A program made the translations under genes and the position numbers. Shown piece by piece: positions 1 through 64,000 of a stretch of DNA of 64,000 bases; positions within the stretch are counted from its first letter, which is position 1, and every line of letters starts with the position of its first letter. The stretch comes from Streptomyces albogriseolus (GTDB taxonomy: Bacteria; Actinomycetota; Actinomycetes; Streptomycetales; Streptomycetaceae): NCBI GenBank assembly GCA_014650475.1, contig BMVA01000014.1:1-64000 (forward strand). Reading direction: 5' to 3'. The notes under the pieces were generated by a model. It did no database searches and was not told the origin of the DNA. It saw nothing but the letters and a program-made list of their open reading frames with translations.

Positions 1-1
1 C

Positions 2-2164
2 GCGGCGGGACGGGCCACCGCGGCCGCGAGCCGGGCCTCGACGCTGTCCCGCAGGTCGGCGGCCGCCGCGCGCACCGCGGCCGCCGCCGCCGACAGCGCG
101 GCCGACCACGCGGACAAGGCGGCCGCCGCCGCCGAGGAGGCGGCCCTCAACGCCGGCAAGGCCGTGGACTACGCCAACCGCTCCACCGCCGCCGCGAACG
201 CCGCCGTCGAGGCCGCGAACAAGGCCTACGACGCCGTCACCGAGGCGCGGGAGGTCGAGCAGGAGGCCCGTGAGGCCGAGATCGCCCGGCTGAACGAGGA
301 GACCGAGGAAGCGATCGAGGTCGCCCGGCAGCAGCGGCGCGCGGAGACCGACCTGCTGGAGCGCGCCAACCAGGAGCGGACGCAGCAGGCGCGGCTGTCC
401 GAGGAACTGGTCGCGCTGATCACCGCGATGGACACGGCGTTCGCCGAGGGCCGGACCGGGGAGACCGTGGACAAGGGGCGGCAGGCCGCCGTCCTGCTCC
501 TCGACCGGTCCGGTACGTGGACCCGGGAGGCCGCCGAGTTCGCGCTGGCCGGCTCGGACGAGGACGTCCTGCGCTGGATCGAGGCCGACCGGCTGATCGC
601 CCTGGAGCAGGACAACGCGGAGAACGCCGCGGCCGTCGCCGCGATCTCCACGCGCGGGGTGGCCGAGGCCGCCGCCGCGGCGCTGGGCACCGAGGACGCC
701 GCCACCGTCAGGACGTTCCTGGAGAAGGGCGCGGTCGAGGCGGCCCGGGACGACAACGAGGTGGAGGTCACCACGCTTCTCGCGGACCCCGCCACCGGCA
801 CCGCCGTGCGCAGGGCCGCCGAGGCCGCCCTGGCGGACGGCTCCGCCGAGGCGCTGCACACCTTCCTGCACGTGGAGCGCGCCGCCGCCGTCCACGAGGA
901 CGACCGGGTGGCGGCCACCACGCTGCTGGCGAGCGGCGGTCCCTACGTACGGGCCGCGGCGCAGGTCGCGCTCGAGGGCGACACGCACATGCTGCGCCAG
1001 TTCATCGGGACGACGCAGCACGAGTTCGCGCGCATCGACCACGACCACGCCACGCACATCAGCGCGATCCGCGCGGCCATCGCCCGGGCGGCCAAGGTCG
1101 CGCAGGACGCGCTCGAGGACGCGGCGTACGCCTCCGAGGCCGCGGCGCTCGCCCGCCAGGCCGCCGAGGAGGCCACCGAGTGGTCCGACAAGGCGAAGGG
1201 CTGGGCGGCCGACGCCAAGACCTCCGCCGAGGAGGCCCGCAGGAACGCGGAGGCCGCGGAAGCCTCCGCCGCCTCCGCCGCCAGGTCCGCGCAGACCGCC
1301 GCGAACGCGGCCGCGACGGCCCGCAAGGCGAGCGCCGTGGCGCGGGACGCGGCCAACCGGGCCGTGCGCTCCGCCTCGACCGCCGCGGCCTACGCCGCCG
1401 ACGCGCAGGCCTCCGCGACGAAGGCGCGGCAGGCGGAGCTGGCGGCGGGCAAGTCCTACGCCCAGGCGGCGAGGGCCGCCACCGAGGCGCGGATCCTGGT
1501 GATCCAGGCCGCGATCCGGCAGGCGATCCAGGACGCCATCGACAACTCCAAGGTGCCGATCGACGGCAAGACCGGGCTGCCCGACGGCGCGGAGAGCTGT
1601 CTGACGCCGTTCGGCGACCCGATCGAGCACAGCAACAGCACCAACCCGTGGGAGCTGGGCTGGAGCTGGCTGTCCGGCGACGGCCCCCGCTCGCAGTGCT
1701 TCGGCCCCGACGACGAGTTCACCCGCCTCTACCGCGAGCACGCGCACACCAGGGGCGTGATCGCGTACTTCCTCAGCGAGTGGCAGCGCACCGGGAAGTA
1801 CCAGCTGGGCAAGACCTACATGTACGACTACCAGCTCAGCGGCTTCGACGGCGTCGGCAAGTACCTCACCGACTACGGCACGCTCACCACGGCCGGGCTC
1901 ACCGGCAACCTCGCGTACACGTTCCTGGGCTCGCACCAGGTCCGGATGACTCCCGTCCGGGAGAACGCGGACGGTTCGGTGACCTGGCGGTACACCGCGT
2001 ACAACGAGTCGGACATCGAGTCGGCGACGCACCCCCCGGTCATCGGGTACACGGACTGGTGGAGCGACACCGTGGGCGCGTTCGTCGACAAGGTCGTCGG
2101 TGACGAGGGGCCGATGTCGCCCAAGACCCAGGTGATCGAGTTCGACGTCACCCTCGGCCCGTGA
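2..2164 (+). CDS. ALF-repeat protein, 5' end cut by window edge
   Basis: The frame is open from the first bases of the window, so the true start lies upstream; 720 residues are visible. The first 110 or so and residues about 370-500 are Ala/Glu/Arg-rich heptad-like helix, probably coiled coil. Between them are about four degenerate ALF repeats (for example LLASGGPYVRAAAQVAL followed by an L-x-x-F-I pattern), a short motif of unknown function found mainly in Streptomyces surface or secreted proteins. The last 200 residues form a globular domain with several Trp and Tyr and two Cys (in AESCLTPF and RSQCFGPD) that could form a disulfide, which suggests an extracytoplasmic location. The stop overlaps the GTG of the following lipoprotein gene, so the two are translationally coupled. 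Function is unknown. Confidence 0.85.
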   Translation, partial: AAGRATAAASRASTLSRRSAAAARTAAAAADSAADHADKAAAAAEEAALNAGKAVDYANRSTAAANAAVEAANKAYDAVTEAREVEQEAREAEIARLNEETEEAIEVARQQRRAETDLLERANQERTQQARLSEELVALITAMDTAFAEGRTGETVDKGRQAAVLLLDRSGTWTREAAEFALAGSDEDVLRWIEADRLIALEQDNAENAAAVAAISTRGVAEAAAAALGTEDAATVRTFLEKGAVEAARDDNEVEVTTLLADPATGTAVRRAAEAALADGSAEALHTFLHVERAAAVHEDDRVAATTLLASGGPYVRAAAQVALEGDTHMLRQFIGTTQHEFARIDHDHATHISAIRAAIARAAKVAQDALEDAAYASEAAALARQAAEEATEWSDKAKGWAADAKTSAEEARRNAEAAEASAASAARSAQTAANAAATARKASAVARDAANRAVRSASTAAAYAADAQASATKARQAELAAGKSYAQAARAATEARILVIQAAIRQAIQDAIDNSKVPIDGKTGLPDGAESCLTPFGDPIEHSNSTNPWELGWSWLSGDGPRSQCFGPDDEFTRLYREHAHTRGVIAYFLSEWQRTGKYQLGKTYMYDYQLSGFDGVGKYLTDYGTLTTAGLTGNLAYTFLGSHQVRMTPVRENADGSVTWRYTAYNESDIESATHPPVIGYTDWWSDTVGAFVDKVVGDEGPMSPKTQVIEFDVTLGP

Positions 2165-2550
2165 CCCGCGGGACGGCACGGGCACGGTGGCTGTCCGCCG
2201 TGCTCGCCGTTTCCGCCCTGCTCGTCTCGGGGTGCTCGGAGAAGGTCGACCCGCTCGAACTGCCCGGTGTGTACCGGAGCGACGACGGCGGGCGGATCGA
2301 GCTCTCGGCGGACGGGACGTTCACGGCCGCCGGGGTGACCACGGACGAGGGCGCCGAGCCGGCCGACTTCAGCGGCACCTGGGACTACCAGAAGCCCAGC
2401 ACGTCCGGCGACTTCGTGTACCTGGGCGTGGAGGACGGCGGCCTCGGCGCCACCGGCGGGATCCAGCTCTACGTGGAGGACCAGGACACGCTGTACTTCC
2501 AGCTCGATCCCGACGGTCCCGTCACGCAGACGTACGACAGGGCGAGCTGA
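2161..2550 (+). CDS. small putative lipoprotein
   Basis: 129 residues. A basic N-terminus and hydrophobic segment end in a lipobox (LLVSGC), so the mature protein should be lipid-anchored at Cys25 outside the membrane. The rest is acidic and beta-rich (PGVYRSDDGGRIELSADGTF, then SGTWDY), resembling small Streptomyces lipoproteins with a lipocalin-like or META-like strand pattern; no family can be named with certainty. The GTG start overlaps the stop of the ALF-repeat gene by four bases, which suggests the two are co-expressed and may act together at the cell surface. Confidence 0.75.
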   Translation: MTRGTARARWLSAVLAVSALLVSGCSEKVDPLELPGVYRSDDGGRIELSADGTFTAAGVTTDEGAEPADFSGTWDYQKPSTSGDFVYLGVEDGGLGATGGIQLYVEDQDTLYFQLDPDGPVTQTYDRAS

Positions 2551-2605
2551 GCCGCCCTCTTCCCCAAGGGCGCGAGCCCGAGAGATCCGACCTTCTAGGA
2601 CTGTG

Positions 2606-3106
2606 ATGAAGACACGCAACACACTCGTGCGCCTTCTGGGCGCCGCGGCCACCGCCGGCGCGCTGGCCTGGGCCGTGCTCGCCCAGGGCGGCGCCGCCGC
2701 CGGTTCCCCGGCCGAGGCCGTCGCCGGCGACGCGCCCGGCTACGCCGTCGAGGACTACGCCTACCCGAACGCCGACAAGATCCTGGCCGAGCAGAACATC
2801 GTCCTCAAGCGCGGCGACGGCCACATCGTGCTCGCCGACTGCGCCGCCGGGGCCGACCTCCTGCGGTTCCTCGCCCGCGACCGCGAGGACGTCTGCTTCG
2901 ACGTCACCGCCGACACCGGCTTCCTGACCCTCGAACTGCCCGCGGTGCACGGGGTGAAGACGGACGACTCCGCCAACACCCACCTGGAGATGACGGCCGA
3001 GGACGACCAGGTCGAGTACGACATCCCGGCGGACACCTGGGCGGGCGTCGGCGAGTCCGTCGACGCCCGGGAGCACGTCCTGGTCGAGATCCACGTCACC
3101 AACTGA
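2606..3106 (+). CDS. hypothetical secreted protein
   Basis: 166 residues. The ATG at 2606 is preferred over the GTG three bases earlier because an AGGA sits about five bases upstream. The N-terminus has a basic start, a hydrophobic core and an Ala-rich cleavage region (near AQGGAAAG), that is a Sec signal peptide without a lipobox. The mature part is acidic, has two Cys (in LADCAAG and DVCFDV) that may pair, and looks like a small beta sandwich. It lies 56 bases after the lipoprotein gene and just before the pseudo-protease gene on the same strand. I do not recognise a family. Confidence 0.7.
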   Translation: MKTRNTLVRLLGAAATAGALAWAVLAQGGAAAGSPAEAVAGDAPGYAVEDYAYPNADKILAEQNIVLKRGDGHIVLADCAAGADLLRFLARDREDVCFDVTADTGFLTLELPAVHGVKTDDSANTHLEMTAEDDQVEYDIPADTWAGVGESVDAREHVLVEIHVTN

Positions 3107-3141
3107 GGCCCCGCCTCCCCATGATTGAGGAACCCACCTTC

Positions 3142-5349
3142 ATGTCCTTCATCAGACGTCCTCGGCCGGCCGCGCTCTGCGCCGTCCTGGCCGCCGGGTC
3201 GCTCGCGCTGAGCGCGGCGCCCGCCCTCGCCGTCACCGGCGGCACGCCGGTGGCCGCCTCGGACACCACGTACGCCTACACGGCGAAGATCACCGTCGGC
3301 GCCCACGACCGCGGCTGCTCCGCCGTCCTCGTGGACCCCGAGTGGCTGCTGACCGCGGCCAGTTGCTTCGCCGAGGACCCGGCCGCCTCGCTCGCCGTCC
3401 CGGCCGGCGTCCCCGCCAAGGCGACCACCGCGGTCGTCGGCCGGTCCGACCTCACCGGCACGCAGGGCGCCGAGCGCCGCGTCGTCGAGCTCGTGCCGCG
3501 CACGGACCGTGACGTGGTGCTGGCCCGCCTCAGCCGGCCCGTCACCACCGTGACCCCGGCGACGTTCGCCGGCGGCGCGCCCGCGGCCGGCGCGGAGCTG
3601 ACCTTCGCCGGATACGGCCGGACGAAGACGGTGTGGGCGCCGAACCAGCTGCACACCGGCGTCTACACCGTGGACTCCACCGCGGCCGCCTCCGTGAACG
3701 TCACCGGCAAGGGCGGGGTCGCCGCCTGCATGGGCGACGCAGGCGGCCCGGTCCTGTCCGGCGGCACGCTCGTCGGCCTCACCAGCCGGTCGTCCCAGGG
3801 CGGTTGCCTCGGCACCGACGAGACGCAGACCTCCACGGCCGGCGTCGTCGCGCGCGTCGACGACCTCGCCGCCTGGGTGGCGCAGAAGGCCGGCGCCACC
3901 CGCATCACCGACTTCAACGGCGACGCCGTCGAGGACATCGCCGTCGGCGACCCGATGGCGACGGTCGGCGGCGACACCACCGCGGGTCTGGTCCGTGTCG
4001 TGTACGGCGGCGGCAAGGGCACCGCCGAGATCACCCAGGACCTCGACTGGGTGGCCGGCGGCGCCGAGCCCGGCGACCACTTCGGCAACCACCTCGCGAC
4101 CGTCGACTACAACGAGGACGGCTACACCGATCTCGTGGTGTCCGCGTCGGAGGAGGACCTCGGCACCGCGACCGACGCCGGCTTCGTCGACATCCTGTTC
4201 GGCGGCAGGAACGGTCTCGGCACCGGTCCGGCCGCGCGCCACCTCGAGCAGGGCGCCGGCACCGGCTCCATCGGCACCGCCACGCCCGAGAGCAACGACC
4301 GGATGGGCGCCGCCCTCGAGGCGGGCACCACCGCCGAGGGCAGGCCGTGGGTCCTGATCGGCGCGCCGGGCGAGGCGATCGGTTCGCTCGCCAAGGCGGG
4401 CGCCGCCTTCTACGTGCACGGCGACACCAGCATCGACATCAACCAGGACTCGCCCGGCGTCCCCGGCGCGGCCGAGGCGAACGACGCCTTCGGCACGGCC
4501 GTGACGGGCGACTCCAACTTCATCGCCATGGGCGCTCCCGGCGACGCCATCGGCGGCGACGCGAACGCCGGCAACCTCGCCGTGTTCAGCCACACGCTGG
4601 ACGCCTCCGGACGGCCCACCCTGGTCACGGGGCTGGACCAGGACAACGAGAAGATCAACGCCGGGGCCGAGGCCGGTGACAAGTTCGGCCAGGCCCTCGC
4701 GCTCGTCGCCTACCGCCCGGCCGGCGCGGCCACGGCCACCGACTCGATCCTCGCGGTCGGCGCGCCGGGCGAGGCCCTGGCGGCGGAGACCGGCGGCGCG
4801 CAACTGGCCGAGGCGGGCAACGTCCTCCTCCTGCAGATCAAGGGCGACGGCACCTGGGACTACCTGCGGGCGCTCAACCAGGGCTCCGGCAGCGACGACC
4901 GCTCCGGCACCATCGAGGCGGGCGACCGCACGGGCGCGTCCCTGAGCGCCGTCAACACCGCGCCGCGACAGGTCGGTTCGGCCGAGACCCTGAAGGTCGC
5001 CGTGGGCGTCCCCGGTGAGGACCTCGCGGGCGTCACCGACGCCGGCGCCGTCCACACCTTCTCCCTGATGGGCGCGGCGGGCGCCAACGACTCGTGGATC
5101 GAGGCCGGCGACGGCGACGGCGTCCCCGGACCCGCGAGCGCCGGCGCCAAGCTGGGCACGAGCATCCACTTCACCCCGCGGAACCTGTACGTCGGCATGC
5201 CCTACGGGCCCGCCGCCACCGGGGCCGTGCACGTCCTGCCGTTCGCGAACGCCGTGACGGGCGGCACCAGCGCGCCCGCCACCACGTACCAGCCGGGCCA
5301 GGGCGGACTCCCCGCCCACGGCGAGTACTTCGGCTACGCGGTGCGGTAA
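3142..5349 (+). CDS. secreted trypsin-fold pseudoprotease with FG-GAP repeats
   Basis: 735 residues from the ATG at 3142, preferred over 3121 because TGAGGAA lies at a normal distance and the signal peptide then begins directly (MSFIRRPRP, cleavage near ALA-VTGG). Residues about 33-250 have the chymotrypsin fold, but the catalytic triad is broken: the His of the TAAHC motif is Ser74 (LTAASCF), the Asp is kept (Asp124 in DRDVVLARL), and the nucleophile Ser of GDSGGP is Ala200 (GDAGGP). From about residue 255 to the end are FG-GAP (integrin alpha-like) propeller blades with Ca-binding D-x-N-x-D loops such as DFNGDAVEDIAVGD and DYNEDGYTDLVV. It is probably an extracellular binding protein rather than an enzyme. 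Confidence 0.85.
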   Translation: MSFIRRPRPAALCAVLAAGSLALSAAPALAVTGGTPVAASDTTYAYTAKITVGAHDRGCSAVLVDPEWLLTAASCFAEDPAASLAVPAGVPAKATTAVVGRSDLTGTQGAERRVVELVPRTDRDVVLARLSRPVTTVTPATFAGGAPAAGAELTFAGYGRTKTVWAPNQLHTGVYTVDSTAAASVNVTGKGGVAACMGDAGGPVLSGGTLVGLTSRSSQGGCLGTDETQTSTAGVVARVDDLAAWVAQKAGATRITDFNGDAVEDIAVGDPMATVGGDTTAGLVRVVYGGGKGTAEITQDLDWVAGGAEPGDHFGNHLATVDYNEDGYTDLVVSASEEDLGTATDAGFVDILFGGRNGLGTGPAARHLEQGAGTGSIGTATPESNDRMGAALEAGTTAEGRPWVLIGAPGEAIGSLAKAGAAFYVHGDTSIDINQDSPGVPGAAEANDAFGTAVTGDSNFIAMGAPGDAIGGDANAGNLAVFSHTLDASGRPTLVTGLDQDNEKINAGAEAGDKFGQALALVAYRPAGAATATDSILAVGAPGEALAAETGGAQLAEAGNVLLLQIKGDGTWDYLRALNQGSGSDDRSGTIEAGDRTGASLSAVNTAPRQVGSAETLKVAVGVPGEDLAGVTDAGAVHTFSLMGAAGANDSWIEAGDGDGVPGPASAGAKLGTSIHFTPRNLYVGMPYGPAATGAVHVLPFANAVTGGTSAPATTYQPGQGGLPAHGEYFGYAVR

Positions 5350-5376
5350 CGGACGCGGGCGCACCACACCACACCA

Positions 5377-5406
5377 GGCCCCGCCGGGCTGCGCCCCGGC
5401 GGGGCC
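5377..5406. terminator. bidirectional hairpin between convergent genes
   Basis: A perfect 12-bp GC stem (GGCCCCGCCGGG and its complement) with a six-base loop lies between the stop of the FG-GAP protein gene (+) and the stop of the SpoIIE phosphatase gene (-). No T-tract follows, as is common in Streptomyces. Confidence 0.7.
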
Positions 5407-5455
5407 GCCCGCTGCCCGGGCGGGCCGCACCGGCTCCTCCGTGCGGAGATGTGAG

Positions 5456-7675
5456 CTACCGCCCGCCCGGTGACGGTCCCTGCGCCGTCACCACCAGCGC
5501 CGCCTGGTCGTCGTCGACCGTGCGCCCGCTCGTGAACGCCCGGATGTCCTCCGTCAGCCTCCGCACGATGTCCGTGGCGGCCGGGCGGGCCGGAGTGGAG
5601 GCCAGGGCCTCGGCCAGGCGGGCCTCTCCGTACTGTTCCGTGCCCGCGGCTCGGCACTCCGTGATGCCGTCGGTGTAGAGCACCAGGCTCTCCGTCGGGC
5701 GCAGCGTGAGGCGGACGGCGTCGAGCCGGGGCGGGATTCCGATGCCGATCAGGCCGCCGTGGGCCTCGACCGACGTCACCGTGTGGCCGGCGTCCAGCAG
5801 CAGGGGCGGGGTGTGGCCCGCCCGCACCAGCTCGACGGCGAGTCCGTCGTCGACCGGCGTCAGATGGCCGTAGACGAGCGTCACGAAGCCGTTGTTCTCC
5901 TGGGAGCTGCGGTCGTTCAGGGCTCTGTCGACGGCCTTGACGACGGCGACCGGGTCGTCGAGGAGCGGGGCGACGGCTCGGGCGGTGTGCCGGACCAGGG
6001 CCGTCGTGGTGGCGGCCCGGGCGCCGCGTCCGCAGACGTCCCCGAGGACGAAGGACCAGCTGCCGTCCCCGCGCGGGAAGACGTCGTAGAAGTCGCCTCC
6101 GATGTCCAGCCCTTGGCCGGCCGGGTGGTAGAAGGCCGCCACCTGCGCGCCGGGGACGTCGGGCAGGTCCGGCAGCAGCAGGCCGGTCTGGAGGTCACGG
6201 GCGAGGGCGGCGCGCTGCGCGTACTGGCGCGCGTTGTGCGCGGCCGACGCGGCGCGGCGGGCCACTTCCTCCGCCAGCGCGATCCGGTGGCCGTCGAGCG
6301 ACGCGTCGTCCGTCGCGTAGAGGCTCAGCACGCCGAAGGGACGCTCCCGGTCCATGAGCGGCACACAGACGTAGCCGGTGACGCCCAGGTCCTGCCACGG
6401 TCCGGGACCGGGCGGGGTGCGGCGGGCCACTTCGGTGTGGCCGGTGGCCAGGACCCGTGCGACGGCGTCGTCCTCGGTCTCCCGGACGGCGCTGTGGGAG
6501 GCGAGCAGGCCACGGGCGCGCCCGGTCGTGGCGGCGGCCGCCGCCCGGTGCACCCGTCCGGCCTCCACGACGTCCACCGCGGCGAGCGGGGCCAGCGCCG
6601 GGACGGCCAGGTCGGCCAGGCGTCGGAGTGTCTGCCCCTCGTCCAGCGGGCCGGCCAGCGCGGTGCTGACGGTCAGCAGGTAGGAGAGGTCGTCGCGTGC
6701 CGCCTTCTCCCGGGCGTCGGCCGCCCGCCGGGCCTGCTCGGCGTGGTGCCGCTCGACGGCGAGGGCGGCGGTGTCGACGAAGAGGCGGGCCAGCGCGAGG
6801 TCGGTGTCCTCGGGGGCGCGCGGTGTGCGGTGGTACATCGCGAACGTGCCCAGCACCCGCCCGTCGCGCCCGAGGATCGGGGTGGACCAGCAGGCGGCCA
6901 GCCCCGCCCGGCCGGCCAGATCACGGAAGTCGTCCCACAGGGGATCGGTGGCGATGTCGGTGACGATCACCTTCCGCCGCCGGTGGGCGGCCGTGCCGCA
7001 GGAGCCGACGCCCTCACCGATGGCGATGCCGTCGATGGCCTGGTTGTAGAAGGCGGGCAGGCTGGGGGCGGCGCCGTGGCGCAGACGGCGGCCGTCCTCG
7101 TCCGCCAGCAGCACCGAGACGATGACGCCGGGAGACAGCTCCTCGATCACCCGGCACATGCCCTCCAGCACCTCCGGCAGGGGTGCCTGCCGGGCGATCT
7201 GCTCCAGGAGGGCGCGCTGCTCGGCGGCGAGCCGCCGGGCGTGCTTGACCTGGGTGGTCTCCACCCCGATCATGCGGACGCCCACGATGTTGCCGCCGCT
7301 GTCGCGGCGGGCCTCATAGGTGAAGTCGACGTACGCCTCCCGGGCCCGGCGGCCGACGCCGAGGACGACGCGGGTGTCCCGGCCGACGTGCCGCTCCCCC
7401 GTCCGGTAGACCTGGTCGAGCAGCCGGAGGAAGCCCTGGGCCTCCAGCTCGGGCATCAGATCGCCCAGCGGCACACCGGTGCGTTCCCGCCGTCCGCCCC
7501 CGATCGCGGCGAAGAACGCGGGGTTGGCGGCCTCCAGCACATGGGCGGGCCCCGCCATGGAGGCGAACAGCGCGGTCGACGTCCCGAACAGCACCGACAG
7601 GTCCCCGTCCGGGTCCCGTACCGCCGGTGACGGGCGTGGCCCCTCCCCCGGCCACGGTTCCCGTTCAGCGCTCAT
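5456..7675 (-). CDS. PAS/GAF-SpoIIE serine phosphatase
   Basis: 739 residues. The start is the ATG at 7675, chosen because GGAGGGGAC lies just upstream and the 32 earlier in-frame residues look like non-coding sequence. Order: PAS-like sensor (about 25-150), first GAF domain (about 160-320, VIVSVLLADEDG), second GAF (about 345-500), then a PP2C/SpoIIE phosphatase (about 515-735) with the metal-binding aspartates in GGDFYDVF and LGDVCGRG. Such proteins dephosphorylate STAS anti-anti-sigma factors to release alternative sigma factors. Two STAS genes and a larger SpoIIE fusion follow upstream on the same strand, so the block probably forms one partner-switching module. The sensed signal is unknown. 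Confidence 0.88.
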   Translation of the reverse strand: MSAEREPWPGEGPRPSPAVRDPDGDLSVLFGTSTALFASMAGPAHVLEAANPAFFAAIGGGRRERTGVPLGDLMPELEAQGFLRLLDQVYRTGERHVGRDTRVVLGVGRRAREAYVDFTYEARRDSGGNIVGVRMIGVETTQVKHARRLAAEQRALLEQIARQAPLPEVLEGMCRVIEELSPGVIVSVLLADEDGRRLRHGAAPSLPAFYNQAIDGIAIGEGVGSCGTAAHRRRKVIVTDIATDPLWDDFRDLAGRAGLAACWSTPILGRDGRVLGTFAMYHRTPRAPEDTDLALARLFVDTAALAVERHHAEQARRAADAREKAARDDLSYLLTVSTALAGPLDEGQTLRRLADLAVPALAPLAAVDVVEAGRVHRAAAAATTGRARGLLASHSAVRETEDDAVARVLATGHTEVARRTPPGPGPWQDLGVTGYVCVPLMDRERPFGVLSLYATDDASLDGHRIALAEEVARRAASAAHNARQYAQRAALARDLQTGLLLPDLPDVPGAQVAAFYHPAGQGLDIGGDFYDVFPRGDGSWSFVLGDVCGRGARAATTTALVRHTARAVAPLLDDPVAVVKAVDRALNDRSSQENNGFVTLVYGHLTPVDDGLAVELVRAGHTPPLLLDAGHTVTSVEAHGGLIGIGIPPRLDAVRLTLRPTESLVLYTDGITECRAAGTEQYGEARLAEALASTPARPAATDIVRRLTEDIRAFTSGRTVDDDQAALVVTAQGPSPGGR

Positions 7676-7850
7676 CTCGTCCCCTCCACCGGCCCGTGTC
7701 CGCCGCCGGACCGTGTGTCCTGGCGTCCCGGCTGCCCCGGACGCCGCCGCCCATGACGCAGTGTGGCGCAACGCACCGGAGAGCGGCGCCCGCGGTCAGG
7801 GCAGGCACGTCCGGAACGGGATGCGGGACCGTCCGCCCGTGCGGGGCGGG

Positions 7851-8261
7851 TCATCGGGACGAGCCGACCCCGCCGACGGCATCGTCGGCGCCGTCCTCCG
7901 CGCCCCCGGCCACGTCCAGCGCCGCCAGCGCGTCGGCGACCGTGTCGTGCACCGGGAGCAGCTCGGAGATGCCGGTCATGGTCACCATGCGCAGGAGACG
8001 CTCGGGAACACCCGCGATGCGGAGCGAGCCGCCTGCCTCCTGGCTGGCGTGCAGCAGGACGATGAGGGTGCTGAGGCCGGTGGAGTCGACGAAGTCCACC
8101 TGGGCCATGTCCAGGACCAGGTGTGGAGCACCGTGTCCCACAACGGTCAGCGCCTCCGCCCGCAGGACGGGCCCGGTGTGCAGATCGACGTCTCCGACGA
8201 CGGTGACGACGGCTGTGCGCTTCCCGGTGTAACGGACTGTCGTGTCGAGGGTGTCACTCAC
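7851..8261 (-). CDS. STAS anti-anti-sigma factor
   Basis: 136 residues with start GTG at 8261, because AGGAG lies about ten bases upstream; an earlier in-frame GTG at 8273 has the same AGGA directly abutting it. The STAS fold covers about residues 5-115, with the phosphorylatable Ser in the conserved FVDSTGLSTLIVLLHAS loop. This type of protein, when dephosphorylated, binds an RsbW-like kinase and frees a sigma factor. The last 15 residues are a Gly/Asp-rich tail. The SpoIIE phosphatase gene lies downstream and a second STAS gene 61 bases upstream. Confidence 0.85.
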   Translation of the reverse strand: MSDTLDTTVRYTGKRTAVVTVVGDVDLHTGPVLRAEALTVVGHGAPHLVLDMAQVDFVDSTGLSTLIVLLHASQEAGGSLRIAGVPERLLRMVTMTGISELLPVHDTVADALAALDVAGGAEDGADDAVGGVGSSR

Positions 8262-8322
8262 CTGGGACTTCACTCCTGAACGGGTGGCTCGGGCACAGTG
8301 CGGCTTCCCCGGTGCGGGCCGG

Positions 8323-8634
8323 TCAACCCTCCGGCCCGATCCGCGTGCCGGAGACGTGGACGGGGACCAGACCGGCGAGACCCGAGACGGTGAGGACGGG
8401 CTCGAGCAGCGGCGCAACGATGAGTTCCAGCCTGTCGGCGTGGGCGAACAGCACGCTCAGCCCCGCGCTGTCGAGATACTCCACCTCCGTCAGGTCCACG
8501 ACGAGGGGACCGGGACGGCTGTCCAGGGCCTCCGCCAGACGACCGGCGTTGCTCATGTCGATCTCGCCGGCGACGGCGAGACGGGCGGCGCCGTCGGGAC
8601 CCCGTCCGGGCGCGAGCGTGAGCGTGGTTGTCAT
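8323..8634 (-). CDS. short STAS anti-anti-sigma protein
   Basis: 103 residues starting MTTTLTLAPG. The central VEYLDSAGLSVLFAHAD segment is the STAS phosphorylation loop with its conserved Ser, preceded by the typical GEIDMSNAGRL strand-helix. Its ATG overlaps the TGA of the giant upstream kinase/phosphatase gene (TGATG), so the two are translationally coupled. It is the likely substrate of that protein: the fusion carries both a SpoIIE phosphatase and an RsbW-type kinase fold, the enzymes that remove and add phosphate on such a Ser. Confidence 0.85.
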   Translation of the reverse strand: MTTTLTLAPGRGPDGAARLAVAGEIDMSNAGRLAEALDSRPGPLVVDLTEVEYLDSAGLSVLFAHADRLELIVAPLLEPVLTVSGLAGLVPVHVSGTRIGPEG

Positions 8635-11600
8635 CAGGGGATCCTCATCTGCATGTCGACGGTGGTGCCGGACGGGCCGGGGGAGACGGTGACCTGCTGC
8701 ATCATCGCCCGCATCAGGGACATGCCCCGGCCACGGTGCGCGTTCGCCCCGGGGTGCGGATCCTTCCACCGCCCGCTGTCGGCCACCGTCACCCGCAGGG
8801 TGTCCACCAGCGCCACGGCGCGCAGCCGTACACCCTCCCCCGGAGCGTGCCGGTGGCCGTGCTCGATCGCGTTCGCGCACGCCTCGCCGACGGCGACGAG
8901 GACGTTCTGCACCGCGTTCGGGGGCAGCTCGCACCGGGCGAGCCAGCTCCGCAGCGCCTTGCGGACGGGGGCGAGCTGGGAGGACTCGGCCGGGAAGGTG
9001 ATGTCCAGCGGTGCGGGATGGCGGTACAGCAGCAGGGCCACGTCGTCGTCGTACCCGCCGGCCGGAGCGAGCCTCGCCATCACCGCGCCGGCGAGGTCCT
9101 CGACCGGCAGGTCGCGGCCCTCCTGCACGGCGTCGCCCGCTCGCTGGATGCCCGTGCTGAGCGGCAGCCGCCGGCGTTCGACGAGACCGTCGGTGTACAG
9201 CAGCAGCGTGGCCCGGGCGGGAAGGGCGCACGTGGCTTCCGGGCGCGTCCGGCCGGGCCGTACGGCCAGCGGCAGGGCACGTCCCTCCTCCAGCAGCCGT
9301 ACGGCGCCGTCGCGGTGCACGAGGACGCCCGGCGGATGACCGGCGCTGGAGTAGGTGAGCTCTCCGGTGGCGGGGTCGAGCACCCCGCAGAACACGGTCG
9401 TGCACACCGCGCCCGCCACGCCGGCCGCGAACCGGTCGAGCGCCGCCAGCGTGCGGCCGGGGCTGGGGTCCTGGAGCAGCAGGGCGCGGCAGGCACTGCG
9501 CAGCTGGCCCATGACGCTGGCCGCCTCCAGGCCGCGTCCGACGCAGTCGCCCACGACGATGCCGATGCGCCCGTCCGGCAGGGTGACGGTGTCGTACCAG
9601 TCGCCGCCCACCTCCAGCGGGCGGGAAGCGGGTTCGTACCGCACGGCGAAGCCGTCGGGGAGCCGCGCGGGACCGAGAATCGCGCGCTGGAGCGCGATCG
9701 CGGCCTCCCGCTGCTGGTCGATCTGGTGCGCCCGCACCAGGCCCTGCGCGAGGTGCCCGGACAGCAGCGACAGCAGCAGCTGGTCCTCGGAGGTGAACGG
9801 CCGGTCTCCGCCCAGGTCGACCCACAGGGTCAGCGGGCCCCGCGGGTGTTCCAGCAGGACGCCCGCGCCGCTGTCCTCCGTGACCACGGTGAGCGGGGGG
9901 CGGCCGCGCAGCGCGCCGAGCCGTTCCCGGCGTCCGTCCGGCAGGTTCTCCCACCGCAGGTCCGGGTCGGTCGCGGTGAGCGCCGGGGTGTCGTCGCCGT
10001 CGAAGACGGCGGCCAGCACGACGTCCGCGTGCCACAGCGACCGCAGCTGGTCCAGCGCGCCGGACAGCGCCTCGGGCATGCTGGAGGCCCGGGACAGCGA
10101 GGTGCTGAGCGCCGCGAGCGCCGTCTCACGCTGGACGGCGTAGTGCTCGGCGGTGACGTCACGGAAGGTGCCGACGGTGACCTGGCGTCCGGTGTCCGGG
10201 TCCTCGGCCTTGTTGTAGGTCACGGCGACCCACCGGCGGCGGCCGTCGCGGCGGGTGACCGGCACGGTGTGCGAGCCCTGCGCGTTCTCCAGCAGGCCGG
10301 CGAAGGCGTCGCCGACCTGCTCGCGCGCGACCGGGTCGGTGTCCGGGTCCGGCCACCACGGGGGGACGGGGGCGTACGGCAGGTCCTCGGGGCCGTAGCC
10401 GAGGATGTCGGTGAAGGCCGTGTTGATCTCCACGACGGCGCCGGACTCGTCGCAGACGAAGAACGCCTCCTGGAGCGAGTCGATGAGCGCGGTCCGCCAG
10501 CGCAGGTGGTGGCCGCGCAGCCGGGCCAGTTCGACGTTCGCGCGGACCCGGGCGAGCAGTTCGGCGGCGGCGAAGGGCTTCACCAGGTAGTCGTCGGCGC
10601 CGGCCCGCAGTCCTTCGATCGACGCCTCCTGCCCGGCCCTGGCCGACAGCAGCAGCACCGGCACGGAGGCCGTACGGGAGTCGCCGCGCAGGCGGGTCAC
10701 CAGCTCCAGCCCGTCCAGCCGGGGCATCATCACGTCGCTGACGACGAGGTCGGGCGTGCGGCGGCGGACGGCGTCGAGGGCCTCGACGCCGTCGGTGACG
10801 GCGGTGACCTCGTATCCCCCGGCGGTCAGGATGCGGGTGAGGTACTCGCGCATGTCGGCGTTGTCGTCGGCGACCAGCACGCGGGCGCTGCGGGTGTCAC
10901 CGGCGTGCGAGCCGAGCGGGGCGGCTTCCGTCTCCTCCGGGCCGTCGTCGGCCGCCGCGCCCGCCGCGCTCACGGGAAGCCAGCGGAGGGCCTCGTGGAC
11001 GTACGGGTCGGCGGTGGCCGAGGCCCGGGCGCCGGCCGGTTCCGACACCACGGAGCCCTCGGGCAGGTGCGCGGTGCCGAACGGCACCCGGACGGTGATG
11101 GCGGTGCCCTTGCCCTCGGCGCTCTCGGCGTCGATCGTGCCGCCGTGCAGACCGACGAGTTCCCGCACCAGGGCCAGTCCGATGCCGCTTCCCTCGTTCG
11201 ACCGGGAGCGGGCGTTCTCGATGCGGTGGAAGCGCTCGAACAGCCGGGGCATCTCCGCCTCGGGCACGCCGGTGCCGGTGTCGGCCACGGTGACCACGGC
11301 GTGCGGGCCGGACCGGCGCACGGCCACGCGGACCGTTCCCTCGAAGGTGAACTTCAGCGCGTTGCTGAGCAGGTTGAGGATCACCTTCTCCCACATGGTG
11401 CGGTCCACGTGCACCGGTTCGTCCAGGGCGGGGCAGTCCACCTCGAAGGTGAGTCCGGCCCGCTCCATGGCCGAGCGGAAGACGCTGGCCAGCTCCGCCG
11501 TCACCGCGCCCAGTTCGACCGGCTCGTAGCGGGCCTGCATCCGGCCGGCCTCGATGCGGGAGAAGTCGAGCAGCGTGTTGACCAGTTTGCCCAGCCGCAG

Positions 11601-12803
11601 CCCGTTGCGGTGGATGGCGTCGAGTTCGGTCCGTATGTCCTCGCCCGCGTCGGCGAGCCGGGTCCGCAGTTCCTCGACCGGCCCCATGATCAGGGTCAGC
11701 GGGGTGCGCAGCTCATGGCTGATGTTCGAGAAGAAGGTGGTCTTGGCCCGGTCCAGTTCCGCCAGTTCCTCCGCCCGCCGCTGCTGCGCCTCGTAGCTGC
11801 GGGCGCTGCCGATGCCGGAGGCGATGTGTCCGGCCGCCAGCTCGACGAACCCCCGGTAGCGCTCGTCCAGGTCGCGGTAGCGGTTCAGGCCGGCCACGAG
11901 GAAGCCGTACGGCGCGCTGCCCTGCTGGAGCAGGGGCACCACGAGCGCCTCCACGGGCGGCTCGGGCCGGCCGCCGCCGGGCAGACCGACGAACGGCGCG
12001 CCGGTCAGCGGGACCAGGCGTGTCTCCCCCTCGGCCAGCGCCGCGACGGGCCAGACGCCGTCATCGCCGGCGACGGGGAGGACGCGGGGTGCGACGGGCG
12101 TACCGGGGGTGACGCCGGTCGCGCCGACGAGCCGGGCGTCGCCGCCGTCGAACAGGTAGGTCAGGGTGAAGGGCAGGTCCTTCGGGTTGCGGGACAGCTG
12201 CCGGTCGGCGAAGGCCAGCACCTCCTGCTCGGTGCGGATCACGCTGGGGTCGGAGCCCAGGTCCCGCAGGGTGGCCATGCGCCGCTCGCCGATCACCCGC
12301 TCGGTGTCCTCGCTGACCACGCACAGCATGCCGACGACGTCGCCGGCGTCGTCCCGGAGCGGGCTGTAGGAGAACGTGTGGTAGGTCTCCTCGGTGTAGC
12401 CGGACCGCTCCAGGAAGAGGAGCAGCCCCTCGTCCCAGGTGGCCCGGCCCGTGCCGAGCACGGCGTCGATGCGCGGGCCGATGTCCCCCCAGATCTCCGC
12501 CCACACCTCGCTCGCGGGCCGGCCCAGCGCCCACGGGTACTTACGGCCGAGCGTGTCGCGCCGGTAGGCCGCGTTGCAGAAGAACGTCAGCTCCTCGCCC
12601 CACGCCATCCACATCGGGAAGCGGGAGGAGAGCAGGATGCTGACGGCCGTCTGCAGGCTCTGCGGCCACTGCCGCGGCGGGCCGAGCGGCGTGGCCGTCC
12701 AGTCCACCCGGGCGAGGTCTCCGCCCACCTCCGGGTCCGCGGTGAACACCTGTGCGTCGACGTCGGCTCGCGCCCCGCTCACCGATCGGCCTGAACGCTC
12801 CAC
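8634..12803 (-). CDS. hybrid histidine kinase / receiver / SpoIIE / RsbW-like fusion
   Basis: 1389 residues, GTG start with GGAGAAGG upstream. Order: PAS-like region (about 30-150), GAF-type region (about 160-335), HisKA with His363 in ISHELRTPL, HATPase_c (ALKF, DTGTG and GSGIGLAL boxes, to about 600), a receiver domain with phospho-acceptor Asp690 (VSDVMMPRLDG), a PAS domain (about 745-880), a GAF-like region, a PP2C/SpoIIE domain with GGDWYD and VVGDCVGRG (about 1040-1250), and a C-terminal HATPase_c_2 (about 1260-1385, VAVGEACANAIEHG) as in RsbW anti-sigma kinases. It thus joins two-component and partner-switching signalling in one chain. Its stop overlaps the start of a STAS gene, its probable client. 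The input signal cannot be told from sequence. Confidence 0.9.
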   Translation of the reverse strand: MERSGRSVSGARADVDAQVFTADPEVGGDLARVDWTATPLGPPRQWPQSLQTAVSILLSSRFPMWMAWGEELTFFCNAAYRRDTLGRKYPWALGRPASEVWAEIWGDIGPRIDAVLGTGRATWDEGLLLFLERSGYTEETYHTFSYSPLRDDAGDVVGMLCVVSEDTERVIGERRMATLRDLGSDPSVIRTEQEVLAFADRQLSRNPKDLPFTLTYLFDGGDARLVGATGVTPGTPVAPRVLPVAGDDGVWPVAALAEGETRLVPLTGAPFVGLPGGGRPEPPVEALVVPLLQQGSAPYGFLVAGLNRYRDLDERYRGFVELAAGHIASGIGSARSYEAQQRRAEELAELDRAKTTFFSNISHELRTPLTLIMGPVEELRTRLADAGEDIRTELDAIHRNGLRLGKLVNTLLDFSRIEAGRMQARYEPVELGAVTAELASVFRSAMERAGLTFEVDCPALDEPVHVDRTMWEKVILNLLSNALKFTFEGTVRVAVRRSGPHAVVTVADTGTGVPEAEMPRLFERFHRIENARSRSNEGSGIGLALVRELVGLHGGTIDAESAEGKGTAITVRVPFGTAHLPEGSVVSEPAGARASATADPYVHEALRWLPVSAAGAAADDGPEETEAAPLGSHAGDTRSARVLVADDNADMREYLTRILTAGGYEVTAVTDGVEALDAVRRRTPDLVVSDVMMPRLDGLELVTRLRGDSRTASVPVLLLSARAGQEASIEGLRAGADDYLVKPFAAAELLARVRANVELARLRGHHLRWRTALIDSLQEAFFVCDESGAVVEINTAFTDILGYGPEDLPYAPVPPWWPDPDTDPVAREQVGDAFAGLLENAQGSHTVPVTRRDGRRRWVAVTYNKAEDPDTGRQVTVGTFRDVTAEHYAVQRETALAALSTSLSRASSMPEALSGALDQLRSLWHADVVLAAVFDGDDTPALTATDPDLRWENLPDGRRERLGALRGRPPLTVVTEDSGAGVLLEHPRGPLTLWVDLGGDRPFTSEDQLLLSLLSGHLAQGLVRAHQIDQQREAAIALQRAILGPARLPDGFAVRYEPASRPLEVGGDWYDTVTLPDGRIGIVVGDCVGRGLEAASVMGQLRSACRALLLQDPSPGRTLAALDRFAAGVAGAVCTTVFCGVLDPATGELTYSSAGHPPGVLVHRDGAVRLLEEGRALPLAVRPGRTRPEATCALPARATLLLYTDGLVERRRLPLSTGIQRAGDAVQEGRDLPVEDLAGAVMARLAPAGGYDDDVALLLYRHPAPLDITFPAESSQLAPVRKALRSWLARCELPPNAVQNVLVAVGEACANAIEHGHRHAPGEGVRLRAVALVDTLRVTVADSGRWKDPHPGANAHRGRGMSLMRAMMQQVTVSPGPSGTTVDMQMRIP

Positions 12804-12988
12804 GCGACGCCCTTCTCCTCATACCGGCCCGTGTCCTCCCGTGAAGCCCGCCCCGCCCCGTCGCGGATGCCGGAAGCCGCACCAACGGGACGTCTGAGGG
12901 CGATCACGACAGACGCAACGTTCCCCCGATCCGGCGGGCGACACCCCCTTGTCTGCGTCGTCGTGCGGCGGGGCGTCCTGGCCGGCGG

Positions 12989-13030
12989 CCGGTTCCGGCC
13001 GCGACTCGGCGGAGTCATGGCCGGAACCGG
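12989..13030 (-). terminator. hairpin downstream of the S14 gene
   Basis: A perfect 12-bp stem (CCGGTTCCGGCC) with an 18-base loop that itself can form a 5-bp stem (GACTC/GAGTC). It lies 26 bases beyond the stop of the S14 gene and would end the L28-S14 transcript before the giant kinase gene, whose promoter must lie in 12804-12985. Confidence 0.6.
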
Positions 13031-13055
13031 GGCCCGTCGCGGGAGCGGGGGGGGA

Positions 13056-13361
13056 CTACCAGGAGGACTTGGTGACCCCCGGCAGGAAGCCCGCGTGGGC
13101 CTGCTCACGTACGCGGACACGTGACAGGCCGAACTTCCGGAGGTGACCGCGGGGCCGCCCGTCCACGCTGTCCCGGTTGCGCACGCGGGTGGCGCTCGCG
13201 TCGCGGGGCTGGCGCCGCAGCTCTTCCACTGCGGCCCGGCGTTCGGCGTCGGTGGAGGACGGCCGGCGGATGATCTCCTTCAGCTCCGCACGCCGGGCCG
13301 CGTACCGCTCGACGACCGCCTTGCGCTTCTCGTTCTGCGCGATCTTGCTCTTCCTGGCCAT
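13056..13361 (-). CDS. rpsN: 30S ribosomal protein S14, zinc-free (C-) paralogue
   Basis: 101 residues ([16 protein letters not shown]...), the long S14 form without any Cys, so it lacks the CxxC zinc ribbon of the housekeeping form. Conserved core residues [20 protein letters not shown] are present. The ATG overlaps the stop of the L28 gene (TGATG). In Streptomyces such C- paralogues replace the zinc-containing proteins under zinc shortage, which frees zinc, and are repressed by Zur; a Zur box stands just upstream of this pair. Confidence 0.95.
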
Positions 13362-13597
13362 CAGATCTTCCCCCCGCGGGCGCGGATGCGGGCCACGGCG
13401 GCTTCGACGCCGATGCTGTCGACCGTCTTGATCGCCTTCGCGCTGAGCGTCAGCCGGACGTACCGGCCCTCACTCGGCAGCCAGTAGCGCTTGCGCTGGA
13501 TGTTGGGGTCGAAGCGGCGCGACGTGCGCCGATGCGAGTGGGAGATGGTGTTGCCGAAGCGCGGCCGGGCGCCGGTCAGTTGGCAGTGGGCGGACAC
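13361..13597 (-). CDS. rpmB: 50S ribosomal protein L28, zinc-free (C-) paralogue
   Basis: 78 residues, starting [16 protein letters not shown] and containing the L28 signature [16 protein letters not shown]. Only one Cys is present, so the usual zinc-binding Cys set is missing. It is the first gene of a two-gene minus-strand unit with S14 and shares the 70-base divergent promoter region, with its Zur box, with the L33 gene. Confidence 0.95.
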
Positions 13598-13639
13598 GGT
13601 CGTACCTACCTCTCGTCGGGGACGGCTAACTTTCGATAA

Positions 13640-13654
13640 TGGAAATCATTGTCA
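13640..13654. promoter_or_regulatory. Zur box 1 (ribosomal protein divergent promoter)
   Basis: TGGAAATCATTGTCA matches 13 of 15 positions of the Streptomyces Zur consensus TGAAAATCATTTTCA. It lies between the divergent L28-S14 and L33-L31-COG0523 units. On the + strand it is followed at once by TATAGT (13655-13660), a good -10 element, and then seven bases to the L33 ATG, so the L33 mRNA is probably leaderless. Zur bound here would cover the promoter. Confidence 0.85.
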
Positions 13655-13667
13655 TATAGTACCGCCC

Positions 13668-13832
13668 ATGGCACGCAACGAGGTACGCCCGATCATCAAG
13701 CTCCGCTCCACCGCGGGAACCGGCTACACGTACGTCACTCGCAAGAACCGCCGCAACGACCCCGATCGCCTGGTCCTGCGCAAGTACGACCCGATCGCCC
13801 GGCGCCACGCCGACTTCCGCGAGGAACGCTGA
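13668..13832 (+). CDS. rpmG: 50S ribosomal protein L33, zinc-free (C-) paralogue
   Basis: 54 residues, [20 protein letters not shown]..., with no Cys, hence the zinc-independent form. No Shine-Dalgarno is visible upstream; instead a -10-like TATAGT ends seven bases before the ATG, which points to leaderless translation. It heads a plus-strand unit with L31 (44-base gap), the COG0523 relative and the S18 relic. Confidence 0.93.
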
Positions 13833-13876
13833 CCTCCCGCCACTCCCCCACCGGCCCCCGAACTCGAGGACGCCCC

Positions 13877-14131
13877 ATGAAGCCCGGGATCCACCCCGCC
13901 TACGGCCCCGTCGTCTTCCGCGACCGTGCCGCGAACTACGCTTTTCTGACCCGCTCCACCATGACCAGCGACAAGACGATCGAATGGGAGGACGGGGACA
14001 CCTACCCGGTGGTCGACGTCGAGATCTCGCACGTCAGCCACCCCTTCTACACGGGGACCGCCCGCGTTCTGGACACCGCCGGGCGGGTCGAGCGCTTCGA
14101 GCGCCGGTACGGCCGACGCGGAGCCAACTGA
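13877..14131 (+). CDS. rpmE2: 50S ribosomal protein L31 type B, zinc-free (C-)
   Basis: 84 residues, [16 protein letters not shown]..., with the type B features ([28 protein letters not shown]) and no Cys, so the zinc-binding CxxC is absent. GAGGACGCC upstream serves as ribosome site. Its stop overlaps the ATG of the COG0523-type gene. In other bacteria type B L31 displaces zinc-carrying L31 during zinc shortage. Confidence 0.95.
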
Positions 14132-15285
14132 TGCGGGACGAGACCGGACTGCCCGTCGTCATCGTCGCCGGGATCCACTCCGAGGCCCGCCGCGAGGTCG
14201 TGGAGCACCTCCTGCGCCTGGTACCCGGCAGCGTCGCCCTCCATCACGACCTGTCCACAGCGGCCGACGGCACCGTTGTGCGTCAGGTGCGCGACGCTTC
14301 GGGCGAGCTGTCCCGGGACGAGGCTCCCCTGGTCAACGACTGCGCGTGCTGCGCGCTGCGCGAGGACCTGGTCCCCGAGCTGCGACGGCTCGCCGACGCC
14401 GGCCTCACCCGGCTCGCCGTTGTCGAACTGTGGGACTCCGTCGAACCCAAGGGGATGGCCGAGGTCGTCGTCCGGCACGCCACCGACGCGGTCCGGCTCA
14501 CCAACGTGGTCACAGCGGTCGATCCGGCTCTCGTCCTCCCCTGCCTCGGCAACGGCGACGACCTGGCCGAGGTGGGCCTCGCGGCCACGGCCGGCGACCG
14601 GCGCACGGTCGGCGACACCTGGGCCAGGCAACTGGAGTACGCCCCCGTCCTCGCCGTCGTGGGGAGCGAGGACGCCGACGACGAGGACCGGGCGCTCCTC
14701 ACCCAACTCCACCCCACCGCCCGTCAGGTGAGCGCCGGCTCTCCGGAGCTCGCCCGACTGGCCTTCACCGGCTTCGACGCCGAAGCCGCCGCCGCGGCCC
14801 AGCACCCGGCCTGCGCCCTGCTCCCCCAGGACGCCGACGAGGCGGGTGTCACCACCTTCGTCTGGCGCCGGCACCGCCCGTTCCATCCCGAACGCCTCTA
14901 CGCGGCACTGGAAGACCTCTGCTGCGCCGCGGTCCGCAGCCGCGGACCGTTCTGGCTCGCGGACCGCCCCGACACCCTGCTCGCCTGGGACGCCGCGGGC
15001 GGAGCGCTGTGCGTGGAGAGCGCCGGCCCCTGGCTCGCCTCCCTGCCGGACGCCGCCTGGGAGATGGTCCCGCCCGTCCGCCGGGCGGCCGCCGCACTGG
15101 ACTGGCACTCCGAGCACGGCGACCGCTGCCAGCACCTCGTCTTCACCTCACCCGGCCTGGACCGCGACGGGCTCGCCCGGGTGCTGGAATCCTGCCTGCT
15201 GAGCGACGCCGAGTACGCGGCAGGCCCCGAGGCGTGGAGACGACTGCCGGCCGCCTTCGACTCCCTGCTCGATCCCGTCGCGTGA
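14131..15285 (+). CDS. COG0523 (CobW/ZNG1-like) relative with degenerate GTPase site
   Basis: 384 residues, coupled to L31 by a TGATG overlap. The metal motif CxCC of COG0523 metallochaperones is intact (Cys71, Cys73, Cys74 in NDCACCALREDL), and the C-terminal CobW_C region is present (FVWRRHRPFHPERLYAAL). The nucleotide site is not: where GxxGxGKT is expected the protein reads VVIVAGIHSEARRE, and the NKxD specificity motif is replaced by VVGSEDAD. The relatives deliver zinc to client proteins with GTP. This one may bind zinc without hydrolysing GTP, or may work in the Zur-controlled remodelling of ribosomes in another way. A family call is safe; the exact function is open. Confidence 0.85.
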   Translation: MRDETGLPVVIVAGIHSEARREVVEHLLRLVPGSVALHHDLSTAADGTVVRQVRDASGELSRDEAPLVNDCACCALREDLVPELRRLADAGLTRLAVVELWDSVEPKGMAEVVVRHATDAVRLTNVVTAVDPALVLPCLGNGDDLAEVGLAATAGDRRTVGDTWARQLEYAPVLAVVGSEDADDEDRALLTQLHPTARQVSAGSPELARLAFTGFDAEAAAAAQHPACALLPQDADEAGVTTFVWRRHRPFHPERLYAALEDLCCAAVRSRGPFWLADRPDTLLAWDAAGGALCVESAGPWLASLPDAAWEMVPPVRRAAAALDWHSEHGDRCQHLVFTSPGLDRDGLARVLESCLLSDAEYAAGPEAWRRLPAAFDSLLDPVA

Positions 15286-15447
15286 CACCGCCCGTCCACC
15301 CCGTCCCAACCCGCTGACGCGGCCGGGATCGCCTACATCGACGCCAAGGACGCCGATCTGCCGCGGAAGTTCATCTCCGACCGCGGCAGGATCCGCAGCC
15401 GCAGCGTCATCCGCGTCACGGCTCAGCAGCAGCCTGGAAGCACATGA
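15282..15447 (+). pseudogene. rpsR: decayed C- ribosomal protein S18 (rpsR2) relic
   Basis: In one frame 15316-15444 reads DAAGIAYIDAKDADLP and then RKFISDRGRIRSRSVIRVTA, clearly the middle of ribosomal protein S18. The preceding RPNPL of S18 is found in the next frame at 15302-15316, so a single G was lost at 15316 (CTGAC for CTGGAC). The normal start is gone, and the last 20 or so residues after VTAQQQ are missing, replaced by PGST and a stop. S18 is a usual member of this Zur-controlled ribosomal cluster in Streptomyces, so this is a freshly recognisable but dead copy. Confidence 0.8.
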
Positions 15448-15473
15448 TGCACCCCTCGATGGAGGGGTGCATC
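15446..15473. terminator. perfect hairpin between convergent operons
   Basis: GATGCACCCCTC, four-base loop, and its exact complement form a 12-bp stem between the COG0523/S18 relic (+) and the last ABC transporter gene of the RiPP operon (-). On the + strand it is followed by TCGTCTTCT. It should stop both transcripts. Confidence 0.85.
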
Positions 15474-15480
15474 TCGTCTT

Positions 15481-17262
15481 CTACGCCGTGGGCACGCCGT
15501 GTTCGGGCGGGGCGGTGTGGCCGAGGATGCGGTTGAGCGCGCTGCCGGGATCGCCTGTGAGGTCCTCCCAGGTTCCCTCTTCCGTGATGAGACCGTCCGC
15601 CAGGACGGCGATGCGGTCGGCGCGGCGGATGGTGGCGGGGCGGTGGGCGATGAAGATCGTCGTGCGGCTCTCCTGCCGCAGCGCGGCGGCGAGTTCGGCG
15701 TCGCCGGTGTTGTCCAGGTGGGCGGTGGACTCGTCGAGCACGAGGACGCGCGGTCCGGCCAGCAGCGCGCGGGCCAGGGCGATGCGGGCCCGCTGACCGC
15801 CGGACAGCGTGGCGCCTCGCTCGCCGACGAGCGTGTCCAGAGGGGCGATCCGGTCGACGCCGCACAGCCGTGCCGCCTCGGCCAGCGCCCGGTCGTCGGC
15901 CTCGGGCGCGGCGAGCCGCAGGTTCTCGGCGAGGGTGCCGTGGAAGAGGGGGGTGTCCTGTCCCACCAGGACCACCGCGCGCCGCAGTTCCGCGTCGTGC
16001 ACCTCCCTCACGTCCACGGGCTCGCCGTCGGCGGGCAGCAGCTGGACCTCACCGGCGGACGGGTCCCAGAAGCGGGCCAGCAGGTGGGCGCAGGTGGACT
16101 TGCCGGCGCCGGAGGCGCCGACGAGGGCGAGTGTCCGGCCGGGTCGGACGGTGAGGTCCACGCCGTTCAGCACGGGCTCGCCGCCGTAGTCGAAGCTCAC
16201 TCGGTGCAGCCGGACGCCCAGGGGTCCGGGAGGCAGGGGACGTGGAGCGGCGGGCGGCGGGGCGAGGGCGGGGGCCTTGACGGCCGCGTCGACGCGGGCG
16301 GCGGCGGCGCGCAGGGCCACGGCCTGGCTCAGGGCGCGGGCCGACTCCGCGACCGGGCCGAGGACGGACAGGGCCAGCGCCGTCGCGGCCGGCGCCCAGG
16401 CACCGTGCAGGCGTCCGGAGGTCACGGAGTGTGCCGCCGCAGCGACCACGCCGAGGACCGCCACCACGATGAGGACGTCACGGACGGCGGCGGCGACGGC
16501 CTCCCAGGTGGCCTCGGCGCGCTGGGCGTCGCCCACCTGCCGCCCCCGCTCCGCCAGCTTGCGGCGGCGTTCGGCCAGAGCGCCGAAGGCGAGCAGTTCG
16601 CGCAGCCCGTCGACGGTCTCCACCGTGTCCGCCGACAGCGCGGCCACGGCCGACCGGGTGCGGCCACCGCGTGCCGTGCGCGCGCCCGCGTCGACGAAGG
16701 GCGCCGTGGCGAGCAGGACGGCGACCGGCAGCACGGCCACCAGCAGCCACGGCTCCACCAGGGCCAGGAGTACCGAGCCCCCGGTGAACACCGTGCCCGC
16801 CGCGAGCAGCTGGGCGGTGGTGTGGGCGTAGAAGAACTCCAGCGCCTCCACGTCGGCCATGGCGGTGGCGGCGAGATCCCCGCTGCGGCGGCCGGCGACC
16901 CGGGCGGGCGCGCTGCGGGCCAGTCCGTCGAAGACGCGGACCCGCAGCGCGGCCAGCACCCGGTAGGCGAGGTCATGGGAGAGATCCATCTCCCGCCAGG
17001 TCATCAGGGCGCGTACGAGGACGAGGGCGACGAGCGCGGTGACGACGCCGGCCGTGGGGGCGCGCCCTTCGATGACGGCGGTGCCCACGGTGTGCGCGGC
17101 CAGGGTCACCAGCGCGGTGAGGGAGCCCTGTTCGAGAAGCGCGGCAACACAGGTGCGTGCCGTCATGGCACGGTGTGCCGCGAGGGCGGGCAGCAGGGCG
17201 CGCAGCGCGCCCCGGGCGGGGACGTCCGCGCAGGTGGCCGTGGGGCCCGTGACGGTGCTCAT
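15481..17262 (-). CDS. ABC half-transporter (permease-ATPase), RiPP operon
   Basis: 593 residues from ATG 17262, which overlaps the stop of the partner half-transporter (ATGA). Residues about 20-315 carry a six-helix ABC exporter-type membrane domain, and about 345-580 the ATPase with Walker A GASGAGKST, signature LSGGQRARIALARAL and Walker B VLVLDEST. It pairs with the CydD-like neighbour as a heterodimer. Export of the modified peptide is the simplest role, but heterodimers of this fold also import metallophores (IrtAB, YbtPQ), so direction is open. It is the last gene of the minus-strand operon that starts with the precursor peptide. Confidence 0.85.
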   Translation of the reverse strand: MSTVTGPTATCADVPARGALRALLPALAAHRAMTARTCVAALLEQGSLTALVTLAAHTVGTAVIEGRAPTAGVVTALVALVLVRALMTWREMDLSHDLAYRVLAALRVRVFDGLARSAPARVAGRRSGDLAATAMADVEALEFFYAHTTAQLLAAGTVFTGGSVLLALVEPWLLVAVLPVAVLLATAPFVDAGARTARGGRTRSAVAALSADTVETVDGLRELLAFGALAERRRKLAERGRQVGDAQRAEATWEAVAAAVRDVLIVVAVLGVVAAAAHSVTSGRLHGAWAPAATALALSVLGPVAESARALSQAVALRAAAARVDAAVKAPALAPPPAAPRPLPPGPLGVRLHRVSFDYGGEPVLNGVDLTVRPGRTLALVGASGAGKSTCAHLLARFWDPSAGEVQLLPADGEPVDVREVHDAELRRAVVLVGQDTPLFHGTLAENLRLAAPEADDRALAEAARLCGVDRIAPLDTLVGERGATLSGGQRARIALARALLAGPRVLVLDESTAHLDNTGDAELAAALRQESRTTIFIAHRPATIRRADRIAVLADGLITEEGTWEDLTGDPGSALNRILGHTAPPEHGVPTA

Positions 17263-18998
17263 GCGGCGAGTTCTCCTCGGTGGACGCGGCCGGCCTCGAC
17301 GAGCCGGGTGTAGACGCCGCCGGCCTCGACCAGACCGGTGTGGTCGCCGACGGCGTCGACCTGTCCCGCGTCGAGGACGACGATGTGGTCGGCGTGCCGG
17401 ACGGCGGCGAGCCGGTGGGCGACCACCAGGACGGTCCGCCCGCCGGCCGCCTTCAGCAGCTCCCGGACGATGTCCGCCTCGCGTCGTTCGTCGACCGCGC
17501 TGGTGGCCTCGTCGAGAACGAGGACCGGGGCGTCCGACAGCAGCGCCCGCGCGAGGGCGAGCCGCTGTCGCTGTCCGCCGGAGAGGGTGGCGCCCCGTTC
17601 GCCGAGCACCGTGGCGTAGCCGTCCGGCAGGGCGGCGATCTCGTCGTGAATCCCGGCCGCGCGCGCCGCCCGGGTGAGTTCGCCGTCCGTGGCGCCGGGT
17701 CGGGCCAGACGCAGGTTGTCGGCGATGGTGGCGTGGAACAGGTACGTCTCCTGCGAGACCACGGCGATGCCCTGCCGCAGCGAGTCGAGCGCGTACTCGG
17801 TCGTGGGGCGCCCGTCGAGGGTGATCCGCCCTTCCTGCGGGTCGTGGTGGCGCAGGAGCAGGGACAGCAGGGTCGACTTGCCCGCGCCGGACGGCCCGAC
17901 GATCGCGGTGGTCCGTCCCGCCCGCGCGGTGAAGGAGACACCGTCCAGGGCGGGTGCGGGAGCACCGTCGTACGTGAACCGGACCTCGTGGAAACGGAGT
18001 TCGGGCGGAGTGTGCCGGTGCGCGGGCGCCGTCGCGGAGTCGGGGACCGCCGGCTCGGCCGTGCGCAGGGCCGCCAGCCCGTCGGCGGCCGACACCCCGA
18101 GGTAGCCGGCGTGCCATTCCCGGGCGAGGTCGCGGACCGGGCGGAAGCACTCGGAGGCCAGCAGCAGCACCAGGTAGGTGCCGGCCGCGGTGGTGGATCC
18201 GGTGACGGCCGACCAGCACGCCAGGAGCGCGGCGGCGGCGGTGCCGCCCTGGACGGCGAGGTCGGTGATGCTGGTGTCGACCAGGGAGATCCGCAACTTG
18301 GCCACGGTGGCGCGGTGCAGGGCCGCGGACCGCTCCTCCAGGCGTGCGCGGGTGCGGCCGACGGCGCCCGCGGCGCGCAGCGCGGGCATGCCCTGGAGGG
18401 CCTCCAGGTAGTCGGCGCCCAGTCCTTCGTAGGTGTCCCAGTGTTCCTTTCCCCGGGCGGCGAGGAGCCGGTCCCAGGCGCGTGGCCCCAGCAGGGCAAG
18501 GAGCAGGGCGGGGACGAGTCCGAGGAGGGCCCGGGGTTCGACCACGGTGAGGACGGCGAGGACCAGGGGAGGTACCGCGAGGGTGACCAGGAGCTGGGGC
18601 AGGTGGCGGGAGACGTAGGCGTCGACGCCCTCCACCCCCTCGACCAGGGTGGTGCGGACGGCTCCCGCCCGCGCCGTGGTCAGGTACGCGGGCCCCAGCC
18701 GGCCCAGGTGGACGAGGAGTTCGTCGCGCAGTGCCACCCTGACCCTGGCCCCGGCACGGGTGGCGGTGCGCCGCTGCCACACGGCGAGTCCGGCGCGGGC
18801 GGCGACGACGGCGAGCACCGTGGCGAGCAACCACGGGAGTGGGCCGGTGTCACCGCGGGCCAGGGCGGCGAGCGCGAGGGCCAGCAGCACGGCCTGGGCC
18901 AGGTGGGTGAGGGTGACGGCTCCCTGCAAGAGGGTGGCCGCCAGCAGGGGACGCCGTGCGCGCATCGCGGCGCGGCGCAGCTCGGGGTGGACGATCAT
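17259..18998 (-). CDS. ABC half-transporter, CydD/IrtA-like, RiPP operon
   Basis: 579 residues. The membrane domain (about 20-315) has the CydD-like stretch YLTTARAGAVRTTLVEGVEG; the ATPase domain (about 335-570) has Walker A GPSGAGKST, signature LSGGQRQRLALARALL and Walker B VLVLDEAT. The ATG at 18998 overlaps the SagB-type gene stop and its own stop overlaps the next half-transporter start, so all three are translationally coupled. It forms the likely heterodimer partner of the downstream gene for moving the peptide product or its metal complex. Confidence 0.85.
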   Translation of the reverse strand: MIVHPELRRAAMRARRPLLAATLLQGAVTLTHLAQAVLLALALAALARGDTGPLPWLLATVLAVVAARAGLAVWQRRTATRAGARVRVALRDELLVHLGRLGPAYLTTARAGAVRTTLVEGVEGVDAYVSRHLPQLLVTLAVPPLVLAVLTVVEPRALLGLVPALLLALLGPRAWDRLLAARGKEHWDTYEGLGADYLEALQGMPALRAAGAVGRTRARLEERSAALHRATVAKLRISLVDTSITDLAVQGGTAAAALLACWSAVTGSTTAAGTYLVLLLASECFRPVRDLAREWHAGYLGVSAADGLAALRTAEPAVPDSATAPAHRHTPPELRFHEVRFTYDGAPAPALDGVSFTARAGRTTAIVGPSGAGKSTLLSLLLRHHDPQEGRITLDGRPTTEYALDSLRQGIAVVSQETYLFHATIADNLRLARPGATDGELTRAARAAGIHDEIAALPDGYATVLGERGATLSGGQRQRLALARALLSDAPVLVLDEATSAVDERREADIVRELLKAAGGRTVLVVAHRLAAVRHADHIVVLDAGQVDAVGDHTGLVEAGGVYTRLVEAGRVHRGELAA

Positions 18999-20125
18999 GC
19001 GGACTTCTCCTCGTCGGCGTGAGGGGTGCCGAGGGCCAGTGCGTGCACGACCCAGTCACGGCCCGGCTCGGCGCCGAGGGCGGCGCCGAGATCCGCCTGC
19101 TGCCAGGAGCCGACGGGCCGGGCCGCCAGCCCGTGGCGCTGGGCCGTGACATGGGCCAGGTGGACGGCGAAGCCGGCTCTCAGATGGGCGCGGCGGATGT
19201 GCGCGGGGCCGGCGTCCGTGGGGCAGCCGTGGGCGATCACCACGGCGCCGGCGTCCGCGAGCCACGCCTGGCCCGCCGCCCAGGCCGCGAGCGTCGGACG
19301 GGCGTCGCCGGACGCGTGGCGCCGCAGGGCCGTGCCCTCGGGAGCCAGTTCCATGAGGCCGGGCCGAGGCGGGCCGACCGCGGCGCACCAGCGCAACAGG
19401 CCGCCGTCCCCGGCTCGTTCGGCGGTGGCCAGGACCGCCCGTAGGGCAGCGCGGGGTGGAAGACCCGGCAGCGGTGGTGGGGCACTGCGACGCGCCAGCA
19501 GGTCGGCCGGGGCGGGCCGGTCCTCGTCCGCCGGGCGCCTCGGGCTCGGTCCGCCGGGCGGTGGGACGCGTACGACGGCCAGAGGGCTGCCGGTGCGTCC
19601 GTCCATCCGTACGTCGGGTTCACCGGCGCCCAGGACGCGGGCCGCCAGGAACAGCGCCGCGGCGGCGTGCCCGGTGTCCAGCAACAGGAGGGGCCAGGCG
19701 CGGTGGCCGTAGTGGGACACCGTGCGCTGTGCGGTGACGGAGAGCACGGCGGTCACGCCCGGCGGCGTGCCGTCGGCGGGCGGGCCGACGGGGTGGACGC
19801 GGTGGCGCAGCGGGTCGTACCCGTAGCGGCCGGGCGGCAGCGAGCAGCCGGCGCCCACGACCAGTTCGGTGTCCACCGGATGCAGCGCACCCGCGGAGGG
19901 GGTGGGCCTGAGGCGTCCGGAGGGGTCCGAGGCCGCCAGGGACAGACGCAGCAGGGTCCGCAGGTCGAGGTCCGCGGGGCCGGCCTCCGGAATCGGACGC
20001 GGCGGCCCCGGCCAGCGGCGGACGGCTGTCCCGGCGGGCGTGTCGGGGCCGGGGCGCTCCGGGGAGCGGGCCCGGGCGAGGGCGGCGGCCAGGCCCGTCG
20101 GCAGGTCCTCACAGTGGTCTTCCAC
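18995..20125 (-). CDS. SagB-type nitroreductase-fold dehydrogenase
   Basis: 376 residues, GTG start with GAGGG upstream. The nitroreductase/SagB pattern is seen in LLRLSLAAS, then RPTPSAGALHPVDTELVV (about 78-95, the flavin-binding region), and a C-terminal AVHLAHVTAQRHGLAARPVG stretch like the helix and loop that complete the FMN site. In azole RiPPs this FMN enzyme oxidises azolines made by the YcaO partner to azoles. Gene order (YcaO gene 7 bases upstream, transporters downstream) supports action on the 37-residue precursor. The middle is divergent, so activity is not assured. Confidence 0.8.
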   Translation of the reverse strand: MEDHCEDLPTGLAAALARARSPERPGPDTPAGTAVRRWPGPPRPIPEAGPADLDLRTLLRLSLAASDPSGRLRPTPSAGALHPVDTELVVGAGCSLPPGRYGYDPLRHRVHPVGPPADGTPPGVTAVLSVTAQRTVSHYGHRAWPLLLLDTGHAAAALFLAARVLGAGEPDVRMDGRTGSPLAVVRVPPPGGPSPRRPADEDRPAPADLLARRSAPPPLPGLPPRAALRAVLATAERAGDGGLLRWCAAVGPPRPGLMELAPEGTALRRHASGDARPTLAAWAAGQAWLADAGAVVIAHGCPTDAGPAHIRRAHLRAGFAVHLAHVTAQRHGLAARPVGSWQQADLGAALGAEPGRDWVVHALALGTPHADEEKSA

Positions 20126-20132
20126 ACGGCCC

Positions 20133-21512
20133 TCACATGTGCGGCGGAGGTGCCAGCGTGAAGTCCCGCGGCGCGCTCGGCGCGGTGGTGCGCCAGCCGC
20201 GCGCGACGGCGGCCTCGGCGAGGCGCGGGCAGCCGAAGTACCCGAAGGCGGCAGGCGCGTTGGGCAGCAGTCCGGAGACGAGGACCCGCGCGACGCGCAG
20301 CGCGGTCTCCGCCACGTCCTCGGTGGTGAGATCGAAGGTCATGACGCGGTGGCCGCCGCCGCGCAGCGCGCTCCTCAGGCGCTCCCGGCTGCCCGGCTCG
20401 ACCTCGGCGACGGACACCGTCCCGAGCGCGGGCTCGGTGAACCTCCGGGCCTCGGCCGCCATCCGTTCGTCGAGCCACACCTGCACGTGTGCTCCCAGGT
20501 CCCGCACGTGCTCGAACTGCTCGCCGCACACGTCGAGGTAGCGGCCGTCGGCCCGGTGGTCCAGGTAGAGCCCGCGGGCGAGCAGCCCGGCCTCGACGGC
20601 CTGGAACACCCAGCCGTCGGGGCCGGTCAGCCCCTGGGTGAAGACCCAGGTGTGAACGGCTTCGAGGACAGCCTTGCGGGCGGCGTCGGCCGGGTCGTAC
20701 TTGCAGGCGAACCCGGCGGCGTACAGGCCGAGGCGCGGGTCGTGGACGAGCGCGGCCATACAGGGGGCGAACTCCGAGCGCATCTCCACGATATGGACCT
20801 CGAGCGCGGAACCGGCGAGGTCGTCGGCGAGGCCGGGCACGCTCGCCGGGTCGATGCCCCGGGCCGGGCCGTCCAGGTGCCACCACAGTTCCAGGGCGTC
20901 GCGTTCGACGATCTCCAGCAGGCCGCGCTCGATCGCGTCGTCGAGGCCCTGTCCGGCGGCGATGCCGGCGTAGTTGAGGTGGTGGGTACGGGGCAGTGCG
21001 CGCAGGCCGCCCTGGCGCCAGTTGAGGTGGGTGAGCGAGACGGGTGCCCAGACCTCGACAGCGGTCCCGTCGGGCAGTCGTTCGGTTCCCCGTGTCCACA
21101 GCGCGGGGGTGTCGGCGGTGAACGGGCGGTAGGGGAAGCCCCCGCGGGCGTACTGCCAGGGTGCGTAGGCGGGCAGATCGGCCGGCCCGTACAGGCGCAG
21201 GCCCTTGTCCGCCAGTTCGGCGGCGGTGGCGCGCAGGGGCGCGTCCGGATGGCCGGGCGGCGGCACACGGTTGCCGCAGTAGCGCTCCATCCCCTCGGCT
21301 ATCGCGGCGACGCGGGCCTGCTCGGCGTCGCCGAAGGTGGTGCCGAGGGAGACCCGGTCGGCGGGCCACAGCCCGAGTCTGCGGGCGTCGGACACCTCGG
21401 CCGTGAGCGCGGTGTAGCGGGGCGGGGCGCCCGCGGGGTGCTCGACGGGCTTGACCTTGCGGACGATTCCGCAGACGGGGTCGACGAGCGCTTCCAGCGG
21501 CAGAGCCGTCAT
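20133..21512 (-). CDS. YcaO-domain RiPP maturase
   Basis: 459 residues from ATG 21512 (MTALPLEALVDPVCG). It has the YcaO ATP-binding core: the GTTFGDAEQARVAAIAEGMERY helix region and the signature AIERGLLEIVERDALELWW near residue 200. YcaO enzymes activate a backbone amide with ATP and make azolines, thioamides or amidines. The C-terminus is LAPPPHM, proline-rich but not the PxPxP seen in many azoline-forming YcaOs, so the chemistry is not fixed by sequence. The ATG overlaps the stop of the hydrolase gene. The partner with a leader-binding domain is encoded separately two genes upstream. Confidence 0.9.
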   Translation of the reverse strand: MTALPLEALVDPVCGIVRKVKPVEHPAGAPPRYTALTAEVSDARRLGLWPADRVSLGTTFGDAEQARVAAIAEGMERYCGNRVPPPGHPDAPLRATAAELADKGLRLYGPADLPAYAPWQYARGGFPYRPFTADTPALWTRGTERLPDGTAVEVWAPVSLTHLNWRQGGLRALPRTHHLNYAGIAAGQGLDDAIERGLLEIVERDALELWWHLDGPARGIDPASVPGLADDLAGSALEVHIVEMRSEFAPCMAALVHDPRLGLYAAGFACKYDPADAARKAVLEAVHTWVFTQGLTGPDGWVFQAVEAGLLARGLYLDHRADGRYLDVCGEQFEHVRDLGAHVQVWLDERMAAEARRFTEPALGTVSVAEVEPGSRERLRSALRGGGHRVMTFDLTTEDVAETALRVARVLVSGLLPNAPAAFGYFGCPRLAEAAVARGWRTTAPSAPRDFTLAPPPHM

Positions 21513-22990
21513 CGCAGGATCTCCTCGGCAGGATCGGTGGGGGCGGGACGGGACGGGAGGACGGGCAGGTTCAGCACCACGCTGTCCGGGTCGACCTCCC
21601 GCCGGGAGACGAGCAGCTGTTCCGCCGTGATCGGGTCGTCCCCGGTGTGGGGGTTGCGGGCGTGGGCCGGGAAGTGGTGTCCGGCGATCTCCAGGCGCAA
21701 CCGGGTACCGGTCCGGAGCCGGCGTGCGAGCCGGCCGAGTCCGACGGTGAAGGCGGCCTCCCGGCCGGCCGGTTCGGCACGCCGGACGACACCGAAGGCG
21801 AGCCGCTCGGCGGTTCCGTCCGGTGGGAGCGCGACGAGCCTGGCGGCCCAGTCGGCGGACGGGGTGTGGGCGGTGGCCCGCAGCCGCACACTGACGGGGC
21901 CGACGAGGTCGAGCGGCCGCGGCGACGGCGGTGTGACCAGCAGGCAGCGGTCGGGCGGGCCGTCCGCGGGGACGGTCAGGTCGTCGGAGCGGACGGGCCG
22001 GGCGGGGTCGGCGGTGAAGGCGGAGCCGTGCACGAGGTGCGTGCGGTGGGCGCGCGGTTCTCCCTCGGCGCCGGCGGGCAGCCATAGGTCGGCGCCGCCC
22101 AGCGCGAGTGCGCCGTGGTGGCCGGGGGCGAGGTCGCCGGTCAGGGCGCGGCGGGCCCAACGCACGTACAGTTCGCCGAGGTTCAGCCGGTGGGCGGGTC
22201 CCGCGTCAGGCCCCGGGGCAGCGGTCAGAGGGTGCCCCCAGGGGCCGAGCAGCAGACGCGCCGAGGATCCGCCCCAGGCGTGCCACAGGGCGACGGTCTC
22301 CTCGGTGAAGTGGTCGTGGTGGCCGCCCACCGCGAGCAGGGGCGGTCCGGCGTGCGCCGCCCGCGCCACGAGGTGCCCGCGGTCGGGCCGGCGCCACAGC
22401 CCCGCCCACGAGGGCAGTGCGCGTCCCAGCCGCTCGGGCAGGGCGGTCAACGGCAGGTGGGCGAGCAGGCCGGGGTCCTGGGCCAGGGCCTTGTCCAGCG
22501 CGCGTTCGTCGGAGTCGCGCCGGTCGCCGTGGGCGGCCCACCATCCGGCGCGGGAGAGCAGCCGTTCCACGCCGGACGCCTCGCGGGCCGTCTCCGCCGG
22601 GCCGAGGGCGGGCACGGCCGCGATGACGGCATCCGGCCGGGCGTCCCCGGGGGCGTCGAGGGCGAGGACGAGGGCGCAGTGGGCGGCGTAGGAGGCGCCG
22701 GCGGCCACCAGTCGCCCGTCGCTCCAAGGCTGTTGCCGGATCCAGCGGACGGCCGCTGTTCCGTCCGCGGTCTCGTACGCGTACGGGTGCCACTCCCCCG
22801 GCGACGCGAACCGCCCCCGCACGTCCTGGACGACGGCGGCGAACCCGCGGCGGGCCCAGCCACGCGCCTCGGCCTCGTGCCGGGCCCGGTCGTAGGGGGT
22901 GCGCAGCAGGACGGCCGGGAAAGGGCCGTCACCCGCCGGGAGACGTACGTCGGTGGCGAGTTCCCCCACGGCCGTGCTGAAGGCCGTCAT
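21509..22990 (-). CDS. CocE/NonD-type (X-Pro peptidase-like) hydrolase
   Basis: 493 residues from ATG 22990, which overlaps the stop of the leader-binding gene. The N-terminal alpha/beta-hydrolase domain has LRTPYDR, VVQDVRGRFASPGEW and the nucleophile elbow GASYAAH with Ser in the usual place; the C-terminal half is the beta-sandwich of PepX_C proteins (GRLARRLRTGTRLRLEIAG, ARNPHTGDD). Family members cleave X-Pro dipeptides or esters. In this RiPP operon it may remove the leader (which contains AP and DP) or trim the product. No signal peptide is visible, so it should act in the cytoplasm. Confidence 0.82.
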   Translation of the reverse strand: MTAFSTAVGELATDVRLPAGDGPFPAVLLRTPYDRARHEAEARGWARRGFAAVVQDVRGRFASPGEWHPYAYETADGTAAVRWIRQQPWSDGRLVAAGASYAAHCALVLALDAPGDARPDAVIAAVPALGPAETAREASGVERLLSRAGWWAAHGDRRDSDERALDKALAQDPGLLAHLPLTALPERLGRALPSWAGLWRRPDRGHLVARAAHAGPPLLAVGGHHDHFTEETVALWHAWGGSSARLLLGPWGHPLTAAPGPDAGPAHRLNLGELYVRWARRALTGDLAPGHHGALALGGADLWLPAGAEGEPRAHRTHLVHGSAFTADPARPVRSDDLTVPADGPPDRCLLVTPPSPRPLDLVGPVSVRLRATAHTPSADWAARLVALPPDGTAERLAFGVVRRAEPAGREAAFTVGLGRLARRLRTGTRLRLEIAGHHFPAHARNPHTGDDPITAEQLLVSRREVDPDSVVLNLPVLPSRPAPTDPAEEILR

Positions 22991-23841
22991 CCGTCCTTCT
23001 TCGGCGTCGGCGCGACGTCGGGCACCGGCAGCACGGGGTGCTCGGTGACGGTCAGCGTGCGCAGGTCCACCCGTCGCAGTCGGCGCCGTGCCGGGAGTCC
23101 CCCCGGGTCGGAGGCACCGGTGGCCCATCGGCGGAGGTCGTCGGCGAGCAGCGCCGCGAGCAGCGTGGCGGCGGGCGGGGCGAGCCGGACCGGGGCGCCG
23201 GAGGTGCGCGGTCCGCTCCAGTACGCGGCCAGTTCGCGGTGTGCGGGTGTGGCGGCGAGCCGACGGGACCGGACGTGCGCCGAGGTGACGTCCCCGGGAG
23301 CGACGGCCACCGGCTCGACGTACGCCTGCCAGCCCTCACGGTGGCAGCGCAGCCACGCGACGCCGTGCTCCGGCAGCCGGTCGGCGGCGTCCCACAGGCC
23401 GTCCGGCACGGGTCCGTCCAGGCACCACACGACCGCGCAGGGGTTTCCGTCGAGCAGGTCCTCGATGCCCGCCGGCGAGCTGCCTGAGGCGGTGACGGCC
23501 GGCGTCGTACGGGGCCGCGCGCCCAGGGCGGCCAGTTGTCCGGCGAGCGGTTCGGTCAGTACCGGGTCGCCGAGGATCCTGACGTCCCCGTGCGCGGCGG
23601 GCCACTCCGGGCCCGATGGCCCTTCCGCCAGATAACCGGCTTCTTCGAACGCCCGGACCACGCGGTCCAGCCCTTCGTCCACCAGGGCTGTGGTTCCCCC
23701 GGTGAGCAGGGAGAGCAGGGCGTCCTCGTCGGCGTCTCCTGTCCTGACGCTCAAGAACTCCCCCTCGGGGGTGCGGACGGCAAGCCCTCGCCCGGGCACG
23801 GGGACGACCTCGACACCGGGGACGAGTCGGTTACGGGACAC
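22987..23841 (-). CDS. TOMM-type leader-peptide-binding protein
   Basis: 284 residues. The start is GTG 23841 because a perfect AGGAGGA lies nine bases upstream; 74 earlier in-frame residues are out-of-frame precursor and leader sequence. The first 90 residues (RLVPGVEVVPVP, then FLSVRTG, ALLSLLTGGTTALVDEGL, FEEAGYL) have the strand-helix pattern of a RiPP recognition element as in SagC/E1-like proteins that bind the precursor and present it to a YcaO enzyme. The rest is a reduced ThiF-like region without an obvious ATP site. It follows the precursor gene after a hairpin and is coupled to the hydrolase gene. Confidence 0.75.
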   Translation of the reverse strand: MSRNRLVPGVEVVPVPGRGLAVRTPEGEFLSVRTGDADEDALLSLLTGGTTALVDEGLDRVVRAFEEAGYLAEGPSGPEWPAAHGDVRILGDPVLTEPLAGQLAALGARPRTTPAVTASGSSPAGIEDLLDGNPCAVVWCLDGPVPDGLWDAADRLPEHGVAWLRCHREGWQAYVEPVAVAPGDVTSAHVRSRRLAATPAHRELAAYWSGPRTSGAPVRLAPPAATLLAALLADDLRRWATGASDPGGLPARRRLRRVDLRTLTVTEHPVLPVPDVAPTPKKDG

Positions 23842-23875
23842 GGCGTTCCTCCTGTCGACGGGACCTGGGACGGGC

Positions 23876-23911
23876 GTGGGCCCGCCCGGAAGGTGCATCG
23901 GGCGGGCCCAC
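23876..23911 (-). terminator. attenuator hairpin between precursor and enzyme genes
   Basis: A perfect 13-bp stem (GTGGGCCCGCCCG and its complement) with a ten-base loop lies between the precursor gene stop and the leader-binding gene start. Partial termination here would give more precursor than enzyme mRNA, a common arrangement in RiPP clusters. Confidence 0.7.
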
Positions 23912-23935
23912 GGTCGAGGGTGGCCAGACCCTCGC

Positions 23936-24049
23936 TTACTCCTCGGTGTCCTCGAAGGGGTTCTCGACGAGCGCGTTGGAGTGAGAAGCCGAGTCGTGAG
24001 CCAGCTGACCCGGGTCGGCGATCGGCGCGAAGACCTGCTCGTTGTCCAT
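23936..24049 (-). CDS. RiPP precursor peptide, 37 residues
   Basis: Read directly from the minus strand: ATG 24049 with AAGGAGAG at a perfect distance, stop TAA at 23936. The peptide starts MDNEQVFAPIADPGQ, continues LAHDSASHSNAL and ends VENPFEDTEE. The N-terminal half has the F-x-x-I/L-type pattern of leaders bound by RiPP recognition elements; the C-terminal half holds three Ser (20, 22, 24), one Thr (35), two His and a strongly acidic tail, and no Cys. It is the first gene of the minus-strand operon with YcaO, SagB-like, hydrolase and ABC genes, 54 bases from a Zur box. Which residues form the core is unknown. Confidence 0.85.
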   Translation of the reverse strand: MDNEQVFAPIADPGQLAHDSASHSNALVENPFEDTEE

Positions 24050-24105
24050 GAACTCTCCTTCATCAGCAGGGAGATGCGGCGTTCGGTTGAGCGCCACGAC
24101 CCACC

Positions 24106-24927
24106 CTAATGAATCTGATTTTCATATTCTAGAGCCGCGATAGGGTGATCTGGGTAACACACAGGCCACCCCCCTTCCGGATCCTCACCGACCCGGCCCG
24201 CCACCTGCAGCACCTCCGCCAGCAACCCCGGCGTGACGACCTGCTTCGGCGCTCCGTCGGCCACCACACGGCCCTCCCGCAGGGCGACGATCCGCTCGGC
24301 GAAACGGGCCGCGTGGGCCAGGTCGTGCAGCACCATCACCACCGTGAGCCCGCGTTCCTCACGCAGACGCACCACGGTCTGCAGCACGTCGAGCTGGTGG
24401 TGCAGATCCAGGTACGTGGTCGGCTCGTCGAGCAGCAGGACCCGGGTGTCCTGCGCGAGCGCCATCGCGAGCCGGACACGCTGCCGCTCGCCGCCGGACA
24501 GCGCGTCGACGTCACGGTCGGCCCAGGCCTCCACCCCGACGTCGCGCAGCGCCCGGCGCACGACGGGGTCGTCGCCCTCGCGCAGCATGCCCAGCGGGCC
24601 ACGTGCCGCGTACCGCCCCTGACGGACGAGGTGACGCACCGTCATACCCGGCACGGCCGGGGCCGACTGGTGCAACAGGGCCACCCGCCGGGCCGTGGCG
24701 CGCCTCGAGAGCCGCGCGACGTCGTCCTCGCCGAGCAGCACCCGCCCTTCGTCGGGGTGCAGCAGCCCGGCGGCCAGCCGCAGCAGGGTCGACTTCCCGC
24801 AGCCGTTCAGGCCGATCAGGGCGGTCAGTTCGCCCGGCCGGACGGTCAGGTCGACGCCCCGCAGCACGGGCCGTCCGGGGTAGCCGAAGTGGACCCCCTC
24901 GACATGGATCCCCACGGACTCGGTCAT
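24106..24927 (-). CDS. FecE/FepC-type metallophore ABC ATPase
   Basis: 273 residues with Walker A GLNGCGKST, signature ALSGGERQRVRLAMAL, Walker B VLLLDEPTTYLDL and the switch His in VLHDLAHAARFA, the pattern of siderophore-importer ATPases. It is the third importer gene after binding protein and two permeases on the minus strand; a 20-base gap separates it from the permease gene. The last codons run into Zur box 2. With the neighbours it would power uptake of a metal chelate. Confidence 0.92.
   Translation of the reverse strand: MTESVGIHVEGVHFGYPGRPVLRGVDLTVRPGELTALIGLNGCGKSTLLRLAAGLLHPDEGRVLLGEDDVARLSRRATARRVALLHQSAPAVPGMTVRHLVRQGRYAARGPLGMLREGDDPVVRRALRDVGVEAWADRDVDALSGGERQRVRLAMALAQDTRVLLLDEPTTYLDLHHQLDVLQTVVRLREERGLTVVMVLHDLAHAARFAERIVALREGRVVADGAPKQVVTPGLLAEVLQVAGRVGEDPEGGWPVCYPDHPIAALEYENQIH
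24110..24124. promoter_or_regulatory. Zur box 2 (RiPP operon promoter)
   Basis: On the + strand TGAATCTGATTTTCA matches 13 of 15 positions of the palindromic Zur consensus TGAAAATGATTTTCA. On the minus strand it is followed immediately by TAGGGT (24108-24103), a plausible -10, giving a leader of about 45 bases to the precursor ATG. It touches the 3' end of the upstream ATPase gene, so the RiPP operon has its own promoter although it follows the importer genes on the same strand. Confidence 0.8.
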
Positions 24928-24947
24928 GCTCTGTCCTCACTTCGACG

Positions 24948-25955
24948 TCAGAACGTACGGCTCGGTGTGCGGCGCACCACGAGCAGCAGCAGCGCGGCGC
25001 CGAGACAGGCGGTGAGCGCCCCGACCGGCAGCGTGAGCCGCCCGGAGTCCAGCGCCGTCGCCAGCAGCCGCGAGGACAACTGCGCCGCCGCGTCGGCCCC
25101 GCACACCACCACCGCGCCTGTCAGAGCGGCACCGGGCAGGCTCCGGCGCAGGTCCGCACCGAAGACGGCCACGGCCAGATGCGGCACGAGCAACCCGATG
25201 AAGCCCAGCGCGCCGACGGCGGCAACGGCGCCGGCGGTCAGGGCCACCGCGCACAGCAGGGCCAGGGTCCGGGCCCGGTGAGCGGAGAGACCGGCGGCGA
25301 GGGCGATGTCGTCCCCGCAGCGCAGCAGGGTCAACGGCCCCGCCAGCAGCCAGGCGGCGACCCCCCAGACGAGCGCCCACGGCCACAGCAGGTGCCAGTG
25401 CTCCCACACCCGGCCCTCCGTGGTGCCCACCAGCCACTGCACGACGCTGCCGAGCTCACCCGGCTCCACGAGCAGCACCATGGCGGTGAGCCCGCCGAGC
25501 ACCGCCGACACCAGCACCCCGTGCACAGCGGTCTGCGCGGGATCACCGCGACCGCGGCCGGCGAGCAGCCACAGCAGCGCCGCTCCGGCACATCCGCCCG
25601 CGCACGCGGCGAGGACCACGGCCAGCGGCGCGTCCCACCCGGCGAGCCCCAGCGCGGTCGCGGTGACCGCGCCGAGGACCGCCCCCGGGGTCACGCCCGT
25701 CACCTCCGGCCCGGCGAGAGGGTTGCGCAGCGCCGACTGCAGGACCAACCCGGCCACGGCCAGGCAGGCGCCCGCGCCGAGGGCCACCAGCAGCCTCGGC
25801 AGACGGAGTTGGAACACGATGTGGCGCTCCGTCGCGTCACCGCCACCGTTGAGGACCTCCCAGACCACCCCCGGGGACATACCGCGCCCCGCCACCACCT
25901 CCACGGCGGCGCACACGACGGCCAGCGCCGCGAGAGCCGTGAAACGCCGGGTCAC
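24948..25955 (-). CDS. FecCD-family permease (second)
   Basis: 335 residues from GTG 25955 with GGAGG six bases upstream; the start overlaps the stop of the first permease gene (GTGA). It has the FecCD hallmarks: LRLPRLLVALGAGACLAVAG, LQSALRNPLAGPEVTGVTPGA, and the C-terminal GALGFIGLLVPHLAV coupling loop. About ten membrane helices are expected. It pairs with the neighbouring permease as a heterodimer of the siderophore-type importer. Confidence 0.92.
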   Translation of the reverse strand: MTRRFTALAALAVVCAAVEVVAGRGMSPGVVWEVLNGGGDATERHIVFQLRLPRLLVALGAGACLAVAGLVLQSALRNPLAGPEVTGVTPGAVLGAVTATALGLAGWDAPLAVVLAACAGGCAGAALLWLLAGRGRGDPAQTAVHGVLVSAVLGGLTAMVLLVEPGELGSVVQWLVGTTEGRVWEHWHLLWPWALVWGVAAWLLAGPLTLLRCGDDIALAAGLSAHRARTLALLCAVALTAGAVAAVGALGFIGLLVPHLAVAVFGADLRRSLPGAALTGAVVVCGADAAAQLSSRLLATALDSGRLTLPVGALTACLGAALLLLVVRRTPSRTF

Positions 25956-27130
25956 CGTACGTCCTCCGGTCCGGTCGTCCCGAGAGGCGGCGAGGGCGGA
26001 CCGCCGGGCCCGGGTCCGCCCCGGTGAACGGGCTGCGCCGCCCCGGCGGGAGGTGCGGCCGTGGTGCGCCGGGCCGCTGCCCCGCGACGGCCGCCCGACC
26101 GCATCAGCGCGACGCCGGCCGGCACGCCCAGCAGGGCCGTCCACGCGCCGGCCGGCGTCTCCACGGGTGCCAACGCCAGCCGGGCCGGGACATCGGCGAC
26201 CACCACGACGGCGGCGCCCCAGGCCGCCGACCAGGGGAGCCAACGCACCGCTCCCGCCGCGGGAGCGAACCAGCGGCTCAGATGCGGGGCGAGGAAACCC
26301 ACCCAGGCGACGGGCCCGCACACGGCCGTCACCGGGGCGATCAGCACCACGGCGATGGCCAGCGCTGCCAGCCGGGCGCGCTGAGCTCGCACACCGAGCG
26401 CCTCCGCGTCCTCGTCGCCCAGCCGCAGCACGGACAGCACCGGCGCGCACAGCACGAGCGCGGGCGCCGCGACGAGCAGCCACGGCCACAGGCCCGTCAC
26501 GTCGTCCCACGTCCGGGCGGAGAGGGAACCGAGCAGGTAGCGGTAGATCAGTTGGAGGTCCAACTGGTCGGCCATGACCATCAGCACGAGCAGGGCAGCC
26601 TGCAACGCGGCCGCCACCGCCGCGCCGGTCAGCAGCACGGCGGACGGACTTCGGCCGATCCCGGCGACCAGCAACGTGAGCCCGCCCCCCAGGGCGGCCC
26701 CTCCGATGGCCAACAGCGGCTGGACGGCGGCGGGCAGCGAGAAGGCCAGCACCAGCGGCGCGGCCACCCCCAGCGCGGCCCCGGACGACACACCCAGCAT
26801 CTCCGGCACCGCCAGCGGATTGCGCAGCGCCTCCTGGAGCACCAGTCCGGCCGCCCCCAGACAGGCCCCGGCGACCGACGCCAGCAGCAGCCGGGGCACG
26901 CGGAGTTCACTCACGACGATCCCGGCGAGGGTGGTGTCCCCCTCCAGGACGGCGGCGACCAGCCGGTGCGGGGGCACGTAGGGGGTGCCGAGGCTGAGCG
27001 CGCAGACCGAGGAGACGGCCAGCAGCACGGCCACCACCAGCGGTTGCCACCTCCGCGCACCGCGCGACGGCCGCTCTCCGCCCGCCGCGGCGCGATCGGC
27101 TACGGCGGGCACGGGCAGGGACGTCCTCAC
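25952..27130 (-). CDS. FecCD-family permease (first)
   Basis: 392 residues from GTG 27130, which overlaps the stop of the binding-protein gene (GTGA). Family motifs: LRVPRLLLASVAGACLGAAG, LQEALRNPLAVPEMLGVSSGA and VAWVGFLAPHLSRW. The last 45 residues are a Gly/Pro/Arg-rich tail not usual for the family, probably cytoplasmic. It forms the membrane channel of the importer with the second permease. Confidence 0.9.
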   Translation of the reverse strand: MRTSLPVPAVADRAAAGGERPSRGARRWQPLVVAVLLAVSSVCALSLGTPYVPPHRLVAAVLEGDTTLAGIVVSELRVPRLLLASVAGACLGAAGLVLQEALRNPLAVPEMLGVSSGAALGVAAPLVLAFSLPAAVQPLLAIGGAALGGGLTLLVAGIGRSPSAVLLTGAAVAAALQAALLVLMVMADQLDLQLIYRYLLGSLSARTWDDVTGLWPWLLVAAPALVLCAPVLSVLRLGDEDAEALGVRAQRARLAALAIAVVLIAPVTAVCGPVAWVGFLAPHLSRWFAPAAGAVRWLPWSAAWGAAVVVVADVPARLALAPVETPAGAWTALLGVPAGVALMRSGGRRGAAARRTTAAPPAGAAQPVHRGGPGPGGPPSPPLGTTGPEDVR

Positions 27131-28104
27131 CGCAGCGCGGCCGTGGCCTCGTCTAGCACGAGGCCCAGCGAACGGGTGCCGCGCCCCTTGGCCCACACCT
27201 CTGAGTTCACCTCGTGGACGTCACCGTTCTTCACCGCCGGAATCTTGCTCCAGAGCGGGTTCGCGGCGAGCTTCTCGGACAGCTTGCCCTCCGCGTCGCC
27301 GAAGCTCAGCGTCTCGACGAACAGCACGTCGACGTCCTTGGCGAGGATCTCCTCGAGACTGTAACTGCCCTCCACGCCACGGGACTTCCACGGGTAGTCG
27401 GCGATCTTGGGGAACAGGCTGGCGGCCACGTCACCTTCGGGCGTCGCGACGCCGAAGTTCTCGTCACTGCCGTAGATGATGAGCGCGGTCCTGTCGCTCG
27501 GGGTCTTCTCGGCCTCGGCGAGCTTGACCCGGAAGGCCCTCTCCGCCTTCTCCCCCTGGGCGGTGCGGCCGGTGAGCGCCGCGGTGTCGCGCAGGTAACC
27601 CACGCTGTCCTGCCACGTCTCGGGCTGCATGGCCCAGAACGTGGTCGCTCCCTTCAGCGCCGGGGCGAGCTTGCCGTGGGTGTCCCCGAGGCCAATCACG
27701 AGGTCGGGCTTGTGGGAGAGGATCGCCTCCACCTCCGGGGCGATGAAGCCGCCGGGGATGATGTCGACCTCCTTGGCCTTCTCCTCCCCCAGGAAGTCCG
27801 GGTGGGCGAGCACCGCGCTGTTGGTGGCGGTCGGGACGATGCCCAGTTCGGTGAGGATGTCGTCGCACAGGGCGAACAGGCAGACGATCCGCTCGGGCTT
27901 CTTCTCCAAGGAGACCTTGACGCCGTTGGTGTCGGTCAACTCCGTCGACGCCTTGATGGGTTCGACGGTCACCTCCGTCTTCGCCGCGGGCCTGGCCTTG
28001 TCGTTCGCGGACTCCTCGGAGGACGAGCCGCAGCCGACCAGGAGGGAACCCACCGCCGCTGCGGTGAGCCAGTTGCGGACGAATCTCGACGGTGAGCGCA
28101 GCAT
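27127..28104 (-). CDS. FepB/TroA-fold metallophore-binding lipoprotein
   Basis: 325 residues from ATG 28104 (CGAGGG upstream) with a lipoprotein signal ending in the lipobox LLVGC. The ligand-binding fold has the two-lobed pattern: PERIVCLFALCDDILTELG, LVIGLGDTHGKLAP, and the C-terminal DVLFVETLSFG. It contains a CLFALC pair of Cys and several His, and could bind metal directly or a metal chelate. First gene of the binding protein-permease-permease-ATPase operon, with Zur box 3 in front, so zinc or a zinc complex is the more likely cargo than iron. Confidence 0.88.
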   Translation of the reverse strand: MLRSPSRFVRNWLTAAAVGSLLVGCGSSSEESANDKARPAAKTEVTVEPIKASTELTDTNGVKVSLEKKPERIVCLFALCDDILTELGIVPTATNSAVLAHPDFLGEEKAKEVDIIPGGFIAPEVEAILSHKPDLVIGLGDTHGKLAPALKGATTFWAMQPETWQDSVGYLRDTAALTGRTAQGEKAERAFRVKLAEAEKTPSDRTALIIYGSDENFGVATPEGDVAASLFPKIADYPWKSRGVEGSYSLEEILAKDVDVLFVETLSFGDAEGKLSEKLAANPLWSKIPAVKNGDVHEVNSEVWAKGRGTRSLGLVLDEATAALR

Positions 28105-28150
28105 CGATGCCCTCGCTTCTTTCAGATACCGGGAACGCACTGAAGATACA

Positions 28151-28165
28151 TGATAATCGTTTTCA
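28151..28165. promoter_or_regulatory. Zur box 3 (importer / propeller divergent promoter)
   Basis: TGATAATCGTTTTCA matches 13 of 15 positions of the Zur consensus. It lies in the 83-base region between the divergent starts of the metallophore-binding lipoprotein (-) and a cytosolic propeller gene (+). GATAAT (+, 28152-28157) and TATCAT (-, 28154-28149) are -10-like and overlap the box, so one bound Zur could silence both directions. Confidence 0.82.
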
Positions 28166-28187
28166 TCAAAACGGTTCTGGAGGACTC

Positions 28188-29387
28188 ATGCCCGCTGCCA
28201 CCCCCGTTCTGCTCGTCTCCGACCATGTGGCCGGAGCCGTATACCTGTTGACCGTTCCGGACGGTGCCGTCGCGGGACGTCTGACCGGACGTCACCTCTC
28301 CGAGCACGCCGGTTTCCTGGCACTGCCGGGAGGGCGGGTGGCCTGCGTCGACGACCGCCGGGGCGAACTCCTGGTGCTCGATCCGTTCGCCGAGCAACTC
28401 GTGGAACGCACGGTCCCGGTCGCCGTGCCGGCCGAGCACCTCGCCTGCGACCCGTCCGGCCGCCGACTGGCCGTCACCACCGGCCTCGGCAAGAACAGCG
28501 AACCGTGGTCGGACCTGCTCACGGTCGTCGACCTGGCCACCGGGGAGGCCGCGCGCGTGCGCACCCGTGCCGGCGAACCGGGCGTGACGGTGCTGGGCGG
28601 GGGCGACCCGCTCGTCGTCCTGCGGCACCGGGAACCCGGTGCGCTGGCCGTCCACCGGTTCGCGGACCTCCTCGGGGCGCCGCCGGGCTGCCCCCGGGCC
28701 GTCCCTCACGCCGTCCTGGCGTTGCCGGACGACGGGCACGGGGACGCGTACGTGCCGGGTCCGGAGCTGGTGTTCGCGGCCACGAGCCAGGGAGTGCACC
28801 GGGCTCGCAGGACGGGTGACGCGCTCACCGCCGAGGCGGTCGTTCCGTGGGGATCGTCCGCGCGGGGCTGGTACCTGCGGTTCGACACCCGGCGGCAGGC
28901 CCTGTGGACCACGCTGCGCGGCGGCGACCCGGACCCGCTGCGCTGGCCGGAGTGGAGCAACCAGGCTTGGCGCCACGAGCTGGGAACCGGCCGCACGCTG
29001 CTCACGGAACTCGGTCCCGGGCTCGTCTTCCGGCTGGCCCTCGCCCGGCGCCACACCGCCTTCTCCCGTATCCATCCCGACGGCGACGAGCTGATCCTGC
29101 TCGACGCCGACGGCGCCGCCCGCCGCTTTCCCCTGCCCGGTATGGACGGTGCTCCACGTCGTGGTGGCACCCCCTGGGAGGGCGTCCAGCGCCGAGCGGT
29201 GGCCGCCTCACCCGGCTCCGACTGGATCGCCGTCACCCGGGGCGGCCACGGCGAGGTGCACATCGTCGACGCGGAGACCGGCCAGGAGGCGGCACGTCCG
29301 CGACTGAGTACACCGCTGCATCACGGCGGCCACCTGGTACTGCGCGTCCGGAACGACGGTGCCGACGGTGACCCCGTGGGCCGCTGA
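28188..29387 (+). CDS. cytosolic beta-propeller protein of the Zur block
   Basis: 399 residues from ATG 28188 (CTGGAGGACTC upstream). No signal peptide or membrane segment. Repeated strand patterns such as LLVSDHVAGAVYLLTVPDGAV, LAVTTGLGKNSEPWSDLLTVVDLATG and EVHIVDAETGQEA suggest a YVTN/PQQ-like seven-bladed propeller. Several His and Asp lie in loops (HLSEHAG, RRHTAFSRIHPDGDE). It resembles the AztD propellers further on in shape but lacks their export signal. Divergent from the importer and sharing Zur box 3. I do not know a function; zinc handling inside the cell is the obvious guess. Confidence 0.75.
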   Translation: MPAATPVLLVSDHVAGAVYLLTVPDGAVAGRLTGRHLSEHAGFLALPGGRVACVDDRRGELLVLDPFAEQLVERTVPVAVPAEHLACDPSGRRLAVTTGLGKNSEPWSDLLTVVDLATGEAARVRTRAGEPGVTVLGGGDPLVVLRHREPGALAVHRFADLLGAPPGCPRAVPHAVLALPDDGHGDAYVPGPELVFAATSQGVHRARRTGDALTAEAVVPWGSSARGWYLRFDTRRQALWTTLRGGDPDPLRWPEWSNQAWRHELGTGRTLLTELGPGLVFRLALARRHTAFSRIHPDGDELILLDADGAARRFPLPGMDGAPRRGGTPWEGVQRRAVAASPGSDWIAVTRGGHGEVHIVDAETGQEAARPRLSTPLHHGGHLVLRVRNDGADGDPVGR

Positions 29388-29415
29388 CGGGCCGTGTGGG
29401 CCGACGCGTCGCGGT

Positions 29416-29459
29416 GTGCCCTCGCCACCGCGGCTTCGAAACCGTTGTGGCGAGGGCAC
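29416..29459. terminator. hairpin between convergent propeller genes
   Basis: Perfect 13-bp stem (GTGCCCTCGCCAC and its complement) with an 18-base loop between the cytosolic propeller gene (+) and the end of the azt operon (-); bidirectional terminator. Confidence 0.85.
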
Positions 29460-29468
29460 GTTGCGAGG

Positions 29469-30686
29469 TCAGTGTCCGGCGACGACGCCCGACAGTTCGT
29501 TGGTGCTCTCCGGCAGGGTGACGGAGGCGGTCTTCCTCCCCGTCTCCAGGTCGACGGCGTGCAGGGTCTTCTTGCCGGGGTCGGAGACGTACGCGGTGTG
29601 GTCGCGGACGAACAGGGTGGGCCGGGCCTGCTGCCAGTCCAGCGGCTCCTGCCACTCGCCCACGACGGGGATCTTCCGCTCGATCCTGCCGGTGTCCTGG
29701 TCGATGACGTGGAGGGCGCCGTCGGTGCCGAGGACCAGGGCCTCGCCGTGCGGGCCGCGGGCCAGTGAGCGGAAGGAGTAACTGGTGCCCAGGTCCACCA
29801 GGCGCAGCTTCTTCGTCTCGGTGTCGATGAGGGAGACGCGGGTGGGCCGTTCCAGCTCGGCCTCGGGGTCGGTCTTGTAGTCGCCCAGGAGGACCGGTGA
29901 GGTGTCGCTGCCGGCCTGGTTGCCGATGCGGCCGTAGTCGTCGGGGGCGTCGATCTTGGTGAACGTGCCGTCCTTGTAGATCAGGATGCCGTCCTCACAG
30001 CCGACGGCGACGGCTTCGTTCCTGGCTGCCGCCTCGCCGTGGACGCCGGGGCAGTTCTCGTTCCGTGCGATCTCCTTGTCGTTCTTGTCCAGCACCAGCG
30101 CGCCGGTGCGCTTCTCCTCGGTGCCCAGGGTGGTGAGGAGTTCGCCGTTGGCCAGTTCGATGGCGACACCGTGGTGCGCCTCGGCTGAGGTGTAGGTGCG
30201 GCCTTCCGGCTTCTTGCCGCTGCTCAGGTCGGCGGGGTCGAAGACGTTGACCTCTCCGGTGCCGTCGGTGAACAGCACGGTCCTGCCCGCGTGGCGTACG
30301 ACGTGGCCGGGCTTGTCGCCCTTGTACTCGATGTCGGTGAGGGTCTGGCCGGTGGCGTTGAGGACGCGGAAGCCGTCGGCGGTGGAGACGATGACATGGT
30401 CCTCGTCGCCCGCGGGGTTGACCCGGTTGAAGCCGGGGAGCTCGATGGTCCTGGCGAGCTTCAGGCTCTCCCCGTCGAGGATGTAGAGGCCGCCGTCGAA
30501 GGTGGCGACCAGCGGGTTCCTGACCGCTGCCGCGGGCGCGGCGCTCGCGGTCCCGCCGGCCTTGGCGTGGGCGTCGGCGTCGGCGCCTGCGGAGGAGTCG
30601 TCCCCTCCACAGGCGGTCAGAACCGTGGAGGCCGCCAGGGCGAGCGCCGCTCCCATGAGGGCTCTGCCGCGTATCGACGTGTTCAT
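29469..30686 (-). CDS. aztD: AztD-like zinc metallochaperone (propeller lipoprotein)
   Basis: 405 residues. Lipoprotein signal with the lipobox VLTACG. The mature part is a beta-propeller (NPLVATFDGGLYILDGESL, VIVSTADGFRVLNATG, HAVDLETGRKTASVTL) with many His and Asp in loops, matching AztD of the AztABCD zinc importer, which loads zinc onto AztC outside the membrane. A low-complexity Asp/Ala/His stretch (AGADADAHAKAG) follows the lipobox. It is the last gene of the operon aztB, aztD-like, aztC, aztD. Confidence 0.85.
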   Translation of the reverse strand: MNTSIRGRALMGAALALAASTVLTACGGDDSSAGADADAHAKAGGTASAAPAAAVRNPLVATFDGGLYILDGESLKLARTIELPGFNRVNPAGDEDHVIVSTADGFRVLNATGQTLTDIEYKGDKPGHVVRHAGRTVLFTDGTGEVNVFDPADLSSGKKPEGRTYTSAEAHHGVAIELANGELLTTLGTEEKRTGALVLDKNDKEIARNENCPGVHGEAAARNEAVAVGCEDGILIYKDGTFTKIDAPDDYGRIGNQAGSDTSPVLLGDYKTDPEAELERPTRVSLIDTETKKLRLVDLGTSYSFRSLARGPHGEALVLGTDGALHVIDQDTGRIERKIPVVGEWQEPLDWQQARPTLFVRDHTAYVSDPGKKTLHAVDLETGRKTASVTLPESTNELSGVVAGH

Positions 30687-30772
30687 CTGTGTGTTCCTTT
30701 CCGTGCCGCCCGGTGGCGGCGGTGGGTGTGACGGCGTCGGCCCGTGTGCCGGCGGACAGGGGACGCCGCGGG

Positions 30773-31750
30773 TCAGGCGCCGGTCAGGCCGTCGACCATG
30801 GCGGTGGTGTTGGCGCGCATCATCCGCAGGTAGGTGTCGGCGCCCTCGCCCTTGGCGGTCAGCGATTCCGAGTGGAGTCCGACGACCCGGACCTGGCCGC
30901 CCGTTTCCGTGCGCAGTACCTCGGCGAGCCGTCCGGGCTGGGAGGAGTCGGCGAAGACGGTGCGTACGTCTGCCCTCTCCATGGCCTCGGTGAGTGAGCG
31001 GAGGTCCGAGGAACTGGGGGAGGCCAGCGTGGTGCCGCTGGGGACGACCGCGCCGATCACCCGGAGGCCGAAGCGGTCGGCGAGGTAGCCGAACACGTGG
31101 TGGTTGGTCACCAAGGCCCGCCTGCCCTCCGGAACGCGGGCGAAGGACTTCTCCATCCAGGCGGTGAGGTGTGTGAGGTGCCCGGCGTAGCGGTCGGCGT
31201 TGGCGCGTATCGCGTCGGCGTCCACTCCGTCGACGTGCTCGATGACCTGATCGGCTATCAGGGCGGTGACCTTGCGCACCCGGTCCGGGTCGGTCCAGAA
31301 GTGCGGGTCGGGCCGTCCCGCCTCGCCCTCGGGACCGCCGTCGTCGGCGGTACGGAAGGTGAGCGGGTCGGCCGCCTCGCCGGCCGCGAAGGTGGCGACG
31401 CCGGACTCACGGGCGGCGTCCACGTGCCGCAGTACGTTCTCCTCCAGGCCCAGGCCGTTGTGGACGACCAGGTCGGCCTGTTCCAGCTCGGCGGCCTGGA
31501 CCGCCGAGAGGCCGAAGGAGTGCGGGTCGGCGCCCGGCTTCATCAGGACGGTGACGTCGGCTTCGTCACCGGCGATCTCCCGGGTGACGTCACCGAGGAT
31601 GTCGGTGGTGACGACGATGTCGGGCCGGTCGTCGGCGGCGGTGCAGGCGGTGGCGGTGGCGGACACGGCGAGGGCCAGCAGGCCCAGGATCAGGCTGCGC
31701 AGACGTGCGAGGCCCACCCTCGCGCGCTGCCTGGCCTCGGTCCGGCTCAT
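30773..31750 (-). CDS. aztC: zinc-binding protein AztC/ZnuA-type
   Basis: 325 residues from ATG 31750, overlapping the stop of the second AztD-like gene (ATGA). Cluster A-I substrate-binding protein: signal with a Cys (ATACTAADD), then VTTDILGDVTREIAG, zinc-ligand His in PGADPHSFGLS, RPDPHFWTDPDRV and TNHHVFGYLADRFG, and the C-terminal Asp in VFADSSQPGRL. It captures zinc outside the cell and hands it to the AztB/AztA transporter. The His-rich loop seen in ZnuA is short here (EGEAGRPDPH), as in AztC proteins that rely on the AztD chaperone. Confidence 0.93.
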   Translation of the reverse strand: MSRTEARQRARVGLARLRSLILGLLALAVSATATACTAADDRPDIVVTTDILGDVTREIAGDEADVTVLMKPGADPHSFGLSAVQAAELEQADLVVHNGLGLEENVLRHVDAARESGVATFAAGEAADPLTFRTADDGGPEGEAGRPDPHFWTDPDRVRKVTALIADQVIEHVDGVDADAIRANADRYAGHLTHLTAWMEKSFARVPEGRRALVTNHHVFGYLADRFGLRVIGAVVPSGTTLASPSSSDLRSLTEAMERADVRTVFADSSQPGRLAEVLRTETGGQVRVVGLHSESLTAKGEGADTYLRMMRANTTAMVDGLTGA

Positions 31751-32982
31751 CGTCCGGTCTCCGCCATGAGGACCGGCTTGACGTCCAGGTCGAAGGAGCG
31801 CGCGATACGCAGGCCGTCGTTGTAGTCGATCTCGAACACCTTCTTGCCTTCCGGGTCGTTGACGTAGGCGCGGCTGCGGTCGACCTCGATGACAGGGGCG
31901 CTGCCGCCGGTGCCGGCTCGCTTTCCTCCGGTCAGGAGCGGCTCGGTCCGCGCGGTCCGCTCGCCGGTCGCGACGTCGTAGCCGTGCAGCGAGCCGTCGG
32001 TCTCCAGGACGAGCAACGGGGAGCCTTCTCCGGCCGTGTTGGCCGCGACGACCGGTCCGGTCTCCACCCGGGTCCAGGTCCGCTCCGCGACGTCGAGGAC
32101 CCATACGGCGTCGTCTCCGGCCGGGGCGGTGAGGGTGTCGCCGCCGGGCCGGTGCCGGAAGGCGGTGGCCCGCTCCTTGGCCGGCACGTCCCGCCCGTAG
32201 GGGATCTCCTCGGCGGTGAAGGCGCCCCCCTGGGCCCGGACGAGCAGGGCGCCGCGGGCGCAGCCCAGGATCACGCCGCGCCGGGTGACGGCGTCCCCTC
32301 GCGGCTCCTCGCACTCCACGCTTGGGGAGGCGACGCGCTCACCCTCACGGTCGAGGACGACGAGCCGGGGTGTGCCGCCCTCGTCCGCGAAAGCGAGCAG
32401 GTGCTCCTCGTACGGCACGACGGCGCCCGTGTAGATGCCCGGCAGCGTCCGGGAGGACTCGATCCTGCCCTGCTCCAGCTTCCTCCGGTCGTAGAGGACG
32501 GTGCGCCCGCCCCCGTCGGTCACCGCGGTCACCGCGACGTCGCTGCGCACCTGTGCCCGGCTGTCCACGGGAAGCTCGCCGACGTCCCGTACGGCCGCGC
32601 CGTAGTAGTGGATGTGGTCCCCGTGGTCCACCATCCAGGCGCCGCTGTCGAGCACATGGGTGCCGCGGGAGGTGTGGAGGTAGCCGAACCTGCCGTCCGT
32701 TCCCAGCCGGACGGCGCCGGTCACCTGAGCGGTGCGGTGCACCGTGCCGGTGACGAGGTCGAGGACCCCGCTGTCTCCGCTGCCGGGGTCGTTCAGGAGG
32801 AGCCGGGACTGCTGCTCGGCGGCCTCCTGTGCTCCCTCGACGTACCCGTGCGGAGTGGCGGAGGGTGAACTCGCCCCGGAACTGGAGTTGTTGTCCTTGT
32901 CTCCCGCGCAGCTCGCGGCGAGCAGCGCGGTGAGCGCCAGCGCGGCCGAGGCCCAGGGAGTGACGATTCTGCGGACGGTCAT
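31747..32982 (-). CDS. second AztD-like propeller lipoprotein
   Basis: 411 residues with a lipobox LLAASCAG at about residue 25 and a Ser/Asn-rich linker. The propeller repeats (LLLNDPGSGDSGVLDLVTGTV, GRFGYLHTSRGTHVLDSGAW, DRSRAYVNDPEGKKVFEIDY) and the MVDHGDHIHYY loop with three His and Asp residues suit zinc binding. It is a divergent paralogue of the AztD gene downstream. Having two propellers around one AztC is unusual against the standard aztABCD set. It starts 21 bases after the aztB stop. Confidence 0.82.
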   Translation of the reverse strand: MTVRRIVTPWASAALALTALLAASCAGDKDNNSSSGASSPSATPHGYVEGAQEAAEQQSRLLLNDPGSGDSGVLDLVTGTVHRTAQVTGAVRLGTDGRFGYLHTSRGTHVLDSGAWMVDHGDHIHYYGAAVRDVGELPVDSRAQVRSDVAVTAVTDGGGRTVLYDRRKLEQGRIESSRTLPGIYTGAVVPYEEHLLAFADEGGTPRLVVLDREGERVASPSVECEEPRGDAVTRRGVILGCARGALLVRAQGGAFTAEEIPYGRDVPAKERATAFRHRPGGDTLTAPAGDDAVWVLDVAERTWTRVETGPVVAANTAGEGSPLLVLETDGSLHGYDVATGERTARTEPLLTGGKRAGTGGSAPVIEVDRSRAYVNDPEGKKVFEIDYNDGLRIARSFDLDVKPVLMAETGR

Positions 32983-33003
32983 GACGAGCGCCTCAGGCTT
33001 CTT

Positions 33004-33858
33004 TCAGTTGACTTCGAGTACGGGGGCGGGGGCGTGGCGCGCACGGCGGTTCCGCAGCCCGGACAGCACGTGCGAGAGGAAGAACAGGCCCACCGCGAGG
33101 GCCGCGACGGTCGCGCCCGCGGCGGTGCTCAGGTGCCAGGACAGAAGCAGTCCGCCGAACGTGGCGGTGGCGCCGAGCAGGGCGGCGAGTGCCATGACCC
33201 CGCGCACACCGCGGGCCCAGGGCAGAGCGGCCGCCGGCGGTGCGATGAGCAGTCCGAGGACGAGCAGCGTTCCCACGATGTGGAACGAGGCCACGATCGC
33301 CAGACCGAGCAGGCCGAGCAGCACGGCGTGGGCCAGGCGCGGCCGCAGGCCCAGGGTGTGGGCCTTGCGCTCGTCGAACGCCAGGGCCAGGAAGGCGCGG
33401 TGGCCGAGGACCGACACCGCCAGCGCCGCGAGCGACGCCGCCGCGAGCACGAGGAGGTCCTGCTGCCGGACGGCGAGGACGTCACCGAAGAGAAAGCCGG
33501 TCAGGTCGACCGCGAAGGACTGGGAGCGCGAGACGATGATCACGCCGAGCGAGAGCATGCCCACGAACAGCAGCCCGATGCCGGTGTCCTGGGACAGCCT
33601 CGGCGCCCGGCCGAGCGCGGTGACGCCGGCTGTCATGACGGCGGCGCTGGCCACGGCCCCCACCATCACGTTCCCGCCGAGCAGCGCTGCCAGCGCGACC
33701 CCTGGCAGCAGCCCGTGGGACATGGCGTCACCGAGGAAGGCCATTCCCCTCAGCACCACCCAGGTGCCCGCCGGCGCGCAGATCGCGGACACGAGTATCC
33801 CGCCCCACAGGGCTCGTTGCACGAAGGTCGCCTCGAAGGGGGCCGTCAGCCATTCCAT
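33004..33858 (-). CDS. aztB: zinc ABC transporter permease AztB/ZnuB
   Basis: 284 residues, MEWLTAPFEATFVQRALW..., an ABC-3 family permease with about eight helices and the family blocks GMAFLGDAMSHGLLPGVALAALLG and HIVGTLLVLGLLIAPPAAA. No Shine-Dalgarno precedes the ATG; TAGTGT ends seven bases before it on the minus strand, so the mRNA may be leaderless. First gene of the aztB-aztD2-aztC-aztD operon, divergent from aztA with only about 15-24 bases between starts, covered by Zur box 4. Confidence 0.92.
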   Translation of the reverse strand: MEWLTAPFEATFVQRALWGGILVSAICAPAGTWVVLRGMAFLGDAMSHGLLPGVALAALLGGNVMVGAVASAAVMTAGVTALGRAPRLSQDTGIGLLFVGMLSLGVIIVSRSQSFAVDLTGFLFGDVLAVRQQDLLVLAAASLAALAVSVLGHRAFLALAFDERKAHTLGLRPRLAHAVLLGLLGLAIVASFHIVGTLLVLGLLIAPPAAALPWARGVRGVMALAALLGATATFGGLLLSWHLSTAAGATVAALAVGLFFLSHVLSGLRNRRARHAPAPVLEVN

Positions 33859-33874
33859 GGCGAGGACACTACAA

Positions 33875-33889
33875 TGAAAATCATGTTCA
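33875..33889. promoter_or_regulatory. Zur box 4 (aztA/aztB)
   Basis: TGAAAATCATGTTCA matches 14 of 15 positions of the Zur consensus, the best in the window. It overlaps the start codons of aztA (ATG at 33874 or 33883). TACAAT (33870-33875) is a -10 that would start the + transcript at or near the ATG at 33883. Confidence 0.9.
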
Positions 33890-34617
33890 ACAAACCACGG
33901 CCCTCGCCCGCCCCGCCCTCGGACCCGACCGCTCACCTCCACTTCTCCGGGCTGTGCGCCGGCTACCCGGGCCGCCCCGTGCTCCGTGAAATCAGCGCGC
34001 GGATACCGAAGTTGGCCTCGACGGTGCTCGTGGGACCCAACGGCAGCGGCAAGTCGACCCTGCTCGGGGTGCTCGCCGGTGTGATCCGTCCGACATCCGG
34101 CGATCTCCACCGCACCGGAGACCGGCCACCCGCGTTCGTGCCGCAACGCGGAGCCGTCGGCGACACCCTGCCGCTCACCGTCCGGCAGACCGTGGAGATG
34201 GGGCGCTGGGGTGACCGCGGACCGTGGCGCCGGCTGACCCGCCGGGACCACGCGACCGTGGACGCGGCGCTCGACCGGCTCGAGATCCGGGACCTCGCCT
34301 CACGCCAGCTGGGCGAGTTGTCGGGTGGACAGCGTCAACGCGCCCTCATCGCACAGGGATTGGCACAGGAGTCGGACCTTCTGCTCCTCGACGAGCCGAC
34401 CACGGGGCTGGATCCGGAGGCGAGGGAGCGGATCGGGACGCTGCTGACGGCCCTGGTCGCCGACGGCGTGACGGTCGTCCAGGCCACGCACGACCTGGAG
34501 GCCGCCCGCACCGCGGACGCATGCCTCCTGCTCCAGGACGGCCGCCTCGCCGGACAGGGGCATCCGGACCAGGTCCTCACCCCGTCGGCGCCGGCACAGC
34601 TCTGGCGAACGCTCTGA
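33883..34617 (+). CDS. aztA: zinc ABC transporter ATPase AztA/ZnuC
   Basis: 244 residues from ATG 33883 (MFNKPRPSPAPP); the ATG at 33874 would add three residues. No ribosome site is visible and a -10-like TACAAT ends just before, so the transcript may be leaderless from 33883. ATPase motifs: Walker A GPNGSGKST, signature ELSGGQRQRALIAQGL, Walker B LLLLDEPTTGLDP and switch His in ATHDLEAA. It energises AztB for zinc uptake. Confidence 0.92.
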   Translation: MFNKPRPSPAPPSDPTAHLHFSGLCAGYPGRPVLREISARIPKLASTVLVGPNGSGKSTLLGVLAGVIRPTSGDLHRTGDRPPAFVPQRGAVGDTLPLTVRQTVEMGRWGDRGPWRRLTRRDHATVDAALDRLEIRDLASRQLGELSGGQRQRALIAQGLAQESDLLLLDEPTTGLDPEARERIGTLLTALVADGVTVVQATHDLEAARTADACLLLQDGRLAGQGHPDQVLTPSAPAQLWRTL

Positions 34618-34771
34618 GGAGCACGGCAGCGTGGGACCACCCGCGGGCGCGGCTGGAGCGCACGAGCGCGCCACCCGCGGCCGCCGTCATGTTGCGTTCA
34701 GGATCGCGTCGCCACCGCTTCGCGCACCTTCCGTAGCGTTCACGGCGTCCGCATTCCTACCGAGGAGCAAC

Positions 34772-36088
34772 GTGAACGTCTTCGCTCTCAGTGGCCTGAC
34801 CGCACTGGCCACCGCGTTCACCCTGACCGCCGGACCCACGGCTCCCGTGACCGTCACGGCCACCGTGGAGACCCCCGCGGTGTACGACGACGAGGCAGGA
34901 GGCAACGCCGACGCCGACGACCCGGCCGTGTGGGTCGACCCCCGGAATCCCGGCCGCAGCATCGTCATCGGCACGCTGAAGGAGGCCGGCCTCGACGTCC
35001 ACCGACTCGACGGCCGCCGCCTCCAGCACATCGCCGCTCCCCCGGCCCCGCACGAGGACGCCGAGCCCGGCCGGTTCAACAACGTCGACATCGTCTACGG
35101 CTTCGAACTGGACGGCGAGAAGACGGACCTGGCCCTCGTCAGCGACCGGGGCCGCGACCGCGTCCGCGCCTACGCCATCGACCCGGTCGCCGTCGCGGCC
35201 GGCAGGCCGCCGCTGACGGACGTCACCGCGGCCGGCGCCGCGCCGGTCTTCGCCGCCGACGAGACCGAGGTCGACGACCAGCGCACCGCCTACGGCCTGA
35301 CGGCCTTCAGCGATGACGACGACGCCTACGTGGTCGTCTCCCGGCGTGAGGAGACCCGCCTGCGCCTGCTCCGGCTCAAGGACGACGACGGGCGCGTCGC
35401 CTACGCGACCGAGGACACCCTCGACCTCCCCTCCACCTTCACCCTGCCCGACGGCACCGACTGGTCCCCGTGCGCCGATCCCGGTGAGAACCCCCAGGTC
35501 GAGGGCATGGCCGTCGACCTGGAGGAGCACGTCCTGTACGCCGCCCAGGAGACGGTGGGCCTGTGGCGCATCGGCCTGGACGACGAGAAGTTCGAGGACC
35601 CCGAACTCATCGACCGCGTCCGCGAGTACGGCACGCCGTGGACGTACGACGCCGAGGAGGAGGAGTGCGCCCTCGACACGGACGACGACCCCGGCTTCGG
35701 CGGTGAGCACCTGAGTGCCGACGCGGAGGGCGTCACCGTCTACCACGCCGAGGACGGCACCGGATACGTCCTCGCCTCCAGCCAGGGCGACGACACCTTC
35801 GCCGTGTACGCACGCGAGGGGGACAACGACTACCTCGGCTCGTTCGCCGTGACCGACGGCGCCACCGACGGCGTGCAGCACTCCGACGGCTCCACCGTCG
35901 TCAACGTGCCCCTCGGCCGCGCCTTCCCCAAGGGGCTGCTGGTCACGCACGACGGCGAGGAGACCCCGGCCGACGGCGACCGTGAGGGCACCGGTTTCAA
36001 GTTCGTCCGCTGGGACGCCGTCGCCGGCGCCTTCCCCCAGCCGCTCACGGTCGACACCGACTCCTTCGACCCCCGCGACGCGGACTGA
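34772..36088 (+). CDS. secreted beta-propeller phytase
   Basis: 438 residues from GTG 34772 with GAGGAG eight bases upstream. The signal peptide ends near the TLTAGPTAPVTVTATVE region. The mature enzyme has the marks of beta-propeller phytases: DADDPAVWVDPRNPGRSIVIG, FNNVDIVYGFEL, VSDRGRDRVRAYAID, NPQVEGMAVD and the acidic Ca-binding segments typical of this Ca-dependent class. It hydrolyses phytate outside the cell to release phosphate. It stands alone on the + strand; no Pho box was recognised. Confidence 0.9.
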   Translation: MNVFALSGLTALATAFTLTAGPTAPVTVTATVETPAVYDDEAGGNADADDPAVWVDPRNPGRSIVIGTLKEAGLDVHRLDGRRLQHIAAPPAPHEDAEPGRFNNVDIVYGFELDGEKTDLALVSDRGRDRVRAYAIDPVAVAAGRPPLTDVTAAGAAPVFAADETEVDDQRTAYGLTAFSDDDDAYVVVSRREETRLRLLRLKDDDGRVAYATEDTLDLPSTFTLPDGTDWSPCADPGENPQVEGMAVDLEEHVLYAAQETVGLWRIGLDDEKFEDPELIDRVREYGTPWTYDAEEEECALDTDDDPGFGGEHLSADAEGVTVYHAEDGTGYVLASSQGDDTFAVYAREGDNDYLGSFAVTDGATDGVQHSDGSTVVNVPLGRAFPKGLLVTHDGEETPADGDREGTGFKFVRWDAVAGAFPQPLTVDTDSFDPRDAD

Positions 36089-36134
36089 CCGGTCGAGAGC
36101 GGTATCACGCACACGGCAGGACGCCGCACCGTGT

Positions 36135-36165
36135 GGGCCCGGACGCCGTCGTGGCGCCCGGGCCC
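36135..36165. terminator. hairpin between phytase and RNase J genes
   Basis: 13-bp stem (GGGCCCGGACGCC against GGCGCCCGGGCCC, one mismatch) with a five-base loop in the 122-base region between two convergent genes, followed on the + strand by CGAGCTTTC. Confidence 0.75.
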
Positions 36166-36210
36166 CGAGCTTTCACCACCATCCGCCCCGGACGCCTGCC
36201 GGGCTGTGGC

Positions 36211-37896
36211 TCAGGCGTCGATGATGACGGGGATGATGAGGGGCTTGCGGCGGTGGGTGCGGAACGCCCAGTTCGCCACGGCGCGGGCGATGAGCTGTTC
36301 GAGTTGGCGCGCGTCCCCGACGCCTTCCTCGGCCGCGGTGGCCAGGGTCTTCTCGATGACGGGGACGACCGGTTCGAAGGTGGCGTCGTCGTGGACGAAG
36401 CCGCGGGCCAGGAAGTCCGGGGGCTCGGCGAGGGCGCCGGTGTCCGCGTCGACGATCGCCACCACCGTGACGACGCCTTCCTCCGCGAGGGTGAGGCGGT
36501 CCTTGAGGGACGCTTCGGTGGCGCCACCGACCTCCATGCCGTCCACGTAGACGTTGCCCGCGGGGACCTTGCCGGTGATGGACACACGCCCGTCGACGAG
36601 GTCGACGACAACGCCGTCCTCGGCGATGACGACCCGGTCGGGGTCGACGCCGGTACGGATGGCGAGGTCGCCGTTGGCCCGCAGGTGGCGCCATTCGCCG
36701 TGCACCGGCATGACGTTGCGGGGCTTGACGATGTTGTAGCAGTAGACGAGTTCGCCGGCGCTGGCGTGCCCGGAGACGTGCACCTTGGCGTTGCCCTTGT
36801 GGACCACGTGGGCGCCCCACCGGGTGAGTCCGTTGATCACCCGGTAGATGGCGTTCTCGTTCCCGGGGATGAGGGAGCTGGCGAGCAGGACGGTGTCGCC
36901 CTTGCCGATGCGGATCATGTGGTCGCGGTTGGCCATCCGCGACAGCGCGGCCATCGGTTCGCCCTGGGAGCCGGTGCACACCAGAGTGACCTTGTGGTCC
37001 GGGAGCTTCTCCAGCTCCTTCGTGCTCACGACCAGACCGGAGGGAACCTTCAGATAGCCCAGATCACGGGCGATGCCCATGTTGCGGACCATGGACCGGC
37101 CGACGAAGGCGACCTTGCGGCCGTACTGGTGGGCGGCGTCCAGGACCTGCTGGATGCGGTGCACATGGCTGGCGAAGCTGGAGACGATGACCCGGCGCGG
37201 CGCGGTGCGCATCACCTGCTCGATCGCCGGGTTCAGCTCACGCTCGGAGGTGGTGAAGCCGGGCACTTCGGCGTTGGTGGAGTCGGTGAGGAACAGGTCC
37301 ACGCCCTCCTCGCCGAGGCGGGCGAAGGCGCGCAGATCGGTGATGCGGTCGTCGAGGGGGAACTGGTCCATCTTGAAGTCGCCGGTGTGCAGCACCATCC
37401 CGGCCCGGGTGCGGATCGCGACCGCGAGGCTGTCGGGGATGGAGTGGTTGACCGCCACGAACTCGCAGTCGAAGGGGCCAAAACCGCGCCGGTCGCCCTC
37501 CCTCACCCGGACCGCGCGCGGCCGGATGCCGTGCTCCTTGAGCTTGGCCTCCAGGAACGCCAGCGTCAGCTTGGAGCCGACGACGGGGATGTCCCTCCGC
37601 TCCCGCAGCAGATAGGGCACGCCGCCGATGTGGTCCTCGTGGCCGTGCGTGAGGACGACGGCGACGACATCGTCCAGCCGGTCCCGGATCGAGGTGAAGT
37701 CCGGCAGGATCACATCCACGCCGGGCTGGGTCTCCTCGGGGAACAGCACGCCGCAGTCGACGATGAGCAGCTTGCCTGCGTGCTCGAAGACGGTCATGTT
37801 GCGGCCGATTTCGCCCAAGCCGCCCAGGGCGACGACCCGCAGCCCCCCTTCGGGAAGGGGCGGGGCGGCTTTCAGCTCGGGGTGCGGATGACTCAT
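36211..37896 (-). CDS. rnj: ribonuclease J
   Basis: 561 residues from ATG 37896 (MSHPHPELKAAPPLPEGGL), the usual Streptomyces start. Metallo-beta-lactamase/beta-CASP RNase: metal motif LTHGHEDHIGGVPYLLRE, later NHSIPDS, LHTGDFKMDQ, and beta-CASP motifs FLTDSTNAE, SSFASHVHRIQQV and HVSGHAS, then a C-terminal domain. It acts as a zinc-dependent 5'-3' exo- and endonuclease in RNA decay and rRNA maturation. It neighbours a DEAD-box helicase and a cold-shock protein on the same strand, so the three may form an RNA-handling group. Streptomyces has a housekeeping copy elsewhere (near dapA in S. coelicolor), so this may be a paralogue. Confidence 0.93.
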   Translation of the reverse strand: MSHPHPELKAAPPLPEGGLRVVALGGLGEIGRNMTVFEHAGKLLIVDCGVLFPEETQPGVDVILPDFTSIRDRLDDVVAVVLTHGHEDHIGGVPYLLRERRDIPVVGSKLTLAFLEAKLKEHGIRPRAVRVREGDRRGFGPFDCEFVAVNHSIPDSLAVAIRTRAGMVLHTGDFKMDQFPLDDRITDLRAFARLGEEGVDLFLTDSTNAEVPGFTTSERELNPAIEQVMRTAPRRVIVSSFASHVHRIQQVLDAAHQYGRKVAFVGRSMVRNMGIARDLGYLKVPSGLVVSTKELEKLPDHKVTLVCTGSQGEPMAALSRMANRDHMIRIGKGDTVLLASSLIPGNENAIYRVINGLTRWGAHVVHKGNAKVHVSGHASAGELVYCYNIVKPRNVMPVHGEWRHLRANGDLAIRTGVDPDRVVIAEDGVVVDLVDGRVSITGKVPAGNVYVDGMEVGGATEASLKDRLTLAEEGVVTVVAIVDADTGALAEPPDFLARGFVHDDATFEPVVPVIEKTLATAAEEGVGDARQLEQLIARAVANWAFRTHRRKPLIIPVIIDA

Positions 37897-38046
37897 GCCC
37901 TGACGGTACCCGGAGAGTGGGGCGGGTTGATCCATTGCCTGGGTGATCTCTTCGTCCGGACGCGGCGGGGCAGGCCCCACCGGCACGCTGTGGGGCCTGA
38001 CGTCGCGGAAGCCCGCTCTCCCGGACCTGCGGTCGGGCAAGCGTCC

Positions 38047-39546
38047 TTATGCCGCCGTACCGGCGGTGGACTGCCCGCGCACGGGCGCGCGGCGGGCCGC
38101 CGGGACGGGGCGGCGCCGGCCGCGTGAGGCGGCGCCGCGCTTCTTGGGGCGTTCGGCCGCCGGTGCGGTGATGACGACCGGGATGCCGGAGGGGGCCTGG
38201 GCTCCGGTGATGCGGTGCAGGGCCTCTTCGCCGGTGCGGATCTGGGTGGTCCGGGGGACGATGCCGGCCGCTGCCATGAGGCGCGTCATGCCGCGGCGCT
38301 GGTGGGGGGTGACCAGGGTGACGACACTGCCGGACTCTCCCGCGCGGGCGGTGCGGCCGCCGCGGTGGAGGTAGTCCTTGTGGTCGGTCGGCGGGTCGAC
38401 GTTGACGACGAGGTCGAGGTGGTCGACATGGATGCCGCGCGCCGCGACATTGGTCGCCACCAGCACATTGACGTGTCCGGTCTTGAACTGCGCCAGCGTG
38501 CGGGTGCGCTGTGGCTGCGACTTTCCGCCGTGCAGGGCGGCGGCCCGTACCCCGCTGTTCAGGAGGTGCTCGGTGAGGTTGTCGACGGCGTGCTTGGTGT
38601 CGAGGAACATGATCACCCGGCCGTCCCGTGCGGCGATCTGGGTGGTGGCCATGTGCTTGTCGGCGCCGTGAACGTGGAGCACGTGGTGGTGCATCGTCGT
38701 GACCGCGCCGGCCGAGGGGTCGACGGAGTGCACGACGGGGTCGCTGAGGTAGCGGCGCACGAGCAGGTCGACGTTGCGGTCGAGGGTGGCGGAGAACAGC
38801 ATGCGCTGGCCTTCGGGGCGGACCTGGTCGAGAAGGTCGGTGACCTGCGGCATGAAGCCCATGTCGGCCATCTGGTCGGCCTCGTCGAGGACGGTGACGG
38901 AAACCTGGTTCAGCCGGCAGTCGCCACGGTCGATGAGGTCCTTGAGGCGTCCCGGCGTGGCGACGACGATCTCGGCGCCGCCGCGCAGCGCGCTCGCCTG
39001 CCTGCCGATGGGCATCCCGCCCACCACCGTGGCCAGCCTCAGCTTCACGGAGCGGGCGTACGGGGCGAGCGCGTCGGTGACCTGCTGCGCCAGCTCACGC
39101 GTGGGTACGAGGATCAGCCCCAGCGGCTGCCTGGGCTCGGCGCGCTGCCCGGCCGTACGGGCCAGCAGCGCCAGCCCGAAGGCCAGGGTCTTCCCGGAGC
39201 CGGTGCGGCCACGGCCCAGTACGTCCCGGCCGGCGAGGGAATTCGGCAGGGTCGCGGCCTGGATCGGGAAGGGCACGGTCACGCCTTGCGAGCCCAGTGC
39301 GCCCAGCAGTGCCCCGGGCATGTCGAGAGCGGCGAAGCCCTCCACGGGGGGAAGTGCGGGAGTGATCGTCCTGGGCAGCGCGAACTCCCCCTGGACTGCG
39401 GCGGGCCGGCGGCCGTGACCGCCGGAACGGCTCGGCCCGCCGGAGCGGCTCCTGCCCGACGAGCCGAATCGGCTGTCGCCCCTTCCGGAGTCGGCACTGC
39501 CGTTACGGGTGCGGGCGGAGCGGTCGTTCGTGCGTGTGCGGTTCAT
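38047..39546 (-). CDS. DEAD-box RNA helicase
   Basis: 499 residues from ATG 39546. A basic Arg/Ser/Gly-rich N-terminus (residues 1-55) likely binds RNA. Helicase motifs in order: Q motif region (VPFPIQAATLP), motif I GRTGSGKT, Ia PTRELAQQ, Ib ATPGRLKDLI, II VLDEADQM, III FSATL, IV MFLDTKHAVD, V ATNVAARGIHV and VI HRGGRTARAGESG. The C-terminus is again basic. It unwinds RNA, probably in cold or stationary stress given the cold-shock gene upstream and RNase J downstream. Confidence 0.93.
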   Translation of the reverse strand: MNRTRTNDRSARTRNGSADSGRGDSRFGSSGRSRSGGPSRSGGHGRRPAAVQGEFALPRTITPALPPVEGFAALDMPGALLGALGSQGVTVPFPIQAATLPNSLAGRDVLGRGRTGSGKTLAFGLALLARTAGQRAEPRQPLGLILVPTRELAQQVTDALAPYARSVKLRLATVVGGMPIGRQASALRGGAEIVVATPGRLKDLIDRGDCRLNQVSVTVLDEADQMADMGFMPQVTDLLDQVRPEGQRMLFSATLDRNVDLLVRRYLSDPVVHSVDPSAGAVTTMHHHVLHVHGADKHMATTQIAARDGRVIMFLDTKHAVDNLTEHLLNSGVRAAALHGGKSQPQRTRTLAQFKTGHVNVLVATNVAARGIHVDHLDLVVNVDPPTDHKDYLHRGGRTARAGESGSVVTLVTPHQRRGMTRLMAAAGIVPRTTQIRTGEEALHRITGAQAPSGIPVVITAPAAERPKKRGAASRGRRRPVPAARRAPVRGQSTAGTAA

Positions 39547-39750
39547 GCGGAACCTTCCTCGATGCGGCACATATCAAGGAATTCCCGCAGCGATGAGCAG
39601 CACAAAGAATTGCAAGAATGAACCTGGTGACATGCGAAAGCGGATGTGACCGACGGAAAGTCCGTGCGGGCACAGGCGCTGGAATGAGTGGCGCGGAGCG
39701 TCCCAGAAGGACGCTCCGTATGCGATAGGTCTACGGGCGCAAAATGGCGA

Positions 39751-39792
39751 GCAGCTGGGGCCCGCGCCCCGAAGGACGCGGGCCCCAGCTGC
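39751..39792 (-). terminator. strong terminator after the cold-shock gene
   Basis: A perfect 16-bp stem (GCAGCTGGGGCCCGCG and its complement) with a ten-base loop, starting 20 bases beyond the stop of the cold-shock gene. It separates that gene from the helicase gene. Confidence 0.88.
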
Positions 39793-39811
39793 ACGTGTGC
39801 GACAGTCGGCG

Positions 39812-40015
39812 TCAGGCGGGAACGATGTTCTCGGCCGTCGGGCCCTTCTGGCCCTGCGCGATGTCGAAGGTCACCTTCTGGCCCTCCAGCAGCTCACGGA
39901 AGCCCTGGGCGGCGATGTTCGAGTAGTGGGCGAACACGTCCGCGCCGCCACCGTCCTGCTCGATGAAGCCGAAGCCCTTTTCCGAGTTGAACCACTTCAC
40001 GGTACCGGAAGCCAT
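39812..40015 (-). CDS. cold-shock domain protein
   Basis: 67 residues, [20 protein letters not shown]..., the full CSD with RNP1 (KGFGFIEQ) and RNP2 (DVFAHYSNI) nucleic-acid-binding motifs. An RNA chaperone that also may act as antiterminator. Ribosome site AAGGAGAAATAAC precedes the ATG. A long upstream region with hairpins (40016 to about 40190) is likely its 5' leader, and a strong terminator follows, so it is a monocistronic gene. Confidence 0.95.
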
Positions 40016-40190
40016 GTTATTTCTCCTTCTGGGGGCAGTACATCGGAGTCCGCACGTCACGGACTCCGTGTCGCCGCGATGATCACCCCGTCCGGAAAAA
40101 CCGGATAACAAGGCGCTTCCAGTGGCACAGATGCCGCCCGGTGAGCACTTGAATTTTTGGGAACCACAACTGCAACTGACACCGACAGTA
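40016..40190 (-). promoter_or_regulatory. likely structured 5' leader of the cold-shock gene
   Basis: A TACTGT -10-like element (minus strand, 40190-40185) would give a leader near 160-170 bases, like those of cold-shock mRNAs. It contains a perfect 9-bp hairpin at 40044-40068 (CGGAGTCCG, seven-base loop) just upstream of the ribosome site and a small stem at 40091-40105 (TCCGG with five-U loop). The promoter position is a guess. The rest of the gap to 40385 shows no gene. Confidence 0.4.
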
Positions 40191-40385
40191 GCACGCCGCA
40201 GCGGCCTGAGTACGGTGAAGAACCCCACTCCACGTAATGCGGCAGAAAATCTGTCCGCTTACTCCGTTGAAATCTCAGCTCGCGGGCACAGATATTGACC
40301 CAGCCGGAGCGCCTATCAGGCCGGTGGCGCGTACCGGGCCGCCCTCACCTGGGGGGAACGGGCGCGGAGAGGGGACTGATCCGGT

Positions 40386-40997
40386 TCACGGCCGAGCCGG
40401 TCCGGCGGGTGGTGCGGGGCCGGTGGAGAGGACGTGGTCGACGGCGGCGTTGAGCGTCTCGGTCTCGGCGATGAGGACGGATTCGCCGCTGGGCAGGGCG
40501 CGTTCGACCGAGAGCCCGTTGAGGACGGTGAGAAGGAACCTGAGGTTGCGGGTGTGGCGCCCCGGGGACACAGCGCCTTCCTCCTCGAGCACGGTCAGCC
40601 AGTGTTCGACCCGGCGCTCCGCCTCCCGCTCGAAGCGGAGGTATGCGGCGCGTACCTCTTCGGTCGGCTCGGGTTCGATGAAGGCCCGGTACACCGTGCC
40701 CCATGCGGTCCGCGCGTCCTCCCTGGTGCCGAGCGGTGCGAGGACCTGCCGCAGGCAGTTCAGCAGCCGCTCGCGGGGCGGCAGCGTCCGGTCCCGGATC
40801 GCATCGCCGGGCAGCAGGTGCTCGTAGATCCGCGCGAGCAAGCTGTCCTGGAGGGCGCGCTGGGTGGGGAAGTGGAACCTCAGTGAGCCGACGCTCACTC
40901 CCGCGCGCGCGGCGACCGCGCGCACGCTCAGCTTCGCCGCCATGTCCTCGGCGAGCATCTCCGCGGCGGCCTGGAGGATCTTCTCGCGCGTGTCCAT
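40386..40997 (-). CDS. TetR-family repressor
   Basis: 203 residues. N-terminal HTH (KILQAAAEMLAEDMAAKLSVRAVAARAGVSVGSLRFHF) typical of TetR; C-terminal all-helical ligand domain with no recognisable specificity. It is divergent from a membrane-protein gene, and three copies of a 17-bp palindrome lie between them, so it most likely represses itself and the neighbour. Confidence 0.9.
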   Translation of the reverse strand: MDTREKILQAAAEMLAEDMAAKLSVRAVAARAGVSVGSLRFHFPTQRALQDSLLARIYEHLLPGDAIRDRTLPPRERLLNCLRQVLAPLGTREDARTAWGTVYRAFIEPEPTEEVRAAYLRFEREAERRVEHWLTVLEEEGAVSPGRHTRNLRFLLTVLNGLSVERALPSGESVLIAETETLNAAVDHVLSTGPAPPAGPARP

Positions 40998-41036
40998 ACC
41001 CGCTCTCCTTCGCTTCTCCCGGTTCCGCCCACTCTA

Positions 41037-41090
41037 CTAGCACAGCGTACTAGTACAGTGTGCTAGCGTTCTGCTAATACGCTGTACTAG
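41037..41090. promoter_or_regulatory. three 17-bp operator repeats
   Basis: CTAGCACAGCGTACTAG (41037-41053), CTAGTACAGTGTGCTAG (41050-41066, sharing CTAG with the first) and CTAATACGCTGTACTAG (41074-41090) fit one palindromic pattern, CTA-G/A-YAC-n-S/G-YGTRCTAG. They lie between the TetR gene and the divergent membrane-protein gene and are the probable TetR binding sites. Confidence 0.8.
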
Positions 41091-41127
41091 TGAGGGTGCG
41101 GCTGAGGCGCGAAGGGGTGGACGGGGC

Positions 41128-41775
41128 ATGGCGTGGAAGCAGTGGGCGGCGTCGAAGCGCCTCAAGCCGGGAGACGGCAGGGAACTGCAGCGGTTCCGCT
41201 GGTGGCAGCTCCCCCTGCGCTCGCTGTTCTGGCTACGGCTTCCCGGCGCCGACGGTGAAGCCCGCCTGTACGCCGTCGACGTACGGCACTGGGCGCGGTG
41301 GGACACCAGCAGGATCCGGGCGCATCTGTTCCTGGACGGCAGGCACGTGGCCGAGTCGAAGCTGCCCGCGGTCTTCCCGGTCGACGGGGGTGTCATCGAG
41401 GTGGCGATGAGCGACTACGGCGTCAAGCGCTGCCACTACCGCCCCCGGGACGGGCAGCCGCGTCAGCTCACGCCCGACCCGGCGTCGGCGGAGGGACGGC
41501 GGGCGCGTTTCGGTGTCCGCCATCCGGGGCTGAGCCGGGCGATCGGCATCGGATCGGTGCTGCTGCTCGTCATCGGCGTGGGCCTGAACCTGGTGCAGCT
41601 CGCCGAACCCCTCTCCCGCATTCCTCCCGTCATGCAGCGGGTCGGAACGTTCGAATCGCCGGTACACCTGCCGATCTGGCTGAACGTCGCACTGGGGCTC
41701 GGGGCCGTTCTGGCCAGCATGGAGCGCTCGCTCCGCCTGCGGTACTCCCCGCTGCTCGACGCGGCCGGGCGCTGA
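41128..41775 (+). CDS. hypothetical membrane protein under TetR control
   Basis: 215 residues. N-terminal 130 residues are soluble and basic or aromatic (FRWWQLPLRSLFWLRLPG); then a membrane segment near residues 138-160 (IGIGSVLLLVIGVGLNLV) and a second near 185-200 (IWLNVALGLGAVLASM). No family recognised. Divergent from the TetR gene across the triple operator; no other gene follows closely on the strand that would form an operon. Confidence 0.8.
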   Translation: MAWKQWAASKRLKPGDGRELQRFRWWQLPLRSLFWLRLPGADGEARLYAVDVRHWARWDTSRIRAHLFLDGRHVAESKLPAVFPVDGGVIEVAMSDYGVKRCHYRPRDGQPRQLTPDPASAEGRRARFGVRHPGLSRAIGIGSVLLLVIGVGLNLVQLAEPLSRIPPVMQRVGTFESPVHLPIWLNVALGLGAVLASMERSLRLRYSPLLDAAGR

Positions 41776-41850
41776 CCCCCCGAAGCGAGAAGGCACGACC
41801 GACGCCGGCCCTTCTCGGCCGGCGCGCGTACGACGAAAGGGAAGATCATC

Positions 41851-43461
41851 ATGATCCGGTCGAGGTCAAGGCGCACCGCCCGGTACGGGGCGGCGCTCGC
41901 CGCGGCCCTCGTCGTCCTGACCGGGTGCTCGTCCGGTGTCTCGGGGCCTCGCAGCACGTCCGCGGCGGGGGCATCGGTCCCGGCTCCCTCCCCGGACCCG
42001 CTCACATGGAGCACCTGCGGGAAGAACCTCGAATGCGCCACGATCAAGGTGCCGCAGGAATACACCGAGCCCGACGGCAGGCAGATCCCGCTCGCGGTCA
42101 TGCGGCACCGGGCCACGGATCCCGGCCGCCGCATCGGCAGCCTGGTCTTCAACCCGGGTGGACCCGGAGTCTCCGCCACCGGGACACTGCGCGATCTGCC
42201 CAGGACAGCGGGCACTCCTGGTGCCTTCTCGCCCGCGGTCCTCGCCCGGTTCGACATCATCGCGATGGACCCGCGCGGCGTCGGCCGATCGCAGGCAGTC
42301 CGCTGCCTGACCGACGAGCAGCGGGCCGAGGCCGCCGGCACCGGCTTCGACCCGGCCGTCCCCGGGGGCAAACCCCTGCCGCGGCTGCTGACCGATGCCG
42401 CCGCGTTCACGAACGGCTGCGTCAAGCACCGGAGCAAGGAGTTCCTGGCCAGCCTGTCCACCGACAACGTGGCCCGCGACCTCGACCAGGTCCGCTCCGC
42501 CCTCGGCGAGGACACGATCACGTACTACGGCCTGTCCTACGGCACCGTGGTCGGACCGATGTACGCCACCCTGTTCCCCGACCGGGTCCGCCAGATGGTG
42601 CTCGACGCGCCCGTCGACACCAACCAGTGGTTCGGCAACCCCCTCCCCTTCCAGCACGAGGTCGCCGTGGCGAGCGAACGGACGCTCGACGCCTGGTTCG
42701 AGACCTGCCGCGCCGAAGGGACCGCGGTGTGCCCGTTCGGAGCGGGAGACCCCCAGGGGGCGTTCGACACACTGACCGACACGCTGGAGGCGAAGCCGCT
42801 GAAGGTCGCACCCGTCAAGGGGGTCACGCCGGGCGGTGAACTCGACGGCGCCATGGCCCTGGAGGCCACCCGGGCCCTGGCCGGCGACCAGAACACCTGG
42901 CCACTGCTGACGTCGGCCCTGCTGGCCGCGCAGGACGGCAACGGCGCACCCCTGTACACCCTGTGGAACAGCGTCACGGTGTCCCCCTTCCCCGTCCCCA
43001 CAGCGATGTTCGAAACCCACACCGCGGTACGCTGCGCCGACTGGCAGACCCCCGCCGGCATCGCCGCGCACAAGGCAGCAGCCGCCAAGGCCGTCACCGA
43101 GGCCAAGCGGATCGGGACCCGGGCCGCCTACTCCGCCCTGAACTGCGCCCGGTGGCCCGCGCCGGACAAGGACCGCGTCACCAAGCCGCTCACAGCCGCC
43201 GGTTCGCCGACCGCACTGGTGGTCGCGGGCCGACTGGACCCGGTCACCCCGCACCACTGGGCCGAGACCATGACCCGCACCCTGGACTCCGCGGTCCTGC
43301 TCACACGTGAAGGAGTCGGACACGGCTCCTACGGCGTCAACACGTGTGTCGACAGCGCGGTCGACGCCGCCCTCATCCACCGCGCCCACCCCGCCGACGG
43401 CACCGTGTGCGAGACGGACACGCCCGCCACCACCCGCCCCCTCGTCCCCCGGAACCGTTGA
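41851..43461 (+). CDS. secreted tripeptidyl-aminopeptidase-like lipoprotein
   Basis: 536 residues, ATG with AAAGGGAAG upstream. Lipobox VVLTGCSS places it outside the membrane. Alpha/beta-hydrolase of the Streptomyces TAP/SlpD/SlpE type: LVFNPGGPGVSATG oxyanion region, MDPRGVGRSQ, nucleophile elbow YYGLSYGTVVGPMYA, and the C-terminal TAP domain with acid and base residues in VVAGRLDPVTPHHWAE and GVGHGSYGVNTCVD. Such enzymes remove tripeptides from peptide N-termini during protein use outside the cell. Confidence 0.9.
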   Translation: MIRSRSRRTARYGAALAAALVVLTGCSSGVSGPRSTSAAGASVPAPSPDPLTWSTCGKNLECATIKVPQEYTEPDGRQIPLAVMRHRATDPGRRIGSLVFNPGGPGVSATGTLRDLPRTAGTPGAFSPAVLARFDIIAMDPRGVGRSQAVRCLTDEQRAEAAGTGFDPAVPGGKPLPRLLTDAAAFTNGCVKHRSKEFLASLSTDNVARDLDQVRSALGEDTITYYGLSYGTVVGPMYATLFPDRVRQMVLDAPVDTNQWFGNPLPFQHEVAVASERTLDAWFETCRAEGTAVCPFGAGDPQGAFDTLTDTLEAKPLKVAPVKGVTPGGELDGAMALEATRALAGDQNTWPLLTSALLAAQDGNGAPLYTLWNSVTVSPFPVPTAMFETHTAVRCADWQTPAGIAAHKAAAAKAVTEAKRIGTRAAYSALNCARWPAPDKDRVTKPLTAAGSPTALVVAGRLDPVTPHHWAETMTRTLDSAVLLTREGVGHGSYGVNTCVDSAVDAALIHRAHPADGTVCETDTPATTRPLVPRNR

Positions 43462-43535
43462 ACCGCAGCCGGTCCTCACCCGCGCGGAAGGGAGTTGCGG
43501 GAGCAGTAGAGTGAGCAGGAAGCGAGGGAGGAGCA

Positions 43536-44318
43536 GTGAGAACGCCGCGCGTACTGCCAAGCCTGGACGAGGTCGACATCGGCGATCATGTCTGCCACCT
43601 GTTGGGGCGTAGCGACGACGTCATCGACCGCAGCCGGGCTTTCGTCGCGGACGGTGCGCTGCACGGCGACAAGGTCGTGATCGTCGGCCCCGCCCCGCGG
43701 ACGGAGAGCGAGTTCGCACCGCTCGTACTCGACCCCGCGCGGCTGCAGGGTTCCCTTCTTGCCGCAGTGCGTCGGGAGGCGGCCACGGCGGACCGGGAGG
43801 GGTTCCGCTCCCTTCGCGTGCTGCACCATGTCGTGCCCGGCCCGGGCGCGGACCCGAGCGAGGAGTGGCTGCGCAGCGAGCTCGATCTCGAGGAGTTCGC
43901 CGCCGACACCGGAGCCATGGTGGTCTGCGCCTACAGCGGCGCCGACTGGGACCTGCCGGCTCTGCAGCAGATCACGTGTGTGCATCCTCATCATGTGGGC
44001 AGCCGACCGGTCTCCCCCGCTTTCCGGGTGTACCGAACCGAGCAGGAAGGCTGGACGGTGACAGGGACCGTCGACAGTGACGGCGCGGTGGCCTTCGGCT
44101 CCATTCTGTGCACCCTCCTCGCTCACACGCCGACGGTGCGTCTGCGCTGCCAGACCGTGGAGTTCTTCGATGCCGCCGGGATGAGAGCGCTGGCCGATGC
44201 CGCCAGACACCTTCCGGATCGGAAGATAGTCCTGGAAGGCACCAACGAGACCGTGCGGCTCGCCTGGAAGCTCTCCGGCTTCGCGGTCCCCGACGTTCCG
44301 GTGGTGATGGCACCGTGA
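43536..44318 (+). CDS. MEDS-STAS signalling protein
   Basis: 260 residues, GTG start with GGAGGAGCA upstream. Residues about 10-160 match a MEDS sensory domain (VDIGDHVCHLLGRSDDVI, FVADGALHGDKVVIVG), and about 175-258 a STAS-like domain (VDSDGAVAFGSILCTLL, TVEFFDAAGMRALADAA) whose phospho-site has Ala in place of the usual Ser. The stop overlaps the GTG of the next gene, a MEDS-kinase fusion, so they are coupled partners in anti-sigma control. Confidence 0.82.
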   Translation: MRTPRVLPSLDEVDIGDHVCHLLGRSDDVIDRSRAFVADGALHGDKVVIVGPAPRTESEFAPLVLDPARLQGSLLAAVRREAATADREGFRSLRVLHHVVPGPGADPSEEWLRSELDLEEFAADTGAMVVCAYSGADWDLPALQQITCVHPHHVGSRPVSPAFRVYRTEQEGWTVTGTVDSDGAVAFGSILCTLLAHTPTVRLRCQTVEFFDAAGMRALADAARHLPDRKIVLEGTNETVRLAWKLSGFAVPDVPVVMAP

Positions 44319-45265
44319 CCTCCTCTTCGCCCACTCCCCTCGGAAGCAACGGATACCGGCACGAGCTGTATCCGTACTCGGGCAGCGATGAATTCGTCGC
44401 GGGCGCTGTCGGTTTCATCCAGGAAGCGCTCGACAGTGACGAGGCCGTCGTCGTGGCCGTGCCGCAGGAGAAGGCGTCGTTGCTGCGTGCCCAGGTCCGC
44501 GAGGGGGACACCGTGCGCTATGTCGACACCAGTCGGGTGGCGCGCCATCCGGGACGGCTCATCGCTGCCTGGCAGGAATGGATCAAGGAGCGCGTCTCTG
44601 AGGGGCGGCCCGTCCGCGGGATCGGCGAATCCCCCTGGGACCAGGTGCGCAGTGCTGCCGAGGCCACGGAACTGCGCTACCACGAGTGGCTGCTCAACAA
44701 GGCCTTCGCCCAGGGCCCGGCCTGGTGGCTGCTGTGCCCCTACGACGTCGCACGCGACGACGCCGCACTGACCCAGATGGCACGCTGCCACCCCGAGATT
44801 CGCAGGGACGGCCGGACGGTGCTGTCCGAGGACTACGACGCGCGGGCGCCGTACGAGTTCGCTGCCCTCACCGACCCCTGCGACCCGTACGACGAGTTCC
44901 TCTACACGAGCGGCGACCTGCCCGCCCTCCGGGAGAAGATCGCCGCCTGCGCCGAGCAGCACGGCCTGACCGGTCGGCGTCTGCGCGAGCTGCATCTTGC
45001 CGCGACGGAGGTGGCCACCAACAGCATCCGTCACGGCGGCGGACACGGCGTGCTGCGCACGTGGAGCGAGGAGCGACGGCTCGTCTGCGAGTTCCGCGAC
45101 GCCGGCTACCTGGAGGACCCGCTGGCCGGACGTACGATGCCGACCGCGCGGCAGGTGGGTGGCCGCGGGCTGTGGCTCGTCCATCAGCTCTGCGATCTCG
45201 TCGAGATCCGGTCCACGCCGCATGACGGGACCACGATCCGCCTGCACACCGAGCTGCCCGGGTAG
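44315..45265 (+). CDS. MEDS-HATPase anti-sigma kinase
   Basis: 316 residues from GTG 44315 (overlap with the previous stop). N-terminal MEDS domain (about 15-180, FVAGAVGFIQEALDSDEAVVVAVP) and C-terminal RsbW-type HATPase_c (about 210-315) with N-box LHLAATEVATNSIRHGG and G-box GGRGLWLVHQLCD. It would phosphorylate a STAS protein and hold a sigma factor. The likely partners are the STAS halves of the neighbours at 43536 and 45382. Confidence 0.85.
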   Translation: MTSSSPTPLGSNGYRHELYPYSGSDEFVAGAVGFIQEALDSDEAVVVAVPQEKASLLRAQVREGDTVRYVDTSRVARHPGRLIAAWQEWIKERVSEGRPVRGIGESPWDQVRSAAEATELRYHEWLLNKAFAQGPAWWLLCPYDVARDDAALTQMARCHPEIRRDGRTVLSEDYDARAPYEFAALTDPCDPYDEFLYTSGDLPALREKIAACAEQHGLTGRRLRELHLAATEVATNSIRHGGGHGVLRTWSEERRLVCEFRDAGYLEDPLAGRTMPTARQVGGRGLWLVHQLCDLVEIRSTPHDGTTIRLHTELPG

Positions 45266-45381
45266 GCCCGCCGACGGCGCCCATGGGTCTGCTCGACGAT
45301 GCGGCGCTCGACGGCACGCGTGACCGAGGGCGCCCGGGGTAAACGCGGGGGCGGCGAACGGAAAGGCGCCGGGGCACGGGT

Positions 45382-45789
45382 ATGAACGATCGGGACGGGA
45401 GTCGGTTCTCCATGCTGAGGGTGCGGGTACATCAAGCGGACACGACGGTCGTCCGGTTGCCGAGCGAGGTCGACCACGCGAACGCCTCCGACATCGGCGC
45501 CCGGTGCGAGGACCTGATCGAGGAGGGCTGCACCACCCTCGTCCTCGACGCCTCCGACGTGCAGTACCTCGACTCCTCGGGCGTCAGCATGATCGTCGCG
45601 CTGTCCAGCGTGCTCGACAGCCGTGCCGGCGCCCTGCGCCTCGCCGCCCTCAGCGACCACTACCAGCAGGTGTGGGGCCTCCTCGGCCTCGACACGCTCC
45701 TCCCCGTCTTCCCCACCGTGCACGCCGCTCTCGACGGGCGCGTCACAGGCGCCTGTGCCGATACCGTGGAGTCACTCGACCCCGCCTGA
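45382..45789 (+). CDS. STAS anti-anti-sigma factor
   Basis: 135 residues with the STAS loop VQYLDSSGVSMIVALSS carrying the conserved Ser, preceded by LPSEVDHANASDIGARCEDLI. It lies 116 bases after the MEDS-HATPase kinase on the same strand, its probable kinase. No sigma gene is nearby. Confidence 0.87.
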   Translation: MNDRDGSRFSMLRVRVHQADTTVVRLPSEVDHANASDIGARCEDLIEEGCTTLVLDASDVQYLDSSGVSMIVALSSVLDSRAGALRLAALSDHYQQVWGLLGLDTLLPVFPTVHAALDGRVTGACADTVESLDPA

Positions 45790-45950
45790 GAACACGGACC
45801 CGGACGAACGGCAAGCGGGCCGGCCCCCGTTCGACCTCGCGGCGGTGCAGCGAGGTTCGTCGAACTCCTCCGCTCTCAGCACCCGGCTCAACCGGGGGGT
45901 GCGGTCCTCGGTGCCCGCCTGGCCCCCACCGTGCGCAACTTCGGGGGTCG

Positions 45951-45978
45951 GCCCACGGCCTTGTAGGGGACCGTGGGC
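45951..45978. terminator. weak hairpin between STAS and TetR genes
   Basis: An 8-bp stem (GCCCACGG / CCGTGGGC) with a 12-base loop in the 250-base region between two convergent genes. The region shows no coding signal. Confidence 0.45.
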
Positions 45979-46039
45979 GCCGCCGACGCGTCCGTGCGCC
46001 GCGCGGGTGCTTTCCGAGGCGACGGAGTCAGCCGCCCGG

Positions 46040-46615
46040 TCACTGTCCGCCCTTCCCCCGTCCACCGAAGAGCTCAGTCACCAGCCGGCGGGCGTATGCG
46101 GCGTCGAGCCCGGCCGGACGGAAGAGGATGCGGTACATCATGGGAGCGACGATGCGGTCCATGACCGTTTCGACGTCGGGACCGTGCTCCCCCCGGTCGG
46201 CGGCCCGGGCGAGTATGACGTTGATCTGTTCGGCCGCGTAGGCCGAGCACTGGCCGGCGTTGTCGCCGTCCGGGTCGCCGAGCAGGGCGTCGCGGATGTA
46301 GGCGCGTCCCGAGGCGGACGTCATTTCGTCGAGGAACTGTTCGGCCCACGCCGTCAGGTCGGACCGCAGGTCGCCGTGGTCCTCCGGCGCGGTGTCGGGT
46401 CGCAGCCGCTCCACCGCGACGTCCGAGAGCAGTTCCTGCAGGGTGCCCCAGCGTCGGTAGATGGTCGACGGGGTGACTCCGGCGCGCTGGGCGACCAGGG
46501 GGACGGTCAGAGCCTCGCGGCCCCTCTCCTCCAGGAGTTCCCGTACGGCGGTGTGCACCGACGCCTGGACGCGTGCGCTGCGCCCGCCGGGGCGAACCCT
46601 CTGCCTGGTGCTCAT
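46040..46615 (-). CDS. TetR-family regulator, likely of the amidase/MFS block
   Basis: 191 residues. HTH in VHTAVRELLEERGREALTVP then LVAQRAGVTPSTIYRRWGTL; C-terminal domain of the TetR_C_16-like type. Its own promoter carries an imperfect inverted repeat CTAAAGCA...TGCGTTAG (46625-46647) that resembles the palindromes in front of the divergent amidase and MFS genes 2 kb away, so it probably regulates both. Just upstream, 46648-46896 holds no gene I can support. Confidence 0.88.
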   Translation of the reverse strand: MSTRQRVRPGGRSARVQASVHTAVRELLEERGREALTVPLVAQRAGVTPSTIYRRWGTLQELLSDVAVERLRPDTAPEDHGDLRSDLTAWAEQFLDEMTSASGRAYIRDALLGDPDGDNAGQCSAYAAEQINVILARAADRGEHGPDVETVMDRIVAPMMYRILFRPAGLDAAYARRLVTELFGGRGKGGQ

Positions 46616-46624
46616 CCGACCAGC

Positions 46625-46647
46625 CTAAAGCACAGTCCTTGCGTTAG
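46625..46647. promoter_or_regulatory. probable TetR operator at its own promoter
   Basis: CTAAAGCA, seven-base spacer, TGCGTTAG: an imperfect inverted repeat directly upstream of the TetR start codon and similar to CTAAAG...CTTTAG at 48532-48550. Confidence 0.6.
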
Positions 46648-46896
46648 CGGTTCCCACTGCCCCGGGCAGCGCATGCCCTTCGGTGGCACCGTCGTCCTGT
46701 CGCTGCCGGCCCCCCACGCGCTCCGGCACCCGCGGGTGACGCCGGCACCGCCTCCGCCGCACAGGGCGAGCGCCTGCCCGACGGCCGGGGCGGGGTCCTC
46801 GCCGCTCTCATCGTGGCGGGCATCCGGTCCTGATCCCGCCGGAGCCGAGCGGTGGGTCGGCCGGGCCGGAAATCTCCGGCCCGGCCCCTACCGCCC

Positions 46897-48288
46897 TCAG
46901 GTGACGGGTGCGAGCGACCGGGCGGGCTGGGTCCGCTCGTAGGCGTGGCCCACCCGCAGCAGCGTCCGCTCGGCGAAGGGCCGCCCGAGCAACTGCATGC
47001 CGATGGGCATGCCTGCCGTGTCCCGGCCGACCGGGACGGAGAGTGCGGGCACGCCTGTGATGTTGGCCGGGGAGGAGAGGCGCACGTAGGCGTCGGAGAC
47101 GCTCTCGACCGTGCCGTCGGGCCAGGTGACGGTCTCCTGACCGGACGGGACCGCGGCCATCGGCACCGCAGGAGCGGCGATCACGTCGACCTCCTCCAGG
47201 ATGCGGGCCCATGCGTCGCGCATCAGCGTCCGGGCGCGCTGCGCCCGCAGGTGGTCGCCCGCGCCCATCAGCTCGCCGGCCTCCAGGAGGATCCGGACAT
47301 CCGCCTGGTACAGCTCGGGGACGGCACGCAGGGTCGCCTGGTGGTAGGCGGTGGCTTCCGGCACCATCAGGCCCCACTGGACGGCCTGGATGTAGCGGGT
47401 CATCGGTATGCCGATATCGATGAGCCGGGCGCCGAGGGCCTCCAGCTGCGCGATGGCGTGGCGGACGGAGGCCGCGACGTCCGCGTCGACGTGTTCGAAG
47501 TAGTAGGTGCGAGGCACGCCGACGCGCACTCCCGTCAGATCCGGTTCGGGGCCCGGCCGGTAGTCGACGCCGGGGACGGCCACCGAGGCGGGGTCGCGGG
47601 GGTCGTGCCCGGCGATGGCGGTCAGGACCAGGGCCGCGTCGTCGACGGTGCGGGTGATCGGGCCGACGTGGTCGAGCGACCACGACAGCGAGGTGACACC
47701 GTGTCGGGGCACGAGTCCGTACGTCGGCTTGAGTCCGACCACCCCGTTCAAGGTGGCGGGCACCCGGATCGATCCGCCGGTGTCGGTACCGAGGGCGAAT
47801 GTCGCCGCGCCGGAGGCCACGGCGACGGCGGAGCCGCCGCTGGAGCCACCGGCGATCCTCCCTCGGTCCCAGGCGTTGTTGGTCTGCGGGGTGGTCAGCC
47901 CGTAGGCGAACTCGTGGGTGTGCGTCTTGCCGATCAGAATCGCGCCGGCCGCACGCAGACTCGCGGCGACCGTGCTGTCGGAGGCCGCGCGGTGACCGGC
48001 CCGGGTCCTGGAGCTTGCCGTGGTGGACACGCCGACCACATCGATCACGTCCTTGATTCCTACCGGGATCCCGTGCAGCGGGCCCCGGTAGGAGCCCTGG
48101 GCGGCTTCGCGCTCGGCCTCGCGGGCGGTCCGACGGGCGTGATCAGCGGAAACCGCGACGTAGGCCGCAACGTGCGGCTCCACCTGCTCGATGCGGTCGA
48201 GGACCGAGTCGACCAGCTCGACGGGGGACAGCCGTCGCTCCCGGATCTCCCGCGCGGCGGCGGCGAGGGACAACTCATACGGCTGCAT
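46897..48288 (-). CDS. amidase-signature hydrolase (AtzE-like)
   Basis: 463 residues from ATG 48288 (AGGGGAAGC upstream). Amidase-signature triad: Lys in GIPVGIKDVIDV, cis-Ser in TDTGGSIRVP, and nucleophile Ser in AGGSSGGSAVAVA order, with the Gly/Ser-rich core GRIAGGSSGGSAVAVASG. The start overlaps a 69-residue AtzG-like gene, the pairing seen for 1-carboxybiuret hydrolase AtzE/AtzG, so it probably works as a heteromer on a small amide or biuret-like compound. The substrate is not certain. Confidence 0.87.
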   Translation of the reverse strand: MQPYELSLAAAAREIRERRLSPVELVDSVLDRIEQVEPHVAAYVAVSADHARRTAREAEREAAQGSYRGPLHGIPVGIKDVIDVVGVSTTASSRTRAGHRAASDSTVAASLRAAGAILIGKTHTHEFAYGLTTPQTNNAWDRGRIAGGSSGGSAVAVASGAATFALGTDTGGSIRVPATLNGVVGLKPTYGLVPRHGVTSLSWSLDHVGPITRTVDDAALVLTAIAGHDPRDPASVAVPGVDYRPGPEPDLTGVRVGVPRTYYFEHVDADVAASVRHAIAQLEALGARLIDIGIPMTRYIQAVQWGLMVPEATAYHQATLRAVPELYQADVRILLEAGELMGAGDHLRAQRARTLMRDAWARILEEVDVIAAPAVPMAAVPSGQETVTWPDGTVESVSDAYVRLSSPANITGVPALSVPVGRDTAGMPIGMQLLGRPFAERTLLRVGHAYERTQPARSLAPVT

Positions 48289-48484
48289 CGTGCTTCCCCT
48301 CTTGCGCACGGAAGGCACCGGCGGGCGGGGTGTCGCCGAAGTCCAGCTCGCGCAGGGCCGCGACGACGGAGTGGATGTGGTTGGCGGTGACCGCGACCGC
48401 CACGTGGCGGTCATCGGGCAGCGGAAGCCCGGCACGGGCGGCCCAGCGGGCGGCCTCGGACGGTGTGAGTTCGGCGGAGGACAC
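48275..48484 (-). CDS. AtzG-like small subunit (DUF4089 type)
   Basis: 69 residues from GTG 48484 with AGGGAGA upstream. The helical pattern (WAARAGLPLPDDRHVAVAVT, ANHIHSVVAALRELDF) fits the small AtzG subunits that bind and stabilise AtzE amidases. It overlaps the amidase start by 14 bases, so stoichiometric expression is expected. Confidence 0.72.
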   Translation of the reverse strand: MSSAELTPSEAARWAARAGLPLPDDRHVAVAVTANHIHSVVAALRELDFGDTPPAGAFRAQEGKHDAAV

Positions 48485-48531
48485 GGATTCTCCCTGGTCG
48501 GGGTGGTGCGACGAGGCACACCAAGCCAAAA

Positions 48532-48600
48532 GCTAAAGATTTGCTTTAGCGCGACTGTAGAACCTACCCTCCCTTAAGGCAAACGAGTTGCTTTAAGGGA
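48532..48600. promoter_or_regulatory. two operator palindromes between amidase and MFS genes
   Basis: GCTAAAG-attt-g-CTTTAGC (48532-48550, perfect 7-bp arms) and TCCCTTAAGGCAA / TTGCTTTAAGGGA (48570-48582 and 48588-48600, one mismatch in 13). The right arm of the second runs into the GGGAGG ribosome site of the MFS gene, so a bound repressor would also block its start. Confidence 0.75.
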
Positions 48601-48606
48601 GGTTCC

Positions 48607-49878
48607 ATGTCCGACGTCGTGTCCGGCCCAGGTGCGCACTGCCCTGTCAGGGACAGCCGCGCCCAAGGGAATAACCGTGCCGCCTCTTTCGGTCTGGACG
48701 CGTCCGTACTCGTGGCCCTCCTGGCGGCATCCAGTGCCCCGACACCGCTGTACCCCCTCTATCAGGACCAGTGGGGCCTCTCTGCGCTCGCCGTCACGGT
48801 GGTCTTCGGCGCCTACTCCCTGGCACTGCTGTCGGCCCTTCTCACCACCGGCACGCTCTCCGACCATCTGGGACGGCGTCCCGTCCTGGCAGGCGCCCTG
48901 GGCGCGCAGGCCGTCGCCATGCTCCTCCTCGCCTCGGCGGACGGCGCGGGCACCCTGACAGCGGCCCGCCTTCTGCAAGGAGTGGCCACCGGCGTGGCCA
49001 CCAGCGCCGCGGGCGCGGCTCTCCTCGATCTGGAGAACCCGCGGCGTCCCGGTCGGTCCGCCCTGACCAACACCATGGCCCCGGTCGCCGGCATGGCCGC
49101 GGGCGTCCTCGCCTCCACCCTTCTCGTCCGCTTCGCCCCCTCCCCCACGGTCACCGTCCACGCACTGCTGGCGGCACTGTTCGCCGCCCAGGCGATCGCC
49201 GTCACCTTCACCACGGAGACAGCCGGCCGCCGCGCAGGCGCGCTCCGATCGCTGCGCCCGCGGCTCGGTGTACCGCCCGCGGTGCGCCGCACCCTGCTGA
49301 CCACCGGCACCGCAATCGTCGCGATCTGGGCACTGGGCGGCTTCTACTCCTCCCTCGGGCCGGCCCTCGTGCGTCTGGTGGCCCCCGACGCCCCACAGGC
49401 AACCCTCGGCACGGTCTTCTTCACCCTCAGCGCCGCAGCCGCACTCACCATGTGGGTTCTGCGCCGCACCGATCCCCTCACCACCGCGATCGGCGGATGC
49501 ACGGTCGTCCTGCCCGCCGCGGTCCTGACCCTGAGCGGTCTGCACGGCGTCGGACTGCCGGCCGTTCAGGGCGGCGCGGCCCTCGCCGGAGCAGCCTTCG
49601 GGGCCGTCTCCCAAGGGGTGCTTCGCATGCTCCTCGCCTCGCTCGAAGAGCGGGACCGCGCCGCGACACTGTCCGCCTACTACGTTCTGAGCCACCTCTC
49701 CATGAGCCTGCCCGCCGTCGCGGCGGGAGCCGCCACCCAGCACTACGGGCTCAGGACCACCTCGCACGCCTACGCCGTCATCACCGCACTCCTCGCTGCG
49801 GCGGCCCTCACAGCGCTCGCCGTGTCACGAACCCGGACAGGGGCCTGCGGCAGCCCGCGCCACCGGCCTCTCCGCTGA
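48607..49878 (+). CDS. MFS transporter
   Basis: 423 residues, about twelve membrane helices. The motif A-type loop GTLSDHLGRRPVLAGALG between helices 2 and 3 is typical of drug/H+ antiporters. It is divergent from the AtzG/amidase genes and followed after 22 bases by a metallo-hydrolase gene. It could export the substrate or product of the neighbours; which compound is unknown. Confidence 0.88.
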   Translation: MSDVVSGPGAHCPVRDSRAQGNNRAASFGLDASVLVALLAASSAPTPLYPLYQDQWGLSALAVTVVFGAYSLALLSALLTTGTLSDHLGRRPVLAGALGAQAVAMLLLASADGAGTLTAARLLQGVATGVATSAAGAALLDLENPRRPGRSALTNTMAPVAGMAAGVLASTLLVRFAPSPTVTVHALLAALFAAQAIAVTFTTETAGRRAGALRSLRPRLGVPPAVRRTLLTTGTAIVAIWALGGFYSSLGPALVRLVAPDAPQATLGTVFFTLSAAAALTMWVLRRTDPLTTAIGGCTVVLPAAVLTLSGLHGVGLPAVQGGAALAGAAFGAVSQGVLRMLLASLEERDRAATLSAYYVLSHLSMSLPAVAAGAATQHYGLRTTSHAYAVITALLAAAALTALAVSRTRTGACGSPRHRPLR

Positions 49879-49900
49879 AGAGCAAAGGTAAAGACAGACC

Positions 49901-50800
49901 ATGCAGACGTCCTCGGACACCCCCGTCCCCTCCTGGGCCGTGGGCGACATCACCGTCCACCGCATCGACGAGACACCGCTGCCGCCCGCGACCGGACCCT
50001 GGCTGCTGCCCGACGCCACTCCTCAGGTGGTGGCCGGCCAGAACTGGCTGCGCCCTCACTTCGCCGGCGCTGACGGCATCCTCCACATCGACAGCCACAG
50101 TTTCGCGTGCGTCGTGGACGGGCTGCGCGTACTCGTCGACACCGGCATCGGCAACGGCAAGGAACGGGCCAACCCGGCCTGGCACGACCTGCGCACCGAC
50201 TTCCCCGAGCGTCTGGCCGCCGCCGGCTTCCCGCCCGACTCCGTCGACCTGGTGGTCCTCACCCACCTGCACGCCGACCACGTCGGCTGGAACACCCGGA
50301 AGACGGACGGCGAGTGGGTTCCCACGTTCCCCGCGGCGCGCTACCTCACCGCACGCGCCGAAAGGGAGTTCTGGGCCGCGTACGACATGGAGGAGGCACG
50401 CCGTCAGATGTTCCGCGACTCGGTGATCCCGGTCGAGCAGGCCGGTCTTCTCGACCTGGTCGACGTCCCGGCCGAGGGCGTGCGGATCACTCCGGGCCTG
50501 CGTCTGGTCCCCACCCCCGGCCACACCCCCGGCCATGTCGCGGTGGAACTGAGCAGTCAGGGTGAGACAGCGCTGATCACCGGTGACTGCATTCACCACC
50601 CGGTCCAACTCGCCCACCCCGCCATCGGCGCCTGCGTGGACATCGACCCACAGCAGTCCGAGACCACCCGCGGTGAACTGCTCGCCTCCCTCGCGGGCAC
50701 GGACACCCTCCTCCTCGGCACCCACTTCGCCCCGCCCACAGCCGGCCGTGTCGTCGCGCACGGGGGCACCTACCGGCTGCGGCCCGTTCCGGCGACCTGA
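49901..50800 (+). CDS. metallo-beta-lactamase-fold hydrolase
   Basis: 299 residues with the metal motif LTHLHADHVGW (HxHxDH), later PTPGHTPGHVAVEL and ITGDCIHHPVQLAHP and a C-terminal GTHFAPPTAGRV His, the full ligand set of the lactonase-like MBL group. It may open a lactone or hydrolyse a related ester. Co-transcribed with the MFS gene. Confidence 0.87.
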   Translation: MQTSSDTPVPSWAVGDITVHRIDETPLPPATGPWLLPDATPQVVAGQNWLRPHFAGADGILHIDSHSFACVVDGLRVLVDTGIGNGKERANPAWHDLRTDFPERLAAAGFPPDSVDLVVLTHLHADHVGWNTRKTDGEWVPTFPAARYLTARAEREFWAAYDMEEARRQMFRDSVIPVEQAGLLDLVDVPAEGVRITPGLRLVPTPGHTPGHVAVELSSQGETALITGDCIHHPVQLAHPAIGACVDIDPQQSETTRGELLASLAGTDTLLLGTHFAPPTAGRVVAHGGTYRLRPVPAT

Positions 50801-51084
50801 CCTTGCAGGCCGACCGGGTCGCCGGGGCCCGACAGACGGCCCGTCACCGGTTCATGGCGGGCTTGACCGAGCACTCCGCTTTGCGGAGGGGCGGCCCCTC
50901 CCGGTACCGCTACCGCGGAGGAGTCAACGGTCTGCGCTGCAGCGGAGCGATCAGGCCCCGCATGCAGGCAAGGACCGACTCCCGCGGGTTCGTTCGCCCA
51001 CAACCTGGCATCAGCAAGGTCCCCCACCCATGACCACACCAACGACCAACCTGGTTAGCAATCATGGCAAGTACCGTTGCAGTA
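50801..51084. other. intergenic region at the left edge of the defence island
   Basis: No gene seen. A short inverted repeat AGTAC...GTACT lies at 51070-51085 next to the stop of the next gene. Composition becomes less GC-extreme from here on. Confidence 0.4.
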
Positions 51085-52014
51085 CTAGACCTCCGGCCGG
51101 ATCTTGCTGCCGATGTGGGCAAGGCGGATCGTCCGTTCCTCCCGGACCAAACGGAAGTGGATGCGGCCGGCGCCCGGGGTGAACCGGGCGTGCAGGTCGA
51201 AGGTGTGCGTCTCGCCGTTCACATCGGTGAAGCGGCACACGCGCTTGCGGGTCTCGCCCTCCGGGGTGACCTTGGTTCGCCACTCGGGCTCGGCCATGGT
51301 TGCTGGATCCCACGCGGCGACGGCTTCCTCCAGTCGCTCCAGAGCCCGCCGCACGGGTACCACCCACTGCGGGTCCAGGCTGCGGAGCTGGCCCTCGACG
51401 CGCTGCAGGAACGTGAGGTGTGGATAGAGGTCGGACCGGCTGTCCCAGATCCGCGAGCCGGTGGTGACGCCCTCGCTGCGCCCCGCCCGAAGCCAGTCCC
51501 GGTACCTATCGAGATGTGGCTCCGCAGACAAATGACGGACATCGACGGCGTCCTGCCGCATCTCCAGCCTGTCGTCGTCCTCGACGAGTTCGCTTCGCTC
51601 CAGAGTGACGCGATCGGCCTGCCATTGCCGGGCCACCGCAAGGCTGACCGCGATGCCGTCCATGAAGTGCGCGGCGCCCAGGCCGAGGACGACCTCGCCA
51701 TCGTGGCGGTATTCCAGATGATCGGCGGCATCATCCGCAGAGAAGACGCTCCGCACGGGCGAGCGGCCCTGTAACGCCCGCAGGCGCCGCCAGAGGGCGC
51801 GGTTGCGTGGACTGGCCGCGATCCACTTGTTGACGGGATAGCCCTCGGCGATGTCCAGCGACTTGACGTCCACCTCGCTCACCAGTGCCGTGCTCGACCC
51901 TCCTTCGGCCGCGGCGGCACGGACGACGGCCACGAAGTCGGCCATCGCCCGCTCGGCCCGCGCCGGGTCGCAGGCCGCCCCCCAGGACTTCTCGTTCAGA
52001 AACAACAGTGGCAC
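51085..52014 (-). CDS. hypothetical third protein of the DUF262/AAA operon
   Basis: 309 residues, GTG start with GGGGGAAGAAGG upstream, 30 bases after the AAA gene. N-terminal segment PLLFLNEKSWG and ADFVAVVRAAAAEGGSS, then LVSEVDVKSLDIAEGYPVN; a His-Phe-Met stretch near GLGAAHFMDGIAVSLA; C-terminal KRVCRFTDVNGETHTFDLHARF and RIHFRLVREERTIRLAHIG look like a small beta domain. No nuclease motif is certain. In such three-gene sets the third protein is often the effector. Confidence 0.75.
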   Translation of the reverse strand: MPLLFLNEKSWGAACDPARAERAMADFVAVVRAAAAEGGSSTALVSEVDVKSLDIAEGYPVNKWIAASPRNRALWRRLRALQGRSPVRSVFSADDAADHLEYRHDGEVVLGLGAAHFMDGIAVSLAVARQWQADRVTLERSELVEDDDRLEMRQDAVDVRHLSAEPHLDRYRDWLRAGRSEGVTTGSRIWDSRSDLYPHLTFLQRVEGQLRSLDPQWVVPVRRALERLEEAVAAWDPATMAEPEWRTKVTPEGETRKRVCRFTDVNGETHTFDLHARFTPGAGRIHFRLVREERTIRLAHIGSKIRPEV

Positions 52015-52044
52015 GCCTTCTTCCCCCTGTGTCGTTCCGTGCCG

Positions 52045-53193
52045 TCAGTCCAGCAGCTGGTCGAGCGAGTTCTCCCACTCGTCGAAGAATCCCTCGGGCC
52101 ACTGTTCGAGCATGCCGTCCTTGTCGATGCGCGGCGTGACGACCTCGGTGCCCGCCCCATTGCCGCTGAAGTAGTGCACGACCGCATCTTCGTGCCGAAG
52201 GACACTATGTTTTACGGCGATGCGCACACCGTTCAGCACGTGGTCGCTGTGCGTCTCGACGATCAGCTGAGCGCCGGTGGCGGCGGCTGCGGAGAGCAGC
52301 GCGGCCATCCTGCTCTGCCCCTTGGGATGCAGGTGCGCCTCTGGGTTCTCCAGCAGGATCAGGCTCTCGGACGTGGCGGTGAGGCAGGCGACCACGACGG
52401 GCAGCGCGTAGGTGAGACCGAAGCCGACGTGGGTGGGGCGCCGACGGCGAGTGGCGTTGATGCCGGCGGTGCCGCCGAAGCCGTAGGAGAGGCGGACCGA
52501 GTCCGTGCCTTCGACAGGATCCGTCTCGATGTTGACGCCCGGACACAGCTCCTGCATCCAGGCGATCGTCTGGTCCAGGAGTTGGGGAGAGGTCGCGCCG
52601 CGATGGCGGAGCGGACCGTCCGGCACTTCTATGGGTACGTCCTGCTCCGTGTGATGGCGCAGGCAGTTGACGGTGTGCTCACCCCGCACGCCGAGGAAGC
52701 CGCGCGCGATGGCGATCTGGTGGGAGCGGGGGTAAGTGACCGCCGGGGTGATGCGGTCGGCGTGCAGGTACTGGAACGGCTGCTCGGCCACGTGCGAGCG
52801 GACCGACCCCTCCGCCAGGGGCATGACGTCCCGATCGGGATGACGAAAGTCGTACGCGGCGGCCCACGTACGCTGCTCGCCGTCTTCCTCAATGATGAAG
52901 CCCACAAGTGGCTCCTTTACGGCGGGGAGTTCCTCCACGGGCCCAAAGTCCTCATGCAGGACATCTTGTGCGGTGCCGAGGGCCACGAGGTCACCGTTGA
53001 GCAGCAGCCCTCCCCCAGCATGCTTGGTCCGGGTGAGCATCTGCGTCTCGTACGACTGCCGCAGCAGCGCCAGTGCCTGAAGAACGCTGCTCTTACCCGA
53101 GGAGTTGAGACCGGTGAGGAGCGTCAGCGGGCCGAGGGGCAGTTCCAGACGCCGGAACGCCTTGAAGTTGATCAGCTTGATGTGGTTGATCAC
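52045..53193 (-). CDS. AAA ATPase, OLD-like (DUF3696 type)
   Basis: 382 residues, GTG start overlapping the stop of the DUF262 gene (GTGA). Walker A at residues 28-35 (GLNSSGKS), then the SMC/ABC-like insert, Walker B-like LILLENPEAHLHPKGQS and switch His in IVETHSDHVLNGVRIAV, the set of RecF/OLD-family ATPases with a C-terminal DUF3696-like region. No Toprim nuclease follows. It is the ATPase of a likely phage-defence operon. Confidence 0.85.
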   Translation of the reverse strand: MINHIKLINFKAFRRLELPLGPLTLLTGLNSSGKSSVLQALALLRQSYETQMLTRTKHAGGGLLLNGDLVALGTAQDVLHEDFGPVEELPAVKEPLVGFIIEEDGEQRTWAAAYDFRHPDRDVMPLAEGSVRSHVAEQPFQYLHADRITPAVTYPRSHQIAIARGFLGVRGEHTVNCLRHHTEQDVPIEVPDGPLRHRGATSPQLLDQTIAWMQELCPGVNIETDPVEGTDSVRLSYGFGGTAGINATRRRRPTHVGFGLTYALPVVVACLTATSESLILLENPEAHLHPKGQSRMAALLSAAAATGAQLIVETHSDHVLNGVRIAVKHSVLRHEDAVVHYFSGNGAGTEVVTPRIDKDGMLEQWPEGFFDEWENSLDQLLD

Positions 53194-54455
53194 TGCTCGA
53201 CTTCGCTCCGTTCCTCGCCGAGCGCGTCCTCAAAGAGCTCCTTAACAGCGTCGAACCGCTTCCGCACCTTCCTGGCGTCGCCGGTGCCCACGGAGATGGC
53301 GCGCTCGAACTCCACGTCATCCATGAGTTCCGCGAAGGCACCGAGGACGTCGATCTGCCGCAGCGCCTCGCGGTCGTCGTCGTCGAGGCTCGCGAGATTG
53401 ACGGCAACCGCCTCGAAGAGTGCCTTGTTAATGGGTGACTTGCGCTGCTGGTTCCGGCGGTACTTGCGGAAGGCATGATGTCCGAAGATTTCCCTGGCCG
53501 CGATCATCGCCGTGATGAACTCGCTTCGCAGCCGGCCCTCTTCCACGCTGTCGAGACGGTTCACCTGATGCATCGCCTCGGCGAGAAAAGCGTCGAAGTC
53601 ACCGGGCTTGTACGCGTGCGGGGAGGTCATCCGGAACGCCAGAAAGCGCAGGACCATCTCCCGGTCGGCCATCCGGTCACCGACGACGCTGTAGCCGGTG
53701 GCCTGCCGGAACTCCTTGGTCTCCGCGAGCTCCGCGAGAAGCGTGCGGGCCCTTCCCGGGATGAGCGCGTGCCGGATCTCCTGCCGGGTGAGGGGCTCGC
53801 CTCCGGTGTTGATGCGCGCGAAGACGTTGAACATCACCGGCTCGGGAGTGCCTCGCCGGATGACATGGACGACGACCTCCGTCTCGCGTAGCCGGATCTG
53901 GAGTTTTCCGGAAAGGTCCGCGAAGCCCGCGCCCTCGAAGTTGCGCAGATACTCCAGGCCCGTCAGCTTCAGCGGGTCGGCTCCGACCGTCTGCGGCTCC
54001 AGGAAGCGGGCGATCGACGTGAGCCGCTGGATGCCGTCGACGATGGCCCAACTGCCGTCCTTGTTCTCAGCGGCGTAGAAGGACGGGATAGGGATGCGCA
54101 ACAGCAGCGACTCGATGAGGCGGCTCTGCTTGCCGTCGGTCCAGATGCCCGCCTTGCGCTGGAAGTCCGGGGCGAGGTCGATCATCTCGTTGCGCAGCCG
54201 GGACAGCAGCAGATCGACGGTCGTCGTCCGGGTGTCAATGTCGATGTGCTCGGGGTCGAAGGGAGAGGTGATCTGTTCGATCACCACGTCCTCGGCCTCC
54301 TCGCGCTCGATGTCGGTCGGCCGGCCGTCGGCGGTGACCTCCACGGAGAACAGGGATGAATCAAGCTCTCCGGCATCCGCCGCAGCGTCCTGATACCGCT
54401 CGAACACCGACCGTTGGTCCCGGGTACGCCCCTGACTCTCCTCCAGCGCTGCCAT
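53190..54455 (-). CDS. DUF262 protein (ParB/DGQR type)
   Basis: 421 residues. The DUF262 core has DFQRKAGIWTDGKQSRLIESLLLRIPIP and the signature DGIQRLTSI (Asp140-Gly-Ile-Gln-Arg144, the DGQR motif), then VFARINTGGEPLTRQEIRHAL. Members share a ParB/Srx fold and hydrolyse nucleotides or DNA. First gene of the operon with the AAA and third protein. Composition of three genes recalls Menshen-like defence systems; the match is not proven. Confidence 0.85.
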   Translation of the reverse strand: MAALEESQGRTRDQRSVFERYQDAAADAGELDSSLFSVEVTADGRPTDIEREEAEDVVIEQITSPFDPEHIDIDTRTTTVDLLLSRLRNEMIDLAPDFQRKAGIWTDGKQSRLIESLLLRIPIPSFYAAENKDGSWAIVDGIQRLTSIARFLEPQTVGADPLKLTGLEYLRNFEGAGFADLSGKLQIRLRETEVVVHVIRRGTPEPVMFNVFARINTGGEPLTRQEIRHALIPGRARTLLAELAETKEFRQATGYSVVGDRMADREMVLRFLAFRMTSPHAYKPGDFDAFLAEAMHQVNRLDSVEEGRLRSEFITAMIAAREIFGHHAFRKYRRNQQRKSPINKALFEAVAVNLASLDDDDREALRQIDVLGAFAELMDDVEFERAISVGTGDARKVRKRFDAVKELFEDALGEERSEVEQ

Positions 54456-54821
54456 GTCGTCTCGTCACCCTCCCCCTCATGCCATGTGGGCTCATCGTGT
54501 CCTCTTCGATCGCTCCACCACCCTACCGTCCGTGATTTCGTGGTGACGGTCGATCGGACTGAGCAGGGCGGAGAGTTGACGGTGGGCGCGCCGGACATCT
54601 GGGCTCCTCGGCAGCGGACTGGGGTTCCCTCGCTGTGGACAAACGCCGACGATCTGCCGCCCCTCCCAGTGCAGGGCTTCGCGGAGGTGCGGCCAGATCG
54701 CGGCAAGGCCGGAGATCCCCGCGGCCACCAGCAACCCCGAAACCGGTTCCCGCCCGGGACGAGGAAGGCCCCGGCGATCAGGGCCTGTTGTGGAAGGGGC
54801 GTCGTCAGTCGTCGTTGAGGA
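54456..54821. other. region upstream of the DUF262 operon
   Basis: No convincing gene on either strand. It must hold the promoter of the DUF262 operon (minus strand, start at 54455) and ends at the CTAG that flanks the IS element. Confidence 0.5.
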
Positions 54822-54840
54822 CTAGCCTCGATCTTTCGTG

Positions 54841-54869
54841 AGGGTCCGCCGACGGAGTCGGTGGACCCT
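54841..54869. terminator. hairpin inside the left end of the IS
   Basis: 13-bp stem AGGGTCCGCCGAC / GTCGGTGGACCCT (one mismatch in Watson-Crick terms, G-T in RNA) with a three-base loop, followed on the + strand by TTCGCTTTCC. It could end outside transcripts entering the element or the transposase mRNA. Confidence 0.6.
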
Positions 54870-54987
54870 TTCGCTTTCCGGAGCTGACGGTGGGCAGGCC
54901 GGCGGCCCGGCTGTCGCGTCGGGTGGGCGCCGGGTTCCACTGCCCGGGATCGGGTGGTGCTGTCGTCGGGACGGTTGAGGTTGCTGG

Positions 54988-56364
54988 TCAGCCGGGGGTG
55001 GGCAGGAGCATGAGCCGTTCGAGAGCGGCGGTGATCTCGCCGGTCCAGGGCCAGTGCTGGGTGAGGCGGAGAATCCTGCGTCGGCCGGTGGTGACGAGCT
55101 GAGCGGCCGCGGAGAACAGGCGGAATCGCAGGCGGCGGGGTTCCCAGAGTCGGGCCTTGCCGGTGAGGGCGAGCATGGGCATCCAGGCCAGCAGGTCGAG
55201 GGCGATCTGGACGATCTCGAGCCAGACCTTGTTCTGGGCTGCTGTGTGCAGGGGCAGGTTGCGCAGGCCGGTCGTGCGGGCGGCCCGGATCCGGTCCTCG
55301 GCCCGGGCCCGTAGCCGGTGACGGAGCTCGAGTTCGGCGATCGGTCGGTCAGGGGTATTGGTCGCAAAGCACGTGATCCGCATGCCGTCCGCGTCCGTGA
55401 TCCTCAACTGAGCACCAGGATGGGGCCGTTCCTTGCGGACGATCAGTCGCATGCCCTTGGGCCAGCCGTCCAGGAGCTTGCCGGTGAGCTCGGCGACCCA
55501 GGCCCCGTCACGGACCTCACCGTTCGTCTCGACGGCCGGCGTCCAGGCTGAGGCGGGGACCTTCAGCACGTGCTCGTGGATCGCTTCGGTGATCACCAAG
55601 CCGACCGAGTAGGACAGCCATCGGCCTCGCCTGGCGAGCCAGGACACGAAGTCGTGGGTGCCGCCTGCAGAGTCGGTGCGGATCAGGGTCTGCCGCCCTC
55701 GCCGGTAGTGCTTCGGCAGTTGGGCCAGGGCGAGTTGGGCGGTGGTGATGTGGTCGGCTGCCGTGTTGGAGCCCGCATTTCCCGGCCTGAGGAGGGCGGC
55801 GACGGGCTCACCGGTTCCGCCCGGTCCGTGGTCGACGAAGGCGGTCAGCGGGTGATGGCCGTAGGTCTTCTTCCAGGTCGCGGCCGCGTCCTCCTTGTCG
55901 GAATGCGCGACCACAAGGACACCGTCGAGGTCGACTATGACCTGGCCGTCGGCGTCCGGAGCGTTCTCGCCGGCCAACGACCAGGCACGATGGCGGACGC
56001 CGGAACGTGCGGACCGGATGGCCTGCAAGGCTTTCTCGCCGGAGGCGGCGAGGGTGTCGATCAGGCGGGAGATGGTCGGGTCGGAGGCGACCGGGCCGAA
56101 GACGGCTGGCTCACACCGCAGCATCGCGACATCCGCGAGGCAGTCCCCGCCCAGTGCGACCGCCAGGGCGACGTCCAGGAGGGCCTTGCCGGGATCGTGG
56201 ACGGCCCGCGGCTTGCGCCACGGAGCCAGAGCCTGGGATATGGCCTGGTCAAGACCAGTCTTGCGGACTGTTTCGACGAGCAGGACCGACCCGGCCTGGG
56301 AGACGACCTGGCGGCCGTCGTCCTGGACACGGACGCGGGGGTAGGACCCGATAGAGTGCTTCAC
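54988..56364 (-). CDS. IS1380-family transposase
   Basis: 458 residues from GTG 56364 (KHSIGSYPRVRVQ), preferred over a longer frame to 56433 because known relatives begin this way. DDE-type: first Asp in VIVDLDGVLVVAHSDKE, second in TLIRTDSAGGTHDFV, and a later Glu; family stretch ALGGDCLADVAMLR, FGPVASDPTISRLID. The frame is intact, so the element may still move. Confidence 0.92.
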   Translation of the reverse strand: MKHSIGSYPRVRVQDDGRQVVSQAGSVLLVETVRKTGLDQAISQALAPWRKPRAVHDPGKALLDVALAVALGGDCLADVAMLRCEPAVFGPVASDPTISRLIDTLAASGEKALQAIRSARSGVRHRAWSLAGENAPDADGQVIVDLDGVLVVAHSDKEDAAATWKKTYGHHPLTAFVDHGPGGTGEPVAALLRPGNAGSNTAADHITTAQLALAQLPKHYRRGRQTLIRTDSAGGTHDFVSWLARRGRWLSYSVGLVITEAIHEHVLKVPASAWTPAVETNGEVRDGAWVAELTGKLLDGWPKGMRLIVRKERPHPGAQLRITDADGMRITCFATNTPDRPIAELELRHRLRARAEDRIRAARTTGLRNLPLHTAAQNKVWLEIVQIALDLLAWMPMLALTGKARLWEPRRLRFRLFSAAAQLVTTGRRRILRLTQHWPWTGEITAALERLMLLPTPG

Positions 56365-56495
56365 CTGGGAAGTGCCTCCGGCGGTGCAGGAACAAGGACC
56401 TCGACAATCCTCATTCTTGCTGGTCAGAGGCACTTTCTGCTTTCCTGACCGCCTGCCGGACAGCCTGCTTCATGAAAGCGGGAGGCTAGATCCCT

Positions 56496-56660
56496 GACCT
56501 GATCGCGCTCCTGGCCGCAGCCGAAGAGGCGAGCGGCGGACCCGATGTCGGCACGATCCTCGGCAGCTTCGTCCAGTACGGCATGGTCGGCGTGTTCGCT
56601 CTCCTGCTCGTCCTCGGCGTCGTCGTTCGTGGGCCGACCCGGCCACCGCCATGGGATGAT
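56496..56660 (+). pseudogene. possible fragment of a small membrane protein
   Basis: One frame reads LIALLAAAEEASGG, then VGTILGSFVQYGMVGVFALL and LLVLGVVV, one membrane helix like those of small phage or plasmid membrane proteins, and then loses sense. A stop lies at the CTAG next to the IS, no good start exists, and the frame continues by chance into the methylase gene. Probably a remnant, low confidence. Confidence 0.3.
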
Positions 56661-56671
56661 CAATCCCATGG
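56649..56671. promoter_or_regulatory. palindrome in front of the N6-methylase gene
   Basis: CCATGGGAT, five-base centre, ATCCCATGG: perfect 9-bp arms, ending 25 bases before the methylase ATG. It is placed like an operator, perhaps for self-control by the methylase or a missing regulator. Confidence 0.55.
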
Positions 56672-56696
56672 AGGGCACCGGCCTGCGGAGGACAGC

Positions 56697-59600
56697 ATGA
56701 GTGACGGCACCGGGCATCTGTCCAAGCTCGTCTGGTCGGTGGCCGATCTGCTGCGCGGCGACTTCAAGTCTTCCGAGTACGGGCGGGTGATCCTGCCGTT
56801 CACGGTGCTGCGTCGGCTGGACTGCCTGCTGGCCCCGAGCCGGCAGGCGGTGCTCGATGAGGCCGAGCGCACCGACGGCGACCAGGAGCGTGAGCAGCGC
56901 CTGACGGCCGCCTCGGGTTGGCCCTTCTACAACTCCAGCCGGTTCTCCATGGAGAGCGTGCTCAGCGATCCGGAGAACGCCGACCGGTTGCTCCTGGCCC
57001 ATGTCGACGGGTACTCCCGGAACGTCAGGGAACTACTGGACGGCTTCGAGTTCGAGCGGACCGTCACCCGCCTACACCAGGCCCGACTCCTCTACCGCGT
57101 CGTCGCGCAGTTCGTGTCGATCGACCTGGGGCAGATGATCACCGACGACCACATGGAGAGCCTCTTCGAGGAGCTCGTCCGGCGGTTCGCGGAGAGCGGC
57201 AACGAGGCGAGCGGGGAGCACTACACCCCCCGGGACGTCGCCCACCTGATGGCCGGCTTCCTCGTTGCCGCCGACTCGGACCTCCTGACGTCGCCGCATG
57301 CCGTCCGCACTATCCTGGATCCGGCCTGCGGGACGGCCGGCCTGCTGACCGAGGCTGCCTCGTACATCGCGTTGATGAACCCCCAGGCGGACGTCACGCT
57401 GTACGGCCAGGAGATAAACCGGGAGTCATGGGCCATCTCCCGTGCCACCATGATGACCAGTGGCCGCCGGGCCTCGACGATCGCCTTCGGGAACGTCTTC
57501 GCCGAGGACGGGCACCAGGGAACTGCCTTCGACTACCTCGTCGCCAATCCGCCGTTCGGCGTTGACTGGAAGAAGAGCGAGTACGCGGTCCGGTCGGAGC
57601 ACGAGCAGCTCGGTTTCGCGGGCCGCTTCGGAGCCGGTCTTCCCCGGATCAACGACGGCTCACTGCTCTTCCTGCAGCACATGCTGGCGAAGATGAAGCC
57701 GGTGAGCGCCTCGGGCGAGGGCGGCAGCCGAATCGCGGTCATCTTCAACAGCTCCCCGATGTACGTCGGGGGTGCGGGGTCCGGCGAATCGGACATCCGG
57801 CGGTGGATCGTGGAAAACGACTGGCTTGAGGCCGTGGTCGCGCTGCCCGACCACCTCTTCTACAACACCGGCATCAGCACCTACCTGTGGGTCCTCAGCA
57901 ACCGCAAGCCGGCACAGCGCAGTGGCCAGGTGCTGCTGCTGAACGCTCAGGACCAGTGGCAGCGGATGCGCCGCTCCATCGGCTCTAAGCGCAAATACAT
58001 CACGTCGGACCAGATCGCCGAGATCACCGGGCTCTACCTGGAAACCATATCCGCCGACCCCGCCCAGCAGCCGGACGACCGGGTCCGCGTCGTCTCCACC
58101 CACGAACTGATGTACCAGCGCGTCACGCTCGATCAACCGCTGCGGCTCAGGTACGAGCTGTCCGAGGAGGTCCTGACTCGGCTCGCCGAATCGCGCGTGA
58201 TCCAGAAGACCCATGATCCAGCTGCCCTGGTGGCCGCCCTGCGTCCGCTGGTCGGCTCGACGTGGACGAAGGGCCAGGAGGCCGTCACGGCGCTACGCCG
58301 GGCGGTCGCCTCGGCCGGCGTGAGCTGGCCGCGCGGGAAGGTCTTCGAGGCGGCGGTCCGCAAGGCCGTCGGCGTACGCGATGGCGACGGAGAGCCGCAG
58401 CGGATCGGCGAGGCGTACGAGCCGGATCCCGAGCTGCGCGAGTTCGTCCACCTGCCGCTGCAGGTGGATCCGATGGACCACCTCCGACGCGAAGTGCACC
58501 CGACCGCTCCGGATGCCTGGATCGACGACAGCAGGACGCGGGTGGGTTGCGAGATCCCATCCGCGCTCTTCTACCGGCCGGAACTGGACGGCGAGTTCGA
58601 ACTTTTACGTAACCTGGCCAGGTTGGAGACCACGCGGGTCCACCCGCCGCAGCGCGGCGAGGAGCAGGAGGACGGCGCCGACCGGCCCAAGCACCTGCGC
58701 GCCCAGGACCTCCACGAGGCGGACTCGGCCGTTGAGCTCCCGGACGCGCCGGAGGATGGGGTGGCGCTGACCCTGTGCTCGGGCGGCATGCTCGTCGGAC
58801 GGCCGGGGAACTGGCGCCTGCTGCCGCAGGGCTTCGGCGAGGCGGCGACCTCGCTCTTCGTGCTGCAGCCGCTCCGAGGTAGCGGCCAGGCGCTCTGCGA
58901 GTGGTTGAACTCCCGTAAGGACAACGGGCAGTACCCCAGCGCTCGCGATCTGCTGGACACGCACGTCCCCGTCGACCTGGTGACCGACAGCGAGGTGGAG
59001 AGCCTCCTGGAGACCGTGCAGGAGGGGCGGCGCGCATTGCGGACCACGATGTCGGGAATCCTGCCCAACGTCTTCGGCAGCGGCGAAAGGGACGTCCAGG
59101 GGGTTCGGAACGAGATCAGGGCCGCCGCCCACGAGGCCGGCCTGATCGGCGAACTTGTGCGCCCGCTGGACGACCCAATCTCGCGCGCCGAGTGGAGCTT
59201 TCCGTACCACGCCGCCGCGCTGTCCCGTCGGTACCGGGTCAGCACGCACCCGGCGGAGCGGAAGGACGGACTGCTCAAGCTGGGCGAGGGCCTGGCCCGG
59301 GTGCTAGGTGTGCTGGCGCTCACCGAGCTCGCCGCATCGAACGGCTTCTCCCGGAACCTGCGCAAGCAGTTCCGGACCGGCGCCACCTTCGGCACCTGGC
59401 TCTGGATCCTCGATCGGCTGGAGGCCGAGGGAATCGAGCCCCGCATCCAACAGCTCGCCACCGTACGCGACCGGGGAAACGCACGCGCGCTACTGGGCCA
59501 CATCAAGGATTTCAGAAACACCTCGCACCACGCGCACGGCGTCCGCGCCAGCCATCAGCTGGCGGAGGACGTCGAGCGGCTGGAACCGCACATCGTGCGG

Positions 59601-59951
59601 GCGATCAGTGCGGTCAGCTGGCTCTCTGGGACGCACTGGGACTGGGTGGAGCGGTGCGAGTACCTCGACGAGGGCTCGTACCGGATAGTCGGGCTCCGGC
59701 TGAGGGGCAGCCATCCGAGCTGGGAGCCGTTCGTGCGGTCGAGCACCCAGCCGCTTCGGCCCGACCGCATTTACGTGGACAGTGCCCCCTACGGGGCTCC
59801 GGTCGATCTCTGGCCGTTCGCTGTCGTCAGCCTGTGCGAGGAGTGTCGGACCCGGGAGCTCTTCCTGCTTAATGAAGCCCGGGACGACCAGCTGACGCTC
59901 CGTAGCCTGGAGGAGCATTCGCTGGAGATGACGTACGGCCCGCCCGAGTAG
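56697..59951 (+). CDS. large N6-adenine methylase fusion (HsdM-like plus C-terminal domains)
   Basis: 1084 residues from ATG 56697 (GCGGAGGACAGC upstream). Residues about 1-130 HsdM N-terminal helix bundle; about 170-480 methylase with motif I DPACGTAG at 208 and catalytic motif NPPFGVDW at 284; about 480-650 HsdM C-terminal region; about 690-800 a part like a specificity or partner domain (LTLCSGGMLVGRPGNWRLLP); about 880-985 a helical region with R940-N-T-S-H-H (an Rx4H pattern as in HEPN RNases); and a C-terminal domain with CEECRTRELF. It is much longer than HsdM (about 500). No restriction subunit is next to it. It may be a stand-alone defence protein. Confidence 0.82.
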   Translation: MSDGTGHLSKLVWSVADLLRGDFKSSEYGRVILPFTVLRRLDCLLAPSRQAVLDEAERTDGDQEREQRLTAASGWPFYNSSRFSMESVLSDPENADRLLLAHVDGYSRNVRELLDGFEFERTVTRLHQARLLYRVVAQFVSIDLGQMITDDHMESLFEELVRRFAESGNEASGEHYTPRDVAHLMAGFLVAADSDLLTSPHAVRTILDPACGTAGLLTEAASYIALMNPQADVTLYGQEINRESWAISRATMMTSGRRASTIAFGNVFAEDGHQGTAFDYLVANPPFGVDWKKSEYAVRSEHEQLGFAGRFGAGLPRINDGSLLFLQHMLAKMKPVSASGEGGSRIAVIFNSSPMYVGGAGSGESDIRRWIVENDWLEAVVALPDHLFYNTGISTYLWVLSNRKPAQRSGQVLLLNAQDQWQRMRRSIGSKRKYITSDQIAEITGLYLETISADPAQQPDDRVRVVSTHELMYQRVTLDQPLRLRYELSEEVLTRLAESRVIQKTHDPAALVAALRPLVGSTWTKGQEAVTALRRAVASAGVSWPRGKVFEAAVRKAVGVRDGDGEPQRIGEAYEPDPELREFVHLPLQVDPMDHLRREVHPTAPDAWIDDSRTRVGCEIPSALFYRPELDGEFELLRNLARLETTRVHPPQRGEEQEDGADRPKHLRAQDLHEADSAVELPDAPEDGVALTLCSGGMLVGRPGNWRLLPQGFGEAATSLFVLQPLRGSGQALCEWLNSRKDNGQYPSARDLLDTHVPVDLVTDSEVESLLETVQEGRRALRTTMSGILPNVFGSGERDVQGVRNEIRAAAHEAGLIGELVRPLDDPISRAEWSFPYHAAALSRRYRVSTHPAERKDGLLKLGEGLARVLGVLALTELAASNGFSRNLRKQFRTGATFGTWLWILDRLEAEGIEPRIQQLATVRDRGNARALLGHIKDFRNTSHHAHGVRASHQLAEDVERLEPHIVRAISAVSWLSGTHWDWVERCEYLDEGSYRIVGLRLRGSHPSWEPFVRSSTQPLRPDRIYVDSAPYGAPVDLWPFAVVSLCEECRTRELFLLNEARDDQLTLRSLEEHSLEMTYGPPE

Positions 59952-60019
59952 CGGCAGGGCCAGGCTGAGCGACCTGGCGCGGCTGCGCCGGGTGCGGACC
60001 GGCTCTAGGCGACGCCCAC

Positions 60020-60130
60020 CTCCGGCCGATCCGGTTTCACGAATTCCGCCATTCCACGGCGACGCTGCTCCGGGAACAGGGCGCCTAACTCGTCGTCATC
60101 AAGAAACTCCGGCACCCTGGCGGTGCTGCG
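60020..60130 (+). pseudogene. relic of a tyrosine recombinase
   Basis: From 60026 the frame reads PIRFHEFRHSTATLLREQGA, then a stop codon, then LVVIKKLRHPGG. This is the C-terminal H-x-x-R box of phage-type integrases (canonical HDLRHSTATLLLEQG followed by LVVIKELLGH) interrupted by TAA at 60086. Only about 35 residues remain. It marks an old integration site in the island. Flanks 59952-60019 and 60131-60243 hold nothing else I can support. Confidence 0.75.
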
Positions 60131-60243
60131 AAGGAGCGGAGCGGACCACAGGACTCAGGCAGGTAGCGTGACAGCCTCTGCTCAGGCGGCAATTGACCGC
60201 ACCAGATCGCCGCACGTGTGTTGTGCTCCTCCTCCCTGAGTCG

Positions 60244-60696
60244 TCAGGCGACAATCACACAGACGAGAAGGAGGGAGAGCCCGTACAGGGCTATAGCGAG
60301 GTGCAGCCCCACCCACAGGCGGTGAAGCCGAATGCGGTGCAGCCGGGGAAACTCGCGGTAGTGCGCCGCGCGTGCTCGGGCGAGCCCTTCATCGGACCCC
60401 AGCACGCCCCGGTCCGCCAGGTCGCGTGTCAACGCCCGTGCCTGGGTGAGGTGGTAGGAGGCCCGCTCGTAGTACTTGGCCACCGCCACAGCCCCGTAGA
60501 CTCCAGTCGTCGCGACGAAGAGGCACAAAGGCAGGACGTTCAGCGTGAATTTCTGCTGGACGATCAGACCGCTCAGGGCTGCAGTGACGATGAGCAGGAG
60601 GTTCGTCAATGTGGAGCGCTGGGACTCACACTGCCGCAGTTGCTCGCGGTGCTCCTTCCAATAGGCGCGTATCACCTCTTCCGACGTCTCGGCCAT
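60244..60696 (-). CDS. small three-helix membrane protein
   Basis: 150 residues from ATG 60696 (GGGGG upstream; a TTG three bases earlier is the alternative). Hydrophobic segments at about 30-50 (LTNLLLIVTAALSGLIVQ), 52-75 (VLPLCLFVATTGVYGAVAVA) and 127-150 (LWVGLHLAIALYGLSLLLV), with a charged cytoplasmic helix between. The layout recalls SLATT-like or other membrane effectors of defence systems. Divergent from the DUF4062 gene with 78 bases between. Confidence 0.75.
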   Translation of the reverse strand: MAETSEEVIRAYWKEHREQLRQCESQRSTLTNLLLIVTAALSGLIVQQKFTLNVLPLCLFVATTGVYGAVAVAKYYERASYHLTQARALTRDLADRGVLGSDEGLARARAAHYREFPRLHRIRLHRLWVGLHLAIALYGLSLLLVCVIVA

Positions 60697-60774
60697 CAAA
60701 CCCCCAGTTGAATGCTGGCACCAGCCACCCGGTTCGCCTCACAGCAGAACCCTCAGCAGTGGAGACACCGTAGC

Positions 60775-61899
60775 GTGAGGATCTTCATCAGCAGTGCCCG
60801 CAAGGGTCTGGAGGAGGAGCGCGACGCCCTTGACGGGCTGGTCCGCGCTCTCGGTCACACCCCGGTCCGATTCGAGGACTTCTCAGCTCAGACCACGCCG
60901 AGCCGGGAAGCCTGCCTGAAAGCTCTGTCGACCGCCGACGCCTGCCTCTTCCTCCTAGGCCCGAACTACGGCCACGTTTTCCCCGAGACAGGGCAGTCAG
61001 CAACCCATGACGAGTGGGTAGCAGCCCAGCAAGCAGGTATGCCCCGCCTCGTCTACCGCAAGCTGAACGTGACCTTCGAGCCCAGCCAGCACAAGTTCGT
61101 ACGCGTAGTGGAGGCGTACGCCACTGGCGTATTCCGCGACAGCTTCCGCACGGCCGCGGACCTGCTCCCTAAGGTCGCCGGGAAGATCCGGGAGCTGGAG
61201 TCGGGCCCGTCCCCCCTAGCCTTCGCCAAGCTGGCCCAGCCACCCACCCTGCACTGGACTCTCGAGGAGGGTACAGGCGGCCTGCAGACCGCCGGCGTGA
61301 CCACCCTTCTGGAACTGCACGTCCTACCACTGGACTCTGCTGGCTACTCGGCCAGGGAACTGGAGGCGCTCGGCCACTCGCTGCCGGGCCGTGTGCGCCT
61401 CACCGGAATGGTCGAGGACGATGTCCCCCTCAGCTCTTCCCGATCGCAGGACCATATGGCCGTCTCCGTCCCGGCCAGCCGCCCCCCTTCGTGGGACACG
61501 CCCCGTCCGGGCCAGCTCGTAGAGGTCCGCCTGTACAAGACGGGCCAGCTCTCCACCCGGGCCCTGCTCCCCCAGGACAGTATGGGGCCGATCCTCGATC
61601 CCAATGCCCTGCCCAAGCAGATCGCCGAACTGCTCAAGTTCACCGGCTCGTTGAACATCATCAGGCAGGACCGCATCGTGGTGGCTGCTGGCGTGTCGGA
61701 GCCCGTCATGACCAGCATCGATACCTTCGACCCACGTCAGTCACGGCGCACAGCGAGTCTGGCTGGCTTCGGCAGGTCATTCGCCCTGCGTACCGAACCC
61801 GACGAGTCCGTCACCCTGGCGGCCCTGCAGGCCGGAGCCGATGAAGTCGCCGAACATCTCGCGCGGGCACTGATCGCGCGCCACCCCTCAGCTGCCTGA
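60775..61899 (+). CDS. DUF4062 (TIR-like) protein
   Basis: 374 residues from GTG 60775 with GGAGAC eight bases upstream; an earlier in-frame ATG at 60712 is less likely. Residues 1-90 are DUF4062 (RIFISSARKGLEEERDALDG, FEDFSAQTTPSREACL, LLGPNYGHVFPETG), a Rossmann-like domain related to TIR. The rest, including VTTLLELHVLPLDS and GFGRSFALRTEPDES, is an unrecognised beta-rich sensor or effector part. Such proteins occur in defence islands. Partner: the divergent membrane protein. Confidence 0.8.
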   Translation: MRIFISSARKGLEEERDALDGLVRALGHTPVRFEDFSAQTTPSREACLKALSTADACLFLLGPNYGHVFPETGQSATHDEWVAAQQAGMPRLVYRKLNVTFEPSQHKFVRVVEAYATGVFRDSFRTAADLLPKVAGKIRELESGPSPLAFAKLAQPPTLHWTLEEGTGGLQTAGVTTLLELHVLPLDSAGYSARELEALGHSLPGRVRLTGMVEDDVPLSSSRSQDHMAVSVPASRPPSWDTPRPGQLVEVRLYKTGQLSTRALLPQDSMGPILDPNALPKQIAELLKFTGSLNIIRQDRIVVAAGVSEPVMTSIDTFDPRQSRRTASLAGFGRSFALRTEPDESVTLAALQAGADEVAEHLARALIARHPSAA

Positions 61900-62291
61900 G
61901 GCCGTTTCGACAGCAAGCGGGCACGGCCGCCGCCTGCTCTCGTTTGACGCTTGACAAGGTCCGAACCCCGGCTTGGCGATCGACGCCCTCTTCTGCCAGC
62001 GACTGAGGCGGATGGTCGACCTACTGAGCACACCACCCTGACCGGCCCGTCCAGACGAGTTCCACCGCGTGAATCATGTACCGGCCGGAAGGGTGCAATT
62101 CGAACGCCAGTGTCACCTCGTGTCTCCGGGGCCGCACGGGTCGATCGCGCCCAGCCTCGACACCGGTGCCCGAGTCGAAGGCGCGGACCGGCCTCCGTAC
62201 ACGTCGCGCCTCTGTTGGCAGGGCATGATCAGACGCGATAGCCTGCCGGGCTGCCTTGTTGCGGAAGGCGGCAGAAGGGAGGGGAGCCCCC
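61900..62291. other. gap before the nuclease-methylase gene
   Basis: No gene seen in 390 bases. A plausible promoter for the next gene is TTGGCA (62215-62220), 18 bases, TAGCCT (62239-62244), about 45 bases before its ATG. TTGACG/TTGACA-like sequences at 61942-61955 have no matching -10. Confidence 0.4.
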
Positions 62292-63599
62292 ATGCCGAAT
62301 CACAGGTCCGTCATCGCCGAGGTTCGTGCCGCGATGCGTGCCGTCGGCTACACGATTCTGCAGGTCGAGCCGCGGCTTGAAAACTTGTCGAACCTTCGGC
62401 CGGATGTACTGGCGTGGGCGTCGAATGCCGACGGGGAACTCGTGCCGTGGGCGGTTGTCGAGTACAAGAACAAGAAGCTCCGGCAGCCCGAGCTCGTCCT
62501 TCCCTCCCTGGCGGGCAGCCGGGACCTGCTGGGTACGCTCGAGCACTACGCGGTGATCAATGGGCAGTGGTTCAAGGCCGACCGTGGTGTCCGTTCCTTG
62601 CAGCCGGTCGACGGCCCGACTCCGCCCGAGCACGGCTCGCAAGGCTTGGTCACCGACCGGTCGCTGGCTACCTCCCTCCTGGTGCAACGTCTATGGTTCG
62701 AGGCGGACCGTCTCCGCAACTCCGGGGTCTCAGCCGAGCGGTACTTTCCTTCCGGGGACGTCCTGACGTCGTCCCGAAATGGGAGGCCGGGTATCGAACT
62801 GCCCGACGGTGGGTTCGTGCCGGTTCGGGCAGCCGTACTCTGGCGCGCGAAGCGGGATGCGTTGACCGAGTTCGCCTCTCGTGGCAGACACCGAGAGTTC
62901 AGCTCACCCCGAGTGGTTGCCTCCGCCGTTTCGGCGCTGGTTGAGAAGCATCTGGCTGGCACCGTCTTGGATCCGTTCTGCGGAACCGGATCGTTCCTTT
63001 GGGCGGCCTTGGACTGTGCTGCGGAGCAAGGCGTCGCGCAGGAGTTCATCGGCTACGAATTCGACGCACAACTCGCCGAACTCGCGGCAGGGATCGGTCG
63101 GGACGCGCCGAGGCGCGTGGTGATCGAGAAGGGCGACTCCTTCCAGAGGGACTTCGCGGAAGCCGACGTGGTTGTCACGGCGCCACCTGTCGGTCTCTCC
63201 CTGGCCGACCGCCACCTTCTCCTGAACGGATCGACCACATCCGACGGCAATGTTGCAGCGCTGGACAAGTGTGTGCGGGCGCTGAAGCCCGGAGGACGCG
63301 CTGTCCTGCATATCGCTCACTCGTTCACCTTCGCGGACCGGTACGCGGCGTACAGGATGTTCCTGGCCGAGAACTTCCACGTAGCCGCTCTTATCGGGCT
63401 TCCGGCAGGAGCGATCACGGGCACCGGTGTCCGTTCCGTTCTCGTCGTCATCGACCGCACTGAGCCCGCGGAGACGCTGGTCGCCCATCTAGGTGAGGAC
63501 TGGGAGACGCAACTCGGCCCGGAAGGTCCCGGGCTGAATGCCGTCCTGGAGTTCGTCGACGCAGAAGACGACCGGCCACGTACCGCAGGACGGTCATGA
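62292..63599 (+). CDS. PD-(D/E)xK-like / N6-methylase fusion with altered motif IV
   Basis: 435 residues from ATG 62292 (GGAGGGGAG upstream). The N-terminal 60 residues fit a type I-like nuclease fold: Asp38 in LRPDVLAW and Glu57-Tyr-Lys59 in AVVEYKNKK. The methylase part starts near 205 (SRGRHREFSSPRVVASAV); motif I DPFCGTGSFLWAAL at 227 is good, but the catalytic NPP(Y/F) is VTAPPVGLSL (Thr296-Ala-Pro-Pro-Val300), so transfer to DNA may be lost or altered. The stop overlaps the start of the next gene (ATGA). Probably a modification/restriction subunit of a type I-like system. Confidence 0.8.
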   Translation: MPNHRSVIAEVRAAMRAVGYTILQVEPRLENLSNLRPDVLAWASNADGELVPWAVVEYKNKKLRQPELVLPSLAGSRDLLGTLEHYAVINGQWFKADRGVRSLQPVDGPTPPEHGSQGLVTDRSLATSLLVQRLWFEADRLRNSGVSAERYFPSGDVLTSSRNGRPGIELPDGGFVPVRAAVLWRAKRDALTEFASRGRHREFSSPRVVASAVSALVEKHLAGTVLDPFCGTGSFLWAALDCAAEQGVAQEFIGYEFDAQLAELAAGIGRDAPRRVVIEKGDSFQRDFAEADVVVTAPPVGLSLADRHLLLNGSTTSDGNVAALDKCVRALKPGGRAVLHIAHSFTFADRYAAYRMFLAENFHVAALIGLPAGAITGTGVRSVLVVIDRTEPAETLVAHLGEDWETQLGPEGPGLNAVLEFVDAEDDRPRTAGRS

Positions 63600-64000
63600 G
63601 CAGCTTCTTGACAGTTGATCTGCGGGGCGAGGCCGACTGGGATCCAGGACGCCTGGTTGGTTCCGCCTTCGCTTGGCCGGCAGCGGCGCCGGTGGTCCCA
63701 TTGCGGGAACTCGTTACCACTGTCCGGGCGGGGAGTGTCGCAACCGCTGGTTCCCCGGTCATCACGCCCGCCAGCCTGGTGGCGCGCACCGGGGCAATTC
63801 GGCGGCGGAGCACCAAGTACCAAGGCAAGGCATTCACCGTCGGGACGCGCGGCCTTCGGCGTGGTGATGTCCTGGTGCCGCCCTCGCCGTCCGGGCCGGC
63901 CGTTCTTGTCGACGACCGGCTGAACGGTGCGCTCCTCTCATCCCGATTCATAGCCCTCCGGCCTCTCGACCCGATGCTTTCCCGGTGGATCTGGGCCGTG
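63596..64000 (+). CDS. HsdS-like specificity protein, 3' end beyond window
   Basis: 135 residues are seen; the gene continues past 64000. The pattern VVPLRELVTTVRAGS, GLRRGDVLVPPSPSG and RLNGALLSSRFIALRPLDP is that of the target-recognition part of type I specificity subunits (LGDVLVS..., ...SSRFIALRP). Translationally coupled to the nuclease-methylase gene, so both should form one complex that reads a DNA site. Confidence 0.72.
   Translation, partial: MSSFLTVDLRGEADWDPGRLVGSAFAWPAAAPVVPLRELVTTVRAGSVATAGSPVITPASLVARTGAIRRRSTKYQGKAFTVGTRGLRRGDVLVPPSPSGPAVLVDDRLNGALLSSRFIALRPLDPMLSRWIWAV

Follow-up and report, generated by a model that had tools for sequence, protein, structure and literature searches.

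Streptamidine, the product of the ami cluster of Streptomyces albidoflavus J1074 (PMC8442711, MIBiG BGC0002115), is a RiPP whose role was stated as unknown when it was described, and clusters of this type occur in over 230 species (PMC8442711). It is made by S. albidoflavus and by a heterologous host, with no mention of zinc starvation for production in the main text, and the product itself, as well as the need for amiB-E and amiF1-F4, was shown in S. albidoflavus or by heterologous expression (Russell et al., PMC8442711). No metal binding was seen by LC-MS with any of seven metals, among them zinc, the iron CAS assay was negative, and a delta-amiD mutant behaved like the wild type under metal starvation (PMC8442711). 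Streptamidine shares an amidine ring with klebsazolicin, although the authors reported klebsazolicin-type activity to be absent; they saw no antimicrobial activity and proposed a role in signalling or development (PMC8442711). A search for Zur in the main text of that report gave 0 matches, and our literature search returned no report of Zur control of streptamidine-type clusters. Here, we analysed a 64,000-nucleotide stretch of Streptomyces albogriseolus DNA (the window) with a gene cluster that almost certainly belongs to the streptamidine (ami) family, judging by its sequence.

To our knowledge, no RiPP zincophore is known. Methanobactin is a RiPP that carries a metal, but this metal is copper and the enzymes are different. 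We take [S,S]-EDDS, unlike the ami product, not to be a YcaO-made peptide. The metallophore genes for [S,S]-EDDS in Amycolatopsis japonicum are reported to be under Zur, as is proposed here for ami, and were found via Zur sites; the coelibactin cluster of S. coelicolor, similarly biosynthetic and under Zur, is read as a zincophore cluster, its product being non-ribosomal, unlike the ami RiPP.

The ami cluster and its precursor

The precursor gene and the genes downstream of it are as follows.

23936..24049, minus strand: amiA, streptamidine-family precursor of 37 aa with the core HDSASH (NF040714 match; core conserved across loci)
22987..23841, minus strand: amiB, leader-binding/E1-like partner protein (TIGR03882 25.6 bits, below the cut-off of 36.9; position and role as in PMC8442711)
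21509..22990, minus strand: amiC, CocE/NonD-type hydrolase (PF02129, PF08530, TIGR00976; CocE/NonD 184.9 bits, over cut-off)
20133..21512, minus strand: amiD, YcaO enzyme (PF02624 140.8 bits, over cut-off)
18995..20125, minus strand: amiE, SagB-like dehydrogenase (PF00881 33.7 bits, over cut-off; SagB TIGR03605 52.1 bits, below the cut-off of 78.4)
17259..18998, minus strand: amiT1, exporter-like ABC half-transporter (profile matches)
15481..17262, minus strand: amiT2, exporter-like ABC half-transporter (profile matches; start taken from translation)

The tiny gene that the original prediction had proposed at 24049-23936 on the minus strand proved real: it encodes the Cys-free, 37-aa peptide MDNEQVFAPIADPGQLAHDSASHSNALVENPFEDTEE, AAGGAGAGTTC-ATG leads into it, and the identical peptide is encoded in a relative (L004). 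The precursor had been thought unlisted, which does not hold, as AmiA matches the NCBIfam equivalog model NF040714, "streptamidine family RiPP", with 64.5 bits (cut-off 40), and a Rhodococcus plasmid record is already annotated with amiA as 'streptamidine family RiPP'. A comparison with known RiPP families, streptamidine relatives among them, had been suggested alongside, and it is this NF040714 family into which AmiA falls. Its core HDSASH is followed by SNALV, so that both Ser3 and the subsequent ALV motif are present; Ser3, Ala4 and ALV are common to AmiA of the window and streptamidine, whereas the cores themselves differ (HDSASH here, HLSATH in streptamidine). Two His residues per core were found in 100 of the 100 core units read, two of which are duplicates.

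Profiles and positions also confirmed the predicted operon of a leader-binding protein, a CocE-like hydrolase, a YcaO protein, a SagB-type enzyme and two ABC half-transporters. The complete set amiF1-F4, A, B, C, D, E, T1, T2 is present (AmiB by a below-cut-off profile together with position, AmiE with its SagB profile below cut-off), and it matches the set listed in the text of PMC8442711, in the same order. Because precursor family and gene set are those of streptamidine, the cluster does not represent a new RiPP family; this option was rejected on the NF040714 match, the gene set and the core, and the relation to streptamidine that had been suspected amounts to membership. What differs from the streptamidine ami cluster is the location, which here is between rpmG2-rpmE2-cobW and the azt genes.

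Zur-type boxes and zinc-gene neighbours

Both flanking loci carry Zur-type boxes, and so do the two key promoter regions between them.

13640..13654, unstranded: Zur-type box before rpmG2-rpmE2-cobW (consensus scan)
13669..13832, plus strand: rpmG2, L33 paralogue without Cys (identified by eye from its sequence)
13877..14131, plus strand: rpmE2, L31 paralogue without Cys (identified by eye from its sequence)
14131..15285, plus strand: cobW/COG0523-type GTPase (PF07683, PF02492)
24110..24124, unstranded: Zur-type box before amiA, minus-strand sequence TGAAAATCAGATTCA (a single mismatch to tGaNNatSatNNtCa, the S. coelicolor ChIP consensus)
28151..28165, unstranded: Zur-type box before amiF1, in the gap that separates the importer operon from the divergent orf28188 (the genome's only perfect match to the actinobacterial znuA consensus)
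29469..33861, minus strand: aztD, aztC, aztD-like and aztB, zinc importer and chaperone genes (NCBIfam profiles)
33874..34617, plus strand: ABC ATPase, probable aztA (ORF translation; start approximate)
33875..33889, unstranded: perfect Zur consensus site where aztB and the probable aztA start divergently (consensus scan)

In the azt locus, AztD (499 bits), AztC (383) and AztB (370) exceed their NCBIfam cut-offs, and the AztD-like protein (63 bits) stays below. Elsewhere, rpmE2 lies near the ami cluster, on either side, in 18 of 101 loci (a set with one duplicate). It could be imagined that, when zinc is short, the peptide targets ribosomes like the amidine-ringed klebsazolicin (PMC8442711), with the Cys-free L33 and L31 paralogues forming part of the same response. 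However, 83 of the 101 loci, some of them short, showed no rpmE2, the authors found streptamidine to lack klebsazolicin-type activity (PMC8442711), and a siderophore-type importer would be left unexplained, which makes this the least probable of the readings considered here.

The original prediction placed a Zur box and a -10 element directly upstream of the precursor. The first part stands, with the single mismatch given above; the second comes down to a by-eye hexamer, TAGGGT, which begins one base past the box, since the sigma-70 scan reported no promoter at its stringency. Seventeen sites with up to two mismatches to the Zur consensus occur in the window, compared with a shuffle mean of 1.95 (sd 1.23), and the whole genome has 101 sites with at most one mismatch, compared with 12 for the reversed pattern. 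A single site of the latter quality is thus not rare, and it is conservation and neighbours that carry the case for Zur. The independent znuA consensus has 13 matches in 8.07 Mb, where its reversed pattern has five: two of the 13 are just before znuA, and three are in the window between 13640 and 33889, an interval picked after the boxes were seen.

The genome encodes four FUR-family proteins, and 7-1-7 palindromes of the Zur-box type are common across this family. The boxes might, on these grounds, be read by another Fur-family regulator, so that the cluster would answer to a different metal, e.g. nickel or iron. We regard this as highly improbable, given that this genome has boxes of the same type ahead of znuA, of rpmG2-rpmE2-cobW and of azt, that the published Zur consensus was derived in Streptomyces (S. 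coelicolor ChIP), and that no iron-type box was found in the window or in the amiA upstream regions. Specifically, the window has no DmdR1/IdeR-type site with up to three mismatches, and amiA upstream regions differ from the iron-box consensus at 8-10 positions, similar to random windows (6-12). Control of the iron siderophore kind was accordingly rejected.

Box conservation in relatives

For the comparison, the best 80 of 160 loci found were used, of which 74 have a readable amiA; the six short ones without it (L008, L035, L075, L076, L077, L083) start past the place where amiA is expected. All but one of the 74 are recorded as Streptomyces, the exception (L040) as Microtetraspora glauca. Scored over 75 loci, which share ancestry and hence do not give independent counts, the box upstream of amiA departs from the S. 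coelicolor consensus by 0-1 mismatch in 65, by two in six and by three in four. Among random windows, which were taken from these loci too and may include real boxes, 25 of 1500 reach 0-1. In 47 dereplicated loci of the 75, the box columns hold 1.49 bits, and the flanks 0.49 and 0.46; each row was anchored on its own best site, which favours the box, and one position (L133) was set by hand, but random windows anchored likewise yield 0.51 bits (20 repeats, largest 0.54) with flanks of 0.28 and 0.27. Five further loci of the same genus include two with three mismatches, namely L136 and L135, a repeat of L048 (the other duplicate pair being L156 and L041). The box before amiF1 is similarly preserved, 65 of the 68 loci scored having at most one mismatch.

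Outside Streptomyces, 16 of 18 amiA loci have a site with at most two mismatches, and the box thus recurs in other families. This sample comprises a set of 15 amiA loci from 13 genomes, 14 of them scored and one (L141) left out and counted as a miss, and the further loci L170-L172, with one, two and two mismatches; in L133 and L141, the amiA upstream region offers 4-mismatch sites only.

An ordinary streptamidine cluster without any metal role, found beside zinc genes by chance in this genome, would agree with the negative metal tests of streptamidine (PMC8442711). Yet the amiA and amiF1 boxes are conserved in several families, and also where zinc neighbours were not seen, which leaves chance placement a very slim prospect. 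Taken together, box conservation, neighbours and the independent znuA count strongly support the zinc control that had been proposed, and we consider it very likely that Zur controls the ami cluster.

The importer and transport-only relatives

The AmiF genes (24106-28104), upstream of amiA, encode an ABC ATPase, two FecCD permeases and a binding protein.

24106..24927, minus strand: amiF ATPase, nearest to FecE (profile search; below that model's cut-off)
24948..25955, minus strand: amiF FecCD permease (PF01032 on ORF 24948-26510)
25952..27130, minus strand: amiF FecCD permease (PF01032)
27127..28104, minus strand: amiF1, siderophore-type substrate-binding lipoprotein (PF01497)

A siderophore-type importer with a Zur-type box adjoins amiA. 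The AmiF1 family profile matches siderophore-binding proteins in the PDB, with YfiY (3tny) as the best. Among the best 60 of 265 and the best 60 of 262 PDB profile matches for AmiT1 and AmiT2, ABCB-type transporters lead, with CydC among those of AmiT2, and the pair is not separated from exporters. IrtAB and YbtPQ, exporter-fold ABC importers of which the former is reported to take in iron-loaded siderophores, offer a model for AmiT1/T2, the likeness being one of the general ABC family alone. Two loci (L132, L142) have no match of their own to AmiT1/T2, which are thus not universal.

Across the 295 genomes of the window's genus, amiA is present in 39. Two genomes, G402 and G510 (assigned to Streptomyces from their shared genus and named relatives), and two of family f17 (G384, G283) have boxed AmiF and AmiT genes with neither AmiB-E nor an intact AmiA. 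A decayed copy in G568 is devoid of the box, G507 has amiA with no AmiF1 match at E 1e-50, and G409, with AmiF1 and no amiA, is an uninformative contig end. The transport-only state would also be compatible with import of a compound that is not a zinc chelate.

Such genomes are also what one would expect if the peptide, under Zur control, were no chelator but a diffusible zinc-starvation signal or a recycled public good, exported and re-imported, to which non-producers listen. Streptamidine showed neither metal binding nor antimicrobial activity, its authors favoured signalling or development, and deletion of the importer abolished its production, as might happen in an import-dependent loop (PMC8442711). 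Still, metal supply is the simpler account of the siderophore-type binding protein, the FecCD permeases and the direct linkage to genes for zinc uptake and zinc sparing, and we consider a signal unlikely.

Proposed role

The reading that we prefer, with a probability of roughly 0.6, is a Zur-repressed ami cluster whose peptide captures or delivers zinc and is taken up again. Zinc-loaded Zur would repress the cluster, and zinc shortage would switch it on. AmiB and AmiD would modify the AmiA core, the N-terminus of which the AmiC hydrolase may free, releasing a short peptide that carries an amidine and two histidines, here predicted to begin with His-Asp-Ser. In a product of this family, the amidine is expected to be six-membered and to lie between core residues 1 and 2. 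This peptide would leave the cell, capture or deliver zinc and, alone or as the zinc complex, re-enter via the FecBCDE-like importer AmiF; AmiT1/T2, as a second transporter, may also work in uptake.

Service of the cluster in zinc acquisition is, on the genomic evidence, probable, while chelation of zinc by the mature peptide itself is possible at somewhat below even odds. The peptide zincophore of the original prediction hence stays a hypothesis, favoured by the boxes at two operons, the zinc genes on either flank and the transport-only derivatives, and opposed by the published metal tests of streptamidine (core HLSATH). More tentatively, the streptamidine family might be the first ribosomal zincophore system, its amidine-capped, two-histidine peptide being a public good shared by zinc-starved actinobacteria, with transport-only relatives acting as pirates: these would retain just the importer with its Zur box and an exporter-fold pair that runs backwards. 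The true metal-binding form may then be larger, oxidized or specific to zinc starvation, and isolated streptamidine a fragment of it; such a form, if real, would explain why the dehydrogenase AmiE is essential.

The streptamidine type of cluster was already known; its putative zinc-shortage switches, seen across many bacteria, and the transport-only relatives point to a zinc-gathering role. With boxes at both key promoters, zinc neighbours and transport-only operons, the question of what streptamidine does becomes testable by zinc starvation, and the Zur-type boxes indicate zinc shortage as the condition under which to seek the authentic product. If it does carry zinc, the peptide would count as a RiPP zincophore.

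Additional features of the locus

23875..23934, minus strand: two attenuator-like hairpins in the amiA-amiB gap (fold z -3.4)
28188..29387, plus strand: orf28188, divergent from the importer operon (homologue in 90 of 101 loci)

A terminator scan found none, and the amiA-amiB gap also folds in relatives (z -4.2 in L062, z -3.2 in L013). Judged by position, orf28188 is probably the amiX of Russell et al. It has no Pfam family at E 0.001, and the PDB profile search was uninformative (best E 0.0033, covering part of the protein). A relation to AztD was rejected, with an hhalign probability of 1.2% against a two-sequence AztD alignment and no NCBIfam match at E 1e-6. Its alignments reveal four invariant histidines, at positions 40, 84, 147 and 184.

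A streptamidine-type cluster beside zinc genes

The genome of S. albogriseolus (8.07 Mb, 66 contigs) carries a complete streptamidine-type cluster in the window, arranged as follows.

13640–13654, left of the cluster: Zur-type box, preceding the genes of the next line
Left of the cluster: rpmG2 (Cys-free L33) and rpmE2 (Cys-free L31), both named from sequence inspection, and a cobW-type GTPase gene
24049–23936, minus strand: amiA, precursor; then amiB (leader-binding), amiC (CocE hydrolase), amiD (YcaO), amiE (SagB-like), amiT1 and amiT2 (ABC half-transporters), ending at 15481
24106–28104, minus strand, upstream of amiA: importer genes amiF1–F4 (ATPase, two FecCD permeases and binding protein, from profile matches)
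28188–29387, right of the cluster: orf28188, divergent from amiF1
Right of orf28188: aztD, aztC, an aztD-like gene, aztB and a probable aztA; a perfect Zur-type box lies at the aztB/aztA end
34631–36088: phytase gene adjoining the azt genes

The relation to streptamidine that the original prediction had suspected was borne out: AmiA reaches 64.5 bits with the NCBIfam model NF040714, whose cut-off is 40, and the gene set matches that given for more than 90 clusters by Russell et al. 2021 (PMC8442711). The cluster is thus a member of the known streptamidine family, its core reading HDSASH, whereas that of streptamidine in S. albidoflavus is HLSATH (PMC8442711). AmiD is 96% identical to that of a Streptomyces relative. 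Directly 3′ of amiA lies a strong hairpin region (fold z −3.4), similar in two relatives, which would suit a precursor output exceeding that of the enzymes. Two further YcaO matches occur elsewhere in the genome (G000:C43:1694–2602 and G000:C13:201860–202144).

Zur-type boxes across the family

Also upheld across the family was the Zur-type box proposed upstream of amiA, a putative operator present with 0–1 mismatch in 65 of 75 loci (the window plus the 74 with a readable amiA from the best 80 of 160 loci). Scored with the S. coelicolor consensus of Choi et al. (PMC5472717), the best site in the 200 bases 5′ of amiA, at −75 to −129, had no mismatch in 38 loci, one in 27, two in 6 and three in 4, and only 25 of 1500 random 200-base windows reached 0–1 mismatch. 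In 47 loci left after dereplication of the 75, the box columns hold 1.49 bits, compared with 0.49 and 0.46 in the two 30-base flanks; because the rows had been anchored on their best site, random windows were anchored likewise, giving a mean of 0.51 and a maximum of 0.54 bits in 20 repeats. Sites with 0–1 mismatch number exactly two in 49 of the 65 full-length loci, one in 13 and three in 3, the usual pair being the amiA box and the box upstream of amiF1 (0–1 mismatch in 65 of 68 loci). By inspection, hexamers resembling −35 and −10 elements seem to flank the amiA box, which is where a repressor would bind; a promoter scan of the window called no promoter there. A one-mismatch site alone is not rare, with 101 in the genome and 12 for the reversed pattern.

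Scanned with the older actinobacterial znuA consensus, the genome yields 13 sites at one mismatch or fewer, and 5 for the reversed pattern. The sole perfect site is the amiF1/orf28188 box, and two of the 13 lie just 5′ of a znuA; some 2 kb past this znuA there is a FUR-family gene. Three fall in window positions 13640–33889, where 0.03 would be expected from 13 sites in 8.07 Mb, the interval having been picked after the boxes were seen. The amiA box of the window has two mismatches to this consensus and falls outside the 13.

The genes to the left also point to zinc, since rpmG2, rpmE2 and the COG0523 gene yciC are members of the S. coelicolor Zur regulon (reviewed in PMC6103462). Near the cluster, rpmE2 occurs in 18 of 101 loci, 12 times upstream of amiF1 and 6 times downstream of amiT2, with a third orientation at locus L074; given these differing sides, the juxtaposition with rpmE2–cobW seems to have more than one origin. 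AztD is matched in 5 of 101 loci; most of the 101 end too close to the cluster to reveal aztD. Homologues of orf28188 are present in 90 of 101 loci, the exceptions being eight short or cut loci and L132, L142 and L143. This protein, probably the amiX of Russell et al. by its position, drew no hit from Pfam (E 0.001) or NCBIfam (E 1e-6), and its placement as an AztD relative was rejected after alignment comparison; His40, 84, 147 and 184 do not vary across the aligned homologues, and further histidines hardly do.

Outside Streptomyces, the ami loci differ in gene order and in the placement of the importer genes, and AmiD, where found, is 55–65% identical. NF040714 matches occur in 19 of 394 genomes sampled from the class (9 of 137 genera). 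A box with at most two mismatches nevertheless precedes amiA in 16 of the 18 non-Streptomyces loci, namely in 13 of 15 within 150 bases (control rates: 1.9% among 6696 random windows, 1.5% among 7000 shuffles) and in all of L170–L172, the two misses being L133 and L141. In many of them the box separates amiA from a divergent orf28188 homologue, L132 and L142 have their own box at a divergent importer, and a Rhodococcus plasmid copy carries TGACAATCGTTTTCA 5′ of amiA.

Transport genes without biosynthesis genes

Among 295 genomes of the genus, amiA is found in 39, an AmiF1 orthologue in 42 and both in 38. Two Streptomyces genomes, G402 (locus L152) and G510 (L153), keep the box, AmiF1–F4, AmiT1 and AmiT2 at 79–91% identity; the ATPase and AmiT1 matches end only a few bases apart where other loci have amiA–E, and a genome search gave no AmiD match. 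Since these loci share 95% DNA identity over 11.8 kb, we count them as one event. In a second family, f17 (200 genomes), amiA occurs in 19 genomes, and 16 have an AmiT1 closely similar to the G384 protein. Here, G384 (L143) has a broken amiA, no AmiB–E match and, in a genome-wide search, no AmiD, while G283 (L169) matches neither orf28188 nor AmiA–E at the locus. Both retain the ATPase, one FecCD permease, AmiT1 and AmiT2, with the former amiA box now leading into AmiT1; the AmiF1 query fails to match the binding protein even in intact f17 clusters. The two may represent one event, as they share a genus, and in G384 the broken amiA points to loss as the origin of the transport-only state.

That genomes lacking the peptide keep the transporters behind a Zur-type box suggests an external source for whatever AmiF and AmiT handle. 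Profile comparison groups AmiF1 with siderophore-binding proteins. Exporter-fold ABC importers exist (IrtAB, YbtPQ), and profile searches of AmiT1/T2 did not tell such an importer from an exporter.

The proposal that the cluster makes a peptide zincophore fared unevenly. It is favoured by the Zur-type boxes, the zinc-gene neighbours and the transport-only operons, but streptamidine itself speaks against it: the fecBCDE-like genes led Russell et al. (PMC8442711) to propose metal import, and in their tests streptamidine bound none of seven metals, zinc among them, and metal starvation brought out no phenotype. These negative tests could possibly be reconciled with a zincophore by redundancy with znu and azt, by production of another compound when zinc is short or by the assay conditions. 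AmiE is essential, yet streptamidine itself bears no oxidation (PMC8442711), so that a further product is conceivable.

Within the literature searched, we found no report of Zur control of streptamidine clusters. The main text of PMC8442711 does not name Zur, the available text of PMC12161575, on S. coelicolor genome mining by regulator sites including Zur, does not name streptamidine, and that of PMC12971057, which treats non-ribosomal metallophores, lacks the term RiPP. The predicted placement of the family in the Zur regulon thus appears to be new in that literature, as does the existence of transport-only ami derivatives. Together, they open the role of streptamidine to direct testing.

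Precursor cores

The scanned loci yielded 100 core units, two of them from duplicate loci: HDSASH (41), HLSATH (28), HLSASH (10), HASATH (10), HASASH (9) and THSAGH (2). The search motif, SNALV-x-NPF, restricts this sample to precursors other than the more divergent ones (motif B of Russell et al.). Ser3, Ala4 and His6 are invariant and position 2 is variable; every unit has two histidines, and where residue 1 is Thr, residue 2 is His. This shift of the first histidine is seen in THSAGH at L132 and L142, loci without a match to AmiB, AmiE, orf28188 or AmiT1/T2 of their own. Genome G081 has three streptamidine-type precursor loci (L139, L140 and L141), the last without a good box upstream of amiA. 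At L156 (G507), identical in sequence to L041, amiA–E and T1/T2 are present and the AmiF importer genes are not beside the cluster. Four loci (L127, L128, L130 and L138) encode precursors with two tandem core–follower units, for example, twice HLSATH-SNALVENPFD.
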